From contig NZ_CP083350.1 in the NCBI RefSeq assembly GCF_020035535.1, positions 1,312,501-1,376,500 on the forward strand: 64,000 bases of DNA, in the 5' to 3' direction. The notes beneath the pieces were generated by a model. That model worked only from the letters and a program-made list of their open reading frames with translations, was not told the DNA's origin and made no database searches. Within the stretch, counting starts at the first letter, position 1, and each line of letters begins with the position of its first letter. This document shows positions 1-64,000 of the stretch, in pieces. This DNA comes from Ensifer adhaerens. GTDB lineage: Bacteria > Pseudomonadota > Alphaproteobacteria > Rhizobiales > Rhizobiaceae. A program made the position numbers and the translations under genes.

Positions 1-1466
1 GAGCTTCCGGTGTCTCGAAGTCTTTTGGTCGACACATTGCCCTACAGAACGTCAACTTAGATATCCATGCTGGTGAAGTCCATTTCGTGATGGGCGAGAA
101 TGGCGCTGGAAAGTCGACGCTGATGAACATCCTCAGCGGTGCGTTACGCGCGGATGCTGGGTCTATATTACTTGACGGGGTCGAGGTCTCCTTCTCAGGG
201 CCGTCAACGGCCAAGGCCGCCGGGATCGCGGTGATCCATCAAGAACTTGCACTTGTTCCGCACCTTAACGTTATCGAAAACGTGATGCTAGGACGCGAAA
301 TTCGGGGAGTAGTTCCAGGACTGATTAGTCGCAAGCGCGAGTTTGAAGCGGCACAAGGGATACTTCAACGACTTGGGTTTTCGGATGATCTTCGAACGCC
401 AGTCCACCGCCTGTCAACCGGCAAGCAGCAGCTGATAGAAATCGCAAAGGCGCTTTCACAGAGCGCCCGTATCCTGATCATGGACGAGCCAACAGCGTCA
501 ATTGCTGAGAATGATTGCGAGAACCTCTATTCCATCATCGCAGACCTCAAGCGCTCGGGAGTCGGCATCGTCTATATTTCTCATCGTATGAAGGAAGTGG
601 ATCGATTGGCTGACCGCGTCAGCATCTTGCGTGATGGACAGTTAGTGGGTTCGTCGCTTCGGGCTGAAACGACACAGGATTTGATCATTCAACAAATGAT
701 CGGCCGAAACGCCGAGGCAGTGTTCACCCGTTCCGCTTTCTCGGCGCGCGGAGATACACTCGTCAAGTTGGAACAAGTTTGCTCATCGGCCGGTCTGAAA
801 AATGTCTCCTTGGAAGTAAGCAGAGGGGAAATTGTGGGGCTAGCTGGACTAATGGGTTCCGGCAGAACCGAAGTCGCCCGAGCTATCTTTGGTGCAGACA
901 AAATCACCTCCGGCTCCCTTTGGTTCAAGGGGGAAGCCAGCGATCCAACGCCGCGAATGTCGGTCAAAAAGGGCATTGCATTTGTTCCAGAGGATCGCAA
1001 GGGACAGGGACTCGCGACAGAGCGGACGATTGGAGAGAATTTGGTCCTACCGTCTCTCTGGAAATTGTTTCCCTCGGGCGTCATCGTTCACAAATGTTGC
1101 AGAGAATTGGCGAAGGAGATCTTCGATAAGCTCCAGATCTCAGCCAGGGGGCCGTCGCAACTTGCGCGCAAACTGAGTGGCGGCAATCAGCAGAAGGTTG
1201 TTCTTGGTAAGTGGTTGCCACTGGATTGCGACCTTTTCCTCATCGACGAACCGACCCGCGGAATCGACATCGGTGCAAAAGGCGAAATCCTGAAAATCCT
1301 CGAGCATCTCGTCACTGAAGGGAAGGGAGTGCTGCTGATATCTTCCGAGCTCCCGGAGCTCATCAGCGCTTGCGATCGCGTTTACGTCATGCGGGACCAT
1401 TCCGTAGCCGGCTGCCTATCGGGGAACCAGATAACGGAAGCCGAGATCATGAGGTTAACAGTCTGA
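1..1466 (+). CDS. Sugar ABC importer ATPase (RbsA/XylG type), 5' partial
   Basis: Energises import of a monosaccharide-like substrate at the inner face of the cytoplasmic membrane. The frame is open from base 3, so the true start lies before the window; the first internal start codons are GTG 87 and ATG 90. It is a tandem two-ATPase protein. The N-terminal half has P-loop GENGAGKST, an LSTGKQQ signature and Walker B ILIMDEPTA. The C-terminal half has the degenerate first loop GLMGSGRTE usual in this family, a canonical LSGGNQQK signature and Walker B LFLIDEPTRG. Its stop overlaps the next permease start by one base, so the four genes to 4436 form an operon. The family is certain; the sugar is not determinable from sequence. 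Confidence 0.93.
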   Translation, partial: ASGVSKSFGRHIALQNVNLDIHAGEVHFVMGENGAGKSTLMNILSGALRADAGSILLDGVEVSFSGPSTAKAAGIAVIHQELALVPHLNVIENVMLGREIRGVVPGLISRKREFEAAQGILQRLGFSDDLRTPVHRLSTGKQQLIEIAKALSQSARILIMDEPTASIAENDCENLYSIIADLKRSGVGIVYISHRMKEVDRLADRVSILRDGQLVGSSLRAETTQDLIIQQMIGRNAEAVFTRSAFSARGDTLVKLEQVCSSAGLKNVSLEVSRGEIVGLAGLMGSGRTEVARAIFGADKITSGSLWFKGEASDPTPRMSVKKGIAFVPEDRKGQGLATERTIGENLVLPSLWKLFPSGVIVHKCCRELAKEIFDKLQISARGPSQLARKLSGGNQQKVVLGKWLPLDCDLFLIDEPTRGIDIGAKGEILKILEHLVTEGKGVLLISSELPELISACDRVYVMRDHSVAGCLSGNQITEAEIMRLTV

Positions 1467-2449
1467 TGAGTAGAATGATGCTTCAAAACGTACAAGGGGC
1501 CTCGTGGCGGCTTCGACGTCTTGCCAGCGGACGCGCTGCAGGTGCACTCGTGGTACTGCTTATACTTATTCCGCTATTTTCCACTGTCACCGAACACTTT
1601 CTGACTTATCAGAACGTGATCAATATTGGGTTGCAGAGCTCAATACTTTTGATTGTGGCCTTGCCCGTGACGCTTGTGATTTTGACGGAAGGCTTGGATC
1701 TTTCGCCTGGTTCCGTCGTAAGTCTCTGCAGCGTCGTGTTGGCACTTCTCTTGGTTTCCGGGTACTCGTTGGGCGTGGCCAGTGTGCTGGCCATCTGCGT
1801 TGGCTTTCTCTTCGGTTGCGCAAACGGTTTTTTGATAGCAGGCTTGGGAATGCCACCTTTCGTGGTGACGCTGGGTGTCTCAGGCATCGCGTATGGCATC
1901 GCGCTCGTCGTAACGGGGGGGAACGCGGTTTCCAATCTGGGCGAAGAATTGTCAGCGTTCAGCTCGTTTGAAATCGCCGGCGTACCTTTGTTGATTTATG
2001 TCGCGCTGGGAAGCTACCTCGCTGTGCATACGGTCCTGTACTGGACGCCTTTTGGCCGTTATGTTTTTGCGGTTGGCGGGAATTCCCATGCGCTTCGTTT
2101 GGCCGGCGTCAATGTTTTTCGGGTCCATGTAGCTGTATACGCGGTGCTGGGAGCGGCATGTGGTCTGGCGGCTCTATGCCTAATCGGCCGAACGAACGCG
2201 GCGCATCCGTCAATTGCATTGGGAACCGAGTTTGACGCTATCGCAGCTGTCGTACTCGGCGGGACCACCTTCGAACGTGGAAACGGTTCGCTGCCGGGCA
2301 CCGTGCTAGGTGTAATCGTGATAGGTGTTCTCCGCAACGGTCTTAACCTTCTGGCAATTGATACGTCGGTGCAGGTCATCGCGATCGGCGCGCTTGTGCT
2401 CATCGTACAGATTTTCGATCGCTTTTTCCGAAACGAGGGCGAGCAATGA
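1466..2449 (+). CDS. Sugar ABC importer permease 1 (RbsC family)
   Basis: Inner-membrane channel subunit of the monosaccharide importer, 327 aa, with eight or more hydrophobic segments. The family signature regions are visible: EGLDLSPGSVVSL in the first third and AAVVLGGTTFERGNGSLPGT near the C-terminus. I place the start at ATG 1466, which overlaps the ATPase stop (TGATG). A longer frame from 1370 would run inside the ATPase gene and adds a hydrophilic, arginine-rich stretch unlike the family. It overlaps the second permease by 4 bases (ATGA). Two different RbsC-type permeases next to one ATPase suggest a heterodimeric channel, as in YtfT/YjfF-type galactofuranose systems. Confidence 0.92.
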   Translation: MSRMMLQNVQGASWRLRRLASGRAAGALVVLLILIPLFSTVTEHFLTYQNVINIGLQSSILLIVALPVTLVILTEGLDLSPGSVVSLCSVVLALLLVSGYSLGVASVLAICVGFLFGCANGFLIAGLGMPPFVVTLGVSGIAYGIALVVTGGNAVSNLGEELSAFSSFEIAGVPLLIYVALGSYLAVHTVLYWTPFGRYVFAVGGNSHALRLAGVNVFRVHVAVYAVLGAACGLAALCLIGRTNAAHPSIALGTEFDAIAAVVLGGTTFERGNGSLPGTVLGVIVIGVLRNGLNLLAIDTSVQVIAIGALVLIVQIFDRFFRNEGEQ

Positions 2450-3438
2450 TTACCCAGGACATCAAAAAAGAACCACAGCGCTTTTCGGTTACACCTGAGC
2501 ACATCAGCCCGGAAGTGTACGCGTCAATAGCCAGGATCGGCCTCGTTCTTATCATCTTTTTCGCAGTCTCGTTGACCAATCCGAATTTCTTTAGTTGGTT
2601 CAATGTACTGAGTATCTTGCGCCAATCCAGCTTTTTGTTCGTCCTGGCATCCGGAGCCACATTGGTTTTGATTGCCGGGGGTATCGACCTCTCCGTCGGC
2701 GCGACCGTGAGCTTGTCGGCTGCCGTCTGTGCCATGGTTCTCCAATCTACGGGTTCCACAGTTCTGGGGATTGGCTCGGCCATCGCAGTTGGGCTGGCTG
2801 TTGGGATTGTAAACGGCCTCCTCATCGCGATCCTGCGTCTACGGCCATTTTTGGTCACATACGGGATGCTGTGGGTGGTATCTGGTACCGGCCTTTGGCT
2901 GATGGCGGGAACTCCCATAACCGGTTTCCCAGCGGCTTTTCGGAGCGTCGGAAGCGGGTTCATCCTCGGAGTGCCAGTAACAATCATCGTTATGATTGCC
3001 ATTATTTTGATTGGCTCTCCAGCGTTGCGTAGTACCACGTTCGGCACACAGCTGTACATGATGGGATCGAACAAAACCGCAGCGACCCTGTCAGGCGTTC
3101 CGGTGGTTCGGAACCTGCTGATTTCCTACATTCTGAGCGGTGTGGGCGCGGCTGCCGCCGCCATCATATTGCTTGGGCGGGTGAATTCTGCCGACCCAGG
3201 TATGGGCGACTCTTACCTCTTGCCTTGCATGGCAGCGATCCTGATCGGTGGAACATCCTTGTTTGGTGGCGTCGGGACACTTTTGGGCACCGCACTGGGC
3301 GCCATCATTTTAACCACGGTATTGGCGGCGATGAATATGCTCCTCATCCCGTCGCAGTGGCAACCATTGGTGACCGGTGTAGCGCTGATCTTCGCCGTAC
3401 TTGTCGATGCGTTAATGAAGCAACTTCGACAGCAATAA
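2446..3438 (+). CDS. Sugar ABC importer permease 2 (RbsC family)
   Basis: Second inner-membrane permease of the importer, 330 aa. It has the same fold as its neighbour: GGIDLSVGATVSLSAAV early, and AAILIGGTSLFGGVGTLLGT near the end. A hydrophilic N-terminal tail of about 25 residues precedes the first membrane segment. Start ATG 2446 overlaps the preceding stop by 4 bases, indicating translational coupling. It probably pairs with the product of 1466-2449 rather than forming a homodimer, since both are encoded once beside a single ATPase. Confidence 0.92.
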   Translation: MITQDIKKEPQRFSVTPEHISPEVYASIARIGLVLIIFFAVSLTNPNFFSWFNVLSILRQSSFLFVLASGATLVLIAGGIDLSVGATVSLSAAVCAMVLQSTGSTVLGIGSAIAVGLAVGIVNGLLIAILRLRPFLVTYGMLWVVSGTGLWLMAGTPITGFPAAFRSVGSGFILGVPVTIIVMIAIILIGSPALRSTTFGTQLYMMGSNKTAATLSGVPVVRNLLISYILSGVGAAAAAIILLGRVNSADPGMGDSYLLPCMAAILIGGTSLFGGVGTLLGTALGAIILTTVLAAMNMLLIPSQWQPLVTGVALIFAVLVDALMKQLRQQ

Positions 3439-3485
3439 GTCGCACGAAATCCGATCGATAGTCGATCGGCACAAGGGAGGAAAAT

Positions 3486-4436
3486 ATGAAAACTGCGGTA
3501 CTTGCGGCATGCTTGGTCTTGGCGGCTACATCAGTTTGGGCCCAAGATTCGAATGAGATCGCCGTATTCACAAAGAACAAGGTTGACCCGTTCTTCGAAG
3601 AAGCACGATACGGGGCCGAAACCAACGCCACTGCATTGGGCCTGAAGGCGGTCCAGTATGCACCGACGCAACCGAACAATTTCCAAGAACAGATATCCGA
3701 GGTGGAAGATGCAATCGTTCGGAAGCCTAGGGGGATGCTCTTCGTCCCAGTTGATACACAAGGGCTGAAGCCTTCGGTCGCCAAGGTAAAGAAAAGCGGC
3801 ATTCCTATCGTGAACTTCATTGATAAGGGAGTCGGCGATTACGATGGTTTCGTGGTTTACGACGATCGCAAGCTTGGGCGAGATGTTACCGAGGTCATGG
3901 CCAAAGCTATGAACGGCAAGGGTAACGTGATCATCATCGAAGGCATCAAAGGATCTCCGACGAGCGATAATCGCACCGCTGGCGCACTTGAGGCACTGAA
4001 GAACTACCCCGATATCAAGGTTCTCGCAATTCAGCCGGCGAACTATCAGCGCGGCCAGGCACTGCAGGTCACTGAAAATCTCCTTCAGCAGTTTCCCGAC
4101 ATCAATGGAGTCGTCGGGGACTCCGATAATATGGCTCTTGCTGCACTCGAGGCATTCGCTTCAGCGGGAAGACCGCAACCATTTGTGGTGAGCATGGATG
4201 GTACTGTTGACGGCGTTAACTCAGTGCGGGACGGCGGCTTGCTCGCTGTAACGGAGTTCTCGGGCTTCACGATGGGCTGCATCGGCGTCGAGATGCTTGA
4301 TAAGCTGAGCAAGGGGGAAAAGGTGAAGAACGATATCACCCTCGAAGCGCCAGTGATCACCAAAGCGAATGCGGACGGTTTTGGTCAGCCGCTTAAGGAA
4401 CGCAAATGCAAAACCATTGCGGACCTCGGCTACTAA
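3486..4436 (+). CDS. Periplasmic sugar-binding protein (RbsB/YtfQ type)
   Basis: Binds the substrate in the periplasm and delivers it to the two permeases. A typical Sec signal peptide occupies about residues 1-20 (cleavage likely after SVWA). The mature protein follows the Peripla_BP_4 pattern: an early NNFQEQISEVEDAI strand-helix, IPIVNFIDKGV, and VVGDSDNMALAALEA before the hinge, ending with VSMDGTVDGVNSV. Total 316 aa, normal for the family. The ribosome site GGGAGGAAAAT lies just before ATG 3486. A strong hairpin follows the gene (4447-4480), consistent with it being the last and most highly translated member of the operon. Ligand unknown; the GMC dehydrogenases downstream hint at a sugar or polyol. 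Confidence 0.92.
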   Translation: MKTAVLAACLVLAATSVWAQDSNEIAVFTKNKVDPFFEEARYGAETNATALGLKAVQYAPTQPNNFQEQISEVEDAIVRKPRGMLFVPVDTQGLKPSVAKVKKSGIPIVNFIDKGVGDYDGFVVYDDRKLGRDVTEVMAKAMNGKGNVIIIEGIKGSPTSDNRTAGALEALKNYPDIKVLAIQPANYQRGQALQVTENLLQQFPDINGVVGDSDNMALAALEAFASAGRPQPFVVSMDGTVDGVNSVRDGGLLAVTEFSGFTMGCIGVEMLDKLSKGEKVKNDITLEAPVITKANADGFGQPLKERKCKTIADLGY

Positions 4437-4446
4437 AATGAGAAGG

Positions 4447-4480
4447 CTCTGGCGCGCCCGGACTAGTCGGCGCGCCAGAG
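4447..4480 (+). terminator. Hairpin terminator after the sugar ABC operon
   Basis: Perfect 12-bp inverted repeat (CTCTGGCGCGCC, 4447-4458, with its complement at 4469-4480) around a 10-base loop, followed by a weak T-rich run (tttagtt). It sits 10 bases after the binding-protein stop. Probably an intrinsic terminator or mRNA 3'-end stabiliser; the short T run makes efficiency uncertain. Confidence 0.7.
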
Positions 4481-4548
4481 TTTAGTTAATCAGTCCGTCT
4501 GCTCTCCGAGACCGCGAATGCGGCTGGTTTCCGTGGGTTTGAGGCAAT

Positions 4549-5970
4549 ATGTCCAGGCAACTCAGTTCTGAAGTAATTGTTGTAGGCTCCGGCGCCGGCG
4601 CATCTGCGGTCGCGGGCGAACTAGCCGCGGCGGGCGTTGACGTACTCGTTCTTGAGGCTGGCTCCAAGAGATTCGATCCCGCTGGAGCGCATATACGTAA
4701 TGTTTTTACATCTGAGGATGACCTGTCTCGAGTCGCAGATGTCATTTACGACGAGATATTGACCTATCCAAGTTACGCGAAGCATCCGATCGGTACGCTT
4801 TTCGACCTGAAGGTGGCCCACATACTTGGTGGCATGTTCTCGCTTTGGATGGGTAATTGCCCGGTCCCGGACCCGAAGGAACTGCCCGAGTGGCTTCCAT
4901 TCGCAGAGTGGGCGCCCTATTTTGATCGTGCGCATCGACTCATGCTTATCGATGAGACTGGCGGCGGCGGAAGTGCGATGTTCGCATCCCTTCTCAGCCG
5001 TGTTGAAGCCGCATTGGGAGAGCGCCAAGCAGAAAGAAAAATTCGCCCCATGCCGTTGGCTGCGCAGCGAAATGGAACTGCGCTCAAGTTCACGTCGGCA
5101 AACGAGCTCTTTTTTCGCGGTAACGAACCACGCGCCAACCTTCGAATTCTGACCGACCATATCGTTCAAGAAGTACTTGTAGATGGCGCAAGAGCGATCG
5201 GAGTGAAAGCTACGAACAGGGAGGCTCCTGCAAGCTCAATGGACCTAAGGGCGGACGTCGTTGTCGTCTGCGGTGGCACTGTCGGTTCCGCAAAGATTCT
5301 TGCCGGATCGCGCCTAGAGACGAGCGAGGCGCTTGGCCGATACATTCACGAGCATGCCTGCATCGGTTCGCGCGTCACGCTGAATTCAGAGCTCCGGCAA
5401 TTGGTTCACGACGACGAGCCGATCTACTCGATCTGGGTGCCATATTCTTCGACCCATCCCTGGCAGAATGAATTGTGCCGGTTCACTCTCAGTTCGGACG
5501 GTACTCGTCTCGCTCAGGGGGTGAGAGAGGTCGACACGTCCGACATATTTACTTTCGTTCCGATTGATGTCTCAAGAGAAAATCGATTCGTGTTCGATGA
5601 GACAAATTTGGATCCGTTTGGCTTGCCAAATGTATCTGCTGACTTCCGTTTGTCGGTTTGTGATCACAGGCGTATCAGCGCAGCACTAGGCGAACATTTC
5701 CTCATAGCCGCCGAAGTGGGGGATTTGGACAGGGGCTGGCAACCCTTTCTCTATCCCGGCGGCGGATCCACCCATTTCATGGGTTCGTGCAGGATGGGGG
5801 AGAAAGACGACGGGACTTCAGTCGTCGATCGGTTTGGAAAATTGTGGGGCTACGAAGGAATCTTTGTTGCCGACAACTCCGTGTTGGGAACCTCGAATGC
5901 TGGAAATCCAACATTTACCACAGTAGCGCAGGCGCTGCGTACGGCAGACAGAATTCTCGGCAGAATTTAG
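4549..5970 (+). CDS. GMC-family flavoprotein oxidoreductase
   Basis: Predicted FAD-dependent dehydrogenase or oxidase of an alcohol or sugar hydroxyl, 473 aa, with no signal peptide. The N-terminal nucleotide fold has VVGSGAGASA at about residues 11-20 and LEAGS at the end of the second strand. The C-terminal substrate domain carries THFMGSCRMG with the likely catalytic His at about residue 409 and GNPTFTTVAQ with Asn at about residue 453, the His/Asn pair of pyranose-oxidase-like GMC enzymes. It follows the sugar importer after a terminator, so it may have its own promoter. The importer and the next GMC gene suggest oxidation of an imported polyol or sugar; the substrate is inference. Confidence 0.85.
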   Translation: MSRQLSSEVIVVGSGAGASAVAGELAAAGVDVLVLEAGSKRFDPAGAHIRNVFTSEDDLSRVADVIYDEILTYPSYAKHPIGTLFDLKVAHILGGMFSLWMGNCPVPDPKELPEWLPFAEWAPYFDRAHRLMLIDETGGGGSAMFASLLSRVEAALGERQAERKIRPMPLAAQRNGTALKFTSANELFFRGNEPRANLRILTDHIVQEVLVDGARAIGVKATNREAPASSMDLRADVVVVCGGTVGSAKILAGSRLETSEALGRYIHEHACIGSRVTLNSELRQLVHDDEPIYSIWVPYSSTHPWQNELCRFTLSSDGTRLAQGVREVDTSDIFTFVPIDVSRENRFVFDETNLDPFGLPNVSADFRLSVCDHRRISAALGEHFLIAAEVGDLDRGWQPFLYPGGGSTHFMGSCRMGEKDDGTSVVDRFGKLWGYEGIFVADNSVLGTSNAGNPTFTTVAQALRTADRILGRI

Positions 5971-6042
5971 CCGTCCACCGGGAAGGACGTCGGGCTTGGA
6001 GGTCTAGTCCGGACGCGTATGCAGTGCAGATCGGGGAACGAT

Positions 6043-7626
6043 ATGTTGAAAGATCACTATGATTACATCATCGTCGGAGCTGGGGCCGCTGGATGCGTTC
6101 TTGCCAGCCGTCTGAGTGAAGACGAGGGAGCCCAGGTTCTCTTGGTAGAGCAGGGGGCGAGTTCAAACTCATTGCTAGTCAATATGCCGGCTGCGGTGGG
6201 AGCTGCGATAAACACCGGACGGTTCAGTCAGGTTTTCGATGACGAAGATGCTGGGGGCGGGAGTGGCTTGAGCCAAATTCAAGGTCGTACGCTCGGGGGC
6301 TCCACGGCCATCAACGGGATGATGTACGTTAGGGGGAACCCGGCGGACTACGATGAGTGGGCTCTAGCGGGATGCGAAGGTTGGGCCTATCGCGATGTTC
6401 TGCCCTATTTCCTCAAAGCTGAAGGGCATTGTTCCAGGGAAGGACAATTCCACAGCCAGGATGGGCCTTTAGGTGTGTCGTCGCCAAATAGAGTTGCGCT
6501 CTCTCCCACGCAAACTGGGTTTTTGCAGGCCGCGACGGACGCAGGCTACATGACAACGGACGATTTTAACGGAGCTCGACAGGAAGGTTTTGGCCTTTAT
6601 GATCGAACAACGAGCAAGGGGGTACGCTCAAGCGCATATCGCGCATACATTGTTAAAAGTGAGCCCAGAGAAAACATCACCGTCGCCGCATCCTGCAAAG
6701 TAACCCGCATCGAAATCGACAACGAACGGGCTCAAGGTATCAGAGTTCGCAATGGCATGACGGAACGATCTATTCGGGCCGGCGAAGTTATAATCTGCGC
6801 TGGGGCATACCAATCCCCTCAATTGCTTATGCTATCGGGAATTGGCGACAAAACGAAGCTCGAACCGCTGGGAGTCCGCGTCGTGGTAGATGCGCCTGGT
6901 GTAGGGGCGAATTTACAGAACCATCCGGATATTACCGTCCAGTATCGCACGCCGAGTAATGCGCTTTTCGGTGCCGATCGTTTCCCAAGAAAGCAATTAA
7001 TCGGTCTGCAGTGGCTGTTGAGCGGAACAGGAGTTGGTGCCAGTAATCTTTACGAGGTTGGTGGCTTTGTTCGAAGCCGCGTTGAGTGCGCTAATCCGGA
7101 TTTACAATTGACCTTGTTCGATCTGGCGTTGGAACCGGGAACCATGATGTCGCGCCCGTACCCCGGTTTCCAGATTCATATCACCCTCGTCAAGCCCGAA
7201 AGCCGCGGCGAGGTGGCGCTCCGATCGGTGTCGCCTGACGACCCGCCAATTATCAGGCTGAACTACCTATCGTCCTCCCAAGACTTGGCAGCTTTACGAT
7301 CCGGTCTGAATGTTGTGCGGGGTATTGCCGCGCAACGAGCGTTCAACGGTATTGAAACATATCCGGGGCCCTTCATTCAGAGCAATACTGAAATCGACGA
7401 TTGGATCCGAACCAAGCTAGCGAGCTTCTTCCACCCTGTTGGAACGTGCCGGATGGGAAGGGCTGGCGACATTATGACTGTTGTCGATCCCAAATTGAGG
7501 GTTTACGGCGTGTCGAATTTACGGGTGGTGGATGCTTCCGTGATGCCCACAATACCTGCAGGTAACACCTACGCTCCGACGGTAATGGTTGCAGAGAAGG
7601 CGGCAGATATTATCAAGGAAAAGTAG
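6043..7626 (+). CDS. GMC-family dehydrogenase (choline dehydrogenase-like)
   Basis: FAD-dependent alcohol dehydrogenase, 527 aa. It has IIVGAGAAGCVLASRL at the N-terminus, the GMC signature 1 region GRTLGGSTAINGMMYVRG, signature 2 GAYQSPQLLMLSGIG, and the C-terminal active site SFFHPVGTCRMG plus PAGNTYAPTVM. This is the full-length BetA/alkJ-type architecture. I choose ATG 6043 because GGGGA lies 5 bases upstream and the FAD motif follows at the expected distance; an in-frame ATG at 6019 has no good ribosome site. It is 72 bases after the first GMC gene and the two are likely co-transcribed. The two proteins are different GMC subtypes, not a recent duplication. Confidence 0.9.
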   Translation: MLKDHYDYIIVGAGAAGCVLASRLSEDEGAQVLLVEQGASSNSLLVNMPAAVGAAINTGRFSQVFDDEDAGGGSGLSQIQGRTLGGSTAINGMMYVRGNPADYDEWALAGCEGWAYRDVLPYFLKAEGHCSREGQFHSQDGPLGVSSPNRVALSPTQTGFLQAATDAGYMTTDDFNGARQEGFGLYDRTTSKGVRSSAYRAYIVKSEPRENITVAASCKVTRIEIDNERAQGIRVRNGMTERSIRAGEVIICAGAYQSPQLLMLSGIGDKTKLEPLGVRVVVDAPGVGANLQNHPDITVQYRTPSNALFGADRFPRKQLIGLQWLLSGTGVGASNLYEVGGFVRSRVECANPDLQLTLFDLALEPGTMMSRPYPGFQIHITLVKPESRGEVALRSVSPDDPPIIRLNYLSSSQDLAALRSGLNVVRGIAAQRAFNGIETYPGPFIQSNTEIDDWIRTKLASFFHPVGTCRMGRAGDIMTVVDPKLRVYGVSNLRVVDASVMPTIPAGNTYAPTVMVAEKAADIIKEK

Positions 7627-7816
7627 CGGTCGGACCGTCGACCACTAACGGACTGGTGCCAACGGGTGATCCAACAGTTCCGAAGTTATCTTATTGGATT
7701 ATCAGAATGAGAATTCTCGCCCTTGAACGGTATCGGCGAAGTGAAAAAACTTTATCTGTTTCGCGCCAAGTCACTCCTTAGTGGTGTGGACGGACACTTT
7801 TCTATGGGAGGGAAAA

Positions 7817-8155
7817 ATGAATATACTTGAATACAGCGTGTTGTGGTCGATGGCCGCCTTGTTCGCAATATCTGCTAGCTTGAATCTTACCGGTCCCAAC
7901 TTCGTCAAAGAGGAGTTTGAGAACTGGAATTATCCGTTTTGGTTGAGATACGCAGTTGGCGCATGCGAAATAGCAGCAGCCATCGCATTCCTCGTGCCTG
8001 GATGGAGCGGCTATGGCGCTCTCGTAGCGCTTACCATTTTAACCGGTGTTCTGTTCTCATTGTTTAAAACGAGTGAATGGCTCCGTATGATGCTGCCCGC
8101 ACTCATGTTCGCCATCAGCATCGGCGTACTTCTCCAGAATTGGAACGGCACTTGA
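7817..8155 (+). CDS. DoxX-like small membrane protein
   Basis: A 112-aa integral membrane protein with about four hydrophobic helices. The pattern (short first helix, LRYAVGACEIAAAIAFLVPG second helix, EWLRMMLPALMFA last helix) fits the DoxX/DoxD-like superfamily. These proteins are often encoded beside oxidoreductases and have no single assigned function. Start ATG 7817 is preceded by GGGAGGGAAAA; an upstream in-frame GTG at 7781 lacks one. It lies 190 bases after the GMC dehydrogenase on the same strand; a role in electron transfer to the membrane is possible but not shown. Confidence 0.7.
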   Translation: MNILEYSVLWSMAALFAISASLNLTGPNFVKEEFENWNYPFWLRYAVGACEIAAAIAFLVPGWSGYGALVALTILTGVLFSLFKTSEWLRMMLPALMFAISIGVLLQNWNGT

Positions 8156-8225
8156 GCATTTCGATCAATGTCGATGGCATCTAGACAAAGGTTCGGTGTC
8201 AATAGGAAAACACAAACTCCAACCC

Positions 8226-8240
8226 GTTGTCGCGGGTTGG
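8226..8240 (+). repeat. 15-bp direct repeat, copy 1
   Basis: GTTGTCGCGGGTTGG, identical to 9905-9919. The two copies flank the L-2-hydroxyglutarate oxidase gene about 1.7 kb apart. The similarity fades beyond the 15 bases. Confidence 0.6.
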
Positions 8241-8447
8241 CTGTTTGGATGCAACTGTGTCAGGTGAGACTGAAGCATTCTCTCTGAGACGTTGCGGGGC
8301 GTTAGCAGCAGGTGACGCGACAATCCGCTTCTTTGATTGTGACAGCTCGCCTTGATATGCCCATTTGAGCGGACGGCGATTGCTCGCCACCACTCTTCCT
8401 GGGCATACAGCGGTGGTTAACTCGTGGAAGGCTTGGCCTGCCCGTGA

Positions 8448-8468
8448 AGATCGCTCACACAGCGATCT
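8448..8468. other. Perfect hairpin, 8-bp stem
   Basis: AGATCGCT (8448-8455) and its complement AGCGATCT (8461-8468) around a 5-base loop. There is no T run, so a terminator is not supported. It may be a regulatory or repeat remnant ahead of the oxidase gene. Confidence 0.4.
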
Positions 8469-8622
8469 CGTACGTCACCAGGCCGAGCGGCAGGCGCGGC
8501 CTTAGTTGACGACCTCCTGCGAGATGCCGGGTTTTTGCTGACTTTCAGAAACGCGAAATATCGAGGGCAGCAGATTAGATCTGAAGTTACCGGTTGCGGC
8601 TCTGAGCAGGTGGGTGGGAAGA

Positions 8623-9858
8623 ATGTATGATTTTTGCATCATCGGTGGCGGCATTGTCGGGCTGGCAACCGCAAGGGCGTTGCGCGATCGTATACCTGGT
8701 GCGCGGCTTCTGCTGCTCGAAAAGGAAGATGGCTTTGCTCTGCATCAGACCGGACACAACAGTGGCGTCATTCACGCAGGCATCTATTACGCGCCGGGTT
8801 CTCTAAAGGCGAAGTTATGCCGCGAGGGCGCGGAAGCGACCAAGACCTTCTGCCGCGAAAATAACATTCCGTTCGAGACTTGCGGCAAGCTATTGGTCGC
8901 GACGAATGACGCCGAGATGGGGCGCATGGAAATTCTGGAGCAGCGCGCGAGAGAGAATGACATAGCATTTACGCGCCTCTCCACCCAAGATCTGCGAAAG
9001 GATGAGCCCAATATTGCCGGCCTCGGAGCGCTATTGGTTCACGCAACCGGCATTGTCGACTATGGCGTGGTTTGCCGTGCAATCGCGGCGCGATTAAAGG
9101 AGGACGGCGCTGATATTCGGCTCTGTGCCGCAGTCACCGCGATCCGCGAACAGGACGCATCCGTCCAGATTGAATGTGGCCACAATCGGTGGGAGGCGCG
9201 CCGTCTTGTCGTCTGCGCTGGCTTGCAGTCCGACCGCCTCGCCTTATTGGCGGGTCTAAAGATCGAACACCGCATCGTTCCGTTTAGAGGCGAATACTAT
9301 GTCTTGCCGCAGACAAGGGCCGACGTGACGCAACGCCTTATTTATCCCATTCCCGATCCCGATTTGCCGTTTCTTGGCATTCACCTTACCCGAACTATCA
9401 ATGGCGGGATGACAGTCGGCCCCAATGCGGTGCTCGGCTTTGCGCGGGAAGGTTACCCGAAGGGTAGTTTCTCATTATCGGACGTTGCCAGCATGGCGGT
9501 CTTTCCTGGCTTCTGGAAGATGACAGGCAAGAACTCGCGCTCCGCCGTCAGGGAGTTCGCAAACTCGTTGTCACGCACGCGGTACCTCAAGGAATGCCAA
9601 AAGTACTGCCCGTCGCTCACGCTCGAAGATCTCACGATGCCGCACGCGGGTATCCGCGCGCAGGCTGTGATGAAAGACGGCAGCCTCGTGCACGACTTTC
9701 TGTTCAAGCAGACGCAGCGAATGCTGCATGTCTGCAATGCGCCTTCTCCGGCCGCGACATCGGCAATTCCGATCGGCCAGATGATCGTGGAACGGCTTCT
9801 AAATGGCGTTCCTGATAACGACACCCAGATGGGGACACGCCATGAAAATCACACCTAA
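8623..9858 (+). CDS. lhgO: L-2-hydroxyglutarate oxidase (LhgO)
   Basis: FAD enzyme of the DAO fold that oxidises L-2-hydroxyglutarate to 2-oxoglutarate, feeding electrons to the membrane quinone pool. The protein opens with MYDFCIIGGGIVGLATA, as in the E. coli homologue. It has the family motifs HQTGHNSGVIHAGIYY (about residues 46-61), the VDYGVVCRA region and PFRGEYYVL, and ends with the second FAD contact NAPSPAATSAIPIG. Length 411 aa is typical. I prefer ATG 8623 to the GTG at 8614 because the homologues start at this Met. There is no csiD or gabDTP beside it, which is the usual context in enterics. The gene lies between two copies of a 15-bp repeat and may be a separate acquisition. Confidence 0.88.
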   Translation: MYDFCIIGGGIVGLATARALRDRIPGARLLLLEKEDGFALHQTGHNSGVIHAGIYYAPGSLKAKLCREGAEATKTFCRENNIPFETCGKLLVATNDAEMGRMEILEQRARENDIAFTRLSTQDLRKDEPNIAGLGALLVHATGIVDYGVVCRAIAARLKEDGADIRLCAAVTAIREQDASVQIECGHNRWEARRLVVCAGLQSDRLALLAGLKIEHRIVPFRGEYYVLPQTRADVTQRLIYPIPDPDLPFLGIHLTRTINGGMTVGPNAVLGFAREGYPKGSFSLSDVASMAVFPGFWKMTGKNSRSAVREFANSLSRTRYLKECQKYCPSLTLEDLTMPHAGIRAQAVMKDGSLVHDFLFKQTQRMLHVCNAPSPAATSAIPIGQMIVERLLNGVPDNDTQMGTRHENHT

Positions 9859-9904
9859 CTCCATTTCTGATTTTGGACGAGGACGCCGACTCATGCTGAC
9901 CAAA

Positions 9905-9919
9905 GTTGTCGCGGGTTGG
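9905..9919 (+). repeat. 15-bp direct repeat, copy 2
   Basis: Second copy of GTTGTCGCGGGTTGG, 46 bases after the hydroxyglutarate oxidase stop codon. See 8226-8240. Confidence 0.6.
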
Positions 9920-9976
9920 TCGATTTGTGAGCAGTCCCGGCTTAGACCGAGTTTCGGGATTTCAGGCTGACATTTC

Positions 9977-10525
9977 TTAAACGTGCGCACCGCAGTTCAC
10001 AGAATGATTGGCCGGCATGTTTAGATAAGGTGAAATAAAGGCTGAGACGGTCTCGGCTAACACCCCGACCCTGACCTCGATACCACCGGCGCGCAACAGT
10101 TCGACGCCTTTGCCATTGTTACGTGGATCCGGATCCACCAGCGCTACAACAACGGCCTTCAATTTCCGTTCAAGCATAGAGATTGCGCAGGATGGGGCGC
10201 GGCCCCGGAATGCGCACGGTTCCAAAGTCACATAGGCTGTAACATCATCAAGGTCGCCGATAACCTGACTAAGTGCGTGAGCTTCTGCGTGGAAACCGCC
10301 AGGAGGATGAGTGAACCCTGTCGAAATTAGCTCGTTTTTCCTCACGAGTACGCAACCGACGGGAGGGTTCGGAATGCATCCTGGCAACGCTCCGCGCGAC
10401 GCGTCCAAGGCAAGCTTCATAAAGTATTCGTCCTGTGTGTGATCAGAAGCACCTACGTTGCCGCGATTCATTTTCAATCCCATTCTTTTAACGAGGGAGC
10501 GCACCTTCATCATGTCAGTGGTCAT
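9977..10525 (-). CDS. Stand-alone RibD-type cytidine-deaminase-fold protein
   Basis: Resembles the deaminase half of RibD, which deaminates diaminohydroxyphosphoribosylaminopyrimidine in riboflavin synthesis. Visible are PNPPVGCVLV, the zinc/proton-shuttle motif HAEAHA and the two-cysteine motif EPCAFRGRAPSC, so all zinc ligands are present. The protein stops at 182 aa: the C-terminal reductase domain that bifunctional RibD carries is absent, not frameshifted. No other rib gene is nearby. The start is uncertain; ATG 10525 gives a 20-residue basic leader, while ATG 10471 begins nearer to the conserved DEYFMKLAL. It faces the hydroxyglutarate oxidase convergently. Function could be riboflavin supply or deamination of another N-heterocycle. 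Confidence 0.8.
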   Translation of the reverse strand: MTTDMMKVRSLVKRMGLKMNRGNVGASDHTQDEYFMKLALDASRGALPGCIPNPPVGCVLVRKNELISTGFTHPPGGFHAEAHALSQVIGDLDDVTAYVTLEPCAFRGRAPSCAISMLERKLKAVVVALVDPDPRNNGKGVELLRAGGIEVRVGVLAETVSAFISPYLNMPANHSVNCGAHV

Positions 10526-10636
10526 CAGTGATCTTTCCGTCAGATTTTGTCTTGAACCCCGACCCTAGCGAAAAACACTGCTGCCCGCATCGCCCCTCAC
10601 TCGATGGGACACGATCCTTATACGTTCCGTAAGGCA

Positions 10637-10665
10637 AATGCGATTTTACGAAAGCGAGTCGCATT
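10637..10665. promoter_or_regulatory. Inverted repeat in divergent promoter
   Basis: AATGCGA (10637-10643) and TCGCATT (10659-10665), a perfect 7-bp inverted repeat with 15 bases between. It lies between the divergent RibD-like gene and the Liv-type binding-protein gene, so it is a candidate operator for either. Regulator unknown. Confidence 0.35.
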
Positions 10666-10778
10666 GTTGCGTATGACAAAAGTCAAAGATTGCAGAATTC
10701 TCCCGGAAACAAATTAAGACGCTCTTCAGATCGGCACAATCTGTCGCTCAGGGAGCATAAAAGGGGAGCAATACGCAG

Positions 10779-11942
10779 ATGAATTTCAATAGAATGATTA
10801 CGTTGGCAACTTGCGTCCTAGTTGCGGCAGCAGTGCCTTTCTCACAGTCAGTAGCGGAGGAAGCCTCCCCAATCCCAATTGGCGCGGTTAGTACTTTGAC
10901 AGGTTCCTTTAGTTTTCCAGAGGCTACTGCTGCGGCGCAGGCAGTATTCGACCGCGTCAATGAGAACGGTGGCGTGGGCGGCCGGATGATACAGTACACC
11001 GTAGAAGATGACCGCATGGACCCTAGTTCCGCTGCACAGGCGGCGCGCCGTCTGGTGGACGATGAAGGCGTATACGCTAACGTAGCCTCAGCCAGTCTAC
11101 TGGAATGCACGGCGAACGCCGGCTTCTACGAGTCGCGCGGTGTGTATTCGTTACAGGGAACGGGCGTCGACCCGGCGTGCTTCAATACTCCTAATATCTC
11201 ACCCGTGAATACGGGTCCCTACACGGGGCTTGTTGTCTCACTTTACTATGCAGCGGAGATCCTCGGGTTTGACAAGGTTTGTTCGTTTGCTACCGGCAAC
11301 CCAGTTCAACAGCCAGGCTGGGAAGCAGCGATAGCGCGTTACAATCGCGTAAGTAAGAAACCGCTCTTGGTAGACGAGCGAAACGTTGGAAACACGGACG
11401 ACATGACGCAGTTCGTGCTGAAGGCAAAGGGAGCAGGCTGTCAGGCCGCGGTGTTCGTGGGCATCGAGCCACAAGTGGTAAGCTGGATGCAATCGGTTGC
11501 CGCGCAAAATATCCAGGGCATCACTTGGATCTTTCTAACGCCTGCCTATACGTTAAAAGTCGCGGAGGTTCTCGGCGAGACGGGTGAGGGAATTTACGCC
11601 AACTCTGAATTCGAGCCGTTTCTTTCTAAGTCGCCAGCTCTGGAGGATTGGCAGAAACTCATGACGGAGCGGGATATCCCTGTGACTTCCTTCTCACAAG
11701 GCGGTTACCTTGCCGCAACGATTTTCGTCGACGTTCTCAAGAGCATCAACGGCGAAATCACTAGAGAATCCGTCTCCGATGCACTTCGTAAACTAGACCG
11801 CTACGAGACCCCTCTGATCGGGACTCCCTATTCTGTTGGGGAGAAGACGGAACATGCCTCCAACAGTTCCTCCAAGTTCGTGAAACTGGGAAATGGTGCC
11901 TGGGAAGTGGCGACGCCGGAGTTCGTCGTACTTCCAAATTAA
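10779..11942 (+). CDS. Branched-chain-type ABC substrate-binding protein
   Basis: Periplasmic receptor of the first Liv-type importer, Peripla_BP_6 fold, 387 aa. It has a Sec signal peptide of about 26 residues (cleavage near SQSVAEEA), then IPIGAVSTLTGSFSFP, the DDRMDPSSAAQAARRLV segment and a late SFSQGGYLAATIFVDVL helix. The ribosome site GGGGAGCAA precedes ATG 10779. Proteins of this family bind amino acids but also urea, amides and aromatic acids. The oxygenase cluster directly downstream on the same strand suggests the ligand is the substrate of that cluster; this is inference. Confidence 0.9.
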   Translation: MNFNRMITLATCVLVAAAVPFSQSVAEEASPIPIGAVSTLTGSFSFPEATAAAQAVFDRVNENGGVGGRMIQYTVEDDRMDPSSAAQAARRLVDDEGVYANVASASLLECTANAGFYESRGVYSLQGTGVDPACFNTPNISPVNTGPYTGLVVSLYYAAEILGFDKVCSFATGNPVQQPGWEAAIARYNRVSKKPLLVDERNVGNTDDMTQFVLKAKGAGCQAAVFVGIEPQVVSWMQSVAAQNIQGITWIFLTPAYTLKVAEVLGETGEGIYANSEFEPFLSKSPALEDWQKLMTERDIPVTSFSQGGYLAATIFVDVLKSINGEITRESVSDALRKLDRYETPLIGTPYSVGEKTEHASNSSSKFVKLGNGAWEVATPEFVVLPN

Positions 11943-12094
11943 TTGGGACCCATGGCCTCCTCTGCACCGCGCAGGGGAGGCGGTCCCCTGTTGCCATCCA
12001 CCGCGTCCGATCGCCTTGCGATCCGCTCATTTCACGCACCGCCGCTTGGATGATGTGCTCGTCTTCTGCCGGCGCTGCCAAAGGTGCAGAGCAT

Positions 12095-12952
12095 ATGCTT
12101 TCATATCTTTTGTCTGGCCTAATTCCGGGCTGCGCTTATGCGCTCCTGGCGATAGGCATCACCCTAACATACAAAACGCTTGGCGTTCTTAACTTCGCTC
12201 AGACAGCCATCGGTGTCTTCGGTGCTTACATCGGTCTTGAGATGGTAAGCGCCGGGATACCCCAGCCGTGGGCTGCGCTGATTGGTATTCTTGCTGGTGC
12301 AGCCGTGGGTGTCCTCGTTGGTGCTATCATGGTCGCGTGGTTCACCGGTTCAGACGTGCAAACAAAATCCTCGGTTACAATCGTTTTGATGCTCGGCATC
12401 TTCGCAGCGGGAGCGCGACTGTTCGGCGATGATCCGCGTGCGGCCCCCCGTCTGTTTCCAAATGCGAGCATTGAAGTGGCAGGCATATACTTCTCGATGA
12501 CCACGATCATTGGGTTGCTACTTGCGGCGGTCATCTCTGTGGCGCTCCAGGTGGCTCAAAAGAAGACACGCGTCGGAGTTATGATGAGCGCACTCGCAGA
12601 GCGTCCCGGCACCGCCCAACTTCTCGGCGTCCGCGTAGGGATGCTTTCGATGACGATCTGGGCTTTGACCGGCGCTCTTGCAGCTCTTGGTATCACCTTG
12701 ATCATGCCCACCAGACCAAGCAATTTCTTGGTACTGAGCCTTCTGTTGTTGCCGGCAATAGCGGCTTCGCTATTCGGTGTATTCAGGTCGATCTATCTCG
12801 CACTCATAGGCGGTTTGGTCCTAGGAATGATCGAAGCTCTGGCAACCTACTTTGAGACATTGGCGCCGTACCGCCAGGCGTTACCTTTTTTGGTGGTGCT
12901 TGCAACTCTCATATGGTCGCAACGCAAGGAGGTTTGGGATGCGGCACGGTAA
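12095..12952 (+). CDS. Branched-chain-type ABC permease LivH
   Basis: Inner-membrane permease, 285 aa. It starts with the typical LivH opening (first helix GLIPGCAYALLAIGITL) followed by YKTLGVLNFAQTAIGVFGAY, matching the family LxNFAxG region. Start ATG 12095 is chosen because the first membrane helix follows at once; the in-frame ATG at 12050 would add 15 residues without a better ribosome site. It overlaps the following fused gene by 14 bases. Confidence 0.87.
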   Translation: MLSYLLSGLIPGCAYALLAIGITLTYKTLGVLNFAQTAIGVFGAYIGLEMVSAGIPQPWAALIGILAGAAVGVLVGAIMVAWFTGSDVQTKSSVTIVLMLGIFAAGARLFGDDPRAAPRLFPNASIEVAGIYFSMTTIIGLLLAAVISVALQVAQKKTRVGVMMSALAERPGTAQLLGVRVGMLSMTIWALTGALAALGITLIMPTRPSNFLVLSLLLLPAIAASLFGVFRSIYLALIGGLVLGMIEALATYFETLAPYRQALPFLVVLATLIWSQRKEVWDAAR

Positions 12953-14648
12953 CAATTTTCATGTCGTAACCTTGCTTTCGTTGGTGGCGCTCGGGGGATT
13001 GTTTTGGCTTCCGCCGTATTTCGTCTTTCTCGCCACCACAGGGGTGTTGGTAGCTATCATGGTACGCTCACTGGGCGTTGTGACCGACCAAGCAGGGCTG
13101 ATTTCTCTGTGCCATATGACCTTTGCCGGAATCGGGGCGTGGGCAGTATGCTGGCTGAATATCCACATGCCCTCGATACCGTATATATTGACGCTCATCC
13201 TCGGAGCTGGAGCGGGGCTTTGCGCGGGTATATTGTTGGGGCTTCCGGCCCTGCGACTGCGGGGCTTGAACCTGGCGGCGATTACCCTGACCTTTGCCGT
13301 GGCCGTGGACGCTGTTTTCTCCACGAAAGGGTTTCCAGGCGGCAGTTCGATGCAGTCATTCAAGCGTCCTGGCTATCTCGCGGACGATTATGTCTTCCTC
13401 ACTTTCTGCATTGCGATGATGCTTTTGGTGATCGTCGGTCTGCGCCTAATATCTCGTAGCCGACTGGGAGCGTCTTGGGAGGCAATTCGATACTCGGAGC
13501 GTGCTACGGCGTCTATGGGAATTTCCGTGGCCCGGGCGAAATTGTCGGCGTTCGCGATCAGTGCGGGTATCGCTGGCTTGGTCGGAGGTCTCACGGCGTC
13601 GCAGTTGGGGATGCTGACATCTTCCAACTTCAGCCCCTTATCGTCACTGTCTCTATTCGCGCTTGCTATCTTCGCTGGTGGAAAATACTGGGAGGGGGCC
13701 ATAGTTGCTGGTCTACTCTCAGTGGGCGTGCCTGAGGTTCTAAGGCGTTTTGGTCTGCCACTGGACCTGGATGCAGTGATTTTTGCTATTGGCGCAATTG
13801 ACGCTCTTAGGAAGAGGACCAGCTTCGCAGGCGGGCTCCGACGCACACTGAAAATCCGGAAAAACCGGAAGGCTGCAGAAATCGCTAGACCGCCCGAAAC
13901 CGGGCTCGAAATCAACCGACTAGACAGCGCGCGCTTCCGCCTCGAAGTGGTTTCGAAGCTCGAGATAGCCGATCTCCGCGTAAATTATGGAAATGTAGTT
14001 GCTGTCGATCGATTTGGTCTTGCGTTAGAGCCAGGCTGCATCGCGGGCCTCGTGGGCCCTAACGGTGCAGGCAAGTCGACTATCATCGATGCGATAACGG
14101 GTTTTCTACCGCAGGCGACGGGGACGGTAAAGCTCGGCAATGTTGAGCTTATGCAACAAGGGCCGACTCTCCGCGCTCGGATAGGGATCCGGCGAACCTT
14201 TCAGCAAGGACGGTCCATACCGGAGTTGACGGTGGGACAATATTTGAGCCTTTCATCGGGAGGTGAGATGTCGGACGACGACATAGATCTAATTCTTGCC
14301 TTTTTGGACTGTCCGCCATCGAGCACGTTGATTTCGGAAATTGAAATTGGATTGAGACGATTGATTGAGGTCGCGGCAAGTCTATCCGCGCGGCCAAGGG
14401 TGTTACTACTAGATGAACCTGCGGCGGGGTTGTCCGCTGATCAATCAGCGACACTCGCCGAGCATATAGCAAGAATCCCGGAGGTTTTTGGCTGTTCAGT
14501 GCTGATCGTCGAGCACGACATGGATATCATTCGACGGGTTTGCAACAAGATCATCGTTGTGGATTTCGGAAGAGTCATAGCGGAGGGCAGCCCAGAGGAA
14601 GTCTTAGGCCAACCGCAAGTCCTCGAAGCTTACCTTGGAGCCGCATGA
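12939..14648 (+). CDS. Fused LivM permease and LivG ATPase
   Basis: One 569-aa polypeptide containing both a complete LivM inner-membrane permease (about residues 1-300, with VTDQAGLISLCHMTFAGIGAW near residue 45) and a complete LivG-type ATPase (about 340-569). The ATPase part has P-loop [10 protein letters not shown]-loop TFQQGRS, Walker [11 protein letters not shown] and the H-loop IVEHDMD. The signature motif is unusually altered: IEIGLRRLIEVAASLS stands where LSxGQ normally is. A strong AGGAGG lies 7 bases before ATG 12939, within the end of the livH gene. The fusion fixes the permease-ATPase stoichiometry. The same architecture recurs at 27491-29257. Confidence 0.9.
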   Translation: MRHGNNFHVVTLLSLVALGGLFWLPPYFVFLATTGVLVAIMVRSLGVVTDQAGLISLCHMTFAGIGAWAVCWLNIHMPSIPYILTLILGAGAGLCAGILLGLPALRLRGLNLAAITLTFAVAVDAVFSTKGFPGGSSMQSFKRPGYLADDYVFLTFCIAMMLLVIVGLRLISRSRLGASWEAIRYSERATASMGISVARAKLSAFAISAGIAGLVGGLTASQLGMLTSSNFSPLSSLSLFALAIFAGGKYWEGAIVAGLLSVGVPEVLRRFGLPLDLDAVIFAIGAIDALRKRTSFAGGLRRTLKIRKNRKAAEIARPPETGLEINRLDSARFRLEVVSKLEIADLRVNYGNVVAVDRFGLALEPGCIAGLVGPNGAGKSTIIDAITGFLPQATGTVKLGNVELMQQGPTLRARIGIRRTFQQGRSIPELTVGQYLSLSSGGEMSDDDIDLILAFLDCPPSSTLISEIEIGLRRLIEVAASLSARPRVLLLDEPAAGLSADQSATLAEHIARIPEVFGCSVLIVEHDMDIIRRVCNKIIVVDFGRVIAEGSPEEVLGQPQVLEAYLGAA

Positions 14649-15343
14649 TGGAAAACGATACGGAATTGGAGGTAAGGAACATCTCGGTCAACCGCCTGGG
14701 GCTTCCTGTAGTATCCAATGTCTCGCTGACCGCCCCGACTGGCGAAATGACAGTGCTACTTGGTGCGAATGGGGCCGGGAGAACCACTCTTCTAGAGGCG
14801 TTGTCAGGGGGCATCCCAATTGCTCACGGCAGTGCGAGACTCGGGGGCATCGAGTTGAACGGCGCGTCGCCACTAAAGAGAACAAGAGCGGGGCTGGGAC
14901 ACGTGGAGCAGGGGCGCACCGTCTTCTCAGAGCTAACAGTCGAAGAAAACCTGCTGGTTTGTCGGCCAAAGGAGCATATAAGCGCGGCGTTCACGTGGTT
15001 TCCGGAACTGTCTAAGCGCCGAAACACGAGGGCGGGAATGCTGTCGGGTGGCGAGCAGCAGTTATTGGTGATCGCGCGCGCGTTGTTATGCGCGCCGCGG
15101 GTACTTATGATCGACGAGATGTCTCTGGGTTTGGCGCCGATCATTGTTCGGCGGCTTTTGTCTACACTCAAAGAATTGGTGTCTGAAGGACTTGGTGTGC
15201 TTTTGGTCGAGCAGTTCGCTCATCTCGCACTGTCGTACGGCGACACTGCGTACGTAATGAGCGGGGGCAGAATTGTGCTCAAGGAAGAGTGCAAATCGCT
15301 GATCAAGACTCCCGAGCGATTGCACGAAGCTTACTTGTTTTAG
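14645..15343 (+). CDS. Branched-chain-type ABC ATPase LivF, P-loop Lys replaced by Arg
   Basis: Second ATPase of the importer, 232 aa. Its start overlaps the fused gene's stop (ATGATG at 14645). Signature LSGGEQQLLVIARALL, Walker B VLMIDEMSLGLAP and the LLVEQF switch region are intact. The P-loop reads GANGAGRTT, with Arg (codon AGA, residue 46 counted from 14645) in place of the invariant Lys that contacts the ATP phosphates. Walker B also has M in place of the usual P after DE. The protein may bind ATP weakly, leaving hydrolysis to the LivG site in the fused subunit. Everything else looks under selection, so I do not call it a pseudogene. Confidence 0.88.
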   Translation: MMENDTELEVRNISVNRLGLPVVSNVSLTAPTGEMTVLLGANGAGRTTLLEALSGGIPIAHGSARLGGIELNGASPLKRTRAGLGHVEQGRTVFSELTVEENLLVCRPKEHISAAFTWFPELSKRRNTRAGMLSGGEQQLLVIARALLCAPRVLMIDEMSLGLAPIIVRRLLSTLKELVSEGLGVLLVEQFAHLALSYGDTAYVMSGGRIVLKEECKSLIKTPERLHEAYLF

Positions 15344-15428
15344 GCAGCAGGTGCAGAAACGGCACCTCCGCAGCCGACCGCCGGTACGCGCGAGTAATTC
15401 TGGCTTCATCAATTATTGGAAACGAAAG

Positions 15429-16907
15429 ATGAGCAAGCAAGATTTTGCAATGTTCTCAGCGACCGAAACAGCACGATTGGTCAAACGGAAGGAAATCTCT
15501 CCTGTTGAGGTGGTCGAGAGCGCGATCGAACGGGTAGAGGCTGCTAACGGCGTCCTAAACGTCGTGATCCTGAAGGGCTATGAGGACGCTCGTCTGACTG
15601 CGCAGCGTCTCGAGCGTCGGCTTCTTTCAGGGGAGCCAACGGGTTTGATGGCAGGTGTGCCGACGCTGATGAAAGATCTCTTCAGCTTCAAACCGGGTTG
15701 GGCAAATACTCTTGGAGGCGTGAAAGCGCTCCGAAATTTCGTTCCCGATTTCTATAGTAACTTTGCTCACCGCATGGAGTCTGCGGATGCGATCGTTATC
15801 GGAAAGTCCAACAGTGCCACAATGGGCTTCGCCGGGACGACTGACAACAAGCTCTTTGGCCCGACGAAGAACCCTTTTAATCCGGCCCTAAATAGCGGCG
15901 GATCGTCCGGCGGCAGCGCAGCAGTTGCAAGCTTGATGGTCCCACTTGCGGAGGGATCGGATGCTGGAGGTTCAATACGCATACCATCATCGTGGTGCGG
16001 ACTGGTTGGATACCAACCCTCTTTCGGGGTATCGCCTATGGTTATGCGTCCCAACGCGTTTGGAGCGACTGCGCCGTTCATATTTGAAGGCCCGATGGCG
16101 AGATCGGTCCAAGACATTGCCCTTGCGATGCAAGTGCTTTCCGGAAAGAATGTGCAGGACCCCTACAATACTTCGTGCCCCGTAGATTTTGGCGCCGCGC
16201 TGCTACAATCGGTGGAAGGTATGCGAATAGGTCTCACGTTGGACTTTGGTGTTTTCCCGGTCGATCCACAAATTAGGACGCAGGTGGAGGAGGCCAGTCG
16301 GGCATTTACCGCCGCGGGCGCAATTGTTGAACCGATTTCGTTGAAGCTTCCCTATTCAGCCGTCGAACTCGCAGAGCTGTGGTGCCGAATGATATCCGCG
16401 GTTACTTTCGGTGCGCTGACGAATTTGGCAGAGAATGGTTTTGACCTTCTAGGCGAGCACTCCGACGATTTGCCTGACCAGCTGATTGCCTGGGTGGAAC
16501 GCGCTGAACGCATGACATTGAGGGAAATTCAGTCGGATCAAGCGATGCGGACTGAAGTGTTTGACACGCTGACGGCGGCGTTTGAGCACTTTGATTTCAT
16601 TTGCTCCCCAGTTACATGTTGCATGCCGGTACCGAACGCGGACGGCGGAGACACCGTCGGGCCGAACCATTTGTTGGAAACAACTCTCGAGCCGCGGATA
16701 GGCTGGGCGATGACCTTTCTTACCAACTTGACGGGAAACCCATCTGCGGTCCTTCCGACAGGTTTAGTAGCAGGTCTTCCGGTGGGCCTGCAATTGATTG
16801 GAAAGCGCAATAGGGATGTTGATCTGATCGCAGCGTGCGCGGCTTTCGAGAGGGCGCGGCCCTGGGCGTCCATCTACGCCGTTCCCGGTAAAGAGCGGCA
16901 TTTCTAA
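15429..16907 (+). CDS. Amidase (amidase-signature family)
   Basis: Hydrolyses an amide or anilide bond in the cytoplasm. 492 aa. The Ser-cisSer-Lys triad is readable: Lys82 in TLMKDLF, cis-Ser159 in GGSSGGS and nucleophile Ser182 in GSDAGGSIRIP. Start ATG 15429 follows GGAAACGAAAG; a frame from 15351 would add an unlikely basic leader. It lies 85 bases after livF and 374 bases before the Rieske oxygenase genes, all on one strand. In aniline dioxygenase clusters this position is held by a glutamine-amidotransferase-like protein that cleaves gamma-glutamylanilide. This amidase could do the same job, or could free an aromatic amine from an acylanilide. Family certain, substrate inferred. Confidence 0.9.
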   Translation: MSKQDFAMFSATETARLVKRKEISPVEVVESAIERVEAANGVLNVVILKGYEDARLTAQRLERRLLSGEPTGLMAGVPTLMKDLFSFKPGWANTLGGVKALRNFVPDFYSNFAHRMESADAIVIGKSNSATMGFAGTTDNKLFGPTKNPFNPALNSGGSSGGSAAVASLMVPLAEGSDAGGSIRIPSSWCGLVGYQPSFGVSPMVMRPNAFGATAPFIFEGPMARSVQDIALAMQVLSGKNVQDPYNTSCPVDFGAALLQSVEGMRIGLTLDFGVFPVDPQIRTQVEEASRAFTAAGAIVEPISLKLPYSAVELAELWCRMISAVTFGALTNLAENGFDLLGEHSDDLPDQLIAWVERAERMTLREIQSDQAMRTEVFDTLTAAFEHFDFICSPVTCCMPVPNADGGDTVGPNHLLETTLEPRIGWAMTFLTNLTGNPSAVLPTGLVAGLPVGLQLIGKRNRDVDLIAACAAFERARPWASIYAVPGKERHF

Positions 16908-17095
16908 TTAAGCGTCGCCGAGCATTCGTAAACAGCTGAATCAACGACGCTTGTAGTCTGCCTTACTGTTGCCTCCAAGCACCGTGGTAGGCATTGATCT
17001 GTCGGGCGATGGACCCGTTTCCGATCCGCCGACAAGCCGATCGAGTAACGCGTGGCGTCCGCATAGTAGCACATCTGCAAGATCGCTTTTGCAAG

Positions 17096-17113
17096 GCGGC
17101 AATACGTTGCCGC
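17096..17113 (+). terminator. Hairpin with tetraloop (possible attenuator/terminator)
   Basis: GCGGCAA (17096-17102), loop TACG, TTGCCGC (17107-17113): a perfect 7-bp stem closed by a UNCG-class stable tetraloop. No T run follows, so a simple intrinsic terminator is doubtful. Confidence 0.4.
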
Positions 17114-17180
17114 GAGTAGAGCGTGCAATCTGGCCGATCTATTGAGTAACTAACTGATTTTCCTACAAAAAGCGAAGCAT

Positions 17181-17190
17181 GCAAATTTGC
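17181..17190. promoter_or_regulatory. Palindrome GCAAATTTGC, candidate LysR operator
   Basis: Perfect 10-bp palindrome about 90 bases upstream of the Rieske oxygenase start, with an A/T centre as in LysR-type boxes. The LysR gene at 21902 is the natural candidate regulator. No second copy was found by eye, so this is tentative. Confidence 0.4.
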
Positions 17191-17281
17191 GTTTTGTTTC
17201 TGCATGTTTGACGTGGTTCGGTTCGCGGGTTTGACTTTAATGAAAACTGACATGCAGTTCGTATAGGGAGGTCGAAACAAC

Positions 17282-18637
17282 ATGGTCGAAAAAGTACTTG
17301 AGCGAACAGTAGTCCCGGGGCCGCTTGGTGCCAATTATGGCCGATATTTTCGAGACGGGGCAGTCCATCGCGATCTTTACATCAAAAAGCAGATCTTCGA
17401 TGACGAGATGAATTATCTCTTTGGAAATACGTGGGTTTTCATAGGCCACGAGACTGAATTGCCAAATCCAAACGACTTCATACGTCGCCGCATTGGCCGA
17501 CGACCAGTCATTTTCGTGAAGAAGGATGACGGATCCGTCGACGTACTCATTAATCGCTGTCCCCATCGTGGAGCCCTGATCTGCCGGTTCGAAAAGGGCA
17601 ATGCCAAGCGGTTCACATGCGGTTACCATGCCTGGAGCTTCGAGAACGACGGTTCGTGCGTCGCCATACCCCTTCGACATGCGTACGGGGATGATTTTAA
17701 GCTCGAAAACCACAGTCTTCTGAAGCCTGCGCGTGTCGAAAATTACCGCGGATTTGTGTTTGCGTCGATGACGCAGGATGTTCCCCCACTCAGGGAACAT
17801 CTCGCTGGAGCCGCGACCTACATCGATCAATGGCTCGATCGTGGCAACGGCGAAAAAGTTGTCGTCAACAATGGCGCTATGCGTTTCACCTCTCATTCAA
17901 ACTGGAAGACCGTGTATGACAACGCTGGTGATGGCTACCATCCACCGTTCTCGCACGAGTCGATGTTGAGGGTGTTCGCGCGACGTTACGGCGACGAAAC
18001 GGACATGTCCTATTTTCCTTCGGGAGCTGATGAAGGGCCGATCCCGTCGCGAGACCTTGGAAACGGCCATACTCTGATTGATCAACGGGTAGCGATGCAT
18101 TCAGAATCTGCTTGGGCCAGACAGCATGTACACCCGGGTCGCGAGGCGGCAGAAGCCGCGGTATTCGACAAATTCGGCCCCCAGGAGGGTAGGAAACTTC
18201 TTGACGCGTCCACAGGCGCTGGGATGAACCTTAGTGTATTCCCGAACCTGCTCTTCATCGGTAACCAGATTCAGATCGTGGAACCGGTGGCGGTGGATAA
18301 AACTGTCATCACGTTCTTTTCGACTTCATTGGAGGGAGGCGATGAGAACATCAATGCAACACGTATGAGAATGCAGGAGGATTTTCCTTCGTTCGGCGAA
18401 GTTGACGACACCGCACAATGGGAAAGTTGTCAGGAGGGAATGGAGACTGTTCCTGAACTCGAATGGATCGATATCAGTCGTCATATGAGAACGGGCGCTG
18501 GTTCGGTTGAGAGCGACGGTTACTATACTGAGCCGGTCACTTCCGATCTCCATATGCGTGTGTATTACGCCGAATGGAGCCGTGTAATGGAGCGCGCGAC
18601 CAGTAAGGGTGTTGGGGAGGACAATGTAAATGCATGA
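17282..18637 (+). CDS. Rieske non-heme iron ring-hydroxylating oxygenase, alpha subunit
   Basis: Catalytic large subunit of an aromatic-ring dioxygenase, 451 aa. The N-terminal Rieske domain has Cys93-x-His95 (CPHRG) and Cys113-x2-His116 (CGYH). The catalytic domain has Asn207 and the mononuclear iron motif with Asp217, His220 and His225 in DGYHPPFSH. A GGGAGG site precedes ATG 17282. It overlaps the beta-subunit gene by 8 bases, a hallmark of hetero-oligomeric (alpha3beta3) oxygenases. The GS-like gene and reductase downstream point to an aromatic amine as substrate by analogy with aniline dioxygenases (TdnA1, AtdA3). Anthranilate or benzoate-type substrates remain possible. Confidence 0.92.
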   Translation: MVEKVLERTVVPGPLGANYGRYFRDGAVHRDLYIKKQIFDDEMNYLFGNTWVFIGHETELPNPNDFIRRRIGRRPVIFVKKDDGSVDVLINRCPHRGALICRFEKGNAKRFTCGYHAWSFENDGSCVAIPLRHAYGDDFKLENHSLLKPARVENYRGFVFASMTQDVPPLREHLAGAATYIDQWLDRGNGEKVVVNNGAMRFTSHSNWKTVYDNAGDGYHPPFSHESMLRVFARRYGDETDMSYFPSGADEGPIPSRDLGNGHTLIDQRVAMHSESAWARQHVHPGREAAEAAVFDKFGPQEGRKLLDASTGAGMNLSVFPNLLFIGNQIQIVEPVAVDKTVITFFSTSLEGGDENINATRMRMQEDFPSFGEVDDTAQWESCQEGMETVPELEWIDISRHMRTGAGSVESDGYYTEPVTSDLHMRVYYAEWSRVMERATSKGVGEDNVNA

Positions 18638-19241
18638 TTTCGGTGCGGATGGTGCGCTCGCGGATACCGTTGATCTCGACTATTTCTCGATGGATTGGTA
18701 TGCGCGAGTACAATCGATAGTGCAATTCTGGAAAGAGTTGGACTCTATTCCGGAGGAGCTGCTGCCAACCCGAGAGGGTAGGGAGGCGGCTGAGCGTCTG
18801 TTGTTCGTGGAGGCACGTTTACTCGATCAGGAACGACTAGAGGAATGGCTCGGTCTGTACACGGACGACGCGGTGTACTGGATCCCTTCGGACAACGCCG
18901 AGCGTGATCCGCGCACGACCGTGAGCTGGGAAATGAATGACCGTCGCCGTTTGGAAGAGCGCGTGGAACGTTTGGCAACAGAGAGGGCCTATAGCCAGGC
19001 CCCGACCACTCGAACGGCGCACTTGTACACCAACATTGAGGTAATGGCGTTCAATTCGGACGTCATGCACGTTATGTGCAAATTCCTGATTCAGACCAGC
19101 CTGGTGGGAAAGCTGACTCCGCGTGCCGGATGGAACGGGTTCATCCTTCGAAAGGTCGACGATGAGTGGCGCATCGCAATGAAGCGTATAAGTCTGTTCG
19201 ATGCCGATCACCCGCAGGAAAACAATAGTTTCACGCTGTGA
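18630..19241 (+). CDS. Ring-hydroxylating dioxygenase beta subunit
   Basis: Small, non-catalytic structural subunit of the oxygenase (SnoaL-like cone fold), 203 aa, somewhat longer than many because of a 35-residue N-terminal extension. Typical elements are EARLLDQERLEEWLGLYTDD near residue 55, YWIPSD, and a C-terminal WRIAMKRISLFDAD. The start ATG 18630 overlaps the alpha gene, with GGGGAGG about 9 bases upstream. Together with 17282-18637 it forms the oxygenase component. Confidence 0.9.
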   Translation: MHDFGADGALADTVDLDYFSMDWYARVQSIVQFWKELDSIPEELLPTREGREAAERLLFVEARLLDQERLEEWLGLYTDDAVYWIPSDNAERDPRTTVSWEMNDRRRLEERVERLATERAYSQAPTTRTAHLYTNIEVMAFNSDVMHVMCKFLIQTSLVGKLTPRAGWNGFILRKVDDEWRIAMKRISLFDADHPQENNSFTL

Positions 19242-19269
19242 TCGGAACAATGTTGGGAGGATGGCAAAC

Positions 19270-20739
19270 ATGCTGAATGATGTAACAAACAACGATTTGG
19301 GAAGAACAAACTTCGTGGCCGTGACTGGGAGGGATACGGCGGAACGAAAAGAAAAATTGGCGGAAGTCCTTCGTATAATAGAGGAAAAGAGGCTAAAGGT
19401 CATCCGCGTCGGTTTTGTTGACGCCCACGGTATCGTACGGATACGCCCGATTGAAGCTTCACATTTCCAACAGGCAGCCCGCAACGGTGTACCGTTTACT
19501 ACGGCGGTGCTGGCCATGGACACAGGAAACTTCGTCTTTAAGCCCCTGTTCTCTCGCGACGGCGGCTTCGGGCATGAGGAAATGGGCGGAGCGGGTGACG
19601 TTCTAGGTCTCCCGGATCTGGGAACGTTCCGTGTATTGCCATGGGCGGATCGGACAGGCTGGGTGCTTTGCGATCTATTTATGTCCAATGGGCAGAGCTG
19701 TCCGTTTGATCCGCGCAGCTTAATGAAGAAGGCAATTAACTCGCTCAATAGTCGCGGATATTCCTATCTCGGCGGCATTGAAGTGGAGTGTCACGTATTC
19801 AGGATCACGGACCCCAGACTTAATCTGAGAGACCACACACAACCAGCACCGCCTCCCAGCGTTGAGCCGATTTCGCACGGCTTTCAACACATGTCGGATT
19901 TGGTTTATGACGAGGTCAATCCCATTATTGATCCCCTCCGCGACGTCCTACATCAACTAGGGTTGCCTCTGCGCACTATCGAATCTGAACTCGGACCGGG
20001 GCAGATCGAAATCACCTTCGATCCACTTCCAGATCTAGAATCCGCGGATTTGATGGCACTCGTACGTACCACGGTTAAGCAGCTTGCTAAACGTAGGGGC
20101 ATGGTTGCGTCGTTCATGGCAAAGCCGGGGCTGCCGAACGTGTTTTCGAGCGGCTGGCACTTGCACCAGTCACTCGTTGATATGAAAAGTGGGAAGAACT
20201 TGTTCTCCTCCAATGAAACTGTCTTGTCGCAGGTCGGGCTCAACTTTGTCGGCGGGATTCTGGAACATGTCCGGGCGGCCACCGCTTTCTCGAATCCAAC
20301 AATCAACGGTTACAAACGTCTCAACGCGAACCCTCTTACGCCTAAGCGGGCAGTGTGGTCGGTGGACAATCGGGCGGCGATGTGCCGGATCATTGGCGGG
20401 CCCGGACAGAAGTCGACCCATTTGGAAAACCGGTCCGGTGAACCAGCCGCCAACCCCTACTTGTATATGGCTAGCCAAATCTTTGCCGGCCTTGATGGGA
20501 CTGATCGAGAAATCGATCCAGGTCCGCCGCTTGATGATCCGTATGCCCAGGTTGAGAAGCCGCCATTGCCCGTCAGCCTGATGGAAGCGGTGGCCTCGCT
20601 AAATGACTCGACGTTCTTCCGCGAAACTTTGGGTTCGGAGTTCGTGGACTACTATGTTGCGATGAAACAACACGAGATCCAGCGTTTTCTGGCGGCCGTG
20701 ACGGATTGGGAGCACCTCGAGTACTTCGAGAACTTCTAA
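19270..20739 (+). CDS. Glutamine-synthetase-like gamma-glutamyl amine ligase
   Basis: ATP-dependent ligase of the GS fold, 489 aa, predicted to join glutamate to an amine. Visible elements: beta-grasp-type N-terminus (VGFVDAHGIVRIRP), then metal/glutamate residues in GIEVECHVF, the GPGQIEITFDP loop, GWHLHQSL with the metal-binding His, and NRSGEPAANPYLYMASQ with the phosphate Arg. I choose ATG 19270 because GGGAGG lies 9 bases upstream; ATG 19261 directly abuts it. Housekeeping GS is longer at the adenylylation loop and not found with Rieske genes. In aniline degraders the equivalent gene (tdnQ, atdA1) makes gamma-glutamylanilide, the true oxygenase substrate. PuuA or IpuC-like ligation of an alkylamine is the alternative. 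Confidence 0.88.
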   Translation: MLNDVTNNDLGRTNFVAVTGRDTAERKEKLAEVLRIIEEKRLKVIRVGFVDAHGIVRIRPIEASHFQQAARNGVPFTTAVLAMDTGNFVFKPLFSRDGGFGHEEMGGAGDVLGLPDLGTFRVLPWADRTGWVLCDLFMSNGQSCPFDPRSLMKKAINSLNSRGYSYLGGIEVECHVFRITDPRLNLRDHTQPAPPPSVEPISHGFQHMSDLVYDEVNPIIDPLRDVLHQLGLPLRTIESELGPGQIEITFDPLPDLESADLMALVRTTVKQLAKRRGMVASFMAKPGLPNVFSSGWHLHQSLVDMKSGKNLFSSNETVLSQVGLNFVGGILEHVRAATAFSNPTINGYKRLNANPLTPKRAVWSVDNRAAMCRIIGGPGQKSTHLENRSGEPAANPYLYMASQIFAGLDGTDREIDPGPPLDDPYAQVEKPPLPVSLMEAVASLNDSTFFRETLGSEFVDYYVAMKQHEIQRFLAAVTDWEHLEYFENF

Positions 20740-20744
20740 AAGAC

Positions 20745-20807
20745 GGGAGGCTCGCTCCCCTAACTGAGAGAAAGACAAGGGTCTGATGCTGACGAGGTGA
20801 CAGACCC
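20745..20807 (+). other. Two small hairpins between ligase and reductase genes
   Basis: GGGAG/CTCCC (20745-20749 with 20755-20759) directly after the ligase stop, then GGGTCTG/CAGACCC (20779-20785 with 20801-20807). Neither has a T run. They could set the relative expression of the reductase or stabilise the upstream mRNA. Confidence 0.35.
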
Positions 20808-20836
20808 CACTCTCTGCGACCCAAAATGGTAGAAAA

Positions 20837-21832
20837 ATGTTAGAAGCACCAATGAACTTGGGATCTGTAAATGGATCCTCAGACTTGCTGGATGTTGTGG
20901 TCACGCGGCGATCTCGCGAGACGGCATCCGTTGCTATGATTGAGTTTGCTAGCGCTACGGACGAGCTTCTGCCTCCATTTGCCGCCGGTGACCATGTTGA
21001 TGTCCATTTGGCGGAAGGACTAACCCGTCAATACTCGCTATGCAATGCGCCCGGTGAGCGTGATATCTATCGGCTAGGTGTGATGCTGGCAAACAAATCA
21101 CGCGGTGGTTCGCGGACGATGCATGCGCTAAAGGTGGGTGAAAAGTGTCGAATAAGTAGGCCTCGCAATGCGTTCCGGCTGCGAGAGGACGCGGCGAAAT
21201 CGATCCTGATAGGCGGTGGGATTGGCATCACGCCCCTAATGGCAATGGCTTATCGCCTGTCCGACCTCGGAGCCGCATTCGAACTTCACTACAGTGCGCG
21301 TTCCAAACTCCATGCGGCTTTTTATAAATCGCTAAGTAAGTCTCCGTTCGGAAGCAATATTCGTTGGCATTTTGATAACGCCGACGGGAAAACAACATTC
21401 AATCCGTATGAGTCGCTCGCTGACCCTTCTGACAGTGCGCACCTTTACGTCTGCGGGCCTAGCGGATTTATGGACTACATTCGGGAGAAAGCTGAAGAAC
21501 TTGGGTGGAAGCGCGAGAACGTCCACTACGAAACTTTTGAGGCCCTAGGTCCCGGTGCGGACGCGCGAGAGTTCGTCATACATGCCAAGCGAAGCGCCCG
21601 CGATATAACGGTCCGCGCAAATCAAACAGCGGCGCAAGCTCTCTCAGAAAGCGGAATGCGGATTTCGGTATCTTGTGAGCAAGGAATTTGCGGGACGTGC
21701 ATGGTTCCGTTGCTCGACGGCGAGGCCGATCATAAAGATTCTTACCAGACGCAAGCAGAAAGAACGGAGAATCCTCGGTTTGCGTTGTGCTGCTCACGGG
21801 CGATATCGAGCCGCATCGTGCTTGATATCTAA
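20837..21832 (+). CDS. Oxygenase reductase, phthalate dioxygenase reductase type
   Basis: Passes electrons from NAD(P)H to the Rieske oxygenase. 331 aa, domain order flavin-binding (QYSLCNAP, near residue 72), nucleotide-binding (LIGGGIGITPLMAMA and YVCGPSGFMDYI) and a C-terminal plant-type [2Fe-2S] domain with CEQGICGTC and a final Cys in ALCCSRA. The C-terminal position of the cluster places it in the phthalate/vanillate class, usually FMN-dependent. Known aniline dioxygenase reductases instead carry the cluster at the N-terminus, so this is a different electron-transfer solution. The ribosome site is weak; ATG 20852 is an alternative start. It lies 97 bases after the ligase gene. Confidence 0.9.
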   Translation: MLEAPMNLGSVNGSSDLLDVVVTRRSRETASVAMIEFASATDELLPPFAAGDHVDVHLAEGLTRQYSLCNAPGERDIYRLGVMLANKSRGGSRTMHALKVGEKCRISRPRNAFRLREDAAKSILIGGGIGITPLMAMAYRLSDLGAAFELHYSARSKLHAAFYKSLSKSPFGSNIRWHFDNADGKTTFNPYESLADPSDSAHLYVCGPSGFMDYIREKAEELGWKRENVHYETFEALGPGADAREFVIHAKRSARDITVRANQTAAQALSESGMRISVSCEQGICGTCMVPLLDGEADHKDSYQTQAERTENPRFALCCSRAISSRIVLDI

Positions 21833-21901
21833 GCTTTCAGACGTATACTTTTTTGAAAGGAGTCCGCTGAAGTGAATTGGCGGCTAGACTGAAGGCTTGA
21901 G

Positions 21902-22816
21902 ATGCAAAGCTGGGAGCTTGTGAGGGTTTTTCTCGCGCTGCAGAGGGCCCGTAGTTATGAGGGGGCGTCTCAGGCCCTAAATATGGATATCTCAACAGTC
22001 CGACGCAAGATACAGGCGCTTGAGAGTAGCATCGGCAGTAGCTTGTTTACCCGCGACTCCAACGGGATCGTTTTATTGCCCGAATGCGAGCATCTTTTGA
22101 ATGCGGCTCTCGATATGGAATCGGGCGCGACCCAGTTCCGATCGCATTCCGAAAAGATGAATGAGGAAGGCCTCGTTCGGATAACGGTACTCGATATTTT
22201 CGCGAGCTTAATCATCGATGGGATGAAGAGATTTCGTCACGAACACCCTGGCATTGTTTTGGATATCACGACCGAATCGCGGTTCGTCGATCTTGAAAAA
22301 GAGGGCGTCGACCTCGCTGTTAGGGCCGCCCGCCCGATACGGGGTTCGAGTGGAGTAAGAAAGCTAGCTGACATCCCGTTTGGTAATTACGTCTCGCGGG
22401 ACTACTTTGAGGCGAACAAAGATACTCCAAGGTGGGAGATGAGCGTTATCTCGATGGCTTCAGATTTTTGGCATCGGGATCACGAGTTTATGCTTGTGGA
22501 TGAGCGGCAAAAGCAGCTGTATCGGCAACCGGAAAACCTCACCTGCCGCGTGGACAGCTATATTCTACTTAGACAACTTTGCGAATCCGGTCTGGGTGTG
22601 GCGAAACTGCCAAAGTTTTTCGCCGAGCAAAGCCCGGGTCTGGTTCAGCTCGATAATGAATTTTGCAATATTGAGCTCTGGCTCGTACTCCGACAAGAAC
22701 TAGCGCGCTCAAAGCGGATCAAACAAACCATAAATTTCCTGGTGAAGGTCTTCTCAGACCATTCCTTTGCCAAAGGAACGCCTGTTCTGGCTAGTGCCGT
22801 TGAGGTGTACGGCTAG
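21902..22816 (+). CDS. LysR-family transcriptional regulator
   Basis: 304 aa. The N-terminal winged helix-turn-helix is clear (SYEGASQALNMDISTVRRKI, about residues 18-37), followed by a substrate-sensing domain with FASLIIDGMKRFRHEHP at the start of the first lobe. It has the short LysR layout common to local pathway regulators. It lies 69 bases after the reductase gene, in the same direction, and is the only regulator of the 10779-21832 block. It probably controls the oxygenase promoter; the palindrome at 17181-17190 is a candidate site. The IS1595-family element sits 34 bases behind its stop codon. Confidence 0.85.
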   Translation: MQSWELVRVFLALQRARSYEGASQALNMDISTVRRKIQALESSIGSSLFTRDSNGIVLLPECEHLLNAALDMESGATQFRSHSEKMNEEGLVRITVLDIFASLIIDGMKRFRHEHPGIVLDITTESRFVDLEKEGVDLAVRAARPIRGSSGVRKLADIPFGNYVSRDYFEANKDTPRWEMSVISMASDFWHRDHEFMLVDERQKQLYRQPENLTCRVDSYILLRQLCESGLGVAKLPKFFAEQSPGLVQLDNEFCNIELWLVLRQELARSKRIKQTINFLVKVFSDHSFAKGTPVLASAVEVYG

Positions 22817-22842
22817 TCGAGCATCGTCAGCACGCGGCGAGT

Positions 22843-22850
22843 GACTTTTG
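22843..22850 (+). repeat. Target-site duplication, left copy
   Basis: GACTTTTG, identical to 25536-25543, directly outside the left end of the insertion element. Eight bases is the duplication length known for IS1595-family elements. Confidence 0.85.
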
Positions 22851-22874
22851 CGGCATTAGGTAGCAAAAGCCACC
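22851..22874 (+). repeat. IS1595-type element, left terminal inverted repeat
   Basis: 24 bases beginning CGGCATTAGGTAGC and ending AAAAGCCACC. It is the exact reverse complement of 25512-25535. Confidence 0.9.
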
Positions 22875-22928
22875 AGACCTGAAATTGCATCCCGACTACC
22901 CTGGTTTCCGGTGAAAACGGAGCCTCGG

Positions 22929-23390
22929 ATGAGTGTAGCGTACGAGTTGAAGCAGAAGCGAGCCGCCTTGACTGACAGGCTGCAGCAGCTTGAAAGGGAG
23001 CGGGTAGACATTGAGGAGCTGATGAGAGCGCTGGACCGCGTCATCATGAGCTACGAGCCCGACTATCAGGGATCGGCGCTGACGGGACCTGAACAGGGTA
23101 ACCGCTCTCGAAAGGCCAAGCCGTCGTCGTCCGAGGTGAAAGCGGCCATGAACGGCGTAAACAAGCGCCAAGCCGTCTTGGAGGTCCTGCGCGAGGCAGG
23201 GGAACCGATTTCGGTGACCGACTGCGCAGCGAAGTTTGCAGTCAAGATCGGCATCGCGAGCGAGCCAGCCAATCTCTCAGACATCGCACACCGCCTGTCA
23301 GCGGTCCTTACCCAACTGACGACTGCGGGACGCGTTCGGCAGTCCGGCCAGTTCGACGGTCGTAAGGTTCTGTGGGAGGTCGCCGCTTAG
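22929..23390 (+). CDS. IS passenger protein: coiled coil plus winged-helix-like domain
   Basis: Unrecognised 153-aa protein inside the insertion element. The N-terminal 40 residues (KQKRAALTDRLQQLERERVD) are a strong coiled-coil candidate. A basic, serine-rich linker follows. The C-terminal 75 residues (RQAVLEVLREAGEPISVTDC to GRVRQSGQFDGRKVLWEV) look like a winged helix. It could be a DNA-binding accessory of transposition or a regulator carried as cargo. I choose ATG 22929; GTG 22911 in frame is an alternative. It converges on the transposase with a 4-base overlap of the gene ends. Confidence 0.65.
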   Translation: MSVAYELKQKRAALTDRLQQLERERVDIEELMRALDRVIMSYEPDYQGSALTGPEQGNRSRKAKPSSSEVKAAMNGVNKRQAVLEVLREAGEPISVTDCAAKFAVKIGIASEPANLSDIAHRLSAVLTQLTTAGRVRQSGQFDGRKVLWEVAA

Positions 23391-24412
23391 CCTTCCCAGA
23401 TCAGGTCCGGCGGCTTGTTGCCCTGCCAGTACCCACACAGATAGCGTGACGTCGGGCGAGACAGTGCCTGGCCCAGCACCTGGAACGTATGACTGCGATT
23501 GCTCACGTGTCGGCAATCCTCGCGCCATGCGAGCTCGGCCACGTACCAGTCGAAGTATTTCAACGAAAACCGATGGTGGATGCCGACATAGGCCCGTTGG
23601 ACCCGCGAGAAGAAACTCTCGACCTGGTTGGTGTTCGTGCCATCGTCGGTCTGATAGGCCTTTGAGTGGTTGACGCGCTCCAGCTTGTTCAAGCCAGCCA
23701 GGTCGTTATAGCTGCCATGCTCGTCAGCGAAGACCGTCGCCTCCCGCGACACGTGATCTCGAACGGCCGCCCAGGCTGCGTTGCTGTCTTCGTCTCGGAT
23801 GATCCGGGTGAACGTCTGGCCTCCCAGTCCGCGCTGGCGGATCGCAAGAGCGCACAGACGTTTCATGTTCTGGTTTTTCTTGAGGCGGCGGTCGATGCGA
23901 TCCTCGGCCTTGTTTTCAGGACGGATGTGGCCGCCAGCGTACTTGCCGTCAATCTCCACCTCGCCATCCAGCACCATCTCCTCCCTGCGCCAGGCGATCG
24001 CCTCGCGCAGCTTCATCAGGAGGACCCAGGCGGTCTTGTACTGAACACCGATCTCGCGCGAGAGCTGGAGCGCGGCCTTGCCTTTCACCGAGTTCGCCGA
24101 GAACCAGATGGCGATGAGCATCTTCTTGAAGCTTAGCTTACGTGCATGGAAGACCGTGCCTGAGGTGACGCTGAACACGGCCTTGCAGGTCTTCTCGGTG
24201 CACTTGAAGCGGTTGCGGCTCATCGTGTGGCACCGCACCGTCCCGCACTGGGGGCAGTAAGGCACGCCCTCCGTCTCGTGCCAGCGCAGGCGCTTAAACC
24301 AGTCGTAGGCTGTCGCATCCCGCATCTTGGCGAGATCGAGCACTGTCAGCGTTCGGCACTCTGGCGACAGCAGGAAGTGCTGGCCCTTGGGCGTATCTTC
24401 GGGGTTCGCCAT
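23387..24412 (-). CDS. IS1595-family transposase
   Basis: 341 aa. An N-terminal zinc ribbon (CPQCGTVRCH, then CTEKTC) precedes the ISXO2-like catalytic domain. The acidic residues are visible in VEIDGKYAGGH, VFADEHGSY and NQVESFFSRVQR, followed by the family ending SLKYFDWYVAELAWRED. Start ATG 24412 is clear. The frame is intact, so the element may still be mobile. The terminal repeats and 8-bp duplication support the family assignment independently. Confidence 0.93.
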   Translation of the reverse strand: MANPEDTPKGQHFLLSPECRTLTVLDLAKMRDATAYDWFKRLRWHETEGVPYCPQCGTVRCHTMSRNRFKCTEKTCKAVFSVTSGTVFHARKLSFKKMLIAIWFSANSVKGKAALQLSREIGVQYKTAWVLLMKLREAIAWRREEMVLDGEVEIDGKYAGGHIRPENKAEDRIDRRLKKNQNMKRLCALAIRQRGLGGQTFTRIIRDEDSNAAWAAVRDHVSREATVFADEHGSYNDLAGLNKLERVNHSKAYQTDDGTNTNQVESFFSRVQRAYVGIHHRFSLKYFDWYVAELAWREDCRHVSNRSHTFQVLGQALSRPTSRYLCGYWQGNKPPDLIWEG

Positions 24413-24807
24413 GGCTCAACCCCTCCGCGATCCGGAGGAAGGTCGGGCGTATTTCCAAGCCCCCGACCAAGACACTGACGGTCAACACCTCAGCGTGGGA
24501 GCGATGGGCAACGGCGGCGGTGGCGATGAGGCTCATGTTCAGGCTCCAGAAAGTCGACGGCAGGCACAGCGGATCGGCGGCCGAAAACGGCTGCGGGGAG
24601 ATCAGAGCTGTATGCGTATCATCCTGAACATGACCCAGGTTCTTACCTCTGCTTCTCGCAGAAGTCGATCGAGGGAGGATCAAATGGTTAATTTTTGACG
24701 GGAGATCGAAGGCCTTTTAGTGGCGATCCGGGCGATCTCCGCGATTGCGTGCCCTGAAATTGTTCGAGCGTTTAAAACTACCAGAGACCGCAGTCGGCCC
24801 CACAAGG
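24413..24807. other. Non-coding segment inside the insertion element
   Basis: About 395 bases upstream of the transposase. Overlapping open frames exist on both strands but none has a ribosome site or a recognisable motif. A small hairpin (CCTCCG/CGGAGG) starts about 10 bases outside the transposase start. The transposase promoter is expected here. Confidence 0.4.
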
Positions 24808-25269
24808 TCATCTGGCCTTGCTGTTGGTGCCTCCTGTCTTCTGACGATATGGCCCACACGGGGAATTCGTTCCGTTGCGAGCGCGGAACTGTAACATCTT
24901 CTCAACGTTATTTATTTCCGTCCTAGCTACCTTGCCCTTCTCGAAAGTAAGCGTCGCTGCCGACTTTCCAGCGCAGTTCCGGCGGATCGCCTTCATAATA
25001 GGGCCATCGATAAAGACATAATGATTCAGGTCGACGCAGTTGGCTGGTAATGAAGAAACGAGGTTGCCTTCGGCATCGCAGCTTTCCGTGTAATGATAGC
25101 CTTTAGCAGTCGCAGCGAGACGATTTAGGGCTGCTGACTCACTGTACAAGTCCCAGAAGGAGTAAGCGACAACCGCGATGACTCCGAAGAGCGCTCCGAG
25201 CCTTAAAAGGCCCAGAACTACGGTAGGTGCGGCTTCATCACCTTGCTTCATGCCCCTAGAACATTCCAT
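24808..25269 (-). CDS. IS passenger protein: single-pass membrane protein, unknown
   Basis: Unrecognised protein of about 153 aa within the insertion element. One clear membrane helix (LLRLGALFGVIAVVAYSFW) near the N-terminus is followed by an outside-facing domain with three cysteines (ESCDAEG, ANCVDLN, RRNCAGK) and a fourth near the end. The start is uncertain: ATG 25269, ATG 25251 and a much longer frame to 25398 are possible. There is no detectable relation to transposition, so it is probable cargo. Confidence 0.5.
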   Translation of the reverse strand: MECSRGMKQGDEAAPTVVLGLLRLGALFGVIAVVAYSFWDLYSESAALNRLAATAKGYHYTESCDAEGNLVSSLPANCVDLNHYVFIDGPIMKAIRRNCAGKSAATLTFEKGKVARTEINNVEKMLQFRARNGTNSPCGPYRQKTGGTNSKAR

Positions 25270-25511
25270 TTGCCGCTCGTGGCTCACAGTCGCGGTGTGC
25301 TTGATTGACAAGGAGCGAGGGCAACACCGCTTACCATAAACCGATCCGTCTCCATCTATGTAGCTCGGAAGGCAGGGTCCGTCATGCGGGAATGTCAAGA
25401 GCAGTTAACGACATAGGGGGGTTAGCGGACTGGCGCGCTTTCAAGACGAAGGCTGCGACCAAATAGCGATGTCGCAATTGCTATTCTAATTCAATTAGAT
25501 AGATCGCTGTC

Positions 25512-25535
25512 GGTGGCTTTTGCTACCTAATGCCG
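25512..25535 (-). repeat. IS1595-type element, right terminal inverted repeat
   Basis: Exact 24-base reverse complement of 22851-22874; the similarity ends at the next base inward. Confidence 0.9.
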
Positions 25536-25543
25536 GACTTTTG
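25536..25543 (+). repeat. Target-site duplication, right copy
   Basis: GACTTTTG directly outside the right inverted repeat, matching 22843-22850. Confidence 0.85.
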
Positions 25544-25661
25544 CGCGGGGTAGAGATGTTTAAGGTAGCAGAATCGCATGTGTTTGAGAAAGCGCCTTGA
25601 AGATGTCACGGGCTCTATGCGCATTCATAGAGTCCCGCAACGCTCTCGTGGGTTTCAGCGA

Positions 25662-26633
25662 TCAGAGGTCGTACGGCCAAGGCTGAGCGACAAATTCGTA
25701 GCCCACCTTTGCTGCGCGCACATGTCCAAAGCCAGGAAAATCGAGATGCATGCCTGCGACTAACGTTCCCTCGCTTGCTACGGTTTCGAATATTTTCCTA
25801 CGCGTCTGGACAGCTGTTGACGCATCGACATCGAACCCGACTGAGCATTCCGGCCTCGCGAACTGGAGGCTATGTGCATGTACAATGTCGCCCCAGATTA
25901 AAAGATCATCAGTGCCGGATGAAAGACGGAAGCCACTGTGGCCTGGCGTATGCCCCGGCAGCTCAACTGACCGAAGGCCGTGGCCCACGTCGCTATCGTT
26001 GCCAGAGAAGACAGACGTGCGGCCGTTGTAGGAGCGGACGGTAGCTTGAGCGCCTAGGAAGTAGGGTTTGACAAAATCGGGGGCGGCGGATGTGTTTCCC
26101 TCATCTGTCCAGAAGGCCAACTCTGTCTGATGAACAACTAGCTGCGCGTTGGGAAACAGCGGCTCGCCGTCTTTTGCGAGACCGTTGATATGGTCAGGGT
26201 GCATGTGCGTCAAATAAACCGCAGTGATATCGGCGGGCCGAACACCGGCCGCAGCTAGATTGCCATGCATCCTACCCGCGGTCTCTCCGAGCTGATCCCC
26301 TGCGCCGCTGTCAATGAGGATTGCAACGTCGCCCTTCTGGATAAGATAGGTGCTCACTGCCGCGCGTATCGGACCAGGTCGAATGAACGTGTTGGTCTGA
26401 AGTTCGTCAATCTCACGCTTGCTAATCCCGGAGAACAGTTCCTGGCCCAGATCGAGATAGCCATCCGCGATTGCTGTAACCAGGTATTCTCCAATGCGCT
26501 TGCGCAACAGGCCTGGAACCTGCGCATCAGCGATCGCCTGAGCCGCTTGGGCATCGTGCGAAGGCAAGCCCACCAACGGTGCTAGGACGGCACCTGTTCC
26601 GGCAATCAAAGTCGTTCGGCGGTTGATTTCCAT
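25662..26633 (-). CDS. Metallo-beta-lactamase-fold hydrolase, probably exported
   Basis: 323 aa. The N-terminus NRRTTLIAGTGAVLAPLVG looks like a twin-arginine signal, so the folded metalloenzyme is probably sent to the periplasm. The fold motifs are present: DSGAGDQLG, the metal motif THMHPDH, LPGHTPGHSGF, IWGDIVHAH and a late HLDFPG. Members of this subgroup hydrolyse lactones, esters or other small substrates. It is the last gene of the minus-strand importer operon, 114 bases after livF, so it may hydrolyse the importer's substrate before uptake. Substrate unknown. Confidence 0.82.
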   Translation of the reverse strand: MEINRRTTLIAGTGAVLAPLVGLPSHDAQAAQAIADAQVPGLLRKRIGEYLVTAIADGYLDLGQELFSGISKREIDELQTNTFIRPGPIRAAVSTYLIQKGDVAILIDSGAGDQLGETAGRMHGNLAAAGVRPADITAVYLTHMHPDHINGLAKDGEPLFPNAQLVVHQTELAFWTDEGNTSAAPDFVKPYFLGAQATVRSYNGRTSVFSGNDSDVGHGLRSVELPGHTPGHSGFRLSSGTDDLLIWGDIVHAHSLQFARPECSVGFDVDASTAVQTRRKIFETVASEGTLVAGMHLDFPGFGHVRAAKVGYEFVAQPWPYDL

Positions 26634-26747
26634 AGAAGTTTCCTCTTTTCGATTGGAAGTGATGGCGATAGCGCCGCATACGTGAGGCGCTTTCCTATTC
26701 GTGGGATTCGACGCTGGAGAGGTGCTCCAGAGCGCGGTTAAATAGTT

Positions 26748-27494
26748 TCAGTTAACCGCTTCCGCAGCGGCTTTTCCGCCCCCGAGGTAGACTTCGCCGA
26801 CGCGGGGGTCGGTTGCGAGGTTATTCGCATCGCCCTCGATGACGATCCGTCCGAGTTCCATCACATACCCATAATCCGCGATTTGCAGTGCGGCTCGGGC
26901 ATTCTGTTCGACAAGCAATATCGACACGCCTTCATCTCTCAGCTTCTCGACAGTCTGAAGGATCCCGCGAACAATTAACGGCGCGAGGCCTAGGCTAGGC
27001 TCGTCCAGCATCAGAAGCCGAGGTTGCGCCATCAGCGCTCTACCCATCGCCAACATTTGCCGCTCTCCACCAGACAGGGTCTCGGCGATTTGCTGCCTAC
27101 GCTCTTTCAGGCGAGGGAACAGCGCGAAGACGTGCTCCTTACTACGGCGTAGATCCGCGCGGCCACGACGAAATGCGCCGAGGTCGAGATTATCTTCGAT
27201 CGTCATAGAGCCAAAAAGGTCCCGTTGCTCGGGCACCAAACTGATGCCAAGGGACATGCGCTGCTCGACTGATAGACGACGAATATCGGTGCCTTGAAAG
27301 CTGACCATACCGTCTGAAGGCAACAGGCCCATTAGCGAAGCAAGTAAGGTAGTTTTTCCTGCGCCATTGGCCCCGATGACGGTGACTATTTGCCCGGTCT
27401 TGATGGTAAGCGATACTGTTTGCACCGCCGGGACACGCCCGTAGTTCACACAAAGCCCGCTAACCTGCATTTGTATTGCCTGCTTATCCATCAC
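26748..27494 (-). CDS. Branched-chain-type ABC ATPase LivF (second importer)
   Basis: 248 aa with canonical motifs: P-loop GANGAGKTT, signature LSGGERQMLAMGRAL, Walker B LLMLDEPSLGLAP and LLVEQNARAA. Unlike the copy at 14645 its P-loop Lys is intact. The start overlaps the end of the fused LivM-LivG gene by 4 bases. It forms the second nucleotide-binding subunit together with the ATPase half of that fusion. Confidence 0.92.
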   Translation of the reverse strand: MMDKQAIQMQVSGLCVNYGRVPAVQTVSLTIKTGQIVTVIGANGAGKTTLLASLMGLLPSDGMVSFQGTDIRRLSVEQRMSLGISLVPEQRDLFGSMTIEDNLDLGAFRRGRADLRRSKEHVFALFPRLKERRQQIAETLSGGERQMLAMGRALMAQPRLLMLDEPSLGLAPLIVRGILQTVEKLRDEGVSILLVEQNARAALQIADYGYVMELGRIVIEGDANNLATDPRVGEVYLGGGKAAAEAVN

Positions 27495-29257
27495 AGCGCC
27501 GCTCCAAGATAAGCTTCGATGACAGCAGGATCTTTTCGAACCGCCTCCGGTGTTCCGCCAGCGATCCGAGTTCCAAAGTTAATGACCACGATCTCGTCGG
27601 TAAGGCCCATCACAAAGTCCATGTCATGCTCGACCAAGAGGATGCTCATACCCTCGCTGCGCAGATCGGCTAAAAGTTTTGCCAATGCCTTTTTTTCCAG
27701 ATGCCGAAGTCCAGCGGCCGGCTCATCAAGGAGCAACAGACGCGGCTCCAGCATGAGCGCCCGGGCGATTTCGGCTAGTCGCTGTTGCCCGAGCGCGAGT
27801 TCGTCAGCGCATTTGTGCATGCAATCCTTTAACCCGACGCGATCAATCTGGTGGGCTGCCTCTGCGAAAATGGCAGCCTCTTCAGCACGGTTGAGGCGTA
27901 GGATTGCAGAGAGGTAACCCTTCCGACCTTTCAAGTGTGCTCCAAGGGCGACATTCTCCAGCAACGACATACGCGGGGATAGCTTGACGTGTTGGAAAGT
28001 CCGCGCAACCCGACACTTGGCCACCTCGACGGCTGACAGGCCGCATATCTGCTGTTCGTCAATCAGGACGCGGCCTTGAGTGGCGTCCAACGCGCCGCTT
28101 ATCATATTGAAAGTCGTCGACTTCCCAGCTCCGTTCGGGCCGATTAGGCCGACAATTTGACCCTGCGCGACCGAAAAGGATACATTGTTCACGGCGATCA
28201 GACCGCCAAAGGCCTTGCGAAGTTCTTCAACCACGAGTAGCGGTCCCGTCGTCTTCTTAAAGCCGTATACCGGCATAGGAGATGCTGGAGCGACAATGCG
28301 TTGTATGGGTTTCAGCCAAGCAATCATCAGCGGCCACAACCCATTACGGGCGAGCTGTAAGCCAATAATCAGTAGAGTTCCGAAAACAATGCCTTCGTAG
28401 TTGCCATCAGCGCTGAAGACGATGGGCAGAATGTCCTGTAGAGCATTCTTCAAGAGAATAACTATACCGGCACCCAACACCGCTCCATAGACATGGCCCG
28501 GCCCACCCAGAACTGCCATTAACAGATATTCAATGCCTGCGTTGATGCTGAAAACGCCTGGTGTGACTGCACGCTGGAAATGGGCATAAAGCCAACCCGA
28601 CAATCCTGCCAGCAGCGCCGCATATACGAACACGACTAATTTTGCGCGCCATGCATCGACGCCGACCGACTCTGCTGCCATGGAACCATTTCGAAGAGCC
28701 CTCATTGCCCGGCCCACACGAGAGTTAAGCAGGTTAGCCGTCCCGGCCAGCGCAAGGAGAACTACAATCCAGACGACATAGTAATATTGCCTGCTGTCGA
28801 CAAGTTCTAAACCAAAGATGCTAAGTGGCGGAATACTCGATATGCCGTCGTATGCGCCTAGCGACTTGATATTGCCAAACAGGAAATAGAATGAGATGCC
28901 CCAGGCGATGGTTCCCAGAGGGAGGTAGTGTCCCGACAAGCGTACGGTAATCGCACCAATCACGAAAGCAGCGAGGCCAGTCACAGCCAATGCGGCAGGA
29001 AGCGTTAGCCAGGGCGACCATCCAAACGACGTGGAAAGTAAGGAGGTTGTGTAAGCGCCGAAGCCTACGAAGGCCGCTTGGCCAAATGACGTCATGCCCC
29101 CGACGCCAGTTAGAACCACAAGGCCGAGCGCCACTAAGCTTGCGAGGCCGATAAAAATTGAAAGGGTGACCCAGTAGAGAGGGACAAAAGGGAGCAGCGG
29201 GACCAGCAAAACTACTAGAACAAAGGCGGAAAAGCCGTATTTTGCAAAGTTATTCAT
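27491..29257 (-). CDS. Fused LivM permease and LivG ATPase (second importer)
   Basis: 588-aa fusion. Residues 1 to about 320 are a LivM-type permease ([20 protein letters not shown] near residue 50 and [16 protein letters not shown] near 250). From about residue 340 there is a LivG ATPase with [16 protein letters not shown] in the Q-loop, [15 protein letters not shown] as signature and [15 protein letters not shown]. Here the signature is closer to normal than in the fusion at 12939. The two fusions differ throughout, so this is not a recent local duplication. It starts 1 base after the LivH stop. Confidence 0.92.
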
Positions 29258-29258
29258 A

Positions 29259-30293
29259 TCACTCTTCCTCGTGCGGATTCGTCCGCCAAGAGCGCCATAA
29301 GAGAATTGGAAGGATCGACGAGAATACGATTACTTCTTTGTAAGCGCTCGCCCAGAACGCAGAAAATGCTTCCAACACTCCGACGCCAAACGCTGCAAAC
29401 ACCGTCGCTGGGTACGCGCCGAGGCCACCAATAATTGCCGCTACAAATCCTTTGAGACCAATGATGAATCCGCTGTCGTAGTAGAGGGTGGTCATTGGGG
29501 CGATCAGCACTCCAGATACAACCGCAATGGCTGCCGCCATGCCAAAGGCAATGCGACCAGATAGTCGTGGCGAAACACCTACCAGACGCGCGCCGCGCTG
29601 ATTTATGGCCGACGCGCGCAAAGCTTTACCGACGAACGTCCGCCCGAAAAAAGCAGCCAGCGCAGCTAGCAAAAAGAGCGCTGTGGTTACTACAAGCATG
29701 CTTTGATAGGTCACCGTCAGGGCACCGATTTTCATGGAGCCGACGAACAATGGTGTGCTTCGAAATCCCTCTGGACCGAAGATAGCTAGGCCGAGCGCCG
29801 TTAATGCTAGGTGGCCGCCCACCGAAGCGATGAGCAAGAGAAGCACGGAGGCATCAGCAACTGGCTGAAATACTACTCGGTAAACATACGGGCCCATCGG
29901 AATAACGATTGCTGCGCACATCAGCATGTTCGCCAAGGATCCGAGATGCATTGGCGTTAGCAGAAAGACGCCGCCTATGACAATTGCGGCTGGCACCAAA
30001 TTCACCAAGGTCGCTCTAAGAGCCTTGGAAATGCTTCTCTCCTTAAGCGCTTGAACGAGATCCATTACCGTCGCGATGCCTGCAAGGGTTGCGAGAAGCC
30101 AAACTGATTGTGGAACGACGCCGGCCTCCAGGGCGGCCAGCGTCAATCCAGCGAATGCAACCAGATCACCCTGAGGAACCAGGATGACACGCGTCACTGT
30201 AAAAACAAGCACCAGTGTGACGCCGAGCAGAGCGTAAATTGCGCCGTTGATCGCACCGTCCTGGAGGAGAAAGAGAAATATACTGGAGTTCAT
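29259..30293 (-). CDS. Branched-chain-type ABC permease LivH (second importer), long form
   Basis: 344 aa, about 50 residues longer than a usual LivH. The opening LLQDGAINGAIYALLGVTLVL and the ending KGFVAAIIGGLGAYPATV are typical. The extra length is an insertion after the second or third helix (VMDLVQALKERSISKALRATL), probably a cytoplasmic or periplasmic loop plus an additional helix. It is separated from the binding-protein gene by 61 bases. Confidence 0.88.
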   Translation of the reverse strand: MNSSIFLFLLQDGAINGAIYALLGVTLVLVFTVTRVILVPQGDLVAFAGLTLAALEAGVVPQSVWLLATLAGIATVMDLVQALKERSISKALRATLVNLVPAAIVIGGVFLLTPMHLGSLANMLMCAAIVIPMGPYVYRVVFQPVADASVLLLLIASVGGHLALTALGLAIFGPEGFRSTPLFVGSMKIGALTVTYQSMLVVTTALFLLAALAAFFGRTFVGKALRASAINQRGARLVGVSPRLSGRIAFGMAAAIAVVSGVLIAPMTTLYYDSGFIIGLKGFVAAIIGGLGAYPATVFAAFGVGVLEAFSAFWASAYKEVIVFSSILPILLWRSWRTNPHEEE

Positions 30294-30354
30294 AGGAAGT
30301 AGGCGTCCCCGATGTTGAGGCGTCGAAGCGGGAGAAGTTCTGGGAATGATCTAA

Positions 30355-31488
30355 CTAGTGAAGATATTCCCACGCGCCATCTTGTACCTTTACGAGAACA
30401 CGACTGCGCTGATCACGGCCATCGTGATCCTCAGGAGACATGCTATACGTGCCATTTACACCAACAACGTTGTTGATGTTCTCAAGGGCGTTGCGGAGTG
30501 CCATTCGAAAATCATGTGTGCCTGGCGATGCAGTCTTCAACGCAACTGGCACTGCCGCTTGGATCAGCTGACCCGCGTCAAACATATACGCGCCGAAAGG
30601 AGATAGTGTATTCTCGCCGTGCTGGGCCGTGTAATCCACCGTATACTTTGTTCCCAAAGTCTTGGATGGATGATCGTCGGGAAGCTGGGCTGCAACCATC
30701 ACCGGACCGACCGGAAGAATTGTGCCGTCCGCTGTGGCACCTGCTACCCGAAGAAAGTCGACGCTTGCGGAACCGTGTGTGTGGTAGATTTGGCCGGTGT
30801 AGCCACGCTCGGCTAACGCTAGGTTCGGCAACGCCGCTGGAGTTCCGGAGCCAGCAACAAGGACCGCGTCCGGTGCGGCAGCGACCAACTTTAGAGCCTG
30901 GCCCGTAACGCTAGTGTCTGTCCGCGCATAACGTTCTACAGGACCAAGGCTGATGCCAGTTCCGTCCAACATACGAGTAATGACATCAAGCCATAGCTCG
31001 CCGTAGCCATCCGAATAGCCAATAAAACCCAGCGTCTTAACGTCGTTGGCTTTCATATGCTCGATGAGGGCGGCGGCCATAAGTTGCACTGGCTGAGACA
31101 ATCGGAATGTCCAATGCTCTGCCTTTTCGGGCAAAGTCACTGGGGACAAGGCGAGCAAGGGCGTCTCGGTTTCTCCGGCTACACCGGCAATTGCGATAGT
31201 CGGTGGGGTGGGAGAAGAACCGACGAGGATGTCGGCACCTTGTTCTTCAATGCATTTGCGTACATTGCGGGTGGCCACTGTTGGGTCGCTGGCGTCGTCA
31301 AAAGTGATGTATTTGATCTTCTGACCGGCGACTTCAGTTGGAAGCAGGGAAACGGTTGCCTGCTGTGGAGCTCCCAAAGAGGCTGCTGGCCCGGTCGCAG
31401 ACACCGTCACACATACCGCGATGTCTGCCAGCGTCGGGGTTGCAGTAAGCAAGACGCCGGTTACACCGGCCGCGAGAATGGTCTTCAT
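30355..31488 (-). CDS. Branched-chain-type ABC substrate-binding protein (second importer)
   Basis: 377 aa with a Sec signal peptide (MKTILAAGVTGVLLTATPTLA, cleaved near TLADI). The mature part follows the Peripla_BP_6 fold: VTVSATGPAASLGAPQ, then ITFDDASDPTVATRNVRKCI, and YMFDAGQLIQAAVPVAL near the end. I choose ATG 31488 because GAGGG lies about 8 bases upstream; a codon at 31503 would place extra residues before the signal peptide. Ligand unknown. Confidence 0.9.
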   Translation of the reverse strand: MKTILAAGVTGVLLTATPTLADIAVCVTVSATGPAASLGAPQQATVSLLPTEVAGQKIKYITFDDASDPTVATRNVRKCIEEQGADILVGSSPTPPTIAIAGVAGETETPLLALSPVTLPEKAEHWTFRLSQPVQLMAAALIEHMKANDVKTLGFIGYSDGYGELWLDVITRMLDGTGISLGPVERYARTDTSVTGQALKLVAAAPDAVLVAGSGTPAALPNLALAERGYTGQIYHTHGSASVDFLRVAGATADGTILPVGPVMVAAQLPDDHPSKTLGTKYTVDYTAQHGENTLSPFGAYMFDAGQLIQAAVPVALKTASPGTHDFRMALRNALENINNVVGVNGTYSMSPEDHDGRDQRSRVLVKVQDGAWEYLH

Positions 31489-31596
31489 TGTTTCATCCCT
31501 CATATAGTTCTTCGGGCGTGCTATGGAGCCCGTTTGGTGGTTGATTTATCGGAAGCAAGGCTGTGCGCGGCCCCCGAGCAGGCCGAGTTGTCTAAG

Positions 31597-32232
31597 TCAC
31601 GGACGCGTAAGAACCGGTGCCATTGGATTGTCGTCGGGCCGCTTTATGCGGAACAACTGATCTGAGCCGACGGAAAAATAATGGTCGTACCCAGCCCGCA
31701 TGATTGGCCGCATACCCGCGGTGTTTACCAAGCCATTCTGAATGAAGCGGTCGTCGATGTAGACACCCACAACTTCGCCGATAACGAGATAGTACTCAGT
31801 AATGCCGGCCCGAGATGGAAGCGGAGTAGTTGACAGCCATTTGCATTCTAATGCGGCCGGGGCCGCTGCAACGCGTGGAGGCTTTACAAAGTTAGAGGGC
31901 GCAGCTTCTAAGCTTGCATGTTCTAACTCGTTGCCGCCGCGCGGCAACATCATTGAGGTGAGATACATTTGCTCACGCAATTCGAAAGTCGCGAACGAAC
32001 ATGTGAATTCGCCTGTTTCCTCCGCAAACGTTGCGGAATCTTTCATGCCTCGGCTGGAAAAGGCGACCATATTCGGAGAATCTGAGACTGCGTTAAAGAA
32101 CGAGTAGGGAGCGCAATTTATTTCCCCTGCAGCGCTCATCGTCGTAATCCAGCCAATTGGTCTTGGCGCGACGATCGCTTTGAAAGGGTCGTATTTTAGT
32201 CCGTGATTGTTGTCAGTCGCGTCATAGTGCAT
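31597..32232 (-). CDS. Flavin reductase-like FMN-binding split-barrel protein
   Basis: 211 aa, DIM6/NTAB-type flavin reductase-like fold: KAIVAPRPIGWITT at about residues 16-29 and NCAPYSFFNAVSDSPNMVAF following, the usual FMN-contact region. Such proteins reduce FMN with NAD(P)H for two-component monooxygenases or act directly on small substrates. No partner monooxygenase is present in the window. Start ATG 32232 (MHYDATD) is chosen over 32292 because GGGAA precedes it and homologues begin near here. It heads the minus-strand operon with the second Liv importer, 108 bases before the binding protein. Confidence 0.82.
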   Translation of the reverse strand: MHYDATDNNHGLKYDPFKAIVAPRPIGWITTMSAAGEINCAPYSFFNAVSDSPNMVAFSSRGMKDSATFAEETGEFTCSFATFELREQMYLTSMMLPRGGNELEHASLEAAPSNFVKPPRVAAAPAALECKWLSTTPLPSRAGITEYYLVIGEVVGVYIDDRFIQNGLVNTAGMRPIMRAGYDHYFSVGSDQLFRIKRPDDNPMAPVLTRP

Positions 32233-32289
32233 ATCAAGCGTTCCCACGAAAATTCTGGGGCAATATCGCTGCGTGTTCCAACGTGAGTC

Positions 32290-32313
32290 CAATATCTCGT
32301 GTGAACGATATTG
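32290..32313. promoter_or_regulatory. Inverted repeat in the flavin reductase/RidA divergent promoter
   Basis: CAATATC (32290-32296) and GATATTG (32307-32313), 7 bp perfect with a 10-base spacer. A further CAATATC occurs at 32261-32267. The LysR gene at 34468 is the nearest candidate regulator. Confidence 0.4.
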
Positions 32314-32458
32314 ATATGTTCATCAAACTGTAGGTCTTTCATATCTCCTGCCGTCTCAATTTACCCCATGATTGATATTTTACGCACGCCATGGGGGCCT
32401 GTACGTTTGGTCTGCGCTCGCGCAATTTCCTGATGGACATATTTGAGAAGGGCCACCA

Positions 32459-32878
32459 ATGGCGCAATCTGCAGCTCAAAAAATCGAATACATGACCCCG
32501 GGCCTAAATCCCCCTATCAGCCACTATTGTGATGCTGTCGGCTTTGGAAACCTGCTGTTCATCTCGGGCGTGGCGCCTCTTGATGAAAACCAGAAGCTTG
32601 TCGGTGAGGGTGACGTCGAACTCCAGGCCGAGGCCGTTTTTCAGGCAATGGAGAAGATCCTTAAACAGGCGAATGCGACGTTCGCTGATATTCTAAAGGT
32701 AACGTTGTTCCTGACAGACGTCGACGACCGTCACAAGATCAATCCGCTGCGTAAGAAATACTTCGGCGACGCTCGTCCTGCGAGCACTCTGTTCGAAGTC
32801 ACCCGATTGGCATTCCCCGGGATGAAGCTCGAAATCGAGGCGATCGTCGGACTGAAGCCTGCCGTCGCTTCAGCGTGA
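32459..32878 (+). CDS. RidA-family enamine/imine deaminase
   Basis: 139 aa, YjgF/RidA fold. These trimers hydrolyse reactive enamines/imines, or act as dedicated deaminases such as 2-aminomuconate deaminase. The core FGNLLFISGVAP and the conserved end FPGMKLEIEAI are present. The catalytic Arg is intact at residue 106 in DARPASTLFEV. It begins the plus-strand pair with an aldehyde dehydrogenase 31 bases downstream. A RidA-ALDH pair occurs in amino-aromatic degradation, but this ALDH does not look like the aminomuconic semialdehyde type, so the pathway is open. Confidence 0.88.
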   Translation: MAQSAAQKIEYMTPGLNPPISHYCDAVGFGNLLFISGVAPLDENQKLVGEGDVELQAEAVFQAMEKILKQANATFADILKVTLFLTDVDDRHKINPLRKKYFGDARPASTLFEVTRLAFPGMKLEIEAIVGLKPAVASA

Positions 32879-32909
32879 GTTGGGCGACGAAAATCTAAGG
32901 AAATCTAAA

Positions 32910-34370
32910 ATGACACAGAACCTAAAGTTCTACATTGACGGTGAGTGGGTGGAACCGGCACGAGAAGCCGGCGCGGTCGACACGGCGGTCAACACGGTTG
33001 AAGTTATTGATCCTTCCAATGAAGAGGCGTTTACCAGCATCGCCCTTGGTAGCGAGGCAGATGTCGACCGTGCTGTAAAGGCCGCCCGCCGAGCTTTCGC
33101 CAGCTATTCGGCCACGACAGCTTCTGAACGTTTGGAGCTGTTGAGAAATATTGTCCGGGTGTACCAAACGAGGCGTCAAGACATCGCGGACGCTTTGACC
33201 CGGGAAATGGGTGCGCCGCTGAAGTTGGCCATCGAAACGCAGTCTTACATGGGGCTTGCGCATTTCGAGAAGATCATCTCGGTGCTCGAGAATTACAGCT
33301 TCTCTGAGATGCGCGGCACCACCCTGGTAGCCAAGGAGGCAATTGGTGTTTGCGCGCTAATCACGCCGTGGAACTGGCCTATGAACCAAATCGCCTGCAA
33401 GGTGGCTCCCGCTCTCGCCGCGGGTTGTACCATGGTTCTGAAGCCCAGCGAGGTGTCTCCGATCAGTTCGCTGATCTTTGCCGAGGTTCTCCACGAAGCG
33501 GGAGTTCCCAAGGGCGTATTTAACCTGGTCAATGGACTTGGCGCTGTAGTAGGCGATGCCCTTTCCCGCCACCCCGACGTCGACATGGTTTCTTTCACGG
33601 GTTCGACTCGGGCGGGCGTCCTCGTGGCTAAGGCAGCGGCCGACACTGTGAAGCGGGTGCACCAAGAATTGGGCGGCAAGTCGGCCAACATCATTCTCGA
33701 TGATGAAAATCTCCCCGAAGCCGTCCGGAAGGGCGTGGCGGCGATTTTCCGAAACAGTGGGCAGTCATGCAACGCTCCCAGCCGCATGCTGGTTCCGTTG
33801 TCGCGACGCGATGAAGTGGTCGAAGTCGCCCGTGAGGCGGCGTCTAACTTCCGTGTTGGCCCGGCTTCGGATCCAAAGAGCGACCTGGGGCCGGTGGCAA
33901 ATCGGACTCAGTTTGACAAGATCCAAGGGCTGATTTCGATTGGTATCCAGGAAGGCGCCACGGTTGTTGCCGGTGGGCCCGGACTTCCAGACGACCGCAA
34001 TCGCGGCTATTTCGTACGTCCGACAATCTTCGCGGACGTGACTCCCGATATGACAATTGCACGAGAGGAGATCTTCGGTCCGGTCTTGTCGATCATTGGT
34101 TATGCGGACGAGGATGACGCCGTTCGGATCGCTAACGATTCAATCTACGGTCTTGCGGCTTATGTGCAATCGGCTGATGTTGCGAAAGGGCAGAGGGTGG
34201 CGAGCCGCATGCGTGCCGGAACGATCTACCTCAACTACCCTGCTTGGGACTCGGGCGCGCCGTTCGGTGGGTACCGGCAGTCTGGCAACGGGCGCGAATA
34301 TGCTGATTTCGGGCTCGAAGAATTCCTTGAGGTAAAGGGCGTAGTTGGGTACGCAAAGGTCTCGGCCTAG
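32910..34370 (+). CDS. Aldehyde dehydrogenase
   Basis: NAD(P)-dependent aldehyde oxidation in the cytoplasm, 486 aa, standard ALDH length. Key elements: LITPWNWPMNQIACKVAPAL, the cofactor loop SFTGSTRAG, general base Glu in HQELGGKSAN, catalytic Cys in NSGQSCNAPSR and FGPVLSIIGY. Start ATG 32910 follows AAGGAA; a frame from 32880 is extended but unsupported. The C-terminal FGGYRQSGNGREYADFGLEE and the MGLAHFEKI region place it in the group with 6-oxolauric-acid dehydrogenase-like enzymes (inference from memory). It ends at a strong hairpin (34379). Confidence 0.92.
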   Translation: MTQNLKFYIDGEWVEPAREAGAVDTAVNTVEVIDPSNEEAFTSIALGSEADVDRAVKAARRAFASYSATTASERLELLRNIVRVYQTRRQDIADALTREMGAPLKLAIETQSYMGLAHFEKIISVLENYSFSEMRGTTLVAKEAIGVCALITPWNWPMNQIACKVAPALAAGCTMVLKPSEVSPISSLIFAEVLHEAGVPKGVFNLVNGLGAVVGDALSRHPDVDMVSFTGSTRAGVLVAKAAADTVKRVHQELGGKSANIILDDENLPEAVRKGVAAIFRNSGQSCNAPSRMLVPLSRRDEVVEVAREAASNFRVGPASDPKSDLGPVANRTQFDKIQGLISIGIQEGATVVAGGPGLPDDRNRGYFVRPTIFADVTPDMTIAREEIFGPVLSIIGYADEDDAVRIANDSIYGLAAYVQSADVAKGQRVASRMRAGTIYLNYPAWDSGAPFGGYRQSGNGREYADFGLEEFLEVKGVVGYAKVSA

Positions 34371-34378
34371 TTTGCGAA

Positions 34379-34409
34379 AGCTGGCGATCGTAGTTTTCGG
34401 TCGCCAGCT
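34379..34409 (+). terminator. Hairpin after the RidA-ALDH pair
   Basis: AGCTGGCGA (34379-34387) pairs perfectly with TCGCCAGCT (34401-34409); including a G-U pair the stem reaches 12 bp with a 7-base loop. No strong T run follows. Placed 8 bases after the stop codon, it is a likely terminator. Confidence 0.55.
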
Positions 34410-34467
34410 GCCGCGTCTATTAACAACATCGATACTCAACTAGGCGCTCGTTGGGGAGGTGGATGAA

Positions 34468-35376
34468 ATGGCGGGAAAGCCCGAATTCGATTTGCGACAG
34501 TTGCGGTCGTTCATCGTAGTCGCGGAAGAGGGGCATTTTGGACGGGCCGCTGCGAAACTTGGAATCGCTCAGCCCCCGCTCAGCCAGCAAATCCGCCGTT
34601 TGGAAAGTAAGATTGGTTTTACACTCTTCGATAGAGGAACGAGAAAAGTAGTCCTCACGGCCGCCGGAGAGAGTCTTGTTGATACGGCCCGCAAAATCTT
34701 GGAACAAGCCCAGGACGGCCTTGATAGCGCGCGACGTGCGGCGCGTGGCGAGGAGGGTGTATTGCGGATCGGGATCAATCCGTCATTGGCTTTAACAGAG
34801 TTAATGCGTGTTCTCCAAACCTATCGACGTGAAAACGATAAGGTCACATTGGCATTTCATGAGATGACGTCGCAGCCCCAAGTGAACAGTTTGCTTATGG
34901 GGGACATTGATATTGGTTTTTTGCGTGAGACGTATTCGGTGCAGTCACTGGAGTCGCGACCGTTGATCGAGGAGCCACTAATGGTCGTCCTGCCAGAAAA
35001 TCACCCACTGGCGAAACTCGATACGGTTGATTTAAGCGAGCTCGGACACGAGACGTTTATCCTGATTTCACGCCAGTCGGGTTCTGCGCTTTATGACCGT
35101 ATAGTTGCCGCTTGTAGGCTATCGGGTTTCCAGCCGCTTATCGGGCAGGAAGCGACCGAGTGGTCGACTATTGCTGCGCTCGTCGGATGCGGGTTAGGAG
35201 TTGCTCTGGCACCAAATTGTGTAAGAAGGCTGAACATTCCTGGCGTCGCCTACCGTAGCGTCAGCCCAATGCTGTCGACTGTCGTCACCATGGCGTGGCG
35301 ACAGAATGACCGCAGTCCGATCGTCCAGCGATTTCTGCGCCACGCACAGCGTGCTTATTCCCGCATTTCGGAGTGA
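34468..35376 (+). CDS. LysR-family regulator (BenM/CatR-like)
   Basis: 302 aa. N-terminal HTH FGRAAAKLGIAQPPLSQQI with RRLE after it, the pattern of the CatM/BenM subgroup that responds to aromatic-pathway intermediates. The effector domain begins LRIGINPSLALTELMRVL. Start ATG 34468 has GGGGAGG 8 bases upstream; the GTG at 34459 overlaps that site. It is the local regulator for the ridA-aldh pair and perhaps the divergent operon at 32232. It converges on the Old Yellow Enzyme gene with 33 bases between the stops. Confidence 0.88.
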   Translation: MAGKPEFDLRQLRSFIVVAEEGHFGRAAAKLGIAQPPLSQQIRRLESKIGFTLFDRGTRKVVLTAAGESLVDTARKILEQAQDGLDSARRAARGEEGVLRIGINPSLALTELMRVLQTYRRENDKVTLAFHEMTSQPQVNSLLMGDIDIGFLRETYSVQSLESRPLIEEPLMVVLPENHPLAKLDTVDLSELGHETFILISRQSGSALYDRIVAACRLSGFQPLIGQEATEWSTIAALVGCGLGVALAPNCVRRLNIPGVAYRSVSPMLSTVVTMAWRQNDRSPIVQRFLRHAQRAYSRISE

Positions 35377-35409
35377 AGTGCGCGAGCCCGGCATAGGCAG
35401 GCAAAGGTA

Positions 35410-36531
35410 TCACCCTTCTGCCAAAAAGGGGTAGTCCGTATAGCCAACTTCTCCGCCGCCATATAGAACATCCTTGCGCATCGGATTGAGTGGATGTCCG
35501 CCCGCCAACCTGGCCACCAGATCGGGGTTCGCTAGAAACAATCGCCCGAACGCCACTAAGTCGGCGTAGCCAGACTCGACGGCCCTGACTGCCATTTCAC
35601 GATCGTAGCCATTGTTGACCATCCACGCTCCTCGACCCCCGGCGTTACGATAGGCAACCTTAAGAGCTCTATAGTCGAATGTTTGCCCCGCTTGTTCGAA
35701 CTCGCGATCCCCTCCCGTTGAGCCCTCGACGATGTGGACATAAGCGATATCGCGTTTTGCGAGCTGACGCACTGCTGCTTCGAACAAATGCTGTGGATCC
35801 ATGTCGTGCATATCGTTCGATGGAGTCATAGGCGACAAGCGAACGCCGAGCCGGCTTCCGCCAATTTCTTGAATGATGGCATCGACTGCTTCCGTAAGAA
35901 AACGCACGCGATTTTCTACAGGCCCGCCGTATTGGTCGGTCCGATTGTTACTACCCGATCGAAGGAATTGATCAATCAAATATCCGTTGGCGGCGTGGAG
36001 TTCGACTCCATCGAAGTCGGCTCCGTTGATGGCGGCTGCGGCAGCGCGGCGATAATCATCGTGGACACGCCTGACTTCTTCAAGTGTAAGAGCGCGCGGC
36101 GTGGAGGTTTCGATGAACGCTCCATTGCCAAGATTGTCGATGAGGAACGTTTTAGCCTTCGCGCGGATGGCAGATGGGCCGACGGGACTAGCATTGCCCG
36201 GCTGCAAGCTCGTATGAGAGATACGACCTACATGCCATAGCTGCGCGAATATGCGGCCGTTGTGCGCATGAACCGCCTCCGTCACTGATCGCCATGCTGC
36301 GATTTGCTCCTCGGCATAGAGTCCGGGGACGTCAGCATAGCCTTGGCCCTCGTGGCTGATCGCCGTTGCTTCGGAGATAATCAGACCGGAGCTCGCCCGC
36401 TGAGCGTAGTATTTTGCGGCGAGTGCAGTCGGCACTGCGCCCGGAGACCGATTGCGGGTGAGGGGTGCCATGGTCAGGCGATTGGGGAGTTCAATCCCTC
36501 CGAGTTTGAATGGTTCGAAAAGTTTCACCAT
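35410..36531 (-). CDS. Old Yellow Enzyme-family FMN oxidoreductase
   Basis: NAD(P)H-dependent ene-reductase or nitro-ester/nitroaromatic reductase, 373 aa, TIM barrel. The N-terminal FEPFKLGGIELPNRLTMAPLTRNRS is typical of the NemA/xenobiotic reductase group. Substrate residues His-Asn are present in ELHAANGYLIDQFL with the proton-donor Tyr in that motif, and FMN-binding elements follow in FGRLFLANPDLVARL. It is 63 bases after livF of the third importer and could be the last gene of that operon. Substrate is an activated alkene or nitro compound by family. Confidence 0.9.
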   Translation of the reverse strand: MVKLFEPFKLGGIELPNRLTMAPLTRNRSPGAVPTALAAKYYAQRASSGLIISEATAISHEGQGYADVPGLYAEEQIAAWRSVTEAVHAHNGRIFAQLWHVGRISHTSLQPGNASPVGPSAIRAKAKTFLIDNLGNGAFIETSTPRALTLEEVRRVHDDYRRAAAAAINGADFDGVELHAANGYLIDQFLRSGSNNRTDQYGGPVENRVRFLTEAVDAIIQEIGGSRLGVRLSPMTPSNDMHDMDPQHLFEAAVRQLAKRDIAYVHIVEGSTGGDREFEQAGQTFDYRALKVAYRNAGGRGAWMVNNGYDREMAVRAVESGYADLVAFGRLFLANPDLVARLAGGHPLNPMRKDVLYGGGEVGYTDYPFLAEG

Positions 36532-36594
36532 ACCACTACTTTCTTTATGTTCGTCACGGGCTGCGCTATCGCAGGACAGCCCTGCCGCTGCGAA

Positions 36595-37293
36595 TTACAG
36601 ATATGAAGTCTGGACGACGGACGAGCTTCTCAGTGCTTCGGAAGGTCCAGAAAGCGTGATCTCGCCAAGCTCAAGTACATACCCTGAGTGAGCGATATCG
36701 AGCGCGATGGAAGCGTTTTGTTCAACGAGCAAGACAGATGTGCCTTCTGTACAGATACGTTCCATTACCTCGAATATTTCAGTGACGACTTTTGGGGCGA
36801 GGCCGAGCGACGGTTCATCCAGTAGCAAGTAGGACGGTCGGCCCATCAACGCTCGCGCAATCGCAAGCATTTGCTGTTCGCCGCCGGATAGAGCGCGAGC
36901 TGGTTGGTTGAGACGAGCGCGAAGATTGGGGAACATTTCTAGCAATCGCTCCTGCTCCGACGCATGGTCCTTTGCTCCTCGCCGAAGGAAGGCTCCGAGC
37001 CGTAGATTGTCCGCTACGCTAAGATCCAGAAATAGCTCTCTTTGTTCGGGTACGAGAGAGACCCCCGCACGAAGGGCGCGGTCCGGCGTTTCATTGGGTA
37101 GTGGCTTTCCATCAATTTCAACGGAACCAGTAGTGCGACAGACGAGACCGACGATCGCCTTCATCAATGTCGATTTACCGGCGCCGTTTGCTCCCAGAAT
37201 TGTTACGATTGTTCCGCGCGGGACATCCAGGCTAATCCCATGAAGGACATCCTTGGCGCCGTAGCTAGCACTCAGGTCACGAATTGAGAGCAT
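36595..37293 (-). CDS. Branched-chain-type ABC ATPase LivF (third importer)
   Basis: 232 aa. P-loop GANGAGKST, signature LSGGEQQMLAIARALM, Walker B LLLDEPSLGLAP and LLVEQNASIAL are all canonical. Start ATG 37293 is chosen because GGGGAG lies about 10 bases upstream, inside the livG end, and the domain starts at MLSIRDLSASYG; this gives a 17-base overlap with livG. Confidence 0.92.
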   Translation of the reverse strand: MLSIRDLSASYGAKDVLHGISLDVPRGTIVTILGANGAGKSTLMKAIVGLVCRTTGSVEIDGKPLPNETPDRALRAGVSLVPEQRELFLDLSVADNLRLGAFLRRGAKDHASEQERLLEMFPNLRARLNQPARALSGGEQQMLAIARALMGRPSYLLLDEPSLGLAPKVVTEIFEVMERICTEGTSVLLVEQNASIALDIAHSGYVLELGEITLSGPSEALRSSSVVQTSYL

Positions 37294-38065
37294 TTGCAGC
37301 TTTCTCCCCAAGATATGCTTTGATTACCTCTGGCGACCGCCGGACTTCGTCTGGCGTGCCCTCAGCGATCTTTGTTCCAAAACTTAGGACGCTTACGCGG
37401 TCAGAGATGGCCATCACGAGCGCCATTACGTGATCGATTACAAGAATCGTCATTTTATGTTGGTCACGGAGCCCAAGGAGTATCTGGTTAAGTGCTTCGA
37501 TTTCGGCGGCACGTAGCCCAGCCGCGGGTTCATCGAGCAATAGAAGGCTTGGACTGGTCGCGAGCGCACGTGCAATCTCGAGGCGCCGTTGTTTCCCAAA
37601 CGGCAACGTCGCAGCAGCGGTTGCCTCATCTTCCTCGAGGCCCACTAGCGCAAGAAGCTCTTTCGCTCTCTCTCTCGCTGCGGCCTCTGATCTACGCCAG
37701 TTAGGAGTATGAAAAGCACAACTCGATGTCCCCGCTGCAAAATGCCGATCGAGGCCAATCATCACGTTATCGAGAGCGCTCATCGTGCTGAACAACTCCG
37801 TGTTCTGAAACGAACGCGCAATACCCATCCGAGCTATCTGGTGGGGAGGGACATTGGAAATGCTTTCGCCGGCGAAGCTCACGTTACCTGCTGTAGTGCG
37901 GTATAGTCCGGTCACAACATTCAGAAGAGTACTTTTGCCTGCCCCATTTGGGCCAATTACCGCTTGGATCGTTCCCGTTTTTACTCCGATGGAAACCTGG
38001 TTAAGGGCGACAATGCCCCCGAAGCGAACAGTGACGGAATCCACGTTCAGTATATCGTTTGCCAT
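37277..38065 (-). CDS. Branched-chain-type ABC ATPase LivG (third importer)
   Basis: 262 aa. P-loop [10 protein letters not shown]-loop SFQNTELF, signature-like LPFGKQRRLEIARALA, Walker [24 protein letters not shown] ribosome site precedes ATG 38065, which overlaps the livM stop by one base. Here LivM and LivG are separate proteins, unlike the other two Liv systems of this window. Confidence 0.92.
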   Translation of the reverse strand: MANDILNVDSVTVRFGGIVALNQVSIGVKTGTIQAVIGPNGAGKSTLLNVVTGLYRTTAGNVSFAGESISNVPPHQIARMGIARSFQNTELFSTMSALDNVMIGLDRHFAAGTSSCAFHTPNWRRSEAAARERAKELLALVGLEEDEATAAATLPFGKQRRLEIARALATSPSLLLLDEPAAGLRAAEIEALNQILLGLRDQHKMTILVIDHVMALVMAISDRVSVLSFGTKIAEGTPDEVRRSPEVIKAYLGEKAANALNS

Positions 38066-39015
38066 CAGTTGGCTCCTCCCGTACGGATCATGCGGACTAG
38101 GCCGCGAGGGGACTGCCAAAGACTGATCAGGCCATCTGGGCGCAGCAAGATGAAGCAAAGCAGAAGCAGCGCGAAAACCAAACCAAGATATGTCTGAAAG
38201 CTTTGCAGGAAATCCGGAAGGAACACGAATACAACGCTGCCAACGATTGCCCCGAGCGGTGACATAAGGCCACCGACCACTGCTACGGTAAGGAAATAGA
38301 CGGATTGCGGGATGCCAAACTGCGCGGGATCGAGATACGTTGATAAAACGGCCAGTATGCCGCCACCGAACGCGCCTAGAAACGCACTCGCGCCAAACGC
38401 AAGAGACTTGAACTGAAGTACGTCTATGCCCATCGCTTGCGCAGCGGTTGGGCTCTGCCGAATTGCAGCAAGAGTTCGGCCATACCGCGAGTTCTGCAGA
38501 TTATGAACAATGACGAAGAAGAATGCCGTCGTCGGTACGATCGCGAAGTAGAGTTGTCGACCTTCGCTTAATGTAAATCCAAACATTTCGAAGGATGGCA
38601 TCGGCATGCCTGCGGCGCCGCCAGTCAATGGATCGCTATAGATGAGGCCAAGCTGAACGATCGCCGTGAGTGCCATAGTAACCAGGGCGAGGTAATGACC
38701 CGACACCCGCAGCGTTAAAAGGCCCAAAACGAAACCTAGTAATCCCACAATTGCCGACACCAGCGGTATTCCGATCCAGAGAGGGAGGCCCCAAAAGCTG
38801 TGGAGCACCGCGGAACCATAACCCCCAAGTGCCACGAACGCGGCTTGCGCGAGGGAAACCTGCCCGGCGAAACCAGTTACTACGACGAGCCCTAAGACGA
38901 CCAGCGCGGTGCCGGCGATGAGACAGACCTGGTACAGATTGAACTCGGGCAAGAAATAGGGCGCGGCGGCAAACGCCAGCGCACAGACGATGAGTGGCGC
39001 GATTCGAAAAGACAT
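38065..39015 (-). CDS. Branched-chain-type ABC permease LivM (third importer)
   Basis: 316 aa, multiple membrane helices. The LivM signature TGFAGQVSLAQAAFVALGGYGS is near residue 47 and VGGLMSPLGAIVGSVVF lies near the C-terminus. It begins 4 bases after the livH stop. The C-terminal tail is short and hydrophilic, with no ATPase part. Confidence 0.92.
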   Translation of the reverse strand: MSFRIAPLIVCALAFAAAPYFLPEFNLYQVCLIAGTALVVLGLVVVTGFAGQVSLAQAAFVALGGYGSAVLHSFWGLPLWIGIPLVSAIVGLLGFVLGLLTLRVSGHYLALVTMALTAIVQLGLIYSDPLTGGAAGMPMPSFEMFGFTLSEGRQLYFAIVPTTAFFFVIVHNLQNSRYGRTLAAIRQSPTAAQAMGIDVLQFKSLAFGASAFLGAFGGGILAVLSTYLDPAQFGIPQSVYFLTVAVVGGLMSPLGAIVGSVVFVFLPDFLQSFQTYLGLVFALLLLCFILLRPDGLISLWQSPRGLVRMIRTGGAN

Positions 39016-39019
39016 CTCG

Positions 39020-39886
39020 CTATACCTTCTTAACTGCGAGCGTACCCAGCAATCCCTGTGGTCTCACGAGGACTACGACGATAAGGATACCGTAAGTGAT
39101 CACGTCCTTGAGAGCTGTTGAGATGTATGCGCCCGCAAGAGCTTCAAGCACACCGAGCGTGATACCGCCAATAACCGCGCCCGGGAGGCTTGTGAACCCG
39201 CCCAGGATGGCGGCCGTAAACCCCTTGATACCAATCAAGCCCATATCTGGAGATAACGACAGCAGGGGAGCGACCAGAACGCCCGCGATCGTCGCTAATA
39301 GCGACGCGAGGATCCATATGGCCAAAAAAACCGATGATACTCGGACGCCCACCAAGCTCGCACCGATACGGTTATCGCATGCGGCTACGATGGCTTTACC
39401 AACGATCGTCCTTTCGAAAAGAAAGAACAGAGTAAACAGTAGTACGAGCGAAACTCCGACAATTGCGAGGTTCGCCGGTACCAGATAAAGGCCAGCAAAT
39501 TGGACCGGTGCGGGAGAGAGCAAGAAGGGAAAGGGCCAAGCGCTCGGTCCCATATAGGCCCGGAGGAACTCTCGAAGAAGAGTGCCCACCGCCAACGTCG
39601 CAATGATCTTGGTCAAGAGCGTGGAGTTCCGCAATGGCCACATGAGCGTGCCATAGATCAATGCGCCGAGAAGAGCGGACGCCAAAAGCGCCAGAATTAC
39701 CGCTGGCCAGAAAGGCAAACCGATGAGGGCCTGGCCAATCAATACGGCATAGGCGCCAAAGGTAACTTGATCCCCGTAACCGAAGTGTACTACGCCCGTG
39801 CCTTTGTGAATGAGCACAAAGCCAAGAGCAATTAGGGAATAGACAGCTCCAGAGGTGATGGAGCTGACGAGCAATTGTCCAAGCAT
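39020..39886 (-). CDS. Branched-chain-type ABC permease LivH (third importer)
   Basis: 288 aa. It opens MLGQLLVSSITSGAVYSLIA and continues with HKGTGVVHFGYGDQVTFGAY; the C-terminal LGGFTSLPGAVIGG matches the family. I choose ATG 39886, with GGTGATTGAG just upstream; GTG 39895 and TTG 39898 are in frame but overlap the RidA gene end without a ribosome site. Confidence 0.9.
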   Translation of the reverse strand: MLGQLLVSSITSGAVYSLIALGFVLIHKGTGVVHFGYGDQVTFGAYAVLIGQALIGLPFWPAVILALLASALLGALIYGTLMWPLRNSTLLTKIIATLAVGTLLREFLRAYMGPSAWPFPFLLSPAPVQFAGLYLVPANLAIVGVSLVLLFTLFFLFERTIVGKAIVAACDNRIGASLVGVRVSSVFLAIWILASLLATIAGVLVAPLLSLSPDMGLIGIKGFTAAILGGFTSLPGAVIGGITLGVLEALAGAYISTALKDVITYGILIVVVLVRPQGLLGTLAVKKV

Positions 39887-39887
39887 C

Positions 39888-40289
39888 TCAATCACCAAGC
39901 GCTGCGATGGCTTTGATTTCGATCAGCGCGCCGGGACGTATCAGCCCGCTCACGACGACCCCTGTGGATGCAGGCCACGGCGGGCCCCCGAACAGTTCTC
40001 TTCGGAGCGCAGCGGTTTTGTTATAGTCGTCCAATGTGAGGACATAGTCTGTAGTCTCGATGATGTTGGATAGCCCACCACCGGCAAGCTTAAGCACCGC
40101 TTCGAACTTTTCGAAAATGAAACGCGCTTGTGCAACAATATCGCCCGCGCCGATCAGGTTTCCTTCGGCGTCCCCTGCGGTGGTGCCGGAGAGAAAAATC
40201 AAGTTTCCAACCTGTACCGCCGGCGAATATGTCAGCCTTGGGTTCCAAGGCTGATCTGAGAAAAGTGCTTTGAAGGGTTTGGTGTTCAT
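39888..40289 (-). CDS. RidA-family protein lacking the catalytic arginine
   Basis: 133 aa. The RidA fold is clear (VGNLIFLSGTTAGD, IIETTDYVLTLDDYNKT, RPGALIEIKAIAAL). At the position of the catalytic Arg of RidA the sequence is PPWPASTG, with Trp105 (codon TGG, one base from the Arg codon CGG). The paralogue at 32459 keeps Arg at the equivalent place. Arg-less RidA subfamilies exist and have no imine deaminase activity, so this protein may have another role. It overlaps the CoA-ligase gene by 4 bases and is followed at once by livH. Confidence 0.85.
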   Translation of the reverse strand: MNTKPFKALFSDQPWNPRLTYSPAVQVGNLIFLSGTTAGDAEGNLIGAGDIVAQARFIFEKFEAVLKLAGGGLSNIIETTDYVLTLDDYNKTAALRRELFGGPPWPASTGVVVSGLIRPGALIEIKAIAALGD

Positions 40290-41911
40290 GATGCCCTCGC
40301 ACGGAGCTGGAAGCGCTGAATCTTGCCGGTTTCGGTTTTCGGAAGGCTATCGACGTACTGAATAACGCGCGGGAATTGATGGCGACCGACATTCGTCTTG
40401 ACCGTCGTGACCAATTCTTCGCTGAGTTCGTCGGTGCCGGTGAATCCGTCTCTTAGGACGACGAATGCTTTGACGATCTGCCCCCGCATTTCATCGGGTT
40501 GACCGATGACGGCAGCTTCAGCCACCGCTGGATGCTTGAGCAATGCACTCTCGACCTCGAATGGGCCGATGCGGTAGCCCGAGCTCTTGATCATGTCGTC
40601 GGCTCGCCCTTCGAACCAGAAGTATCCCTCTTCATCAATGCGACCGAGATCTCGTGTGACAATCCAGCCTTCAATAAGCAAAGCGCTGCTGGCAGCAGGG
40701 TCGTTCCAATATTTTAGCCAATACCGGCAGTCGGCATCGGCTCGCTTAGCTATGAAACCGACTTCGCCGACGGGAAGTTCATTGCCTTGCTCGTCAATAA
40801 TCGCCATGCGATAGCCGGGTGAGGGAAGCCCCATAGATCCTGCTTTGACTTCCATCGGGATGGCATTGTAATTGCCGATGGGTAGAGCGTATTCGGTGGC
40901 TCCGAAATGATCCATTGGGGTAATATCAAGTGCCTGGCGGAAGGCGTCGATAACTTTTGCGTTCAGCGGTTCGCCACAGCTAGAAATCGCCCTCAACTTC
41001 AGCTTCTTCGCCCCAAACTTCTCGTGGGGGAGCAACATGATGCTGCGCAACAACGTTGGCGTCGTAGCCAGGTTCGTGACGTCGTAGCGATCGATGACCG
41101 CGAGGCATTGCTCCGCCGAGGGGTTCTGCCTAACCGTGAGGACAGTAGCGCCCATTGCGAGTGCGCCAAGGTAGCAGACGAAACCATAACCCCAGCCTGG
41201 ATCGCCGGTGGACCACAGGATGTCGCTCGGGGTGAGGCCTAGACCATATACGATATATGGATTGATCGCGGCCAAGAAATTGACAGCAAGCGTTCCTCCC
41301 TTGGGTTGTCCGGTCGAACCTGAGGTGTAAATGATTGCTGCGGGGTCATCTCTTTCGCGCAAAACCGGCGTAAAGATTGGCTCCTCCTCTTCCAACGCGG
41401 TCTGGAAGTTGAAAGTGCCTGCCGGTTCGCTATTGGCGGGAGCGACCACGATCCTTTTTACCGAGGCATCGCCGGGGATGCGGTCGTAATACTCGAGATC
41501 GGTAATCAGCAGTTTCGCTTGAGATTGCTCGAGACGGTAGCCGACCGCGTCCGGACCGAAGCCCGTAAATATGGGGACGTAGATGGCACCGGCTTTAAGC
41601 GTTCCGAGAATAGTTATGAATACTTCCGGTCCACGAGGCATAAGACCGGCGACCCTGTCTCCAGGTCCGATGCCCATCCGAGTGAGGAGATTGGCAAACT
41701 GGTTGCTAGCATTTGCCAATTCGGCAAACGTCATTTGTGTCTCAGTCCCGTCGATGGAAGCGGAAATGAGCGCCGTCCGACCGCTGTTCGCATGACGGTC
41801 AACGAGAGCATCGCCGAGAGAAACCGTGCGATCTTCGTTCCAACCAAGCGCCGCTCGAGCCTCTTTCCAGTCGAAGGACTGGAGAACGGTTTGATATTCT
41901 CTGGAGGCCAT
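40286..41911 (-). CDS. AMP-forming acyl-CoA synthetase
   Basis: Activates a carboxylic acid to its CoA thioester via an acyl-adenylate. 541 aa. ANL motifs in order: IIYTSGSTGQPKGG (A3), MDHFGATEYALP (A5), WFEGRADDMIKSSGYRIGPF (A8 hinge) and PKTETGKIQR with the catalytic Lys (A10). The layout resembles acetyl/medium-chain ligases rather than long-chain ones. Start ATG 41911 overlaps the MaoC stop by one base (TAATG). With MaoC and the importer it suggests uptake and CoA-dependent degradation of an aromatic or aliphatic acid. Confidence 0.92.
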   Translation of the reverse strand: MASREYQTVLQSFDWKEARAALGWNEDRTVSLGDALVDRHANSGRTALISASIDGTETQMTFAELANASNQFANLLTRMGIGPGDRVAGLMPRGPEVFITILGTLKAGAIYVPIFTGFGPDAVGYRLEQSQAKLLITDLEYYDRIPGDASVKRIVVAPANSEPAGTFNFQTALEEEEPIFTPVLRERDDPAAIIYTSGSTGQPKGGTLAVNFLAAINPYIVYGLGLTPSDILWSTGDPGWGYGFVCYLGALAMGATVLTVRQNPSAEQCLAVIDRYDVTNLATTPTLLRSIMLLPHEKFGAKKLKLRAISSCGEPLNAKVIDAFRQALDITPMDHFGATEYALPIGNYNAIPMEVKAGSMGLPSPGYRMAIIDEQGNELPVGEVGFIAKRADADCRYWLKYWNDPAASSALLIEGWIVTRDLGRIDEEGYFWFEGRADDMIKSSGYRIGPFEVESALLKHPAVAEAAVIGQPDEMRGQIVKAFVVLRDGFTGTDELSEELVTTVKTNVGRHQFPRVIQYVDSLPKTETGKIQRFQLRARAS

Positions 41912-42384
41912 TAGATCGTTCTTTCCTTTTGCAGTGGCAGACGGCAGTGCAGGAGATATGTGTGGTGGCCTTCCACCACGATTTCGGAGCGAGAGTTGAT
42001 CAGCTCAACTTTGAAGCGCACCAATGACTTCGTGTTGGCCGCTTTCGGGATGACCGAGATCACTTCGAACCGGCTTTTGAGTACGTCGTTGATGAAGACC
42101 GGTCTTAGAAACCGAAACTCTTGATCAACGAACGCGACGAGTGCGTCTTCTAGACGGGCTGACATCGGAGTCGCGCCGAGTGCCGTCATCGAGACGAGCA
42201 ACAGTCCGTGGGCCAAGCGCTTTCCAAAACGAGTTTTCGCGGCGAAGGCGTCGTCATAGTGGATCGGATGATTGTCGCCGGTTAGCTGTGCGAACATGTT
42301 GAACTGCTCGTCGCCAATCTCGTGTGGAATACCTTCGAAGACGTCTCCGACTGCGAAGTCGTCTCCGAATAGCTGCGTTTCCAT
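41911..42384 (-). CDS. MaoC-like hydratase (hot-dog fold)
   Basis: 157 aa. The hydratase-2 motif is readable as TGDNHPIHYDDAFAAKTRFG followed by KRLAHGLLL, with catalytic Asp and His. Such enzymes hydrate an enoyl-CoA double bond. GGAGG lies 5 bases before ATG 42384; the frame is open to 42396 but the TTG there is unlikely. It is 27 bases after the binding-protein gene and coupled to the CoA ligase. Confidence 0.87.
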   Translation of the reverse strand: METQLFGDDFAVGDVFEGIPHEIGDEQFNMFAQLTGDNHPIHYDDAFAAKTRFGKRLAHGLLLVSMTALGATPMSARLEDALVAFVDQEFRFLRPVFINDVLKSRFEVISVIPKAANTKSLVRFKVELINSRSEIVVEGHHTYLLHCRLPLQKERTI

Positions 42385-42411
42385 GGGTTCCTCCAATTTG
42401 GTGGCTTACAT

Positions 42412-43638
42412 TTATTGTGAGTTTTCCTTAGGTGCCGTCAGGACCACTGGAAGGAGCTTGCGGCTTAGGTCGGGCTGGATTTCAACCACTCGGGCGGCTT
42501 GGTTACCCTCGCGGATTCCCTTGCCGTACGTCGTTGGCAAAATGAATGGCGCCTCGAAGTTTTCGATGGTTTCCAAGGCGGAGATGAATCCGCGTTGCGT
42601 GGGAGTGTCGCCTGCACGCCTTAGCCCCTCCAAGAAGACGTGGGCGCCGCCATATGCCAGCACGTCGGCAAGATCCGGTCGTCCTTGACGGGCGAGGTCA
42701 GGAAAGCGCGCGGCAAATTTGGAGGAGAACTCGGCTGCTTCACCCTCGGTGCTTTCGGGAAGCGTCTTCAAAGTTACTACGTTGTGGGTCCCCGCAGCAG
42801 CTTCACCAACAATATCGGGATACTTCCTGCTGCCTGCAGCATTGGACCCCATAATTGTTGCTGTGAGCCCAAGTTGCTTCGCCTGACGCGTGATGATTGC
42901 GGACGGATTCGGGAATCCGTAGACCACCAGGACGTCTGGCGTGGTTTGAGCGATGCGGGTTAGTTGCGAAGTGAAGTCAGTGTCGGTGACGTTAAACTGC
43001 TCCTCGCTTGCCAACGGAATCTTCCGATGGGCGAGCTCCTCGACCACGCTGTCGCCGCCGTGTCGGCCGTATTCATCGGATTGGCGGATTAGAGCGACAG
43101 ACTTCGCGCCCAGATGATCAATCACATAGTCGGCTATTGCTTGACCAGCTTGGCTATCACTCATCGTTCCGGAACGAAAGACGTTGTCGATCGGCGGTTC
43201 TGTGACAGCTGGAGTAGAGAAAATCGTTGCAAAAGTCGGTGTCCCGGTGCTTTTGAACGTCGGTACAAGCGCTTGGCCTACCGCACTCGACGATGGCCCG
43301 AAAATGGCGAATACATTTTCCTGGTCGACGAGGCGCTTGTAAGCAACGATCCCTTTTGGTGGCGAGGACTCGTCGTCCAGCGATACCCATTCCAGCTTCC
43401 GTCCATTGATGCCGCCAGAGGCATTCGCTTCCTCGAAAGCGAGGGTCGCTCCCGCCAGGTTCCCCGTGCCAAATACAGCAGCCGGTCCAGTTAAGCTGCC
43501 CAGAATGCCAATTTTAATGGCTTGCTGATCCACTCCGGGTTCGTCGGCATGTACGTAAAATGCGGATGTCAACAGCAGGGGTGCGGCCGCAAACAACGAC
43601 GAGGCCGCACGCCAAAAATGGCGTGTTCCAATAAACAT
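42412..43638 (-). CDS. Branched-chain-type ABC substrate-binding protein (third importer)
   Basis: 408 aa, first gene of the 43638-36595 operon. The signal peptide (AASSLFAAAPLLLTSAFYVHA) is preceded by a basic stretch, with cleavage near VHADEP. The mature protein reads KIGILGSLTGPAAVFGTGN, then VSLDDESSPPKGIVAYKRLV and FGPSSSAVGQ, a Peripla_BP_6 receptor. The ribosome site GGAGGAAAT precedes ATG 43638. Two tandem operator-like repeats lie 17-53 bases upstream. Ligand perhaps an aromatic or carboxylic acid, judging from the CoA ligase in the operon. Confidence 0.9.
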   Translation of the reverse strand: MFIGTRHFWRAASSLFAAAPLLLTSAFYVHADEPGVDQQAIKIGILGSLTGPAAVFGTGNLAGATLAFEEANASGGINGRKLEWVSLDDESSPPKGIVAYKRLVDQENVFAIFGPSSSAVGQALVPTFKSTGTPTFATIFSTPAVTEPPIDNVFRSGTMSDSQAGQAIADYVIDHLGAKSVALIRQSDEYGRHGGDSVVEELAHRKIPLASEEQFNVTDTDFTSQLTRIAQTTPDVLVVYGFPNPSAIITRQAKQLGLTATIMGSNAAGSRKYPDIVGEAAAGTHNVVTLKTLPESTEGEAAEFSSKFAARFPDLARQGRPDLADVLAYGGAHVFLEGLRRAGDTPTQRGFISALETIENFEAPFILPTTYGKGIREGNQAARVVEIQPDLSRKLLPVVLTAPKENSQ

Positions 43639-43654
43639 TTTGATTTCCTCCCTA

Positions 43655-43691
43655 TTATCGATAATCGAGATATGATTTCGATAATCGAGAT
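43655..43691. promoter_or_regulatory. Tandem operator-like repeats, probably for the IclR regulator
   Basis: The 14-base sequence TCGATAATCGAGAT occurs at 43658-43671 and again at 43678-43691, exactly 20 bases (two helical turns) apart. The first copy overlaps the 10-bp palindrome TTATCGATAA (43655-43664). The pair lies between the divergent binding-protein gene and the IclR gene, just upstream of the former's ribosome site. Confidence 0.7.
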
Positions 43692-43766
43692 TAAGCTCCG
43701 CAAAAAGCTATCTGTCAAGGGCAAAGGAGCTCAGGTATTCTGGAGTCCAAATCGGAGTTCATCACT

Positions 43767-44567
43767 TTGACGAAAAGCGAAATAGACTCGCCGCTTGAGC
43801 GGTATTTTAAAGTCTTGGAAAATATAGCCCTTCTGGAAAACGGAGCTAACGTGCAAGGGATTGCCGAAGCTTGCGCGTACCCCATTCCGACGACCCATCG
43901 ACTTGTTCAGAACTTGCTCTCCGCCGGCCTTGTCGCTGGAGGAGGGGCAAAAAAAATGAACTATCAGCTAGGAAACCGTCTGGTACGTCTCCTCCACGCG
44001 GGCAGCGAAAGTGCGAAAATCGCGATCGCGGTGCAGCCGATTCTTGATGGACTGGCGGACAAAATTGGGGATACGTGCTTTCTGACGCGTCTTGTGGGTC
44101 ACAAGGTTGTTTCAATAGCCTGGGCGGCGCCAAGTGGCGGACTGCGCAGTTACGTGGTTCCAGGACATTCGCTTGACCCTAATATTGCAGCATCCGCTAA
44201 AGCGATCTTAGCTTTCCAAACACCGGAAATTATTGAGAAGGCATTATCTGAGCCGCTTCCTAAACTAACGGAACACAGCAAAACGGATCGGATACAAATC
44301 GAGGCTGAATATGAGGGGGCTCGTATTCGGCGCTATGCGACGTGCTGGAGTGAGATGGAGAGCGGCGTGGGGGCCATCGCAGTACCTGTGCCTCTGCCCT
44401 CAATTGGAATTATGTACAGCATTGGAACCGCCGGTTTGATCGATCGGATGTTAAGACGGACCGAACAGCAAACCGCGGATATACTGAATGCCGCGGTCGA
44501 TGCTATTGCACGGGGTCTTAGATTGGCCTCGGTGAGGACTCGCGAAACGGACGCGGTGCAATTCTGA
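43767..44567 (+). CDS. IclR-family transcriptional regulator
   Basis: 266 aa. N-terminal winged helix (VQGIAEACAYPIPTTHRLVQNL, about residues 29-50), then the IclR effector domain with CFLTRLVGHKVVSIAW and a late ESGVGAIAVPV. I accept the TTG start at 43767 because CGGAG lies 8 bases upstream, the frame is closed before it and no ATG precedes the DNA-binding domain. Divergent from the third importer operon, whose promoter carries tandem repeats, so it most likely controls that operon and itself. Confidence 0.87.
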   Translation: MTKSEIDSPLERYFKVLENIALLENGANVQGIAEACAYPIPTTHRLVQNLLSAGLVAGGGAKKMNYQLGNRLVRLLHAGSESAKIAIAVQPILDGLADKIGDTCFLTRLVGHKVVSIAWAAPSGGLRSYVVPGHSLDPNIAASAKAILAFQTPEIIEKALSEPLPKLTEHSKTDRIQIEAEYEGARIRRYATCWSEMESGVGAIAVPVPLPSIGIMYSIGTAGLIDRMLRRTEQQTADILNAAVDAIARGLRLASVRTRETDAVQF

Positions 44568-44714
44568 TCGAAACCAATGACAAGTAGATCTAGATCCCGC
44601 GACGATAACACTGAGGTCGCCATGCCGTGCAAGCGCTATCGTAATTCTGCGGCTTCACTTGAAGGGCCTGACTCAAAGAAACGGTATGGGGCAGAAAATG
44701 GCACGCCGACTGCC

Positions 44715-45335
44715 TTATGCCCGGTAAGTCGTTAGGAAGATCGACACCCCGCGCATGACTCTCTGCTGAATTTCGTCGGTCGTAAGAGGTGGGCGTACGC
44801 CCAACTTGACCTCCAGGTTCACGAAACCGAGCCAAAGGCCTGTCAGTTCGTCGGCTGCTCTTTCAACGTCTTCGACATTTAGATCGCCCCGGCTAGCGGC
44901 ATTCGCAATCAGCTGATTGAGAAGCCGCTGCGCTCGACCGGGACCGATATCGAAAACCCGTCTCGCGAGATCAGAGCGGTTTGAAATCGAGGCGATCAAC
45001 CTATCCCATCCAAGAAGGTCACGGCTGTTGATAAATTCCACGTAACGGATGCCAAACGAAATCAGCGCAGCCGATATCTCCGCTTCTTTGATGGATTCGA
45101 ATTCGTCGTCCAGAATTGTCGCATTTGCTTCACGCCGGATGACTTCTTCAACTAGCCTGTCTTTGTCCTCGAAATTTGCGTAAAGGGTCGCCTTCGCGAC
45201 CCCTGCCAACGCTGCCACCTCATCAAGTGTCGCTTCGGGTCCTCTCGTCAAGAAGAGTGTTCGCGCGGCATCTAGAACAGCGGTCCGTTTCGTAACGTCC
45301 CGTGGCCGACCTCGGGGGCGTTTCTCGTCAATCAT
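44715..45335 (-). CDS. TetR/AcrR-family regulator
   Basis: 206 aa. The N-terminal RGRPRDVTKRTAVLDAARTLF leads into the HTH ATLDEVAALAGVAKATLYANF, textbook TetR. The C-terminal domain ends with ADELTGLWLGFVNLEVK. It sits 22 bases after a DoxX-like gene on the same strand and is likely co-transcribed, so autoregulation through the inverted repeat at 45779-45822 is plausible. It converges on the IclR gene. Confidence 0.88.
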   Translation of the reverse strand: MIDEKRPRGRPRDVTKRTAVLDAARTLFLTRGPEATLDEVAALAGVAKATLYANFEDKDRLVEEVIRREANATILDDEFESIKEAEISAALISFGIRYVEFINSRDLLGWDRLIASISNRSDLARRVFDIGPGRAQRLLNQLIANAASRGDLNVEDVERAADELTGLWLGFVNLEVKLGVRPPLTTDEIQQRVMRGVSIFLTTYRA

Positions 45336-45357
45336 TCGAATGCTCCACGCTTAAACT

Positions 45358-45762
45358 TCAGGACTTCACTGAGAGGATCCCGGCCAGAGCCAAGCCGCCA
45401 ACCACCGTAAGGTGCTCCAGGGCAATTTGAAATTCATGCATGCGTTTAGGGCCTTCGAACTGCCAGAACGCGTGGCCAAATGGGATGGTGAGCAGCGTAA
45501 ACACGGCCAGAGCAATGGCGCCTACCCAACCGAGTCCTGCAACGTTTGTAATGATTAGAGCCGATCCGAAGAGCTGGCAGGCGATCGTAGCAACTGCGAA
45601 GGCTTGTGGCGTCGGCAGTCCCACGTCGACCATTTCTTGAACAACAGCGTTGAAGTTGAACACTCCGAACAGACCGGCGATCCAGAAAAGGGACGTTAAG
45701 ACGATCTTACCGGCGAGTGCGAAGTGCGGGTGCGTCAACACGGATGTGATTAGGGCGTCCAT
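45358..45762 (-). CDS. DoxX-family membrane protein
   Basis: 134 aa, about four membrane helices (KIVLTSLFWIAGLFGVFNF, AFAVATIACQLFGSALII, WVGAIALAVFTLLTIPF and a last one near GGLALAGIL). The NFNAVVQEM motif after the first helix is typical of DoxX/YphA-like proteins. Start ATG 45762 has GGAGAGG upstream; ATG 45774 does not. Paired with a TetR regulator, which suggests inducible expression, possibly under oxidative or electrophile stress. Confidence 0.78.
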   Translation of the reverse strand: MDALITSVLTHPHFALAGKIVLTSLFWIAGLFGVFNFNAVVQEMVDVGLPTPQAFAVATIACQLFGSALIITNVAGLGWVGAIALAVFTLLTIPFGHAFWQFEGPKRMHEFQIALEHLTVVGGLALAGILSVKS

Positions 45763-46213
45763 GAACCTCTCCATTTATCAGACTCGCAGGTCTACTATAT
45801 AATTTATGAACTGACGAGTCTGGAAAATGTAATTCTTCTTTCCAAATCTGCCCGGAGTTGATCCCGCGTGGCACCAAAGGACCGCGCCAACGCGGTTATG
45901 CCGCCGGGGCCCACCCGAATGGGTCTCTGCTCGAACACCGGGGTCCGGCCTGAGATCTTGACCCGGAATTGTCGGCCCTGGGGTCACCTTCGCCTTGCCG
46001 CCTCCCGACTTGCACTCTGCTGAGGCGCGGCGGCGAGCAGCTTGAAGTCGCGGCGTATGCAGGTTAAATGCTGGCCCACCATTCTCGACCCCCGTGTGGT
46101 GCATTCGCTACTGCGGCGGCAGAGACTTTCATGATCCGTGAGCAAGACACAAATGGCGATGGCTTCTTGCGATTTTGCCCGGGGGCGCGGCTGCTTGGAA
46201 ATGAGGACCGCCG
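45763..46213. other. Intergenic stretch, possible IS remnant and composition boundary
   Basis: About 450 bases. The first 60 hold the inverted repeat and promoter of the DoxX-TetR operon. The rest has no intact gene; open frames on the minus strand are arginine- and proline-rich without motifs. By eye this stretch and what follows are G/C-richer than the preceding 45 kb. A degraded mobile-element end is possible but I cannot identify a family. Confidence 0.4.
45779..45822. promoter_or_regulatory. Inverted repeat CAGACTCG / CGAGTCTG, candidate TetR operator
   Basis: Perfect 8-bp arms (45779-45786 and 45815-45822) separated by 28 bases of A/T-rich sequence containing a TATA-like stretch. It lies just upstream of the DoxX-TetR operon start, so binding at both arms would enclose the promoter. 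Confidence 0.5.
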
Positions 46214-47110
46214 ATGAATCTGCGTTTCGTCGAGACATTTGTGTGGGTCGCGCGGCTTGGAAGCTTTCGCGCAGCCGCTGAACGCTTGAACGCCACGCAA
46301 GCGGCCATCTCCAACCGCATCGCGAGCCTGGAGGCGGAGATGGGTTGCGAGCTGTTCGACCGGATGCCGGGTGGCGTGCGGCTCTCGACCATCGGCCAGC
46401 GCGCCATGCAGCCAGCAGAAGAACTGTTGAAGGCGGCGACCAGTTTTAAGGTCGCGATCGGCAGCCCTCAAAATCTGCGCGCAACGGTATCGATCGGAAC
46501 GATCGATTCCATCGTTCATGCTTGGCTGCCGAGGTTCATCGAGCGGGTGAAGGAGCGTTTTCCCGCCCTCGGACTTGATCTCAATGTCGACACGTCGCTG
46601 GCGATCGGTCGAGAGATCAGCGACAGGCGGTTGGACCTTGCCCTTTTGATGGGACCGGTTTTGAGCCCCGGCCTCAAGAACATCGACCTCGGGACGATGG
46701 AATGCGTGTGGGTCGCCGCCCCCTCGTTCAAGCTCGGAGGCCTGGACTTGCGGCTGCAGGACCTCTCCGGCTATCCGGTGCTCACTTTCTCGCGCAACAG
46801 CGTGCCGCATATCTGGCTGCTCCGTCAGTTCGAAGAACTCGGGGTCCAGCCGCCGGTGATCTCCAACTCCAACTCGCTTTCGGCGATGTCGAAGCTCGCT
46901 CTCGACGGTGTCGGCGTCGCGTTACTGCCGTTAACAATGGTGGCGCCGATGGTGGCGGACGGAGTGCTTGAGCGGCTCTCGATCACACCGGACTTTCCCG
47001 CTCTGAAGCTTCATGCCGTTTACGTAGACGATCCAGAAAACCTAATTCCGTCAATGCTTTCGGTGATCGCGCGGGAAGCGTCGCTCGATACAACCGGCAT
47101 TTCAGCTTAA
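46214..47110 (+). CDS. LysR-family transcriptional regulator
   Basis: 298 aa. The HTH reads FRAAAERLNATQAAISNRIA with SLEAEMG after it. The effector domain begins VSIGTIDSIVHAWLPRFIERV. GAGGA precedes ATG 46214. It stands 103 bases before, and in the same direction as, the nitrilase-RraA-Pot importer operon and is its probable regulator. Confidence 0.88.
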   Translation: MNLRFVETFVWVARLGSFRAAAERLNATQAAISNRIASLEAEMGCELFDRMPGGVRLSTIGQRAMQPAEELLKAATSFKVAIGSPQNLRATVSIGTIDSIVHAWLPRFIERVKERFPALGLDLNVDTSLAIGREISDRRLDLALLMGPVLSPGLKNIDLGTMECVWVAAPSFKLGGLDLRLQDLSGYPVLTFSRNSVPHIWLLRQFEELGVQPPVISNSNSLSAMSKLALDGVGVALLPLTMVAPMVADGVLERLSITPDFPALKLHAVYVDDPENLIPSMLSVIAREASLDTTGISA

Positions 47111-47213
47111 GGCATGACAATAAGTTTTTTCTATCACGAACGACAATTCTTTATCGTTTGTCATTCCCCTCGCAAGGCCCGACGATGGCCTGACTGAGAC
47201 TTGGAGGACATCG

Positions 47214-48017
47214 ATGAAGATAAGTGTTGTGCAAATGAATTCCGGCCCCGACAAGGCCAAGAACCTCGATGACGCAGAGCGCATGGTGCGGACGGTGACG
47301 GCAGAGGAAACGCCGGACCTCGTGGTGTTGCCGGAGTATTTCGCCTTTCTCGGCGAAGGACGCGATGCCGTCCATGGCAGTGGGGAGAGCTTTCCTGAGG
47401 GCGCGACCTATAAGCGATTCAGCGCGCTCGCGAAAGAACTCGGCGTAACCCTCCATTGCGGATCCATGGTCGAGAAGGCGGGTAACAACCACTACAACGC
47501 CACCGTGGTGTTCGGTCCCGCCGGCAACGAAATCGCCAAGTACCGCAAGATCCATCTTTTCGACGTCGACGCGCCTGGCGGCGTCTCTTTTCGTGAGTCT
47601 GATACCATCGGCCGCGGCGAGGATGTGGTGACCTACAAAGTTGGTGAGACGACCGTCGGCTGCGCCATCTGCTACGATATCCGTTTCCCCGAACTGTTCC
47701 GGGCACTCCGCGACAAGGGCGCTGACGTCATCGTGCTTCCCGCCGCTTTCACGCTGATGACCGGCAAGGACCATTGGGAAGTGCTCGCCCGCGCCCGCGC
47801 CATCGAAACGCAGACTTATTTCGTCGCCGTCGGCCAGGCCGGTGCCCATGCTGAGGGCAGGAAGTGGTGCTGGGGCCACTCGATGGTGATCGATCCCTGG
47901 GGCCACATGGTCGCGCAATGTTCCGATGGCACCGGCGCTGCCACGGCCAAGCTCGACCTCAGCCGCATCGGCGACGTGCGCCGTGCCATCCCTGTCGCCC
48001 AGCACCACGTTCTCTGA
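47214..48017 (+). CDS. Nitrilase-superfamily amidohydrolase (Nit-like omega-amidase type)
   Basis: 267 aa. The Glu-Lys-Cys triad is visible: Glu41 in LPEYF, Lys112 in YRKIHLFD and Cys153 in CYDIRFPE. The pattern YRKIHLFDVD plus CYDIRFPELF is that of the Nit1/Nit2 branch, which hydrolyses omega-amides and deaminated-glutathione-like compounds rather than nitriles. GGAGG lies before ATG 47214. It is 11 bases ahead of the RraA-like gene. The nearby gamma-glutamyltransferase (52753) makes a glutathione- or gamma-glutamyl-related substrate conceivable. Confidence 0.9.
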   Translation: MKISVVQMNSGPDKAKNLDDAERMVRTVTAEETPDLVVLPEYFAFLGEGRDAVHGSGESFPEGATYKRFSALAKELGVTLHCGSMVEKAGNNHYNATVVFGPAGNEIAKYRKIHLFDVDAPGGVSFRESDTIGRGEDVVTYKVGETTVGCAICYDIRFPELFRALRDKGADVIVLPAAFTLMTGKDHWEVLARARAIETQTYFVAVGQAGAHAEGRKWCWGHSMVIDPWGHMVAQCSDGTGAATAKLDLSRIGDVRRAIPVAQHHVL

Positions 48018-48028
48018 GGAATTGCATC

Positions 48029-48691
48029 ATGTTTGTCGTCAATCCCATGCCGAAGCAGATGGCGCCGGCGCTCATCAAAAAGATGGAACAGGTCGAGACC
48101 GCAACGGTCGGCCACTTCCTGCATTCGGGATTCATGGATCGTGAATTGCGCGCCGTCCTGCCCGAAAAGCGTATCGGCGGCACTGCGGTCACCGTCCGCC
48201 TGCCCCATGCAGACTCGACCATTCTGCACTACCTCACAAAACTGGTGCGTCCGGGCGATTTCATCGTCGTCGACCGCTGCGGCGACAACAAGCACGCCTG
48301 TTGGGGTGGCGTCGTGACCCACTCGATGAAGCTCGGAGGTATCGTCGGAGCCGTCATCGACGGACCTGCTACCGACTTCTCCGAAATCCGTCGTGTTGAC
48401 CTGCCCATGTGGTGCCGCGGTCCCTCGCCGATCACGACCAAGATTCTGGGCCTCGAAGGCGCGATCAACGTACCGGTCTCGGTCGGGGGCCAGACGGTTA
48501 ATCCGGGCGATGCCATCATTGCCGACGAGAGCGGCGTGCTCGTGCTCGCGCCCGATCAGGCTGAATGGGCCGTCGACAAAGCGATCGGCATGCAGCAGAG
48601 CGAGCTCGTGCTGCTGGAAAGACTACGCAAGGGCGAAAAACTGCCCGACATTTCCGGCGCAACGAAGATCGTGGAGGCATCGGCCGCCTGA
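48029..48691 (+). CDS. RraA-like protein (HMG aldolase family)
   Basis: 220 aa, RraA/4-hydroxy-4-methyl-2-oxoglutarate aldolase fold. The swivelling-domain motifs are GGVVTHSMKLGGIVGAVIDG and TDFSEIRRVDLPMW, with the Arg-Asp region of the aldolase site. The family includes pyruvate-releasing aldolases, oxaloacetate decarboxylases and proteins of unknown activity. ATG 48029 follows GAGGAA; longer in-frame starts lie inside the nitrilase gene. The operon position between an amidase and an importer suggests a catabolic enzyme, not the RNase E regulator. Confidence 0.85.
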   Translation: MFVVNPMPKQMAPALIKKMEQVETATVGHFLHSGFMDRELRAVLPEKRIGGTAVTVRLPHADSTILHYLTKLVRPGDFIVVDRCGDNKHACWGGVVTHSMKLGGIVGAVIDGPATDFSEIRRVDLPMWCRGPSPITTKILGLEGAINVPVSVGGQTVNPGDAIIADESGVLVLAPDQAEWAVDKAIGMQQSELVLLERLRKGEKLPDISGATKIVEASAA

Positions 48692-48740
48692 GGTGACCCA
48701 GTCGTACGAATAATTTCGGTTTAAGAGTGGAGGAGATCTG

Positions 48741-49796
48741 ATGACCGCAATGAAACTCGCAGCCCGCGCCGGACTTACGGTGCTTGGCTTTACCTTAGCC
48801 GCAAACGTGGCGATGGCTGACACGGTGACACTGACCGTCTACGCAGGCATCTTTCAGGAGAAATACACCAAGGCCGTCGTCGAGCCTTTCATGAAAGCCA
48901 ATCCGGATATTACGGTTGAGTTATATGGCACAGCCAACTCTGCTCAGATGTTGGGAACGCTGCGCGCTCAGGCCGGTTCGCCGCAGATTGATATCGCCAT
49001 CATGGACATATCGGTAGCAAAGGCCGCCACCGACGAAGGCATCTTCGCCCCGATGGATGACACGGTAACAAAACACCTAGCGAACCTTTATCCGCAGGCC
49101 AAGGTGGAAGGGGTCAACGCCGTTGGCGTCACTTTCGACAACCTCGTGCTTCTCTATAATACCGACAAGGTCAACCAGGTGCCCACTTCATGGAACGCGC
49201 TCTGGGATAGACAATATGCCAAGCAGGTGTCCATCCCCGCCGTGCCGGACATTCAAGGCACAACGCTGACCATTGTCACTGACAAGATGGCTGGTGGTAC
49301 GAATTACATGGAGAGTGTCGACGCGGGTATCAAGCGCCTTGCGGAGTTGGCACCCAACGTCCAGACATGGGAGCCGCGTCCTGACGCATATCAACCAATC
49401 TCCAGCGGCACAGCTGCGATGGGCATTGGCTGGAATGCCCGCGCCCAGGTCTATTCGGATCTTTCGAACGGCAAGCTGGGCGTCGCCTTGCCACAAGAAG
49501 GCAGCGGGTTCCAGATCAACGTGATCGGCCTTGTCAAAGGCGGTCCTGCCAGCGAAAGCGCCAAGAAGTTCATCGACTATGCGCTGAGCCCGGAGGCGCA
49601 AGCCGCCTTCACCGAGCAGATGTTTTACGCTCCCACCAACTCCAAGGCCGTACCGCTTATCTCGGACCAGGCGCTCCATCGCACCACTGCCGGGGCGATG
49701 GACAGGATGATCGACATCAATTGGCTAGAGGTCGCCAAGATCCGAGATGCCATTACCGAGCAGTGGCGCCGCCGCGTCATTCCGCTCAGCCGCTGA
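48741..49796 (+). CDS. PotD-like periplasmic binding protein
   Basis: 351 aa, receptor of a spermidine/putrescine-type importer. The signal peptide spans about residues 1-27 (ending ANVAMA). The body has the SBP_bac fold: FMKANPDITVELYGT, IDIAIMDISVAKAATDEG, FDNLVLLYNTDKV and FIDYALSPEAQAAFTEQM. GGAGGAG precedes ATG 48741. The ligand may be a polyamine but this class also binds opines, phosphonates and other small polar molecules. It is the first gene of a 4-gene importer set with tight overlaps. Confidence 0.9.
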   Translation: MTAMKLAARAGLTVLGFTLAANVAMADTVTLTVYAGIFQEKYTKAVVEPFMKANPDITVELYGTANSAQMLGTLRAQAGSPQIDIAIMDISVAKAATDEGIFAPMDDTVTKHLANLYPQAKVEGVNAVGVTFDNLVLLYNTDKVNQVPTSWNALWDRQYAKQVSIPAVPDIQGTTLTIVTDKMAGGTNYMESVDAGIKRLAELAPNVQTWEPRPDAYQPISSGTAAMGIGWNARAQVYSDLSNGKLGVALPQEGSGFQINVIGLVKGGPASESAKKFIDYALSPEAQAAFTEQMFYAPTNSKAVPLISDQALHRTTAGAMDRMIDINWLEVAKIRDAITEQWRRRVIPLSR

Positions 49797-49816
49797 TGCA
49801 GATCCAGGAGTTGCCC

Positions 49817-50890
49817 ATGCCCACGTCGTCCGCTCCTCGAGAGCATCTCAAACTGGAGGGAATTGGTGTCAGTTTCGGCGCCGTCAACGTGATCCCTTCG
49901 CTCGATCTTTCGGTCCGCAAGGGCGAAATGGTTGCCTTCCTCGGACCTTCGGGATGCGGGAAGACGACGACACTCCGGATCATCGCCGGACTCAACAATC
50001 CCTCCCGAGGCCGCATCATGGTGGGAGGGCGCGATATCACGCGCCTTCCCATCCACGACCGAGATATGGGCATGGTCTTCCAGAGCTACGCGCTCTTCCC
50101 GCACATGAATGTGTCAAAGAATGTGCAATTCGGACTGCAAATGCGGGGCATGCCGGCCCGCGAGGCGGAGAAACGGGCAGCGGAAGCGCTCGAAATGGTC
50201 CAACTTGGCCACCTCGCCCATAGGAAGCCGAAAGAACTGTCGGGCGGCCAGCAACAGCGCGTCGCATTGGCTCGAGCTCTTGTGGTCGAACCATCGATCC
50301 TGCTCCTCGACGAGCCGCTGTCCAATCTCGACGCGAAGCTGCGCGATGAGATGCGCGTGCAGATCCGTACCCTTCAACAGCAGAGCGGGATCACCGCCGT
50401 CTTCGTGACCCACGATCAGGTCGAGGCTCTCTCGATGTGCGACCGGGTTGTGGTCATGCGCAACGGCCATATCGAGCAGTTCGGCACTCCGACGGAGGTA
50501 TATGAACGTCCGGCAACGGCCTTCGTCGCCAATTTCGTGGGTCGTACGAACCGCCTCAAAGGTATGATCACTGCCGAGGGCACATTGGCGGCTGCGGGCC
50601 AGCAGCTCCACTCCGCAGCCAAGCTTGCGCCTGGCTCGGTGGAGGTTCTCGTTCGCCCGCATCGCATCCATCTCCAGGAGGCCAACGGTACGGACAACAA
50701 GGTCCAGGGGAGCGTATCGAACATCACATTCGTCGGAGATCTCGTACAATATGGCGTGCGCGTCGGGGACGAAGAGTTTGTCGTCGAAGAAGCCACCCGG
50801 CGCGGCCGAAATGCTCTCGCCGCCGGCGACCGCGTCACCCTCAACTGGTCGGCAGAAGACACGCTCGTCTATCCGGTGGGCGGCCAATGA
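49817..50890 (+). CDS. PotA-like ABC ATPase
   Basis: 357 aa. P-loop GPSGCGKTT, signature LSGGQQQRVALARALV, Walker B ILLLDEPLSNLDAKL and FVTHDQVEALS, then a C-terminal TOBE domain (VLVRPHRIHLQ). I choose ATG 49817 because AGGAG lies 6 bases upstream; ATG 49796 overlaps the previous stop and is possible. It overlaps the first permease gene by 4 bases. Confidence 0.93.
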   Translation: MPTSSAPREHLKLEGIGVSFGAVNVIPSLDLSVRKGEMVAFLGPSGCGKTTTLRIIAGLNNPSRGRIMVGGRDITRLPIHDRDMGMVFQSYALFPHMNVSKNVQFGLQMRGMPAREAEKRAAEALEMVQLGHLAHRKPKELSGGQQQRVALARALVVEPSILLLDEPLSNLDAKLRDEMRVQIRTLQQQSGITAVFVTHDQVEALSMCDRVVVMRNGHIEQFGTPTEVYERPATAFVANFVGRTNRLKGMITAEGTLAAAGQQLHSAAKLAPGSVEVLVRPHRIHLQEANGTDNKVQGSVSNITFVGDLVQYGVRVGDEEFVVEEATRRGRNALAAGDRVTLNWSAEDTLVYPVGGQ

Positions 50891-51750
50891 GCACAGTTGT
50901 CGCCCTTCCTCGCCATTGGCGCGACGGCAACCTTGCAGTCATTCTGCTGCTGCCAATTGCTTTGATCAATGCGGTCGGCTTCATCCTGCCGGTGCTTAAC
51001 CTCGCGCGTTATTCCTTCAACAGGGCGCGCATCGGCGGTGGCATGGAGAATGTCTTCACATGGGAGAACTGGGCCGGGCTTTTGAGCGACCCGTTCTATC
51101 TTGAGCTGGTGTTCAACTCCGTCTGGATCAGCCTGGCGATCACGCTGACCACCCTCGTCGCCTCCTATCCGATCGCGCTTTATCTGCATCGCGCTTCCGG
51201 ATCCTGGCGGACGTTTCTGACCGTCCTCGTGATCTCGCCGCTCCTGACCTCTGCGGTCGTCCGCACCTATGGCTGGATCGCAATTCTCACCGATGACGGC
51301 CCAGTCGTCACCGCCATCAAGGCACTTGGCCTGCCGGCGCCGAGCCTGATGTTCAACATCAAAGGCGTGTTTATCGGCCTCACGGAAATCCTGATGCCCT
51401 ACATGATCCTTGCATTGATGGCTGGCTTCGGGCGACTTGATCCCCGTGTAGAAGAGGCCGCGCGCACTCTCGGTGCCACGCCAGCCCGGACCTTCTGGAA
51501 GGTGATCCTCCCGCTTACCCTGCCGGGTATCGCGCTCGGATGCCTGCTCTGCTTCGTGCTGGCCGTATCCTCGTTTATCACGCCCAAACTGATGGGTGGC
51601 GGACGTGTTTTCCTGCTCGCGACAGAGATCTACGACCAGGCCATCGTGACACTCAATTGGCCGCTCGCCTCGACGCTTTCGATCCTCGTACTCATCGTCT
51701 TCGGGGCGGCGCTCTGGGCCTATTCCGCCGTGCTGCGGCGCCTGGACTAG
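50887..51750 (+). CDS. PotB-like ABC permease
   Basis: 287 aa, six membrane helices. The EAA loop reads EEAARTLGATPARTFWKVILP, as usual for this class, and the preceding part holds VVRTYGWIAIL. Start ATG 50887 overlaps the ATPase stop (ATGA). It partners the PotC-like permease that follows 11 bases later. Confidence 0.92.
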   Translation: MSTVVALPRHWRDGNLAVILLLPIALINAVGFILPVLNLARYSFNRARIGGGMENVFTWENWAGLLSDPFYLELVFNSVWISLAITLTTLVASYPIALYLHRASGSWRTFLTVLVISPLLTSAVVRTYGWIAILTDDGPVVTAIKALGLPAPSLMFNIKGVFIGLTEILMPYMILALMAGFGRLDPRVEEAARTLGATPARTFWKVILPLTLPGIALGCLLCFVLAVSSFITPKLMGGGRVFLLATEIYDQAIVTLNWPLASTLSILVLIVFGAALWAYSAVLRRLD

Positions 51751-51761
51751 GAGGTATATTC

Positions 51762-52556
51762 ATGGAAATTCACAAGACTTCTTGGCCGATGCGCATCATA
51801 GTGTTCCTGCTGTTCGTCTATCTGCTTGCGCCGGTCATCCTGGTTTTTCCGCTCTCCTTTTCCGGAGATCAGGTGCTGCGCTTCCCGCCGACTTTCTGGT
51901 CAACTCGCTGGTATGCTGCGCTCTTTGCCAATAGCCAGATGTTGAAAGCGTTCTGGACAAGCCTGTCGCTGGCGTCAATGGTAACTCTGCTGTCGATCGC
52001 CGTCGCGGTGCCGGCCGCTTGGGTAATGACACGGCTCCGCTTCATCGGCCGTGATTTGTTGTTCAACCTATTTACTGCACCCTTGTTGCTGCCGACGATC
52101 GTTCTCGGCCTCGCAATCCTGATCGTCTTTGCTTCGTTGGGCCTGCTGGCCACCATGCCGGGGCTTGTCTTTGCCCATCTGGTGGTGACGCTGCCGTATG
52201 CACTGCGTGTCCTTGCTGTCTCACTCGGCACCCAGGACGGAGCCTGCGAAGAAGCGGCTCGTACGCTCGGTGCCAAACCACTGACGGTGTTCTTCCGCGT
52301 CACGCTTCCCATGCTCACACCGGGAATCGTGGCCGCCGCGGCGCTATGCTTCCTTGTCTCGTTCGATGAGGTGGTGATCACGCTGTTTCTCACCGGGCCA
52401 CGCATCAGCACGCTCCCAGTCGAGCTCTACAACTACGTCTACAACCAGGCCGACCCGCTGGTTGCCGCGGCATCGGCGCTCCTAATCCTGTTGACGCTGG
52501 GCGTGATCATGATCGTCGAGCGGGCCATGGGGCTCGGCAAGGCGTTCGTCAAATAG
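51762..52556 (+). CDS. PotC-like ABC permease
   Basis: 264 aa. The EAA loop is EEAARTLGAKPLTVFFRVTLP and the protein begins with a membrane helix (MRIIVFLLFVYLLAPVILVF). A strong AGGAGG lies 6 bases before ATG 51762; a longer frame back to 51540 runs inside the PotB gene. It is the last gene of the operon, followed by a bidirectional hairpin. Confidence 0.92.
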   Translation: MEIHKTSWPMRIIVFLLFVYLLAPVILVFPLSFSGDQVLRFPPTFWSTRWYAALFANSQMLKAFWTSLSLASMVTLLSIAVAVPAAWVMTRLRFIGRDLLFNLFTAPLLLPTIVLGLAILIVFASLGLLATMPGLVFAHLVVTLPYALRVLAVSLGTQDGACEEAARTLGAKPLTVFFRVTLPMLTPGIVAAAALCFLVSFDEVVITLFLTGPRISTLPVELYNYVYNQADPLVAAASALLILLTLGVIMIVERAMGLGKAFVK

Positions 52557-52713
52557 GTTCCGGAACGGCGAGAACGTCGGGCGAAGTCGATTGAGCATCG
52601 TGTTTGATGCCGCCGTCCAACTTCGGAAGAGCTCTCGATCCGTTTGTCACGTTGGCAGCGCTTCGGATCGCTCGATCGCCCAACTTTTCGGGCCTGAGGC
52701 AACGCTCTTTGGT

Positions 52714-52738
52714 GACGGCCGGCCACTTGCCGGCCGTC
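52714..52738. terminator. Hairpin between convergent operons
   Basis: GACGGCCGGC (52714-52723) and its complement (52729-52738), a perfect 10-bp G/C-rich stem with a 5-base loop. It lies between the convergent permease and gamma-glutamyltransferase genes, so it can serve both directions. Only a weak T run follows on the plus strand. Confidence 0.65.
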
Positions 52739-52752
52739 TGTTTCGCACGAGA

Positions 52753-54501
52753 TCAGTAGCCCTGGGCGAGTCCAGCACCTGCACGGCTATCTACGGCACC
52801 ATTATAGCGTGCGCCTTTACCAGCGCTGATTTCAGCAAGGTTCTTGCCACCAACGATAATACCGGCTGCCTGTCCCCATTGCAGCCAGTTAGGGTCGTTC
52901 TGAACCTTGTAACCCATTCCAGCCAAGATCTTCATGGTGTCTGGCGACAGGCCATAAGGTTCGACGATAACATTGTCGGGCAGCCATTGATGATGGACGC
53001 GCGGAGCATCGATAGCCTCCTGGATGTCCATGCCGTGATCAATGACGTTCATGATCGCTTCAAGCGTGATTGTGATAATCCGCGAGCCACCCGGGCTGCC
53101 GATCACCATGAACGGCTTACCGTCCTTGGAAATCACGGTTGGGCTCATCGACGACAGCGGAGCCTTCTTCGGTTCGATGGCGTTCGCTTCACCTTGAACC
53201 AGGCCGAAAAGATTGGGCGTTCCTGGCTTGGAGGTGAAGTCGTCCATCTCATTGTTTAGAAGAATACCGGTTCCGTCGGCCACCACCCCGGCGCCATACG
53301 AACCGTTCAGGGTGTAGGTGACCGCAACGGCGTTGCCTTCGTCGTCAATGATCGAGTAGTGCGTGGTTTCCGTGTGTTCGCCCATACCCTTCGGCATCAG
53401 CGCCGCGGAAACGCCGGCTACGTTTGGTTCAATCTTCTTGCGGATCTCAGCTGCGTAGTTCTTGTCGAGGAGCTTTGAGACCGGGTTTTGCACGAAGTCA
53501 GGATCGCCAAGGGCGGTGTTGCGGTCCACATAAGCGTGGCGCATCGCCTCAACCATCAGGTGAACGGTTTCGGCAGACCCGTAGCCCAGATACGAGATCG
53601 GATAACCTTCGAGGACATTGAGAATTTCGCAAATGATGACACCGCCCGAGCTTGGCGGGGGCGACGAGACGATATCGTAACCGCGGTAGCTGCACTCAAC
53701 AGGTTTATGCTCGCGGACTGCATATTGTTCAAAATCGGCCTTCTTCAGAATGCCGTTTTTGTGATCGCTTGCCTTGACGATAGCATCGGCAATCTCGCCT
53801 TTGTAGAAAGCGTCCACGCCGTGCTTGGAGATTTCTTCGAGCGATCCGGCAAGATCCACCTGAACCAGCTTGTCTCCGGTCTCGAAAGGCTTCCCGTCTC
53901 CCTTTACGAAAATGGCTTTAGCAGCCGCGTCCTTTGCCAAGCGATCGCGATCTTGATTTAGAGACGCCGCACCATATTGGTCGAGCGTAAATCCACCCTT
54001 TGCAAAGGTGATTGCCGGCGCGAGCAGATCCTGCCGGGACTTCTTGCCGTACTTCTCGCGAGCGAATTCAAAGCCAGCAACCGAACCGGGCACGCCAACC
54101 GCTAGATACCCATCAAGGCTAGCGCCCGCGACTGGATAGCCATCCTTGTCGAGATACATTGTGCGCGTCGCAGCGAGCGGTGCGTGCTCTCTAAAGTCGA
54201 TGAATGTGGACTTGCCGTCCTTCATGCGAATCGTCATGAAGCCGCCGCCGCCAATATTGCCTGCTTCAGGATAGACAACAGCCAGTGCATATCCGACCGC
54301 AACCGCCGCATCGACAGCATTGCCGCCATCCTTCAGTACCTGAACCCCAGCCTCGGTAGCGAGTCGATGAGCCGAGACCACCATGCCGTGTTCGGCTTCG
54401 ACAGGTGCACTAGAGGCGGCCAGTGCAGGATTCACTTGGGATATAGCGACAGACAAGGCGACTGCGATCGCGAATCCCGGCTGTTCACAATGATGAAACA
54501 T
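52753..54501 (-). CDS. ggt: Gamma-glutamyltransferase / gamma-glutamyl hydrolase
   Basis: Transfers or hydrolyses the gamma-glutamyl group of glutathione and related compounds in the periplasm. 582 aa, a single precursor that self-cleaves. The signal peptide spans about residues 1-28 (ending PALAAS). Motifs: HGMVVSAHRLAT, GGNAVDAAVAVGYALAVVYP, NIGGGGFM, the autoprocessing Thr in ETTHYSIID, SSMSPT and the oxyanion GSPGGSRI. The start is ATG 54501 with GGAGGAGGAAAT upstream; ATG 54546 lacks one. It lies alone between the Pot-type importer and the Ehu-type block. It may cut gamma-glutamyl derivatives for nearby importers; alternatively it is general glutathione recycling. Confidence 0.92.
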   Translation of the reverse strand: MFHHCEQPGFAIAVALSVAISQVNPALAASSAPVEAEHGMVVSAHRLATEAGVQVLKDGGNAVDAAVAVGYALAVVYPEAGNIGGGGFMTIRMKDGKSTFIDFREHAPLAATRTMYLDKDGYPVAGASLDGYLAVGVPGSVAGFEFAREKYGKKSRQDLLAPAITFAKGGFTLDQYGAASLNQDRDRLAKDAAAKAIFVKGDGKPFETGDKLVQVDLAGSLEEISKHGVDAFYKGEIADAIVKASDHKNGILKKADFEQYAVREHKPVECSYRGYDIVSSPPPSSGGVIICEILNVLEGYPISYLGYGSAETVHLMVEAMRHAYVDRNTALGDPDFVQNPVSKLLDKNYAAEIRKKIEPNVAGVSAALMPKGMGEHTETTHYSIIDDEGNAVAVTYTLNGSYGAGVVADGTGILLNNEMDDFTSKPGTPNLFGLVQGEANAIEPKKAPLSSMSPTVISKDGKPFMVIGSPGGSRIITITLEAIMNVIDHGMDIQEAIDAPRVHHQWLPDNVIVEPYGLSPDTMKILAGMGYKVQNDPNWLQWGQAAGIIVGGKNLAEISAGKGARYNGAVDSRAGAGLAQGY

Positions 54502-54922
54502 AAGAATTTCCTCCTCCAAAATACCCGAGAACCGATGAGCAGGCAAAACCGCTCGCCGGAAAACCGACTGGGCGGCTGCGCAAGCTCAGCTTCGATTGTC
54601 GTAGGGCCGGTCCCGCCCGTTTGTATATTTCGGGTCAATCGGGAGCCCTTAGATCACGATCCCGAGCACTCGATCGACCAGGCGGCGGATACAAGGTGGT
54701 TGCCAATCAACTAAAATATCAAACGGCAAGTTTGCGCATCTGATTTGGCAAAAATGCAATCGAGATTGTAATGTCTTGCGTCAGGGAATATTGGCGGTGT
54801 ATGGCTGGCGTGAATAATATTACGGCATTCGTTTAACGCCCGAACAGTAAGCCAACAGTGTGCGGGTGGGGTCGGTGGTTTGTAGCACCTGGCTGCCGAC
54901 TCCCTTACGGCGGCAGTTAAAC
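54502..54922. other. Upstream region of ggt, no gene seen
   Basis: About 420 bases between the gntR end and the ggt start, both on the minus strand. Its A/T-rich centre (around 54715-54830) should hold the ggt promoter. I found no convincing gene and no copy of the 58882-type palindrome. Confidence 0.45.
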
Positions 54923-55651
54923 TCATTGAGATGGGTTCGGCGCATTTGAATCGGATAGATCGGCATAAGCTATCATCCGATGAAAGCTCATGGAGATGTG
55001 TGCTCGTCGTATATGACCGATTGCCTCCCAGTCTCCAATTTCAGCGGCCGCGCGAACGGCCTGCATTTCGCTTCGGAAGGCCGCAAACTCTTCCGCTAAC
55101 CCAAGCCTTGGCATCATTTTCAAGACAACGCGCACTACCTGGTAATAAAGCCGTTCACTGATTTCCCGTAGGGGCAGATTCCCAGTAAAAGCTCGAATTT
55201 CCGCGAAGAACGCCATATTCAATTCGAGAAACGCTCTTTGTGTCGGATTCTGCATTTCGGTATCGCACCGAGTGATTAGCTTCGTAATGCGATCTAGGTC
55301 CTGGGCGCTACGGGGCAAGGGTGAAAGCTTGCCCACGAGAACGGCTAACTCCATCCGTAGATGGTAAATCTGAACGAGTTCGTTGATGTCTGGGTCGGTG
55401 ACGATTGTTCCGACGCCATGAACCGATTCTACTAGGCCCTCGGATTCGAGTCTCGCAAGCACTCGTCGCACGGGCGTCCTGCTCGTGCAGAACTCCTTCG
55501 CAAGTTCTTCTTCCGATAGTCGACTGCCGGGCGTGTACTCGAGCAGGCATATGCGGTCGCGAATGGCAAAGTAGATCCGTTCAAATCTCTCCTTGGCCGA
55601 AACACCTTGGAGAGATTCAGTGGCCGTGCTGTCGGATGCTTCAGTTTGCAA
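54923..55651 (-). CDS. GntR-family regulator (FCD subgroup)
   Basis: 242 aa. The N-terminal winged helix reads LSEEELAKEFCTSRTPVRRVLARLESEGLV in outline, with GTIVTDPD after it. The C-terminal FCD domain begins ELVQIYHLRMEL. The start is probably the TTG at 55651, two bases after the ATPase stop; no ATG precedes the HTH. It is the last gene of the Ehu-like operon and so probably autoregulated. The palindromes at 58882-58893 and 58789-58799 fit the sites known for FCD-type GntR proteins. Confidence 0.85.
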   Translation of the reverse strand: MQTEASDSTATESLQGVSAKERFERIYFAIRDRICLLEYTPGSRLSEEELAKEFCTSRTPVRRVLARLESEGLVESVHGVGTIVTDPDINELVQIYHLRMELAVLVGKLSPLPRSAQDLDRITKLITRCDTEMQNPTQRAFLELNMAFFAEIRAFTGNLPLREISERLYYQVVRVVLKMMPRLGLAEEFAAFRSEMQAVRAAAEIGDWEAIGHIRRAHISMSFHRMIAYADLSDSNAPNPSQ

Positions 55652-55653
55652 AA

Positions 55654-56439
55654 TTATCCCGCTTCCAAGACAGCGTTCAAGAACTGCCTCGTCCTTTCGT
55701 TTCGAGGATTCCCGAAGATTTCAGCGGGCGATCCTTGTTCGCAAATCTTACCCTGATAAAAGAAACACACCCGATCCGAAAATTCCTTTGCAAAGCCCAT
55801 CTGATGGGTCACCATCAGCATTGTTAGTTCATGCTCATTCCCAATTTTCCGTATCACATTAAGGACTTCCCCAACAAGCTCGGGGTCGAGCGCGGAAGTG
55901 ACCTCGTCAAATAGCATGATCTTTGGGCGCATCGCCAAGGCACGGGCGATGGCAACCCGTTGCTGCTGTCCTCCCGACAGCTGGGAAGGGTAATGATTTT
56001 TCTTTGCCGACAACCCAACCATATCAAGAAGCTCAGCCGCACGCTCTTCAGCTTCAGCTCGTTTCAATCCGAGAACCGTCATTGGAGCTTCGATACAATT
56101 TCCGATAGCGGTCATATGTGGAAACAAATTGAACGACTGAAATACCATGCCGATTTTTCCGCGAATTTTGCGTATATGCTTCGCGTCGGCGGGAACAAGT
56201 TGGCCGCCCTTCTGAACGTGGGTCATCGGCTCCCCATCGACCCATAGGACGCCATCGTTGATGGATTCAAGTGTCATCAACATGCGCAGCACGGTTGTCT
56301 TTCCAGAGCCGGAAGGACCGATAATAGATACTTTTTCGCCACGCCCAATATCCAGATTGAGGCTATCAAGCACGGTGAGCGCGCCATAGCGCTTGGAAAC
56401 GTTGTCGAATCTTACCATTGGCATTTCGTTCATTATCAA
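55654..56439 (-). CDS. Polar amino-acid/ectoine-type ABC ATPase (EhuA-like)
   Basis: 261 aa. P-loop GPSGSGKTT, Q-loop MVFQSFNLFPHMT, signature LSGGQQQRVAIARALA, Walker B IMLFDEVTSALDPELVG and VTHQMGFAKEF, the pattern of GlnQ/EhuA-type ATPases. The insertion after the Walker A helix (MTHVQKGGQLVPADAK) is seen in EhuA. It overlaps the permease gene by 4 bases and is followed at once by gntR. Confidence 0.88.
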   Translation of the reverse strand: MIMNEMPMVRFDNVSKRYGALTVLDSLNLDIGRGEKVSIIGPSGSGKTTVLRMLMTLESINDGVLWVDGEPMTHVQKGGQLVPADAKHIRKIRGKIGMVFQSFNLFPHMTAIGNCIEAPMTVLGLKRAEAEERAAELLDMVGLSAKKNHYPSQLSGGQQQRVAIARALAMRPKIMLFDEVTSALDPELVGEVLNVIRKIGNEHELTMLMVTHQMGFAKEFSDRVCFFYQGKICEQGSPAEIFGNPRNERTRQFLNAVLEAG

Positions 56440-57086
56440 TATCTCCTCTGCAACCAGGATTCGAGCAGCCTCACCAGGCCCGCCGAGACCAGACTCATTC
56501 CCAGGAAAAAGACGCCAACGAGCGTGACAGGTTCGGTATACCGGAAGGTGTCCGATCCAATTATTTTTGCGGTTTGCATCAGCTCAAGCACAGCTATCGC
56601 CGACAGTAAGGGTGTCTCTTTAAAGAGCGCGATGAGATAATTTCCCAACGCTGGAACCACCGGAGGGAGAGCTTGAGGGAGGATAATATCTCGGAACGTG
56701 CGCCAGGGCGAGAGATTCAGCGCAATGGAAGCCTCCCACTGGCCCCTCGGAACGCTTTCAAACCCAGCCCGATACACCTCCGAACAGTATGCGGCGTAGT
56801 GCAAGCCAATGGCGATTACACCTGCAGTGAAAGCATCGAGAACGATACCCGCTTTCGGTAGTACAAAGAACAGAAAGAAGATCTGGATCAAAAGTGGCGT
56901 TGAGCGCACTAGCTCAACCACGATTGTAACGGCGACACCTGCCGCTGGAGATGCCAGCCTTGCAGAGGCGAGAAATAGACCGAGGATCGCGGCGATTAAG
57001 AACCCGAGGGCGGTGGCCTGCACGGTGACGATTGCCGCCTGACCAAGAACGGGGATAATATCAAAAGTGAATGCCCAGTCCCACAT
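56436..57086 (-). CDS. Ehu-like ABC permease 2 (EhuD-like)
   Basis: 216 aa, HisM/GlnP-type permease with about five helices: VTVQATALGFLIAAILGLFL, VELVRSTPLLIQIFFLFF and the EAA-like loop RGQWEASIALNLSPWRTFRD. It overlaps the ATPase gene by 4 bases and abuts the other permease with a single-base overlap. Confidence 0.88.
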   Translation of the reverse strand: MWDWAFTFDIIPVLGQAAIVTVQATALGFLIAAILGLFLASARLASPAAGVAVTIVVELVRSTPLLIQIFFLFFVLPKAGIVLDAFTAGVIAIGLHYAAYCSEVYRAGFESVPRGQWEASIALNLSPWRTFRDIILPQALPPVVPALGNYLIALFKETPLLSAIAVLELMQTAKIIGSDTFRYTEPVTLVGVFFLGMSLVSAGLVRLLESWLQRRY

Positions 57087-57814
57087 TAGACGACCTTTCC
57101 GCGTGCAATTCCGATGGCGGTACGTTGCTCAAGCACGCGCATGACGATCGTGACCGTAAGCGAAATCGCGAGGTACATTAGCAGCACCAGTGTGAAAATC
57201 GGAACCGTCTTCAAGGTCGTTTGGTTCATCTGCTGAGCCTTAAACGTCAGGTCCGCCAAGGTGATGAGGGACACGAGCGATGTCGATTTGACGAGCTCGA
57301 TGAAAAGATTGCCCCACGGCGGAATCATGGCAGCAAAGGCTTGCGGTAGGATAATGCGCCTGAGCATCTGAGGCCTCGACATGTTGAGGGCGGTGGAAGC
57401 TTCCCACTGGCCTCGTGCTACGGACACGATTGCGCCGCGAACCACTTCCGCTCCGTAGGCGCCTATGTTGAGGCCGAGCGCCAGCACGGCAACCGTAAAC
57501 TCGTTTAAATAAAGCCCGAACTGCGGAAGCACAAAATAGAGCCAGAAGAGTTGCACGAGCGCGGAAGTACCGCGAAAAATTTCGATATAAGTTATGGCGA
57601 GCCAGCGCACCGCCATAGGTCCGTAGAGCTTGCCGAGCGCAGCGAGGAGAGCCATAACCATCGCAACCAGAGCCCCGACCAAGGTGATTTCTATTGTCAG
57701 AATGGCGCCTTCGAGAAGCCCCGGTAGGAAGACGCGATACTCTCCGTCTAACGAAAGTAGAGCGATAATACTGAGTGTGGCCGCGAGCATGGCGGCCAGC
57801 ATACGAATCCACAT
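57086..57814 (-). CDS. Ehu-like ABC permease 1 (EhuC-like)
   Basis: 242 aa, HisM/GlnP-type. It has IFRGTSALVQLFWLYFVLPQ and the loop RGQWEASTALNMSRPQMLRR, closely parallel to its partner. An N-terminal hydrophobic segment precedes the usual first helix. Pairs with 56436-57086 as a heterodimeric channel. Confidence 0.88.
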   Translation of the reverse strand: MWIRMLAAMLAATLSIIALLSLDGEYRVFLPGLLEGAILTIEITLVGALVAMVMALLAALGKLYGPMAVRWLAITYIEIFRGTSALVQLFWLYFVLPQFGLYLNEFTVAVLALGLNIGAYGAEVVRGAIVSVARGQWEASTALNMSRPQMLRRIILPQAFAAMIPPWGNLFIELVKSTSLVSLITLADLTFKAQQMNQTTLKTVPIFTLVLLMYLAISLTVTIVMRVLEQRTAIGIARGKVV

Positions 57815-57871
57815 CTTGTTCCCTCATCAGGCGCGAAGGATGGCGGCGCAGTTGCGCCACCATCTGTATTT

Positions 57872-58735
57872 TTATTCGCCGGCGCAGAGTTCTTTGGTCG
57901 TCTTGTTCGGGAGATACCCCTTTCCAAAGCCAAATGGCTCCACAAGCGCGATGTGTTCAGGCGTGCCAAGGAAGGCAGCGAGTTCTTTATTAAAGGCCGC
58001 CACGAAATCTACATCGTCCTTGCGGAAGCCAAAGCCGCCGTGGCCTTTTACGGACTTACCGGCAACCTCCCCGAACGGCTCCGTCGACTCGACCCCTTCC
58101 GCCTTCTTTGCCATGTCAGCAATGGAAAGCGCGGTCAGAGCAGCGGCATCGGCTCGGCCAGACTGGACAGCCGCGACAAGACTCGACTGGTCAGGTAGCG
58201 TTACAAGCTGGCCAGTCGCGATACCCGCATCCTTGGCATAACCGCCTTCGACCGCGCCTGCCATCACCGCGAGCTTTAGGTCGTCATGACCAGCGAAGGA
58301 AGAATAGTCCTTAATGGCCTTGGGGTTGCCTTTGGGCACGAGCATTGCCTGGCCTATGCCATAGGATGGCTCGGAGAAGGCAATCTCTCCACAGCGTTTC
58401 GGATTGATGAACATGCCGGCTGCAATGATATCAAAGCGCCCGGCTTTTAGCCCTGGTATAAGAGAGCCGAACTCCGTTAGAACGCCGTCGACTTCCGCGA
58501 TGCCCATTCTTTTCAATACCGCTTTTGCCACTTCTGGTGCCTCGCCGGAAAGCTTCCCGTCTGGTGTAGCAAATCCGAAAGGAGCCTCATTCGCAAAGCC
58601 GATACGGATGTAGCCCGCGGCCCGGGCCCGTTCCAAAGTAGATTCCGCGTGCGCACTCACCGCGAAGGAAGTGGCCGCTAGCGCAAGCACGACTGCCTTA
58701 AGGGCGTACCTACGAGAGATATTTGCTTTCGACAT
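57872..58735 (-). CDS. Ehu-like periplasmic substrate-binding protein (EhuB-like)
   Basis: 287 aa. The N-terminal SRRYALKAVVLALAATSFAVS is a signal peptide with a twin-arginine flavour, cleaved near AHAES. The mature protein is an SBP_bac_3 receptor: GYIRIGFANEAPFGFATPDG, FGSLIPGLKAGRFDIIAAGM and INPKRCGEIAFSEP. This resembles EhuB, the (hydroxy)ectoine receptor, from memory of that family. GGGG precedes ATG 58735, and a promoter with a GntR-like half site lies about 55 bases further up. Ligand could be ectoine, an N-acyl or N-methyl amino acid, or a betaine. Confidence 0.87.
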   Translation of the reverse strand: MSKANISRRYALKAVVLALAATSFAVSAHAESTLERARAAGYIRIGFANEAPFGFATPDGKLSGEAPEVAKAVLKRMGIAEVDGVLTEFGSLIPGLKAGRFDIIAAGMFINPKRCGEIAFSEPSYGIGQAMLVPKGNPKAIKDYSSFAGHDDLKLAVMAGAVEGGYAKDAGIATGQLVTLPDQSSLVAAVQSGRADAAALTALSIADMAKKAEGVESTEPFGEVAGKSVKGHGGFGFRKDDVDFVAAFNKELAAFLGTPEHIALVEPFGFGKGYLPNKTTKELCAGE

Positions 58736-58789
58736 GTGTTCCCCTTCTTCGTTAATCCCCAGGCGACTTGGCGCTTCCGAGGCCATAGA

Positions 58790-58817
58790 AGTGTACATCT
58801 TTTCCCTTGATTGACAA
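58790..58817 (-). promoter_or_regulatory. Predicted sigma-70 promoter of the Ehu-like operon with GntR half site
   Basis: On the minus strand, -35 TTGTCA (58812-58817) and -10 TACACT (58790-58795) are separated by 16 bases. The -10 overlaps GTGTACATC (58791-58799), which matches most of the palindrome at 58882-58893, so bound GntR would block this promoter. Confidence 0.5.
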
Positions 58818-58839
58818 GATCTCGATAAAAAAATACGAA
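58811..58839 (+). promoter_or_regulatory. Predicted promoter of the M24-sox operon
   Basis: -35 TTGACA (58811-58816), a 17-base spacer and a weak -10 TACGAA (58834-58839). The -35 elements of the two divergent promoters overlap on opposite strands. Confidence 0.4.
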
Positions 58840-58881
58840 ATGCGCGGAATTTCATCGCTTGTCTTGCATCGAATCTTCTTT

Positions 58882-58893
58882 GATGTATACATC
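58882..58893. promoter_or_regulatory. Perfect 12-bp palindrome, likely GntR operator
   Basis: GATGTATACATC reads the same on both strands and lies 28 bases before the M24 hydrolase start, downstream of its predicted promoter. The TGTATACA core is typical of FCD-type GntR regulators. A partial copy overlaps the divergent promoter. Confidence 0.65.
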
Positions 58894-58921
58894 TAGATAG
58901 ACTTGATGTGGGAGGAGTGTC

Positions 58922-60103
58922 GTGGGTAGATCGCCTGTTTTCTCTAAGGGGGAGTTTTCCCGTCGCATTCGCGCCGTGCAGGAACGGATGAAAGCAGCCA
59001 ATATAGACGTCGTTGTTAGTCAGGATCCGGCCAACATGTGTTGGCTGACAGGTTACGACGGGTGGTCGTTCTACGTCCCGCAGTGCGTGCTCGTTCATGT
59101 CGATGAGGAGCTGCCCATCTGGTTCGGTCGCGCCCAAGACGAAAAGAGCGCAATCCTGACCACAGGGCTTCCGTCGCGCAATATCGTGCCGTTCTCCGAA
59201 TATCTGGTGCAGAATCCGGACGGGCACCCGTACGACGAACTGGCGCAACTGATACGTGAAAGAGGGTGGTCAAGGGCGCGGATCGGTGTCGAGATGGACG
59301 CGCACTTTTATACGGCACGTTGCCACGAACACCTTGTCCGGGGTCTCCCGGGCGCCGCCTTCTGCAACAATCGAGATCTCGTGAACTGGGCGCGCCTTAT
59401 CAAGTCGGATGCCGAGATGGTGCTAATCCGCGAGGCCGGAGTCATTTGCTCGCATGCGATGGAACGGGCGATTTCAAAAATGCGGCCGGGCGTGCCGCAG
59501 AACGAGGTGATTGCCGAACTCTATCATGCGCAGATCAAGGGAGTGGACGGCTTAGGAGGCGATTACGCTGCGATCTGCCCTTTGATGCCAGTCGGCGAAG
59601 GAACAGCGACCCCGCATTTGACCTGGACTGAAGATCCACTTCCCGACACTGGGCTCGCCATCCTCGAGATCGCCGGTGTCCGGCGGCGATACCATGCCGC
59701 CCTTACCCGCACGGTCCATTTTGGTAAACCCCCGCAGATCTATCTCGATGTAGCCAAGGCGATCGTCGACGGGGTGGACGCCGGTCTTGATGCCGCGCGC
59801 TCAGGCAACTCCGCAGAACAGGTCGAGGCGGCCTGGCAGAACGTTCTTCGCAGCCGCGGGTTCAAAAAGGAAAGCCGTGTGGGCTACCCGGTAGGACTCG
59901 CCTATCCCCCAGATTGGGGTGAGCGAACCGTGAGCCTGCGGCCGGGGGACAAGACCGAACTCCAGCCGGGGATGTGTTTCCACTTCATGGCGGGAGTGTG
60001 GCTCGGAGACTTCGGTTTGGCAATTTCCGAGTCATTCGTGGTGACCGACAAAGGCGGAGAGAAACTCTGTTCATCTCCTCGAGAACTGATCGTCATCGAC
60101 TAG
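58922..60103 (+). CDS. M24 creatinase-family hydrolase 1 (ectoine hydrolase DoeA-like)
   Basis: 393 aa, pita-bread fold: an N-terminal creatinase-like domain (about 1-160, with NMCWLTGYDGWSFYVPQ) and a catalytic domain. The second domain has LEIAGVRRRYHAALTRTVHFG and VGYPVGLAYPPDWGE. The metal-ligand Asp and His of true aminopeptidases are not at their usual places, as in metal-independent creatinase and ectoine hydrolases. DoeA opens the ectoine ring; creatinase makes sarcosine and urea from creatine. GGGAGGAG precedes GTG 58922. It is the first gene of an operon ending in sarcosine oxidase, which favours a substrate that yields an N-methyl amino acid. Confidence 0.85.
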   Translation: MGRSPVFSKGEFSRRIRAVQERMKAANIDVVVSQDPANMCWLTGYDGWSFYVPQCVLVHVDEELPIWFGRAQDEKSAILTTGLPSRNIVPFSEYLVQNPDGHPYDELAQLIRERGWSRARIGVEMDAHFYTARCHEHLVRGLPGAAFCNNRDLVNWARLIKSDAEMVLIREAGVICSHAMERAISKMRPGVPQNEVIAELYHAQIKGVDGLGGDYAAICPLMPVGEGTATPHLTWTEDPLPDTGLAILEIAGVRRRYHAALTRTVHFGKPPQIYLDVAKAIVDGVDAGLDAARSGNSAEQVEAAWQNVLRSRGFKKESRVGYPVGLAYPPDWGERTVSLRPGDKTELQPGMCFHFMAGVWLGDFGLAISESFVVTDKGGEKLCSSPRELIVID

Positions 60104-60257
60104 ATCGCGATGATCGGTTCGTCTCAATCTGAAGACAGAAACGTGCCGATTGCAATTACCGCGAGGTTGGGCAGACGACTGCGTAGCCTCCTTCATATTT
60201 GCAAGCAGACCACAACCCAAAGCGCCCGCGAGATGCGGGAGAGTAAGAGAGATCGAC

Positions 60258-61406
60258 ATGGACGGTAATCCCTTTACCGAAGGCGAGATCGCGCGCCGTC
60301 TAGGTGCGGTGCGGGCCGAAATCGCCGCGCGAAACTTGGAAGCCGCAATCTTCGCCTCGCCGGAGAATGTCTTCTATCTCACGGGGCTCGATCATTGGGG
60401 CTACTTTGCGCCGCACCTCCTTATCGTGCCACTTGAGGGGCGGCCTATCCTGATCACGCGTGCCATGGAGCGCGTCACTATCGAAAATCATGTTCGAGCG
60501 GCCGATTTTCGCGGCCACCCCGACAGTGAGACCGCGGCCGACCTTGCCGCACGGATCCTTGCCGATTTGGGCTTTACCGGCAGGCGCTTGGGCCTCGAAT
60601 TCTGGACCTCGGGTTTGAGCCACGGCCTTGCGACACGCCTGGCAACACTGACATACGCTGAATGGAGCGATGTCTCAAACCTTGTGGATCAACTCCGGCT
60701 GGTAAAGAGCGCCGAGGAGCAAGCGCTGATGCGTCGGGCGGCGGCGATTACTGATGTGGCGACGGCTGCGGCGATTGAGGCAATTGCTGATGGCGTTCCG
60801 GAGCGCAACGTGGCAGCGGAATGTATCGCCGCTATGACCCGTTCCGGGGGGCATGTCCCAGGCTTCGGTCCTTTCATTCGCCCGGCTTCCCGACTTGGTG
60901 AAGAACACACGACCTGGGGCAGTGGGAACTATCGCAATGGTGATCCTGTCTTCCTCGAATTGTCCGCCTGCATCTCTCGCTACCATGCACCTCTCGGCCG
61001 TTTGGTGCGGCTTGGAGGCGTCAGCGACGCGGACGCAAGGATGGCCGAAGTCACAGCGAAGGCGTTCAATGCGGTGCTAAGCGCCTTGAAGCCTGGTGTG
61101 CGTGCCCGCGATGTCTATGGAGCATGGCAAGGCGTTGTGGATGATGTGGGGCTCTCGCACTACCGGCGGCATCACTGCGGCTATTGCGTCGGCATCGGTC
61201 AGCCACCGTCTTGGACTGGCGGCAACACGGTCACCGGCCTCCGCCACGATTCCGATCTCGAAATTAGAACCGGGATGAGCTTCCATATCCTGTCGTGGCT
61301 GATGGGTACGGGCAAGGGCGACGACTTCATCTCAAACACCGTCCTCCTGACCGAGACCGGCGCAGAGGTGCTAACCCGCACGCCTCTCGGTCCGATTGTT
61401 CGATAG
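60258..61406 (+). CDS. M24 creatinase-family hydrolase 2
   Basis: 382 aa, paralogous to the preceding enzyme but distinct. It has NVFYLTGLDHWGYFAPH in the N-terminal domain, then FLELSACISRYHAPLGRLV and CGYCVGIGQPPSWTGG in the catalytic domain; again the canonical metal residues are missing. Start ATG 60258 gives the usual N-terminus and avoids a 36-residue leader from 60150. A 154-base gap separates it from the first M24 gene. The two may form a heteromer or act on successive amide bonds. Confidence 0.83.
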   Translation: MDGNPFTEGEIARRLGAVRAEIAARNLEAAIFASPENVFYLTGLDHWGYFAPHLLIVPLEGRPILITRAMERVTIENHVRAADFRGHPDSETAADLAARILADLGFTGRRLGLEFWTSGLSHGLATRLATLTYAEWSDVSNLVDQLRLVKSAEEQALMRRAAAITDVATAAAIEAIADGVPERNVAAECIAAMTRSGGHVPGFGPFIRPASRLGEEHTTWGSGNYRNGDPVFLELSACISRYHAPLGRLVRLGGVSDADARMAEVTAKAFNAVLSALKPGVRARDVYGAWQGVVDDVGLSHYRRHHCGYCVGIGQPPSWTGGNTVTGLRHDSDLEIRTGMSFHILSWLMGTGKGDDFISNTVLLTETGAEVLTRTPLGPIVR

Positions 61407-61416
61407 GGAATTGAAC

Positions 61417-62673
61417 ATGGGCCGTTACTCCGTTTTCTCATTGCTTCGCCAGGCGGCGACTGGCAATACGGGATGGCAGCGCGCCTGGCGTGCGGCTGTC
61501 CCGAAACCCTCCTATGACGTTGTCATCGTTGGAGGTGGCGGACATGGCCTCGCCACCGCCTTTTACCTCGCCGAAAACCATGGGATTCGGAACGTTGCGG
61601 TTCTCGAAAAAGGCTATATCGGGGGCGGGAACGTTGGTCGCAACACCACCGTAATTCGCTCAAATTACTTGCTCGACGGCAACACCCAATTCTACGAATT
61701 CTCGATGAAGCTTTGGGAGGGAATGTCGAGCGCACTGAACTTCAACGTCATGTTCTCCCAGCGCGGCCAACTGGTAACGGCGCACTCCGCAGATCAGATG
61801 GACACGTTCAGCCACCGTGCGAACATTATGCGCTCGAATGGAATCGATGCGGACATTCTCGATCGAGAAGAAGTACGCAAGCTCGTGCCATATCTGGACT
61901 TTTCCGAAACGGCACGATTTCCCATCCACGGTGCGATATTCCAGGGACGGGCGGGGACGGCGCGCCATGACGCTGTCGCCTGGGGCTACGCTCGCGCCGC
62001 AAGCGGCCATGGCGTCGATATTATCGAGGGATGCGAAGTCACAGACTTCATCCGGCACGGAGACAGAATTGTCGGCGTCGAGACCACACGCGGGCGCATC
62101 GGCGCAGGAAAGGTAGGGCTCGCGGTGGCCGGTCACACCTCGGTTCTCGGCCAGAAGGCTGGTCTGGAACTGCCGATCGAAAGCCATTTGCTGCAGGCAT
62201 TCGTGACTGAGCCCGTCAAGCCACTCGTTGACCACGTTATCGCCTATGGCGCGGACCACTTTTACCTGAGCCAATCGGACAAGGGCGGGCTCGTCTTTGG
62301 TGGGAACCTAGACGGATACAACTCCTATTCCCAGCGTGGAAACACAGGCGTGCTACGGGAAGTTTGTGAAGCCGCGATCGCGCTGATGCCGAATATTTCC
62401 AGGCTGCGTCTACTTCGCCACTGGGGGGGCATTATGGACATGACGCCGGACGCTAGTCCGATTATCTCGCTGACACCTGTCGACGGCCTCTATCTGAACG
62501 GCGGTTGGTGCTACGGCGGCTTCAAGGCAACCCCTGCGTCAGGCTGGTGCTTCGCGCACATGCTGGCGACCGACCAAACACACGAACTCACCCGTTGCTA
62601 CAGGCTCGACCGCTTCCGGACGGGACACATGATTGATGAGGCCGGAGCAGGCCCGTTCGCATGGCTTCAATAG
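61417..62673 (+). CDS. soxB: Sarcosine oxidase beta subunit
   Basis: 418 aa. Catalytic subunit of the four-subunit sarcosine oxidase, which demethylates sarcosine to glycine with tetrahydrofolate as one-carbon acceptor. FAD motif YDVVIVGGGGHGLATAFYLA, then LEKGYIGGGNVGRNTTVIRS and the covalent FMN His in TARHDAVAWGYAR. It opens MGRYSVFSLLRQA like known SoxB. AGGGAA lies before ATG 61417; the frame from 61396 overlaps the M24 gene. Followed after 10 bases by soxD. Confidence 0.93.
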   Translation: MGRYSVFSLLRQAATGNTGWQRAWRAAVPKPSYDVVIVGGGGHGLATAFYLAENHGIRNVAVLEKGYIGGGNVGRNTTVIRSNYLLDGNTQFYEFSMKLWEGMSSALNFNVMFSQRGQLVTAHSADQMDTFSHRANIMRSNGIDADILDREEVRKLVPYLDFSETARFPIHGAIFQGRAGTARHDAVAWGYARAASGHGVDIIEGCEVTDFIRHGDRIVGVETTRGRIGAGKVGLAVAGHTSVLGQKAGLELPIESHLLQAFVTEPVKPLVDHVIAYGADHFYLSQSDKGGLVFGGNLDGYNSYSQRGNTGVLREVCEAAIALMPNISRLRLLRHWGGIMDMTPDASPIISLTPVDGLYLNGGWCYGGFKATPASGWCFAHMLATDQTHELTRCYRLDRFRTGHMIDEAGAGPFAWLQ

Positions 62674-62683
62674 GAGATGACAA

Positions 62684-62950
62684 ATGCTTCGTATTGCCTG
62701 CCCCTCCTGCGGTGTTCGCGACCAAGGGGAGTTTCGCTATGGAGGCGATGCTACCGTGGAACGGCCCTCCTATGACAACGCCGACCAGGAAGCGTGGTTT
62801 AGGTACGTTTACGTTCGGCCGAACCCGAAAGGACTGCACCAAGAATACTGGCAGCATATCTTTGGATGCCGCCAGTGGCTCGTAGTCGAACGTGACACCG
62901 TAACCCATTCCATCAGCTCGGTCGAATTTGCAAGAAAGCAGCGGGCATGA
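62684..62950 (+). CDS. soxD: Sarcosine oxidase delta subunit
   Basis: 88 aa, small zinc-binding subunit. The first zinc ligands are in CPSCG, further ones in the WQHIFGCRQW region; NPKGLHQEYW is the family hallmark. It starts 10 bases after soxB and overlaps soxA by 4 bases, the standard soxBDA order. Confidence 0.92.
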   Translation: MLRIACPSCGVRDQGEFRYGGDATVERPSYDNADQEAWFRYVYVRPNPKGLHQEYWQHIFGCRQWLVVERDTVTHSISSVEFARKQRA

Positions 62951-64000
62951 CGTCGAACAAAAAGCGACTTCCATCCGGCGGACACCTGGATCGTTCGCAG
63001 GTTCTCAAGTTTACCTTCGATGGTGAGGTATTTTCCGGCTACAAGGGTGATACTTTGGCTTCGGCGTTACTGGCCAATGGCGTCACGCTTGTCGGGCGCA
63101 GCTTCAAATATCACCGGCCGCGGGGCTTCTTGTCCGCCGGCGCTGAGGAACCCAACGCGCTGCTCACCATCGGCAGCGGGGCTCGGCGCGAACCGAACAT
63201 TCCTGCGACGACCGCCGAGCTCAGTTCGGGTCTCGAGGCGTTCAGCCAAAACAATTGGCCTTCCCTGCGCTTCGACCTGCAGAGCATCAATGGACTCTTC
63301 AGCCCGATTCTTTCCTCAGGCTTCTATTACAAGACGTTCATGGGCCCAACCCGCAAGGCCTGGATGTTCTACGAGCACTTCATCCGGAAGGCGGCGGGCC
63401 TGGGCCGTGGAACGATTGAGGTAGATCCGGACAGTTACAGCGCTCGAGATGACTTCACGGAAGTGGCCGTCGTGGGTGCCGGCCCGGCGGGGCTCGCGGC
63501 GGCGACTGCGGCCGCACAGGCGGGAGCACGTGTCGTTCTCATCGAACAGGATTTCGAACTGGGCGGCCAACTCCTGTCGGAACCCGGGGCCACCACATGG
63601 CTCGATGCCGTCCGGACCAACTTGCTAACGATGCCGAACGTCTGCGTCATGAACCGAACAGTCGCGTTCGGCCACTATGACGGCAATTCTCTCGCGCTCC
63701 TAGAAGAGGCCGATCCAGTTGCGACCAAACCCGGCGATGCCCGGAAAATCTTCACGTTGCTGCGTGCAGAGAAAATTGTCTTCGCCACAGGCGCCATCGA
63801 ACGCCCAATGGTCTTTTCCAACAACGACCGACCCGGTGTGATGTTGAATTCGGCCATCAGGACCTATCTGAACCGATTTGCCATCCTGCCCGGTCGCAAC
63901 GTCGTCATCAGCACCGTCGATGACAACGCCTATGCGCTGGCGTACGAGCTTGCTAGCAAGGGTGTGCGCGTTACCGTTGCGGACACGCGTCCCTCGTTGA
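62947..64000 (+). CDS. soxA: Sarcosine oxidase alpha subunit, 3' partial
   Basis: Begins ATG 62947, overlapping soxD (ATGA), and stays open to the window end, about 351 codons of the roughly 1000 expected. The first residues (LDRSQVLKFTFDGEVFSGYK, then GDTLASALLANG and GRSFKYHRPRGFLSAGAEEP) are the typical SoxA N-terminal Fer2-like domain. An NAD-binding fold VVGAGPAGLAAATAAAQAGA follows near residue 176. The rest, including the folate-binding domain, and soxG lie outside the window. Confidence 0.93.
   Translation, partial: MTSNKKRLPSGGHLDRSQVLKFTFDGEVFSGYKGDTLASALLANGVTLVGRSFKYHRPRGFLSAGAEEPNALLTIGSGARREPNIPATTAELSSGLEAFSQNNWPSLRFDLQSINGLFSPILSSGFYYKTFMGPTRKAWMFYEHFIRKAAGLGRGTIEVDPDSYSARDDFTEVAVVGAGPAGLAAATAAAQAGARVVLIEQDFELGGQLLSEPGATTWLDAVRTNLLTMPNVCVMNRTVAFGHYDGNSLALLEEADPVATKPGDARKIFTLLRAEKIVFATGAIERPMVFSNNDRPGVMLNSAIRTYLNRFAILPGRNVVISTVDDNAYALAYELASKGVRVTVADTRPSL

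Follow-up and report, generated by a model that had tools for sequence, protein, structure and literature searches.

A candidate anilide-utilization locus of Ensifer adhaerens that joins an aryl-acylamidase-type enzyme to an aniline-dioxygenase-like gene set

The closest described systems are the aniline gene sets tdnQTA1A2B, atdA1-A5 and npaA1-A5, which we compared here as found on pTB30, pJS3066, PBL-H3 and YBL2 and in genome G1122, and which share the gene order ligase-T-alpha-beta-reductase. Genome G812 is evidently the PBL-H3 record (L014) and was counted once with it. The amidotransferase-like T protein hydrolyses gamma-glutamylanilide back to aniline, and NpaA2 has been found dispensable for conversion (PMC11335346). 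A related scheme is that by which Pseudomonas taiwanensis AP-1 degrades acetaminophen (ApaH1/ApaH2, ApdB, ApdC, ApdD1D2E): paracetamol is processed by an amidase, then by an N-glutamylanilide synthetase and then by further enzymes; the amidases AAA, ApaH1 and Mah form one similarity cluster (PMC11887370). Among the entries listed, titles and abstract beginnings of the open-licence literature, a body that leaves subscription journals mostly outside, yielded no paper on the gene combination described below.

Within the window, by which we mean the whole 64,000-nt stretch of DNA analyzed here, the genes for an amidase, the Rieske oxygenase alpha and beta subunits, a GS-like ligase and a reductase form a run of five open reading frames (5/5), all on the plus strand, with a Liv-type importer on the 5' side and a LysR gene on the 3' side in the same orientation (Table 1), just as an earlier note on this DNA had described. 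For the ligase, the ATG at 19261 is the likely start, rather than 19201. The gap between the amidase and alpha genes may separate two modules, and the palindrome within it is a possible LysR site, judging by its sequence. Promoter- and terminator-like sites between 10500 and 23400 were uninformative (4 and 14 versus 7.7 and 13.4 in shuffles). Gene content and order, clade membership and active-site motifs are observed features of the locus.

Table 1. Features of the locus (coordinates refer to the window).
Feature	Coordinates	Strand	Evidence
Periplasmic substrate-binding protein, Liv/HAAT-type importer	10779..11942	+	PF13458 E 2.4e-51
LivH-like importer permease	12050..12952	+	NCBIfam LivH/UrtB matches, weak
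Importer permease-ATPase fusion protein, LivM/LivG-like	12852..14648 (start uncertain)	+	LivG/UrtD matches, residues 370-597
Second ATP-binding importer protein, LivF/UrtE-like	14645..15343	+	UrtE E 1.2e-52, LivF E 1.2e-47
Amidase-signature enzyme, aryl acylamidase clade; proposed anilide hydrolase	15429..16907	+	PF01425 E 1.9e-82; best PDB match 4yj6
Amidase-alpha gap, 374 bp	16908..17281	.	palindrome GCAAATTTGC at 17181-17190
Rieske oxygenase alpha subunit, aniline-dioxygenase-like	17282..18637	+	Rieske E 4e-18, Ring_hydroxyl_A E 9.4e-12
Rieske oxygenase beta subunit	18630..19241	+	PF00866 E 1.7e-24
GS-like gamma-glutamyl arylamide synthetase, GoaS/TdnQ type (predicted)	19261..20739	+	PF00120 E 2.9e-83; TdnQ/NpaA1 clade; 8wwu
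Phthalate-dioxygenase-reductase-type electron carrier	20837..21832	+	Fer2 at residues 251-321; 2pia E 8.7e-51
LysR-type regulator	21902..22816	+	PF03466/PF00126

Like the aniline systems, the locus encodes both Rieske subunits and a reductase whose [2Fe-2S] domain is C-terminal, as in TdnB, its ligase belongs to the same wide clade as theirs, and with those of pTB30 and G1122 it also shares a LysR gene. It differs from them in its gene order, alpha-beta-ligase-reductase, in a ligase subclade of its own, in a reductase of the phthalate rather than the TdnB type, in the attached amidase and importer, and in the lack of T: a tblastn search with 11 T-type queries including PuuD (E<=1e-3) found no T-like gene in the window or in its flanks (L058, L049 and L050). 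Since it is without a T gene, the set of GoaS-type ligase and Rieske oxygenase represents a variant of the aniline-dioxygenase set, in agreement with the earlier interpretation.

Phylogenetically, the ligase falls within the TdnQ/NpaA1 clade (22 rows, 100/99), with PuuA, GlnA and six paralogs of the same genome outside, PuuA and several of these paralogs being long branches in this tree. An assignment to PuuA or housekeeping GS, which this check had been proposed to reveal, is rejected by the placement. The best PDB match has an E-value of 1.1e-107 (8wwu), and the subclade comprising the ligase (99/100) shares 39-45% identity with the ligases of the aniline systems. The enzyme keeps Glu232/Glu234 of the NpaA1 amine site and carries the extra N-terminal loop that is a feature of GoaS enzymes (PMC11335346).

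The alpha subunit is 43-46% identical to TdnA1/NpaA3-type proteins versus 32.4% to the AntA type (AntA5) and 25.2% to HcaE. It groups with its counterparts from sister clusters L001-L006 (50.2-60.6% identity in one comparison, 53-63% in another) in one clade (100/100), and is 61% identical to that of genome G1479. By identity only, alpha is closer to TdnA1/NpaA3 (43.5-45.9%) than to AntA5 (32.4%), the type of grouping that the earlier note had named as refuting its reading; the deeper forks and backbone of the alpha tree lack resolution. The motifs CPH...CGYH (Rieske), DGYHPPFSH and EVDD are kept, a pattern matching that of aniline-type alphas. Such an alpha subunit is rare, with matches in 2/393 other genomes of the family (E<=1e-90) and 0/15 of the genus. 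The reductase was correctly recognized as phthalate-type and as belonging to another subfamily than TdnB, with only 21-28% identity to the reductases of L008, L009, L010 and L014; FAD_binding_6 is detected in TdnB, but not in the window reductase. A C-terminal [2Fe-2S] domain, however, does not distinguish the two, as that of TdnB (residues 252-325) is C-terminal as well.

Seven sister clusters were compared: L001-L006 form part of the trees, whereas L099 (genome G1479) was assigned from its identity values alone. Like the window, they have the order alpha-beta-ligase, and L004 and L099 also share its reductase and LysR types (reductases 38% and about 41-42% identical, respectively; LysR relatives 35% in L004, 36% over a partial match in L005, and 44% over residues 3-171 in L099). 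Unlike in the window, an amidase was present in 0/7 of the stretches around these clusters, and a search of the genomes of the seven sisters yielded no AAA-type copy (best match 175 bits versus 525 for the CSW02 enzyme), placing the amidase outside the conserved core. Likewise, the importer binding protein and first permease were matched in 0/7, with L005 and L006 showing only 21-31% identity in ABC ATPase domains. In the stretches around the clusters, a T-like gene was found for L003, L004 and L006 and not for the other four of the seven; L005 and L099 have neither T nor amidase in the stretches examined.

The nearest solved structure to the amidase is the aryl acylamidase (AAA) 4yj6 (E 6.2e-156), which belongs to the same amidase-signature clade. 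In the tree, the window amidase groups with the amidase from a CSW02 plasmid (clades 98/96 and 99/97), a relative of AAA with which it shares 47.7% identity and for which 4yj6 is also the best PDB match (E 1.1e-287). The alignment shows that Lys82 and the serine motifs GGSSGGS and DAGGSIRIP are kept, motifs that we take to form a triad of the Ser-cisSer-Lys type. The enzyme is thus a member of the AAA clade, with hydrolysis of N-acyl arylamines as its predicted activity. It is not one of the ordinary amidases of the genome, as the six paralogs aligned (out of 14 other amidase matches, one of the six, L081, being partial) all fall outside this clade. Nor is it GatA: apart from the clade placement, the glutamine-site motifs EVKRR and MYLxD are missing in the window amidase and in 8/8 aligned AAA-type relatives, as seen in an alignment of nine AAA-type and four GatA-type sequences, the latter chosen by EVKRR (five matched, four aligned). 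The MYLSD of GatA 3h0l, whose Asp presumably has a role in the glutamine site, lies opposite RIGWA of the window amidase, and the second Arg of EVKRR is taken as Arg334 of yeast GatA (PMC4027206).

AAA-type amidases are rare in the class (1/384 other genomes, E<=1e-115), and around the sole other match, in G564, no ligase or Rieske oxygenase was recognisable by eye within 20 kb. In favor of a role in arylamine use, relatives of the amidase are repeatedly encoded close to arylamine-type or importer genes, the latter being of the Liv type in M382 and Paenarthrobacter. On an Ensifer plasmid, genes for two LigB dioxygenases, for RidA and for a 2-hydroxymuconic semialdehyde dehydrogenase are situated 4-8 kb away from a related amidase (51%). 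The CSW02 amidase, with AmiS at its side where the window has the Liv-type importer, is encoded ~21 kb from a ligase-T-alpha-beta-reductase set, and in L039 and L040 a GoaS ligase is 6-7 kb away. Among ten plasmid loci, a GoaS ligase occurs on the same stretch or plasmid as the amidase in three (L039, L040 and L041) and was not found in the stretches around the amidase in the other seven.

Based on these comparisons, we think it rather probable that the locus comprises two modules for the use of an N-acyl arylamine (anilide). Regarding substrates, direction of flow, regulation and transcription units, we infer the following. In the first module, consisting of importer and amidase, the Liv-type ABC importer would take up the anilide and the aryl-acylamidase-type enzyme would split it into arylamine and carboxylic acid; sequence relationships suggest that the amidase step most probably precedes that of the ligase and releases the arylamine from the imported anilide. 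In the second module (alpha, beta, ligase, reductase and LysR), the GS-like ligase would use ATP to couple the gamma-carboxyl group of glutamate with the arylamine, and the Rieske oxygenase, with electrons from the phthalate-type reductase, would dioxygenate the gamma-glutamyl arylamide to a catechol-type product with release of the nitrogen, T simply being absent from the pathway. Candidates for cleaving the product are encoded elsewhere on the same contig, namely a catechol 1,2-dioxygenase (C2:943 kb) or, alternatively, enzymes of the intradiol class taken as hydroxyquinol-type (C2:1394-1399 kb). A search of intradiol families gave no match in the window and seven elsewhere in the genome, and CatA is present in the genome (TIGR02439, 448 bits versus a cut-off of 392); this fits the earlier expectation that the product is processed elsewhere. 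The AP-1 acetaminophen pathway follows the same amidase-then-glutamylation scheme, a likeness at the level of pathway description (PMC11887370).

The earlier note had put the amidase in the place of T; on this reading, it would hydrolyse the gamma-glutamyl arylamide and set the level of this intermediate. Although neither the window nor its flanks yielded a T gene and the amidase adjoins the oxygenase genes, we consider this very improbable in view of the AAA clade membership, the missing glutamine-site motifs in the enzyme and all eight relatives, the absence of an amidase from the stretches examined around the seven sisters, two of which show neither gene, and the dispensability of T in a tested system (PMC11335346). 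Since T reverses glutamylation and NpaA2 is dispensable, no replacement is required, and the assumed sequence of T cleaving gamma-glutamylanilide before the Rieske enzyme acts is incorrect; the note's own alternative, an acyl amide as amidase substrate, is the reading favored by the evidence. When the whole genome was searched for a T gene, seven GATase-like matches to TdnT (E<=1) were obtained, none near the locus. The best of these by E-value is 32% identical over residues 33-196, and the genome's GATase-like proteins reach 36-37% identity when compared with the T-type proteins from two clusters of actinobacteria; from one cluster to another, T proteins themselves share only about 25-56%. 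A generic GATase encoded elsewhere could serve as T. It also appears fairly unlikely that the importer and the amidase make up a separate unit for amide uptake, bordering an oxygenase cluster that by itself handles a free amine. The 374-bp gap, the absence of the amidase from the sisters, and the related amidases of M382 and Paenarthrobacter, which adjoin Liv-type importers but are accompanied by neither a Rieske oxygenase nor a GoaS ligase, would be in line with such a unit, but amidase and alpha are adjacent and co-directional and, both genes being rare, this adjacency is unlikely to be due to chance; moreover, amidase action followed by glutamylation is an already reported route (PMC11887370).

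A distinctly unlikely possibility, partly overlapping the anilide model, is that ligase and oxygenase act on a non-aniline amine, e.g. an aliphatic or heteroaromatic one, with the amidase cutting the matching amide. The ligase has Met75, as in PuuA, and Leu235 in place of Phe75 and Trp235 of NpaA1, and also His201; Met75 and Leu235 also make an aromatic amine less certain as the substrate in the anilide model. In addition, the M. nodulans ligase, which belongs to the same wide clade, adjoins an unrelated alpha (19.6% identity). On the other hand, the aniline enzyme AtdA1 likewise lacks Trp235 (PMC11335346), and the alpha subunit retains its aniline-type motif pattern. Returning to the two-module anilide model, one may speculate, at decidedly low odds, that the T-free branch, combined at one locus with an importer and a hydrolase dedicated to anilides, evolved for natural anilides rather than industrial anilines. 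Uptake and hydrolysis would then control how much arylamine is released, a role otherwise played by back-hydrolysis of the gamma-glutamyl intermediate. Acylated aminophenols derived from plant benzoxazinoids would be a possible example of such natural anilides.

As the general chemistry is already known, the gain lies in a variant rather than in a new principle. Within the aniline-dioxygenase kind, the locus belongs to a branch that has a gene order of its own and often lacks a nearby T gene; its reductase, found in three loci, is of a different subfamily. A single locus perhaps encodes the uptake and unmasking of an anilide as well as the glutamylation and ring oxidation that follow. If the substrate is confirmed, this would provide a compact source of enzymes for anilide drugs and herbicides, as well as a natural test of the need for back-hydrolysis by T.

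The five genes that the earlier note had described (amidase, Rieske alpha and beta subunits, GS-like ligase and reductase) were all found open, on the same strand and where it had placed them, flanked by a Liv-type importer and a LysR regulator gene. The window covers C2:1312501-1376500 in a genome of 8.1 Mb and three contigs. Importer and amidase are spaced by 85 bp and amidase and alpha by 374 bp; alpha and beta overlap by 8 bp, the likely ligase start (ATG 19261) follows beta after 19 bp, and the reductase lies 97 bp behind the ligase and 69 bp before LysR. A perfect palindrome, GCAAATTTGC (window 17181-17190, 91 bp 5' of the alpha start), may be a LysR-type operator. The L-2-hydroxyglutarate oxidase gene (table) is two genes upstream of the importer binding protein. 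Behind LysR, the orphan ORF and the transposase possibly form a mobile border of the locus. The surrounding region is rich in uptake modules; the stretch with two further importers also holds a flavin reductase, a RidA-type protein, an AMP-binding ligase and, by eye, an aldehyde dehydrogenase.

Features around the locus and in two actinobacterial plasmid stretches
Feature	Sequence	Positions	Strand	Basis or context
L-2-hydroxyglutarate oxidase	window	8614-9858	+	NCBIfam equivalog, 596.5 vs 299 bits
Stand-alone RibD-like zinc deaminase domain	window	9977-10525	-	PF00383; just before importer, opposite strand
Orphan ORF (159 aa, without Pfam match), then IS1595/ISXO2-type transposase on the other strand	window	22911-24412		directly behind LysR
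Two further Liv-type importer sets	window	26748-43638		by eye
Gamma-glutamyltransferase	window	52753-54546	-	TIGR00066 above cut-off
T-type GATase, AmiS, different amidase, GoaS ligase, acetate-CoA ligase	L039; L040	19853-26352; 18374-24883		actinobacterial plasmids

The kinship of the ligase with TdnQ, on which the earlier note had built its pathway, was borne out. In a 30-row tree, the ligase fell inside a 22-row clade (support 100/99) with TdnQ, NpaA1 and the PBL-H3 ligase, leaving E. coli PuuA, GlnA and six paralogs from its own genome outside, and formed a 7-row subclade (99/100) with the ligases of six sister loci (L001-L006). The tree program flagged PuuA and several paralogs as long branches, yet the identity values agree with the tree: 39-45% to the TdnQ, NpaA1, YBL2, CSW02 and PBL-H3 ligases versus 24.7% to PuuA and 29.7% to GlnA. 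The best solved relative in a PDB search was 8wwu (E 1.1e-107), which we take, by a link between entry and name that is our own, to be NpaA1 of Pseudomonas JS3066 (the enzyme of PMC11335346). The ligase shares Glu232, Glu234 and Phe86 with NpaA1, as well as the additional N-terminal loop, but differs in having Met75, Val81, His201 and Leu235; AtdA1 likewise lacks Trp235, according to passages of PMC11335346. Since Met75 is common to the ligase and PuuA, the site residues are no proof of an aromatic amine substrate.

In an alignment, the alpha subunit showed the motifs of the Rieske centre and the iron site, together with an RMRMQEDFP stretch resembling that of aniline-type alphas. Its identity is 43.5% to TdnA1, 45.9% to NpaA3, 32.4% to AntA5 and 25.2% to HcaE, and 50.2-60.6% to the L001-L006 alphas, with which it forms a 7-row clade (100/100). 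The deeper forks of this tree were weakly placed, several of its rows sat on long branches and the bootstrap did not converge, so that a single clade of aniline-type alphas is likely rather than firm.

We found little to sustain the proposal that the amidase stands in for T, the amidotransferase-like gene of the known systems. No T-like gene occurs in the window or its flanks. Among the seven sister loci (L001-L006 and L099/L100 of genome G1479), such a gene directly follows the ligase in L003 and L006 and lies ~6 kb off in L004; none turned up in L001 or L002, whose contigs measure 12.5 and 7.7 kb, nor in the 18.6 kb covered for L005 or the 32 kb covered for L099/L100. The amidase is present in none of the seven stretches examined. 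Its best match in the L001-L006 genomes, some of them fragmentary MAGs, reached 175 bits (32%) versus 525 bits for the CSW02 plasmid, and that in G1479 124 bits. T-to-amidase replacement is therefore not a pattern of this branch. A canonical ligase-T-alpha-beta-reductase-LysR cluster exists in the same family (genome G1122). The T proteins of L003, L004, L006, L007, L010, L039, L073 and L075 are only about 25-56% alike between clusters, which looks like repeated recruitment of generic GATases.

The chemistry argues against replacement as well. GatA hydrolyses the gamma-amide of glutamine. The four GatA-type sequences aligned carry EVKRR and MYLxD; they were chosen by EVKRR, so only MYLxD (4/4) is an independent check, and the named GatA 3h0l has MYLSD at that position. 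Both motifs are absent from the window amidase and from all eight relatives of aryl acylamidase (AAA) type aligned, which makes gamma-glutamyl amides less likely as substrates. R334 of yeast GatA, a substrate-recognising arginine according to passages of PMC4027206, would lie in EVKRR, judged by its spacing to E330. Parts of PMC11335346, citing Takeo 2013, state that the T-type enzyme reverses glutamylation, returning gamma-glutamylanilide to aniline by hydrolysis, and the same parts describe NpaA2, likely similar to it, as dispensable for 1-naphthylamine conversion in P. putida.

The amidase instead belongs with the aryl acylamidases: its best solved relative is 4yj6 (E 6.2e-156; next different molecule, E 6.6e-46), which the CSW02 plasmid amidase matches at E 1.1e-287, and a 20-row tree places it among ten plasmid amidases (99/97), leaving six paralogs from its own genome outside. 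An isolate amidase adjoining an AmiS/UreI transporter shares 85% identity with a paracetamol-cleaving aryl acylamidase, which yields 4-aminophenol and acetate (excerpts of PMC9420511).

Alpha and the amidase are both rare. At E<=1e-90, matches to alpha came from 3 genomes among 396 others in the order (39-41% identity) and 2 among 393 in the family (61% and 50%), and from none of 15 in the genus; at E<=1e-100, the phylum sample of 397 gave one (46%), evidently the PBL-H3 sequence. At E<=1e-115, a single genome among 384 others in the class sample had an AAA-type amidase. That two rare genes lie side by side, with an importer, suggests that all three serve a shared substrate. Gene neighbourhoods elsewhere lend support. 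In CSW02, the amidase and AmiS stand some 21 kb away from a set of ligase-T-alpha-beta-reductase genes, on a plasmid that also carries a maleylacetate reductase. In CS98 and Prescottella WH99 (L039, L040) an AAA-type amidase precedes a GoaS ligase by 6-7 kb, and this ligase belongs to a gene row of its own (table) that looks like an acetylated-amine pathway; no Rieske oxygenase is annotated in these two stretches. In M382 and Paenarthrobacter, the amidase adjoins Liv-type importers. Ensifer M8 plasmid pC encodes an amidase at 51% identity, and its opposite strand carries, at a distance of 4-8 kb, genes for two LigB dioxygenases, RidA and 2-hydroxymuconic semialdehyde dehydrogenase. Counted against the linkage are seven of the ten amidase loci on plasmids (Ensifer, Agrobacterium CFBP6626, R. 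qingshengii TG-1, Thermomicrobium, M382, Paenarthrobacter, pYKAZ004), together with the G564 amidase locus, as the stretches seen there showed neither a GoaS ligase nor a Rieske oxygenase. Liv-type importer genes also occur near ligase-alpha-beta clusters of other branches, in L060 (by eye) and L011 (by annotation).

The reductase had been set apart from known systems by class and by its C-terminal [2Fe-2S] domain. The subfamily does differ, the reductase matching phthalate dioxygenase reductase 2pia at E 8.7e-51, just behind two P450 fusion proteins, but the domain order does not, as TdnB likewise runs FAD, NAD, C-terminal Fer2. Of the sister clusters, L004 and L099 have a relative of the window's reductase next to them (38% and about 41-42%); the examined stretches of L001, L002, L003, L005 and L006 showed none.

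That the product is processed outside the cluster fits the genome, since intradiol enzymes elsewhere on the same contig (C2) could handle a ring product. At C2:943 kb, beside benzoate/anthranilate-type genes, lies a catechol 1,2-dioxygenase scoring above the NCBI cut-off. Two more intradiol dioxygenases, below the catechol cut-off and putatively hydroxyquinol dioxygenases, are encoded some 18-22 kb past the window (C2:1394-1399 kb), accompanied by an iron alcohol dehydrogenase that we read as maleylacetate reductase. The gamma-glutamyltransferase of the window might also cleave gamma-glutamyl arylamides.

Amidase and oxygenase steps have been paired before. Passages of PMC11887370 describe paracetamol hydrolysis by amidases including AAA, ApaH1 and ApaH2, and possible conversion of 4-aminophenol to gamma-glutamyl-4-aminophenol by N-glutamylanilide synthetase, and list, from Pseudomonas taiwanensis AP-1, ApdB, ApdC and ApdD1D2E; alachlor breakdown takes an amidase step and then aniline dioxygenase (PMC11446756, in part), and linuron breakdown involves amidase and multicomponent dioxygenase genes (PMC10974035, in part). 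The combination with an importer is not described in the titles and abstract openings of the open-licence literature searched. With T and a TdnB-type reductase missing, we do not file the locus as a strict tdn/atd member. It is a real and probably functional anilide/arylamine locus that would work like the aniline (tdn/atd) and AP-1 paracetamol pathways.
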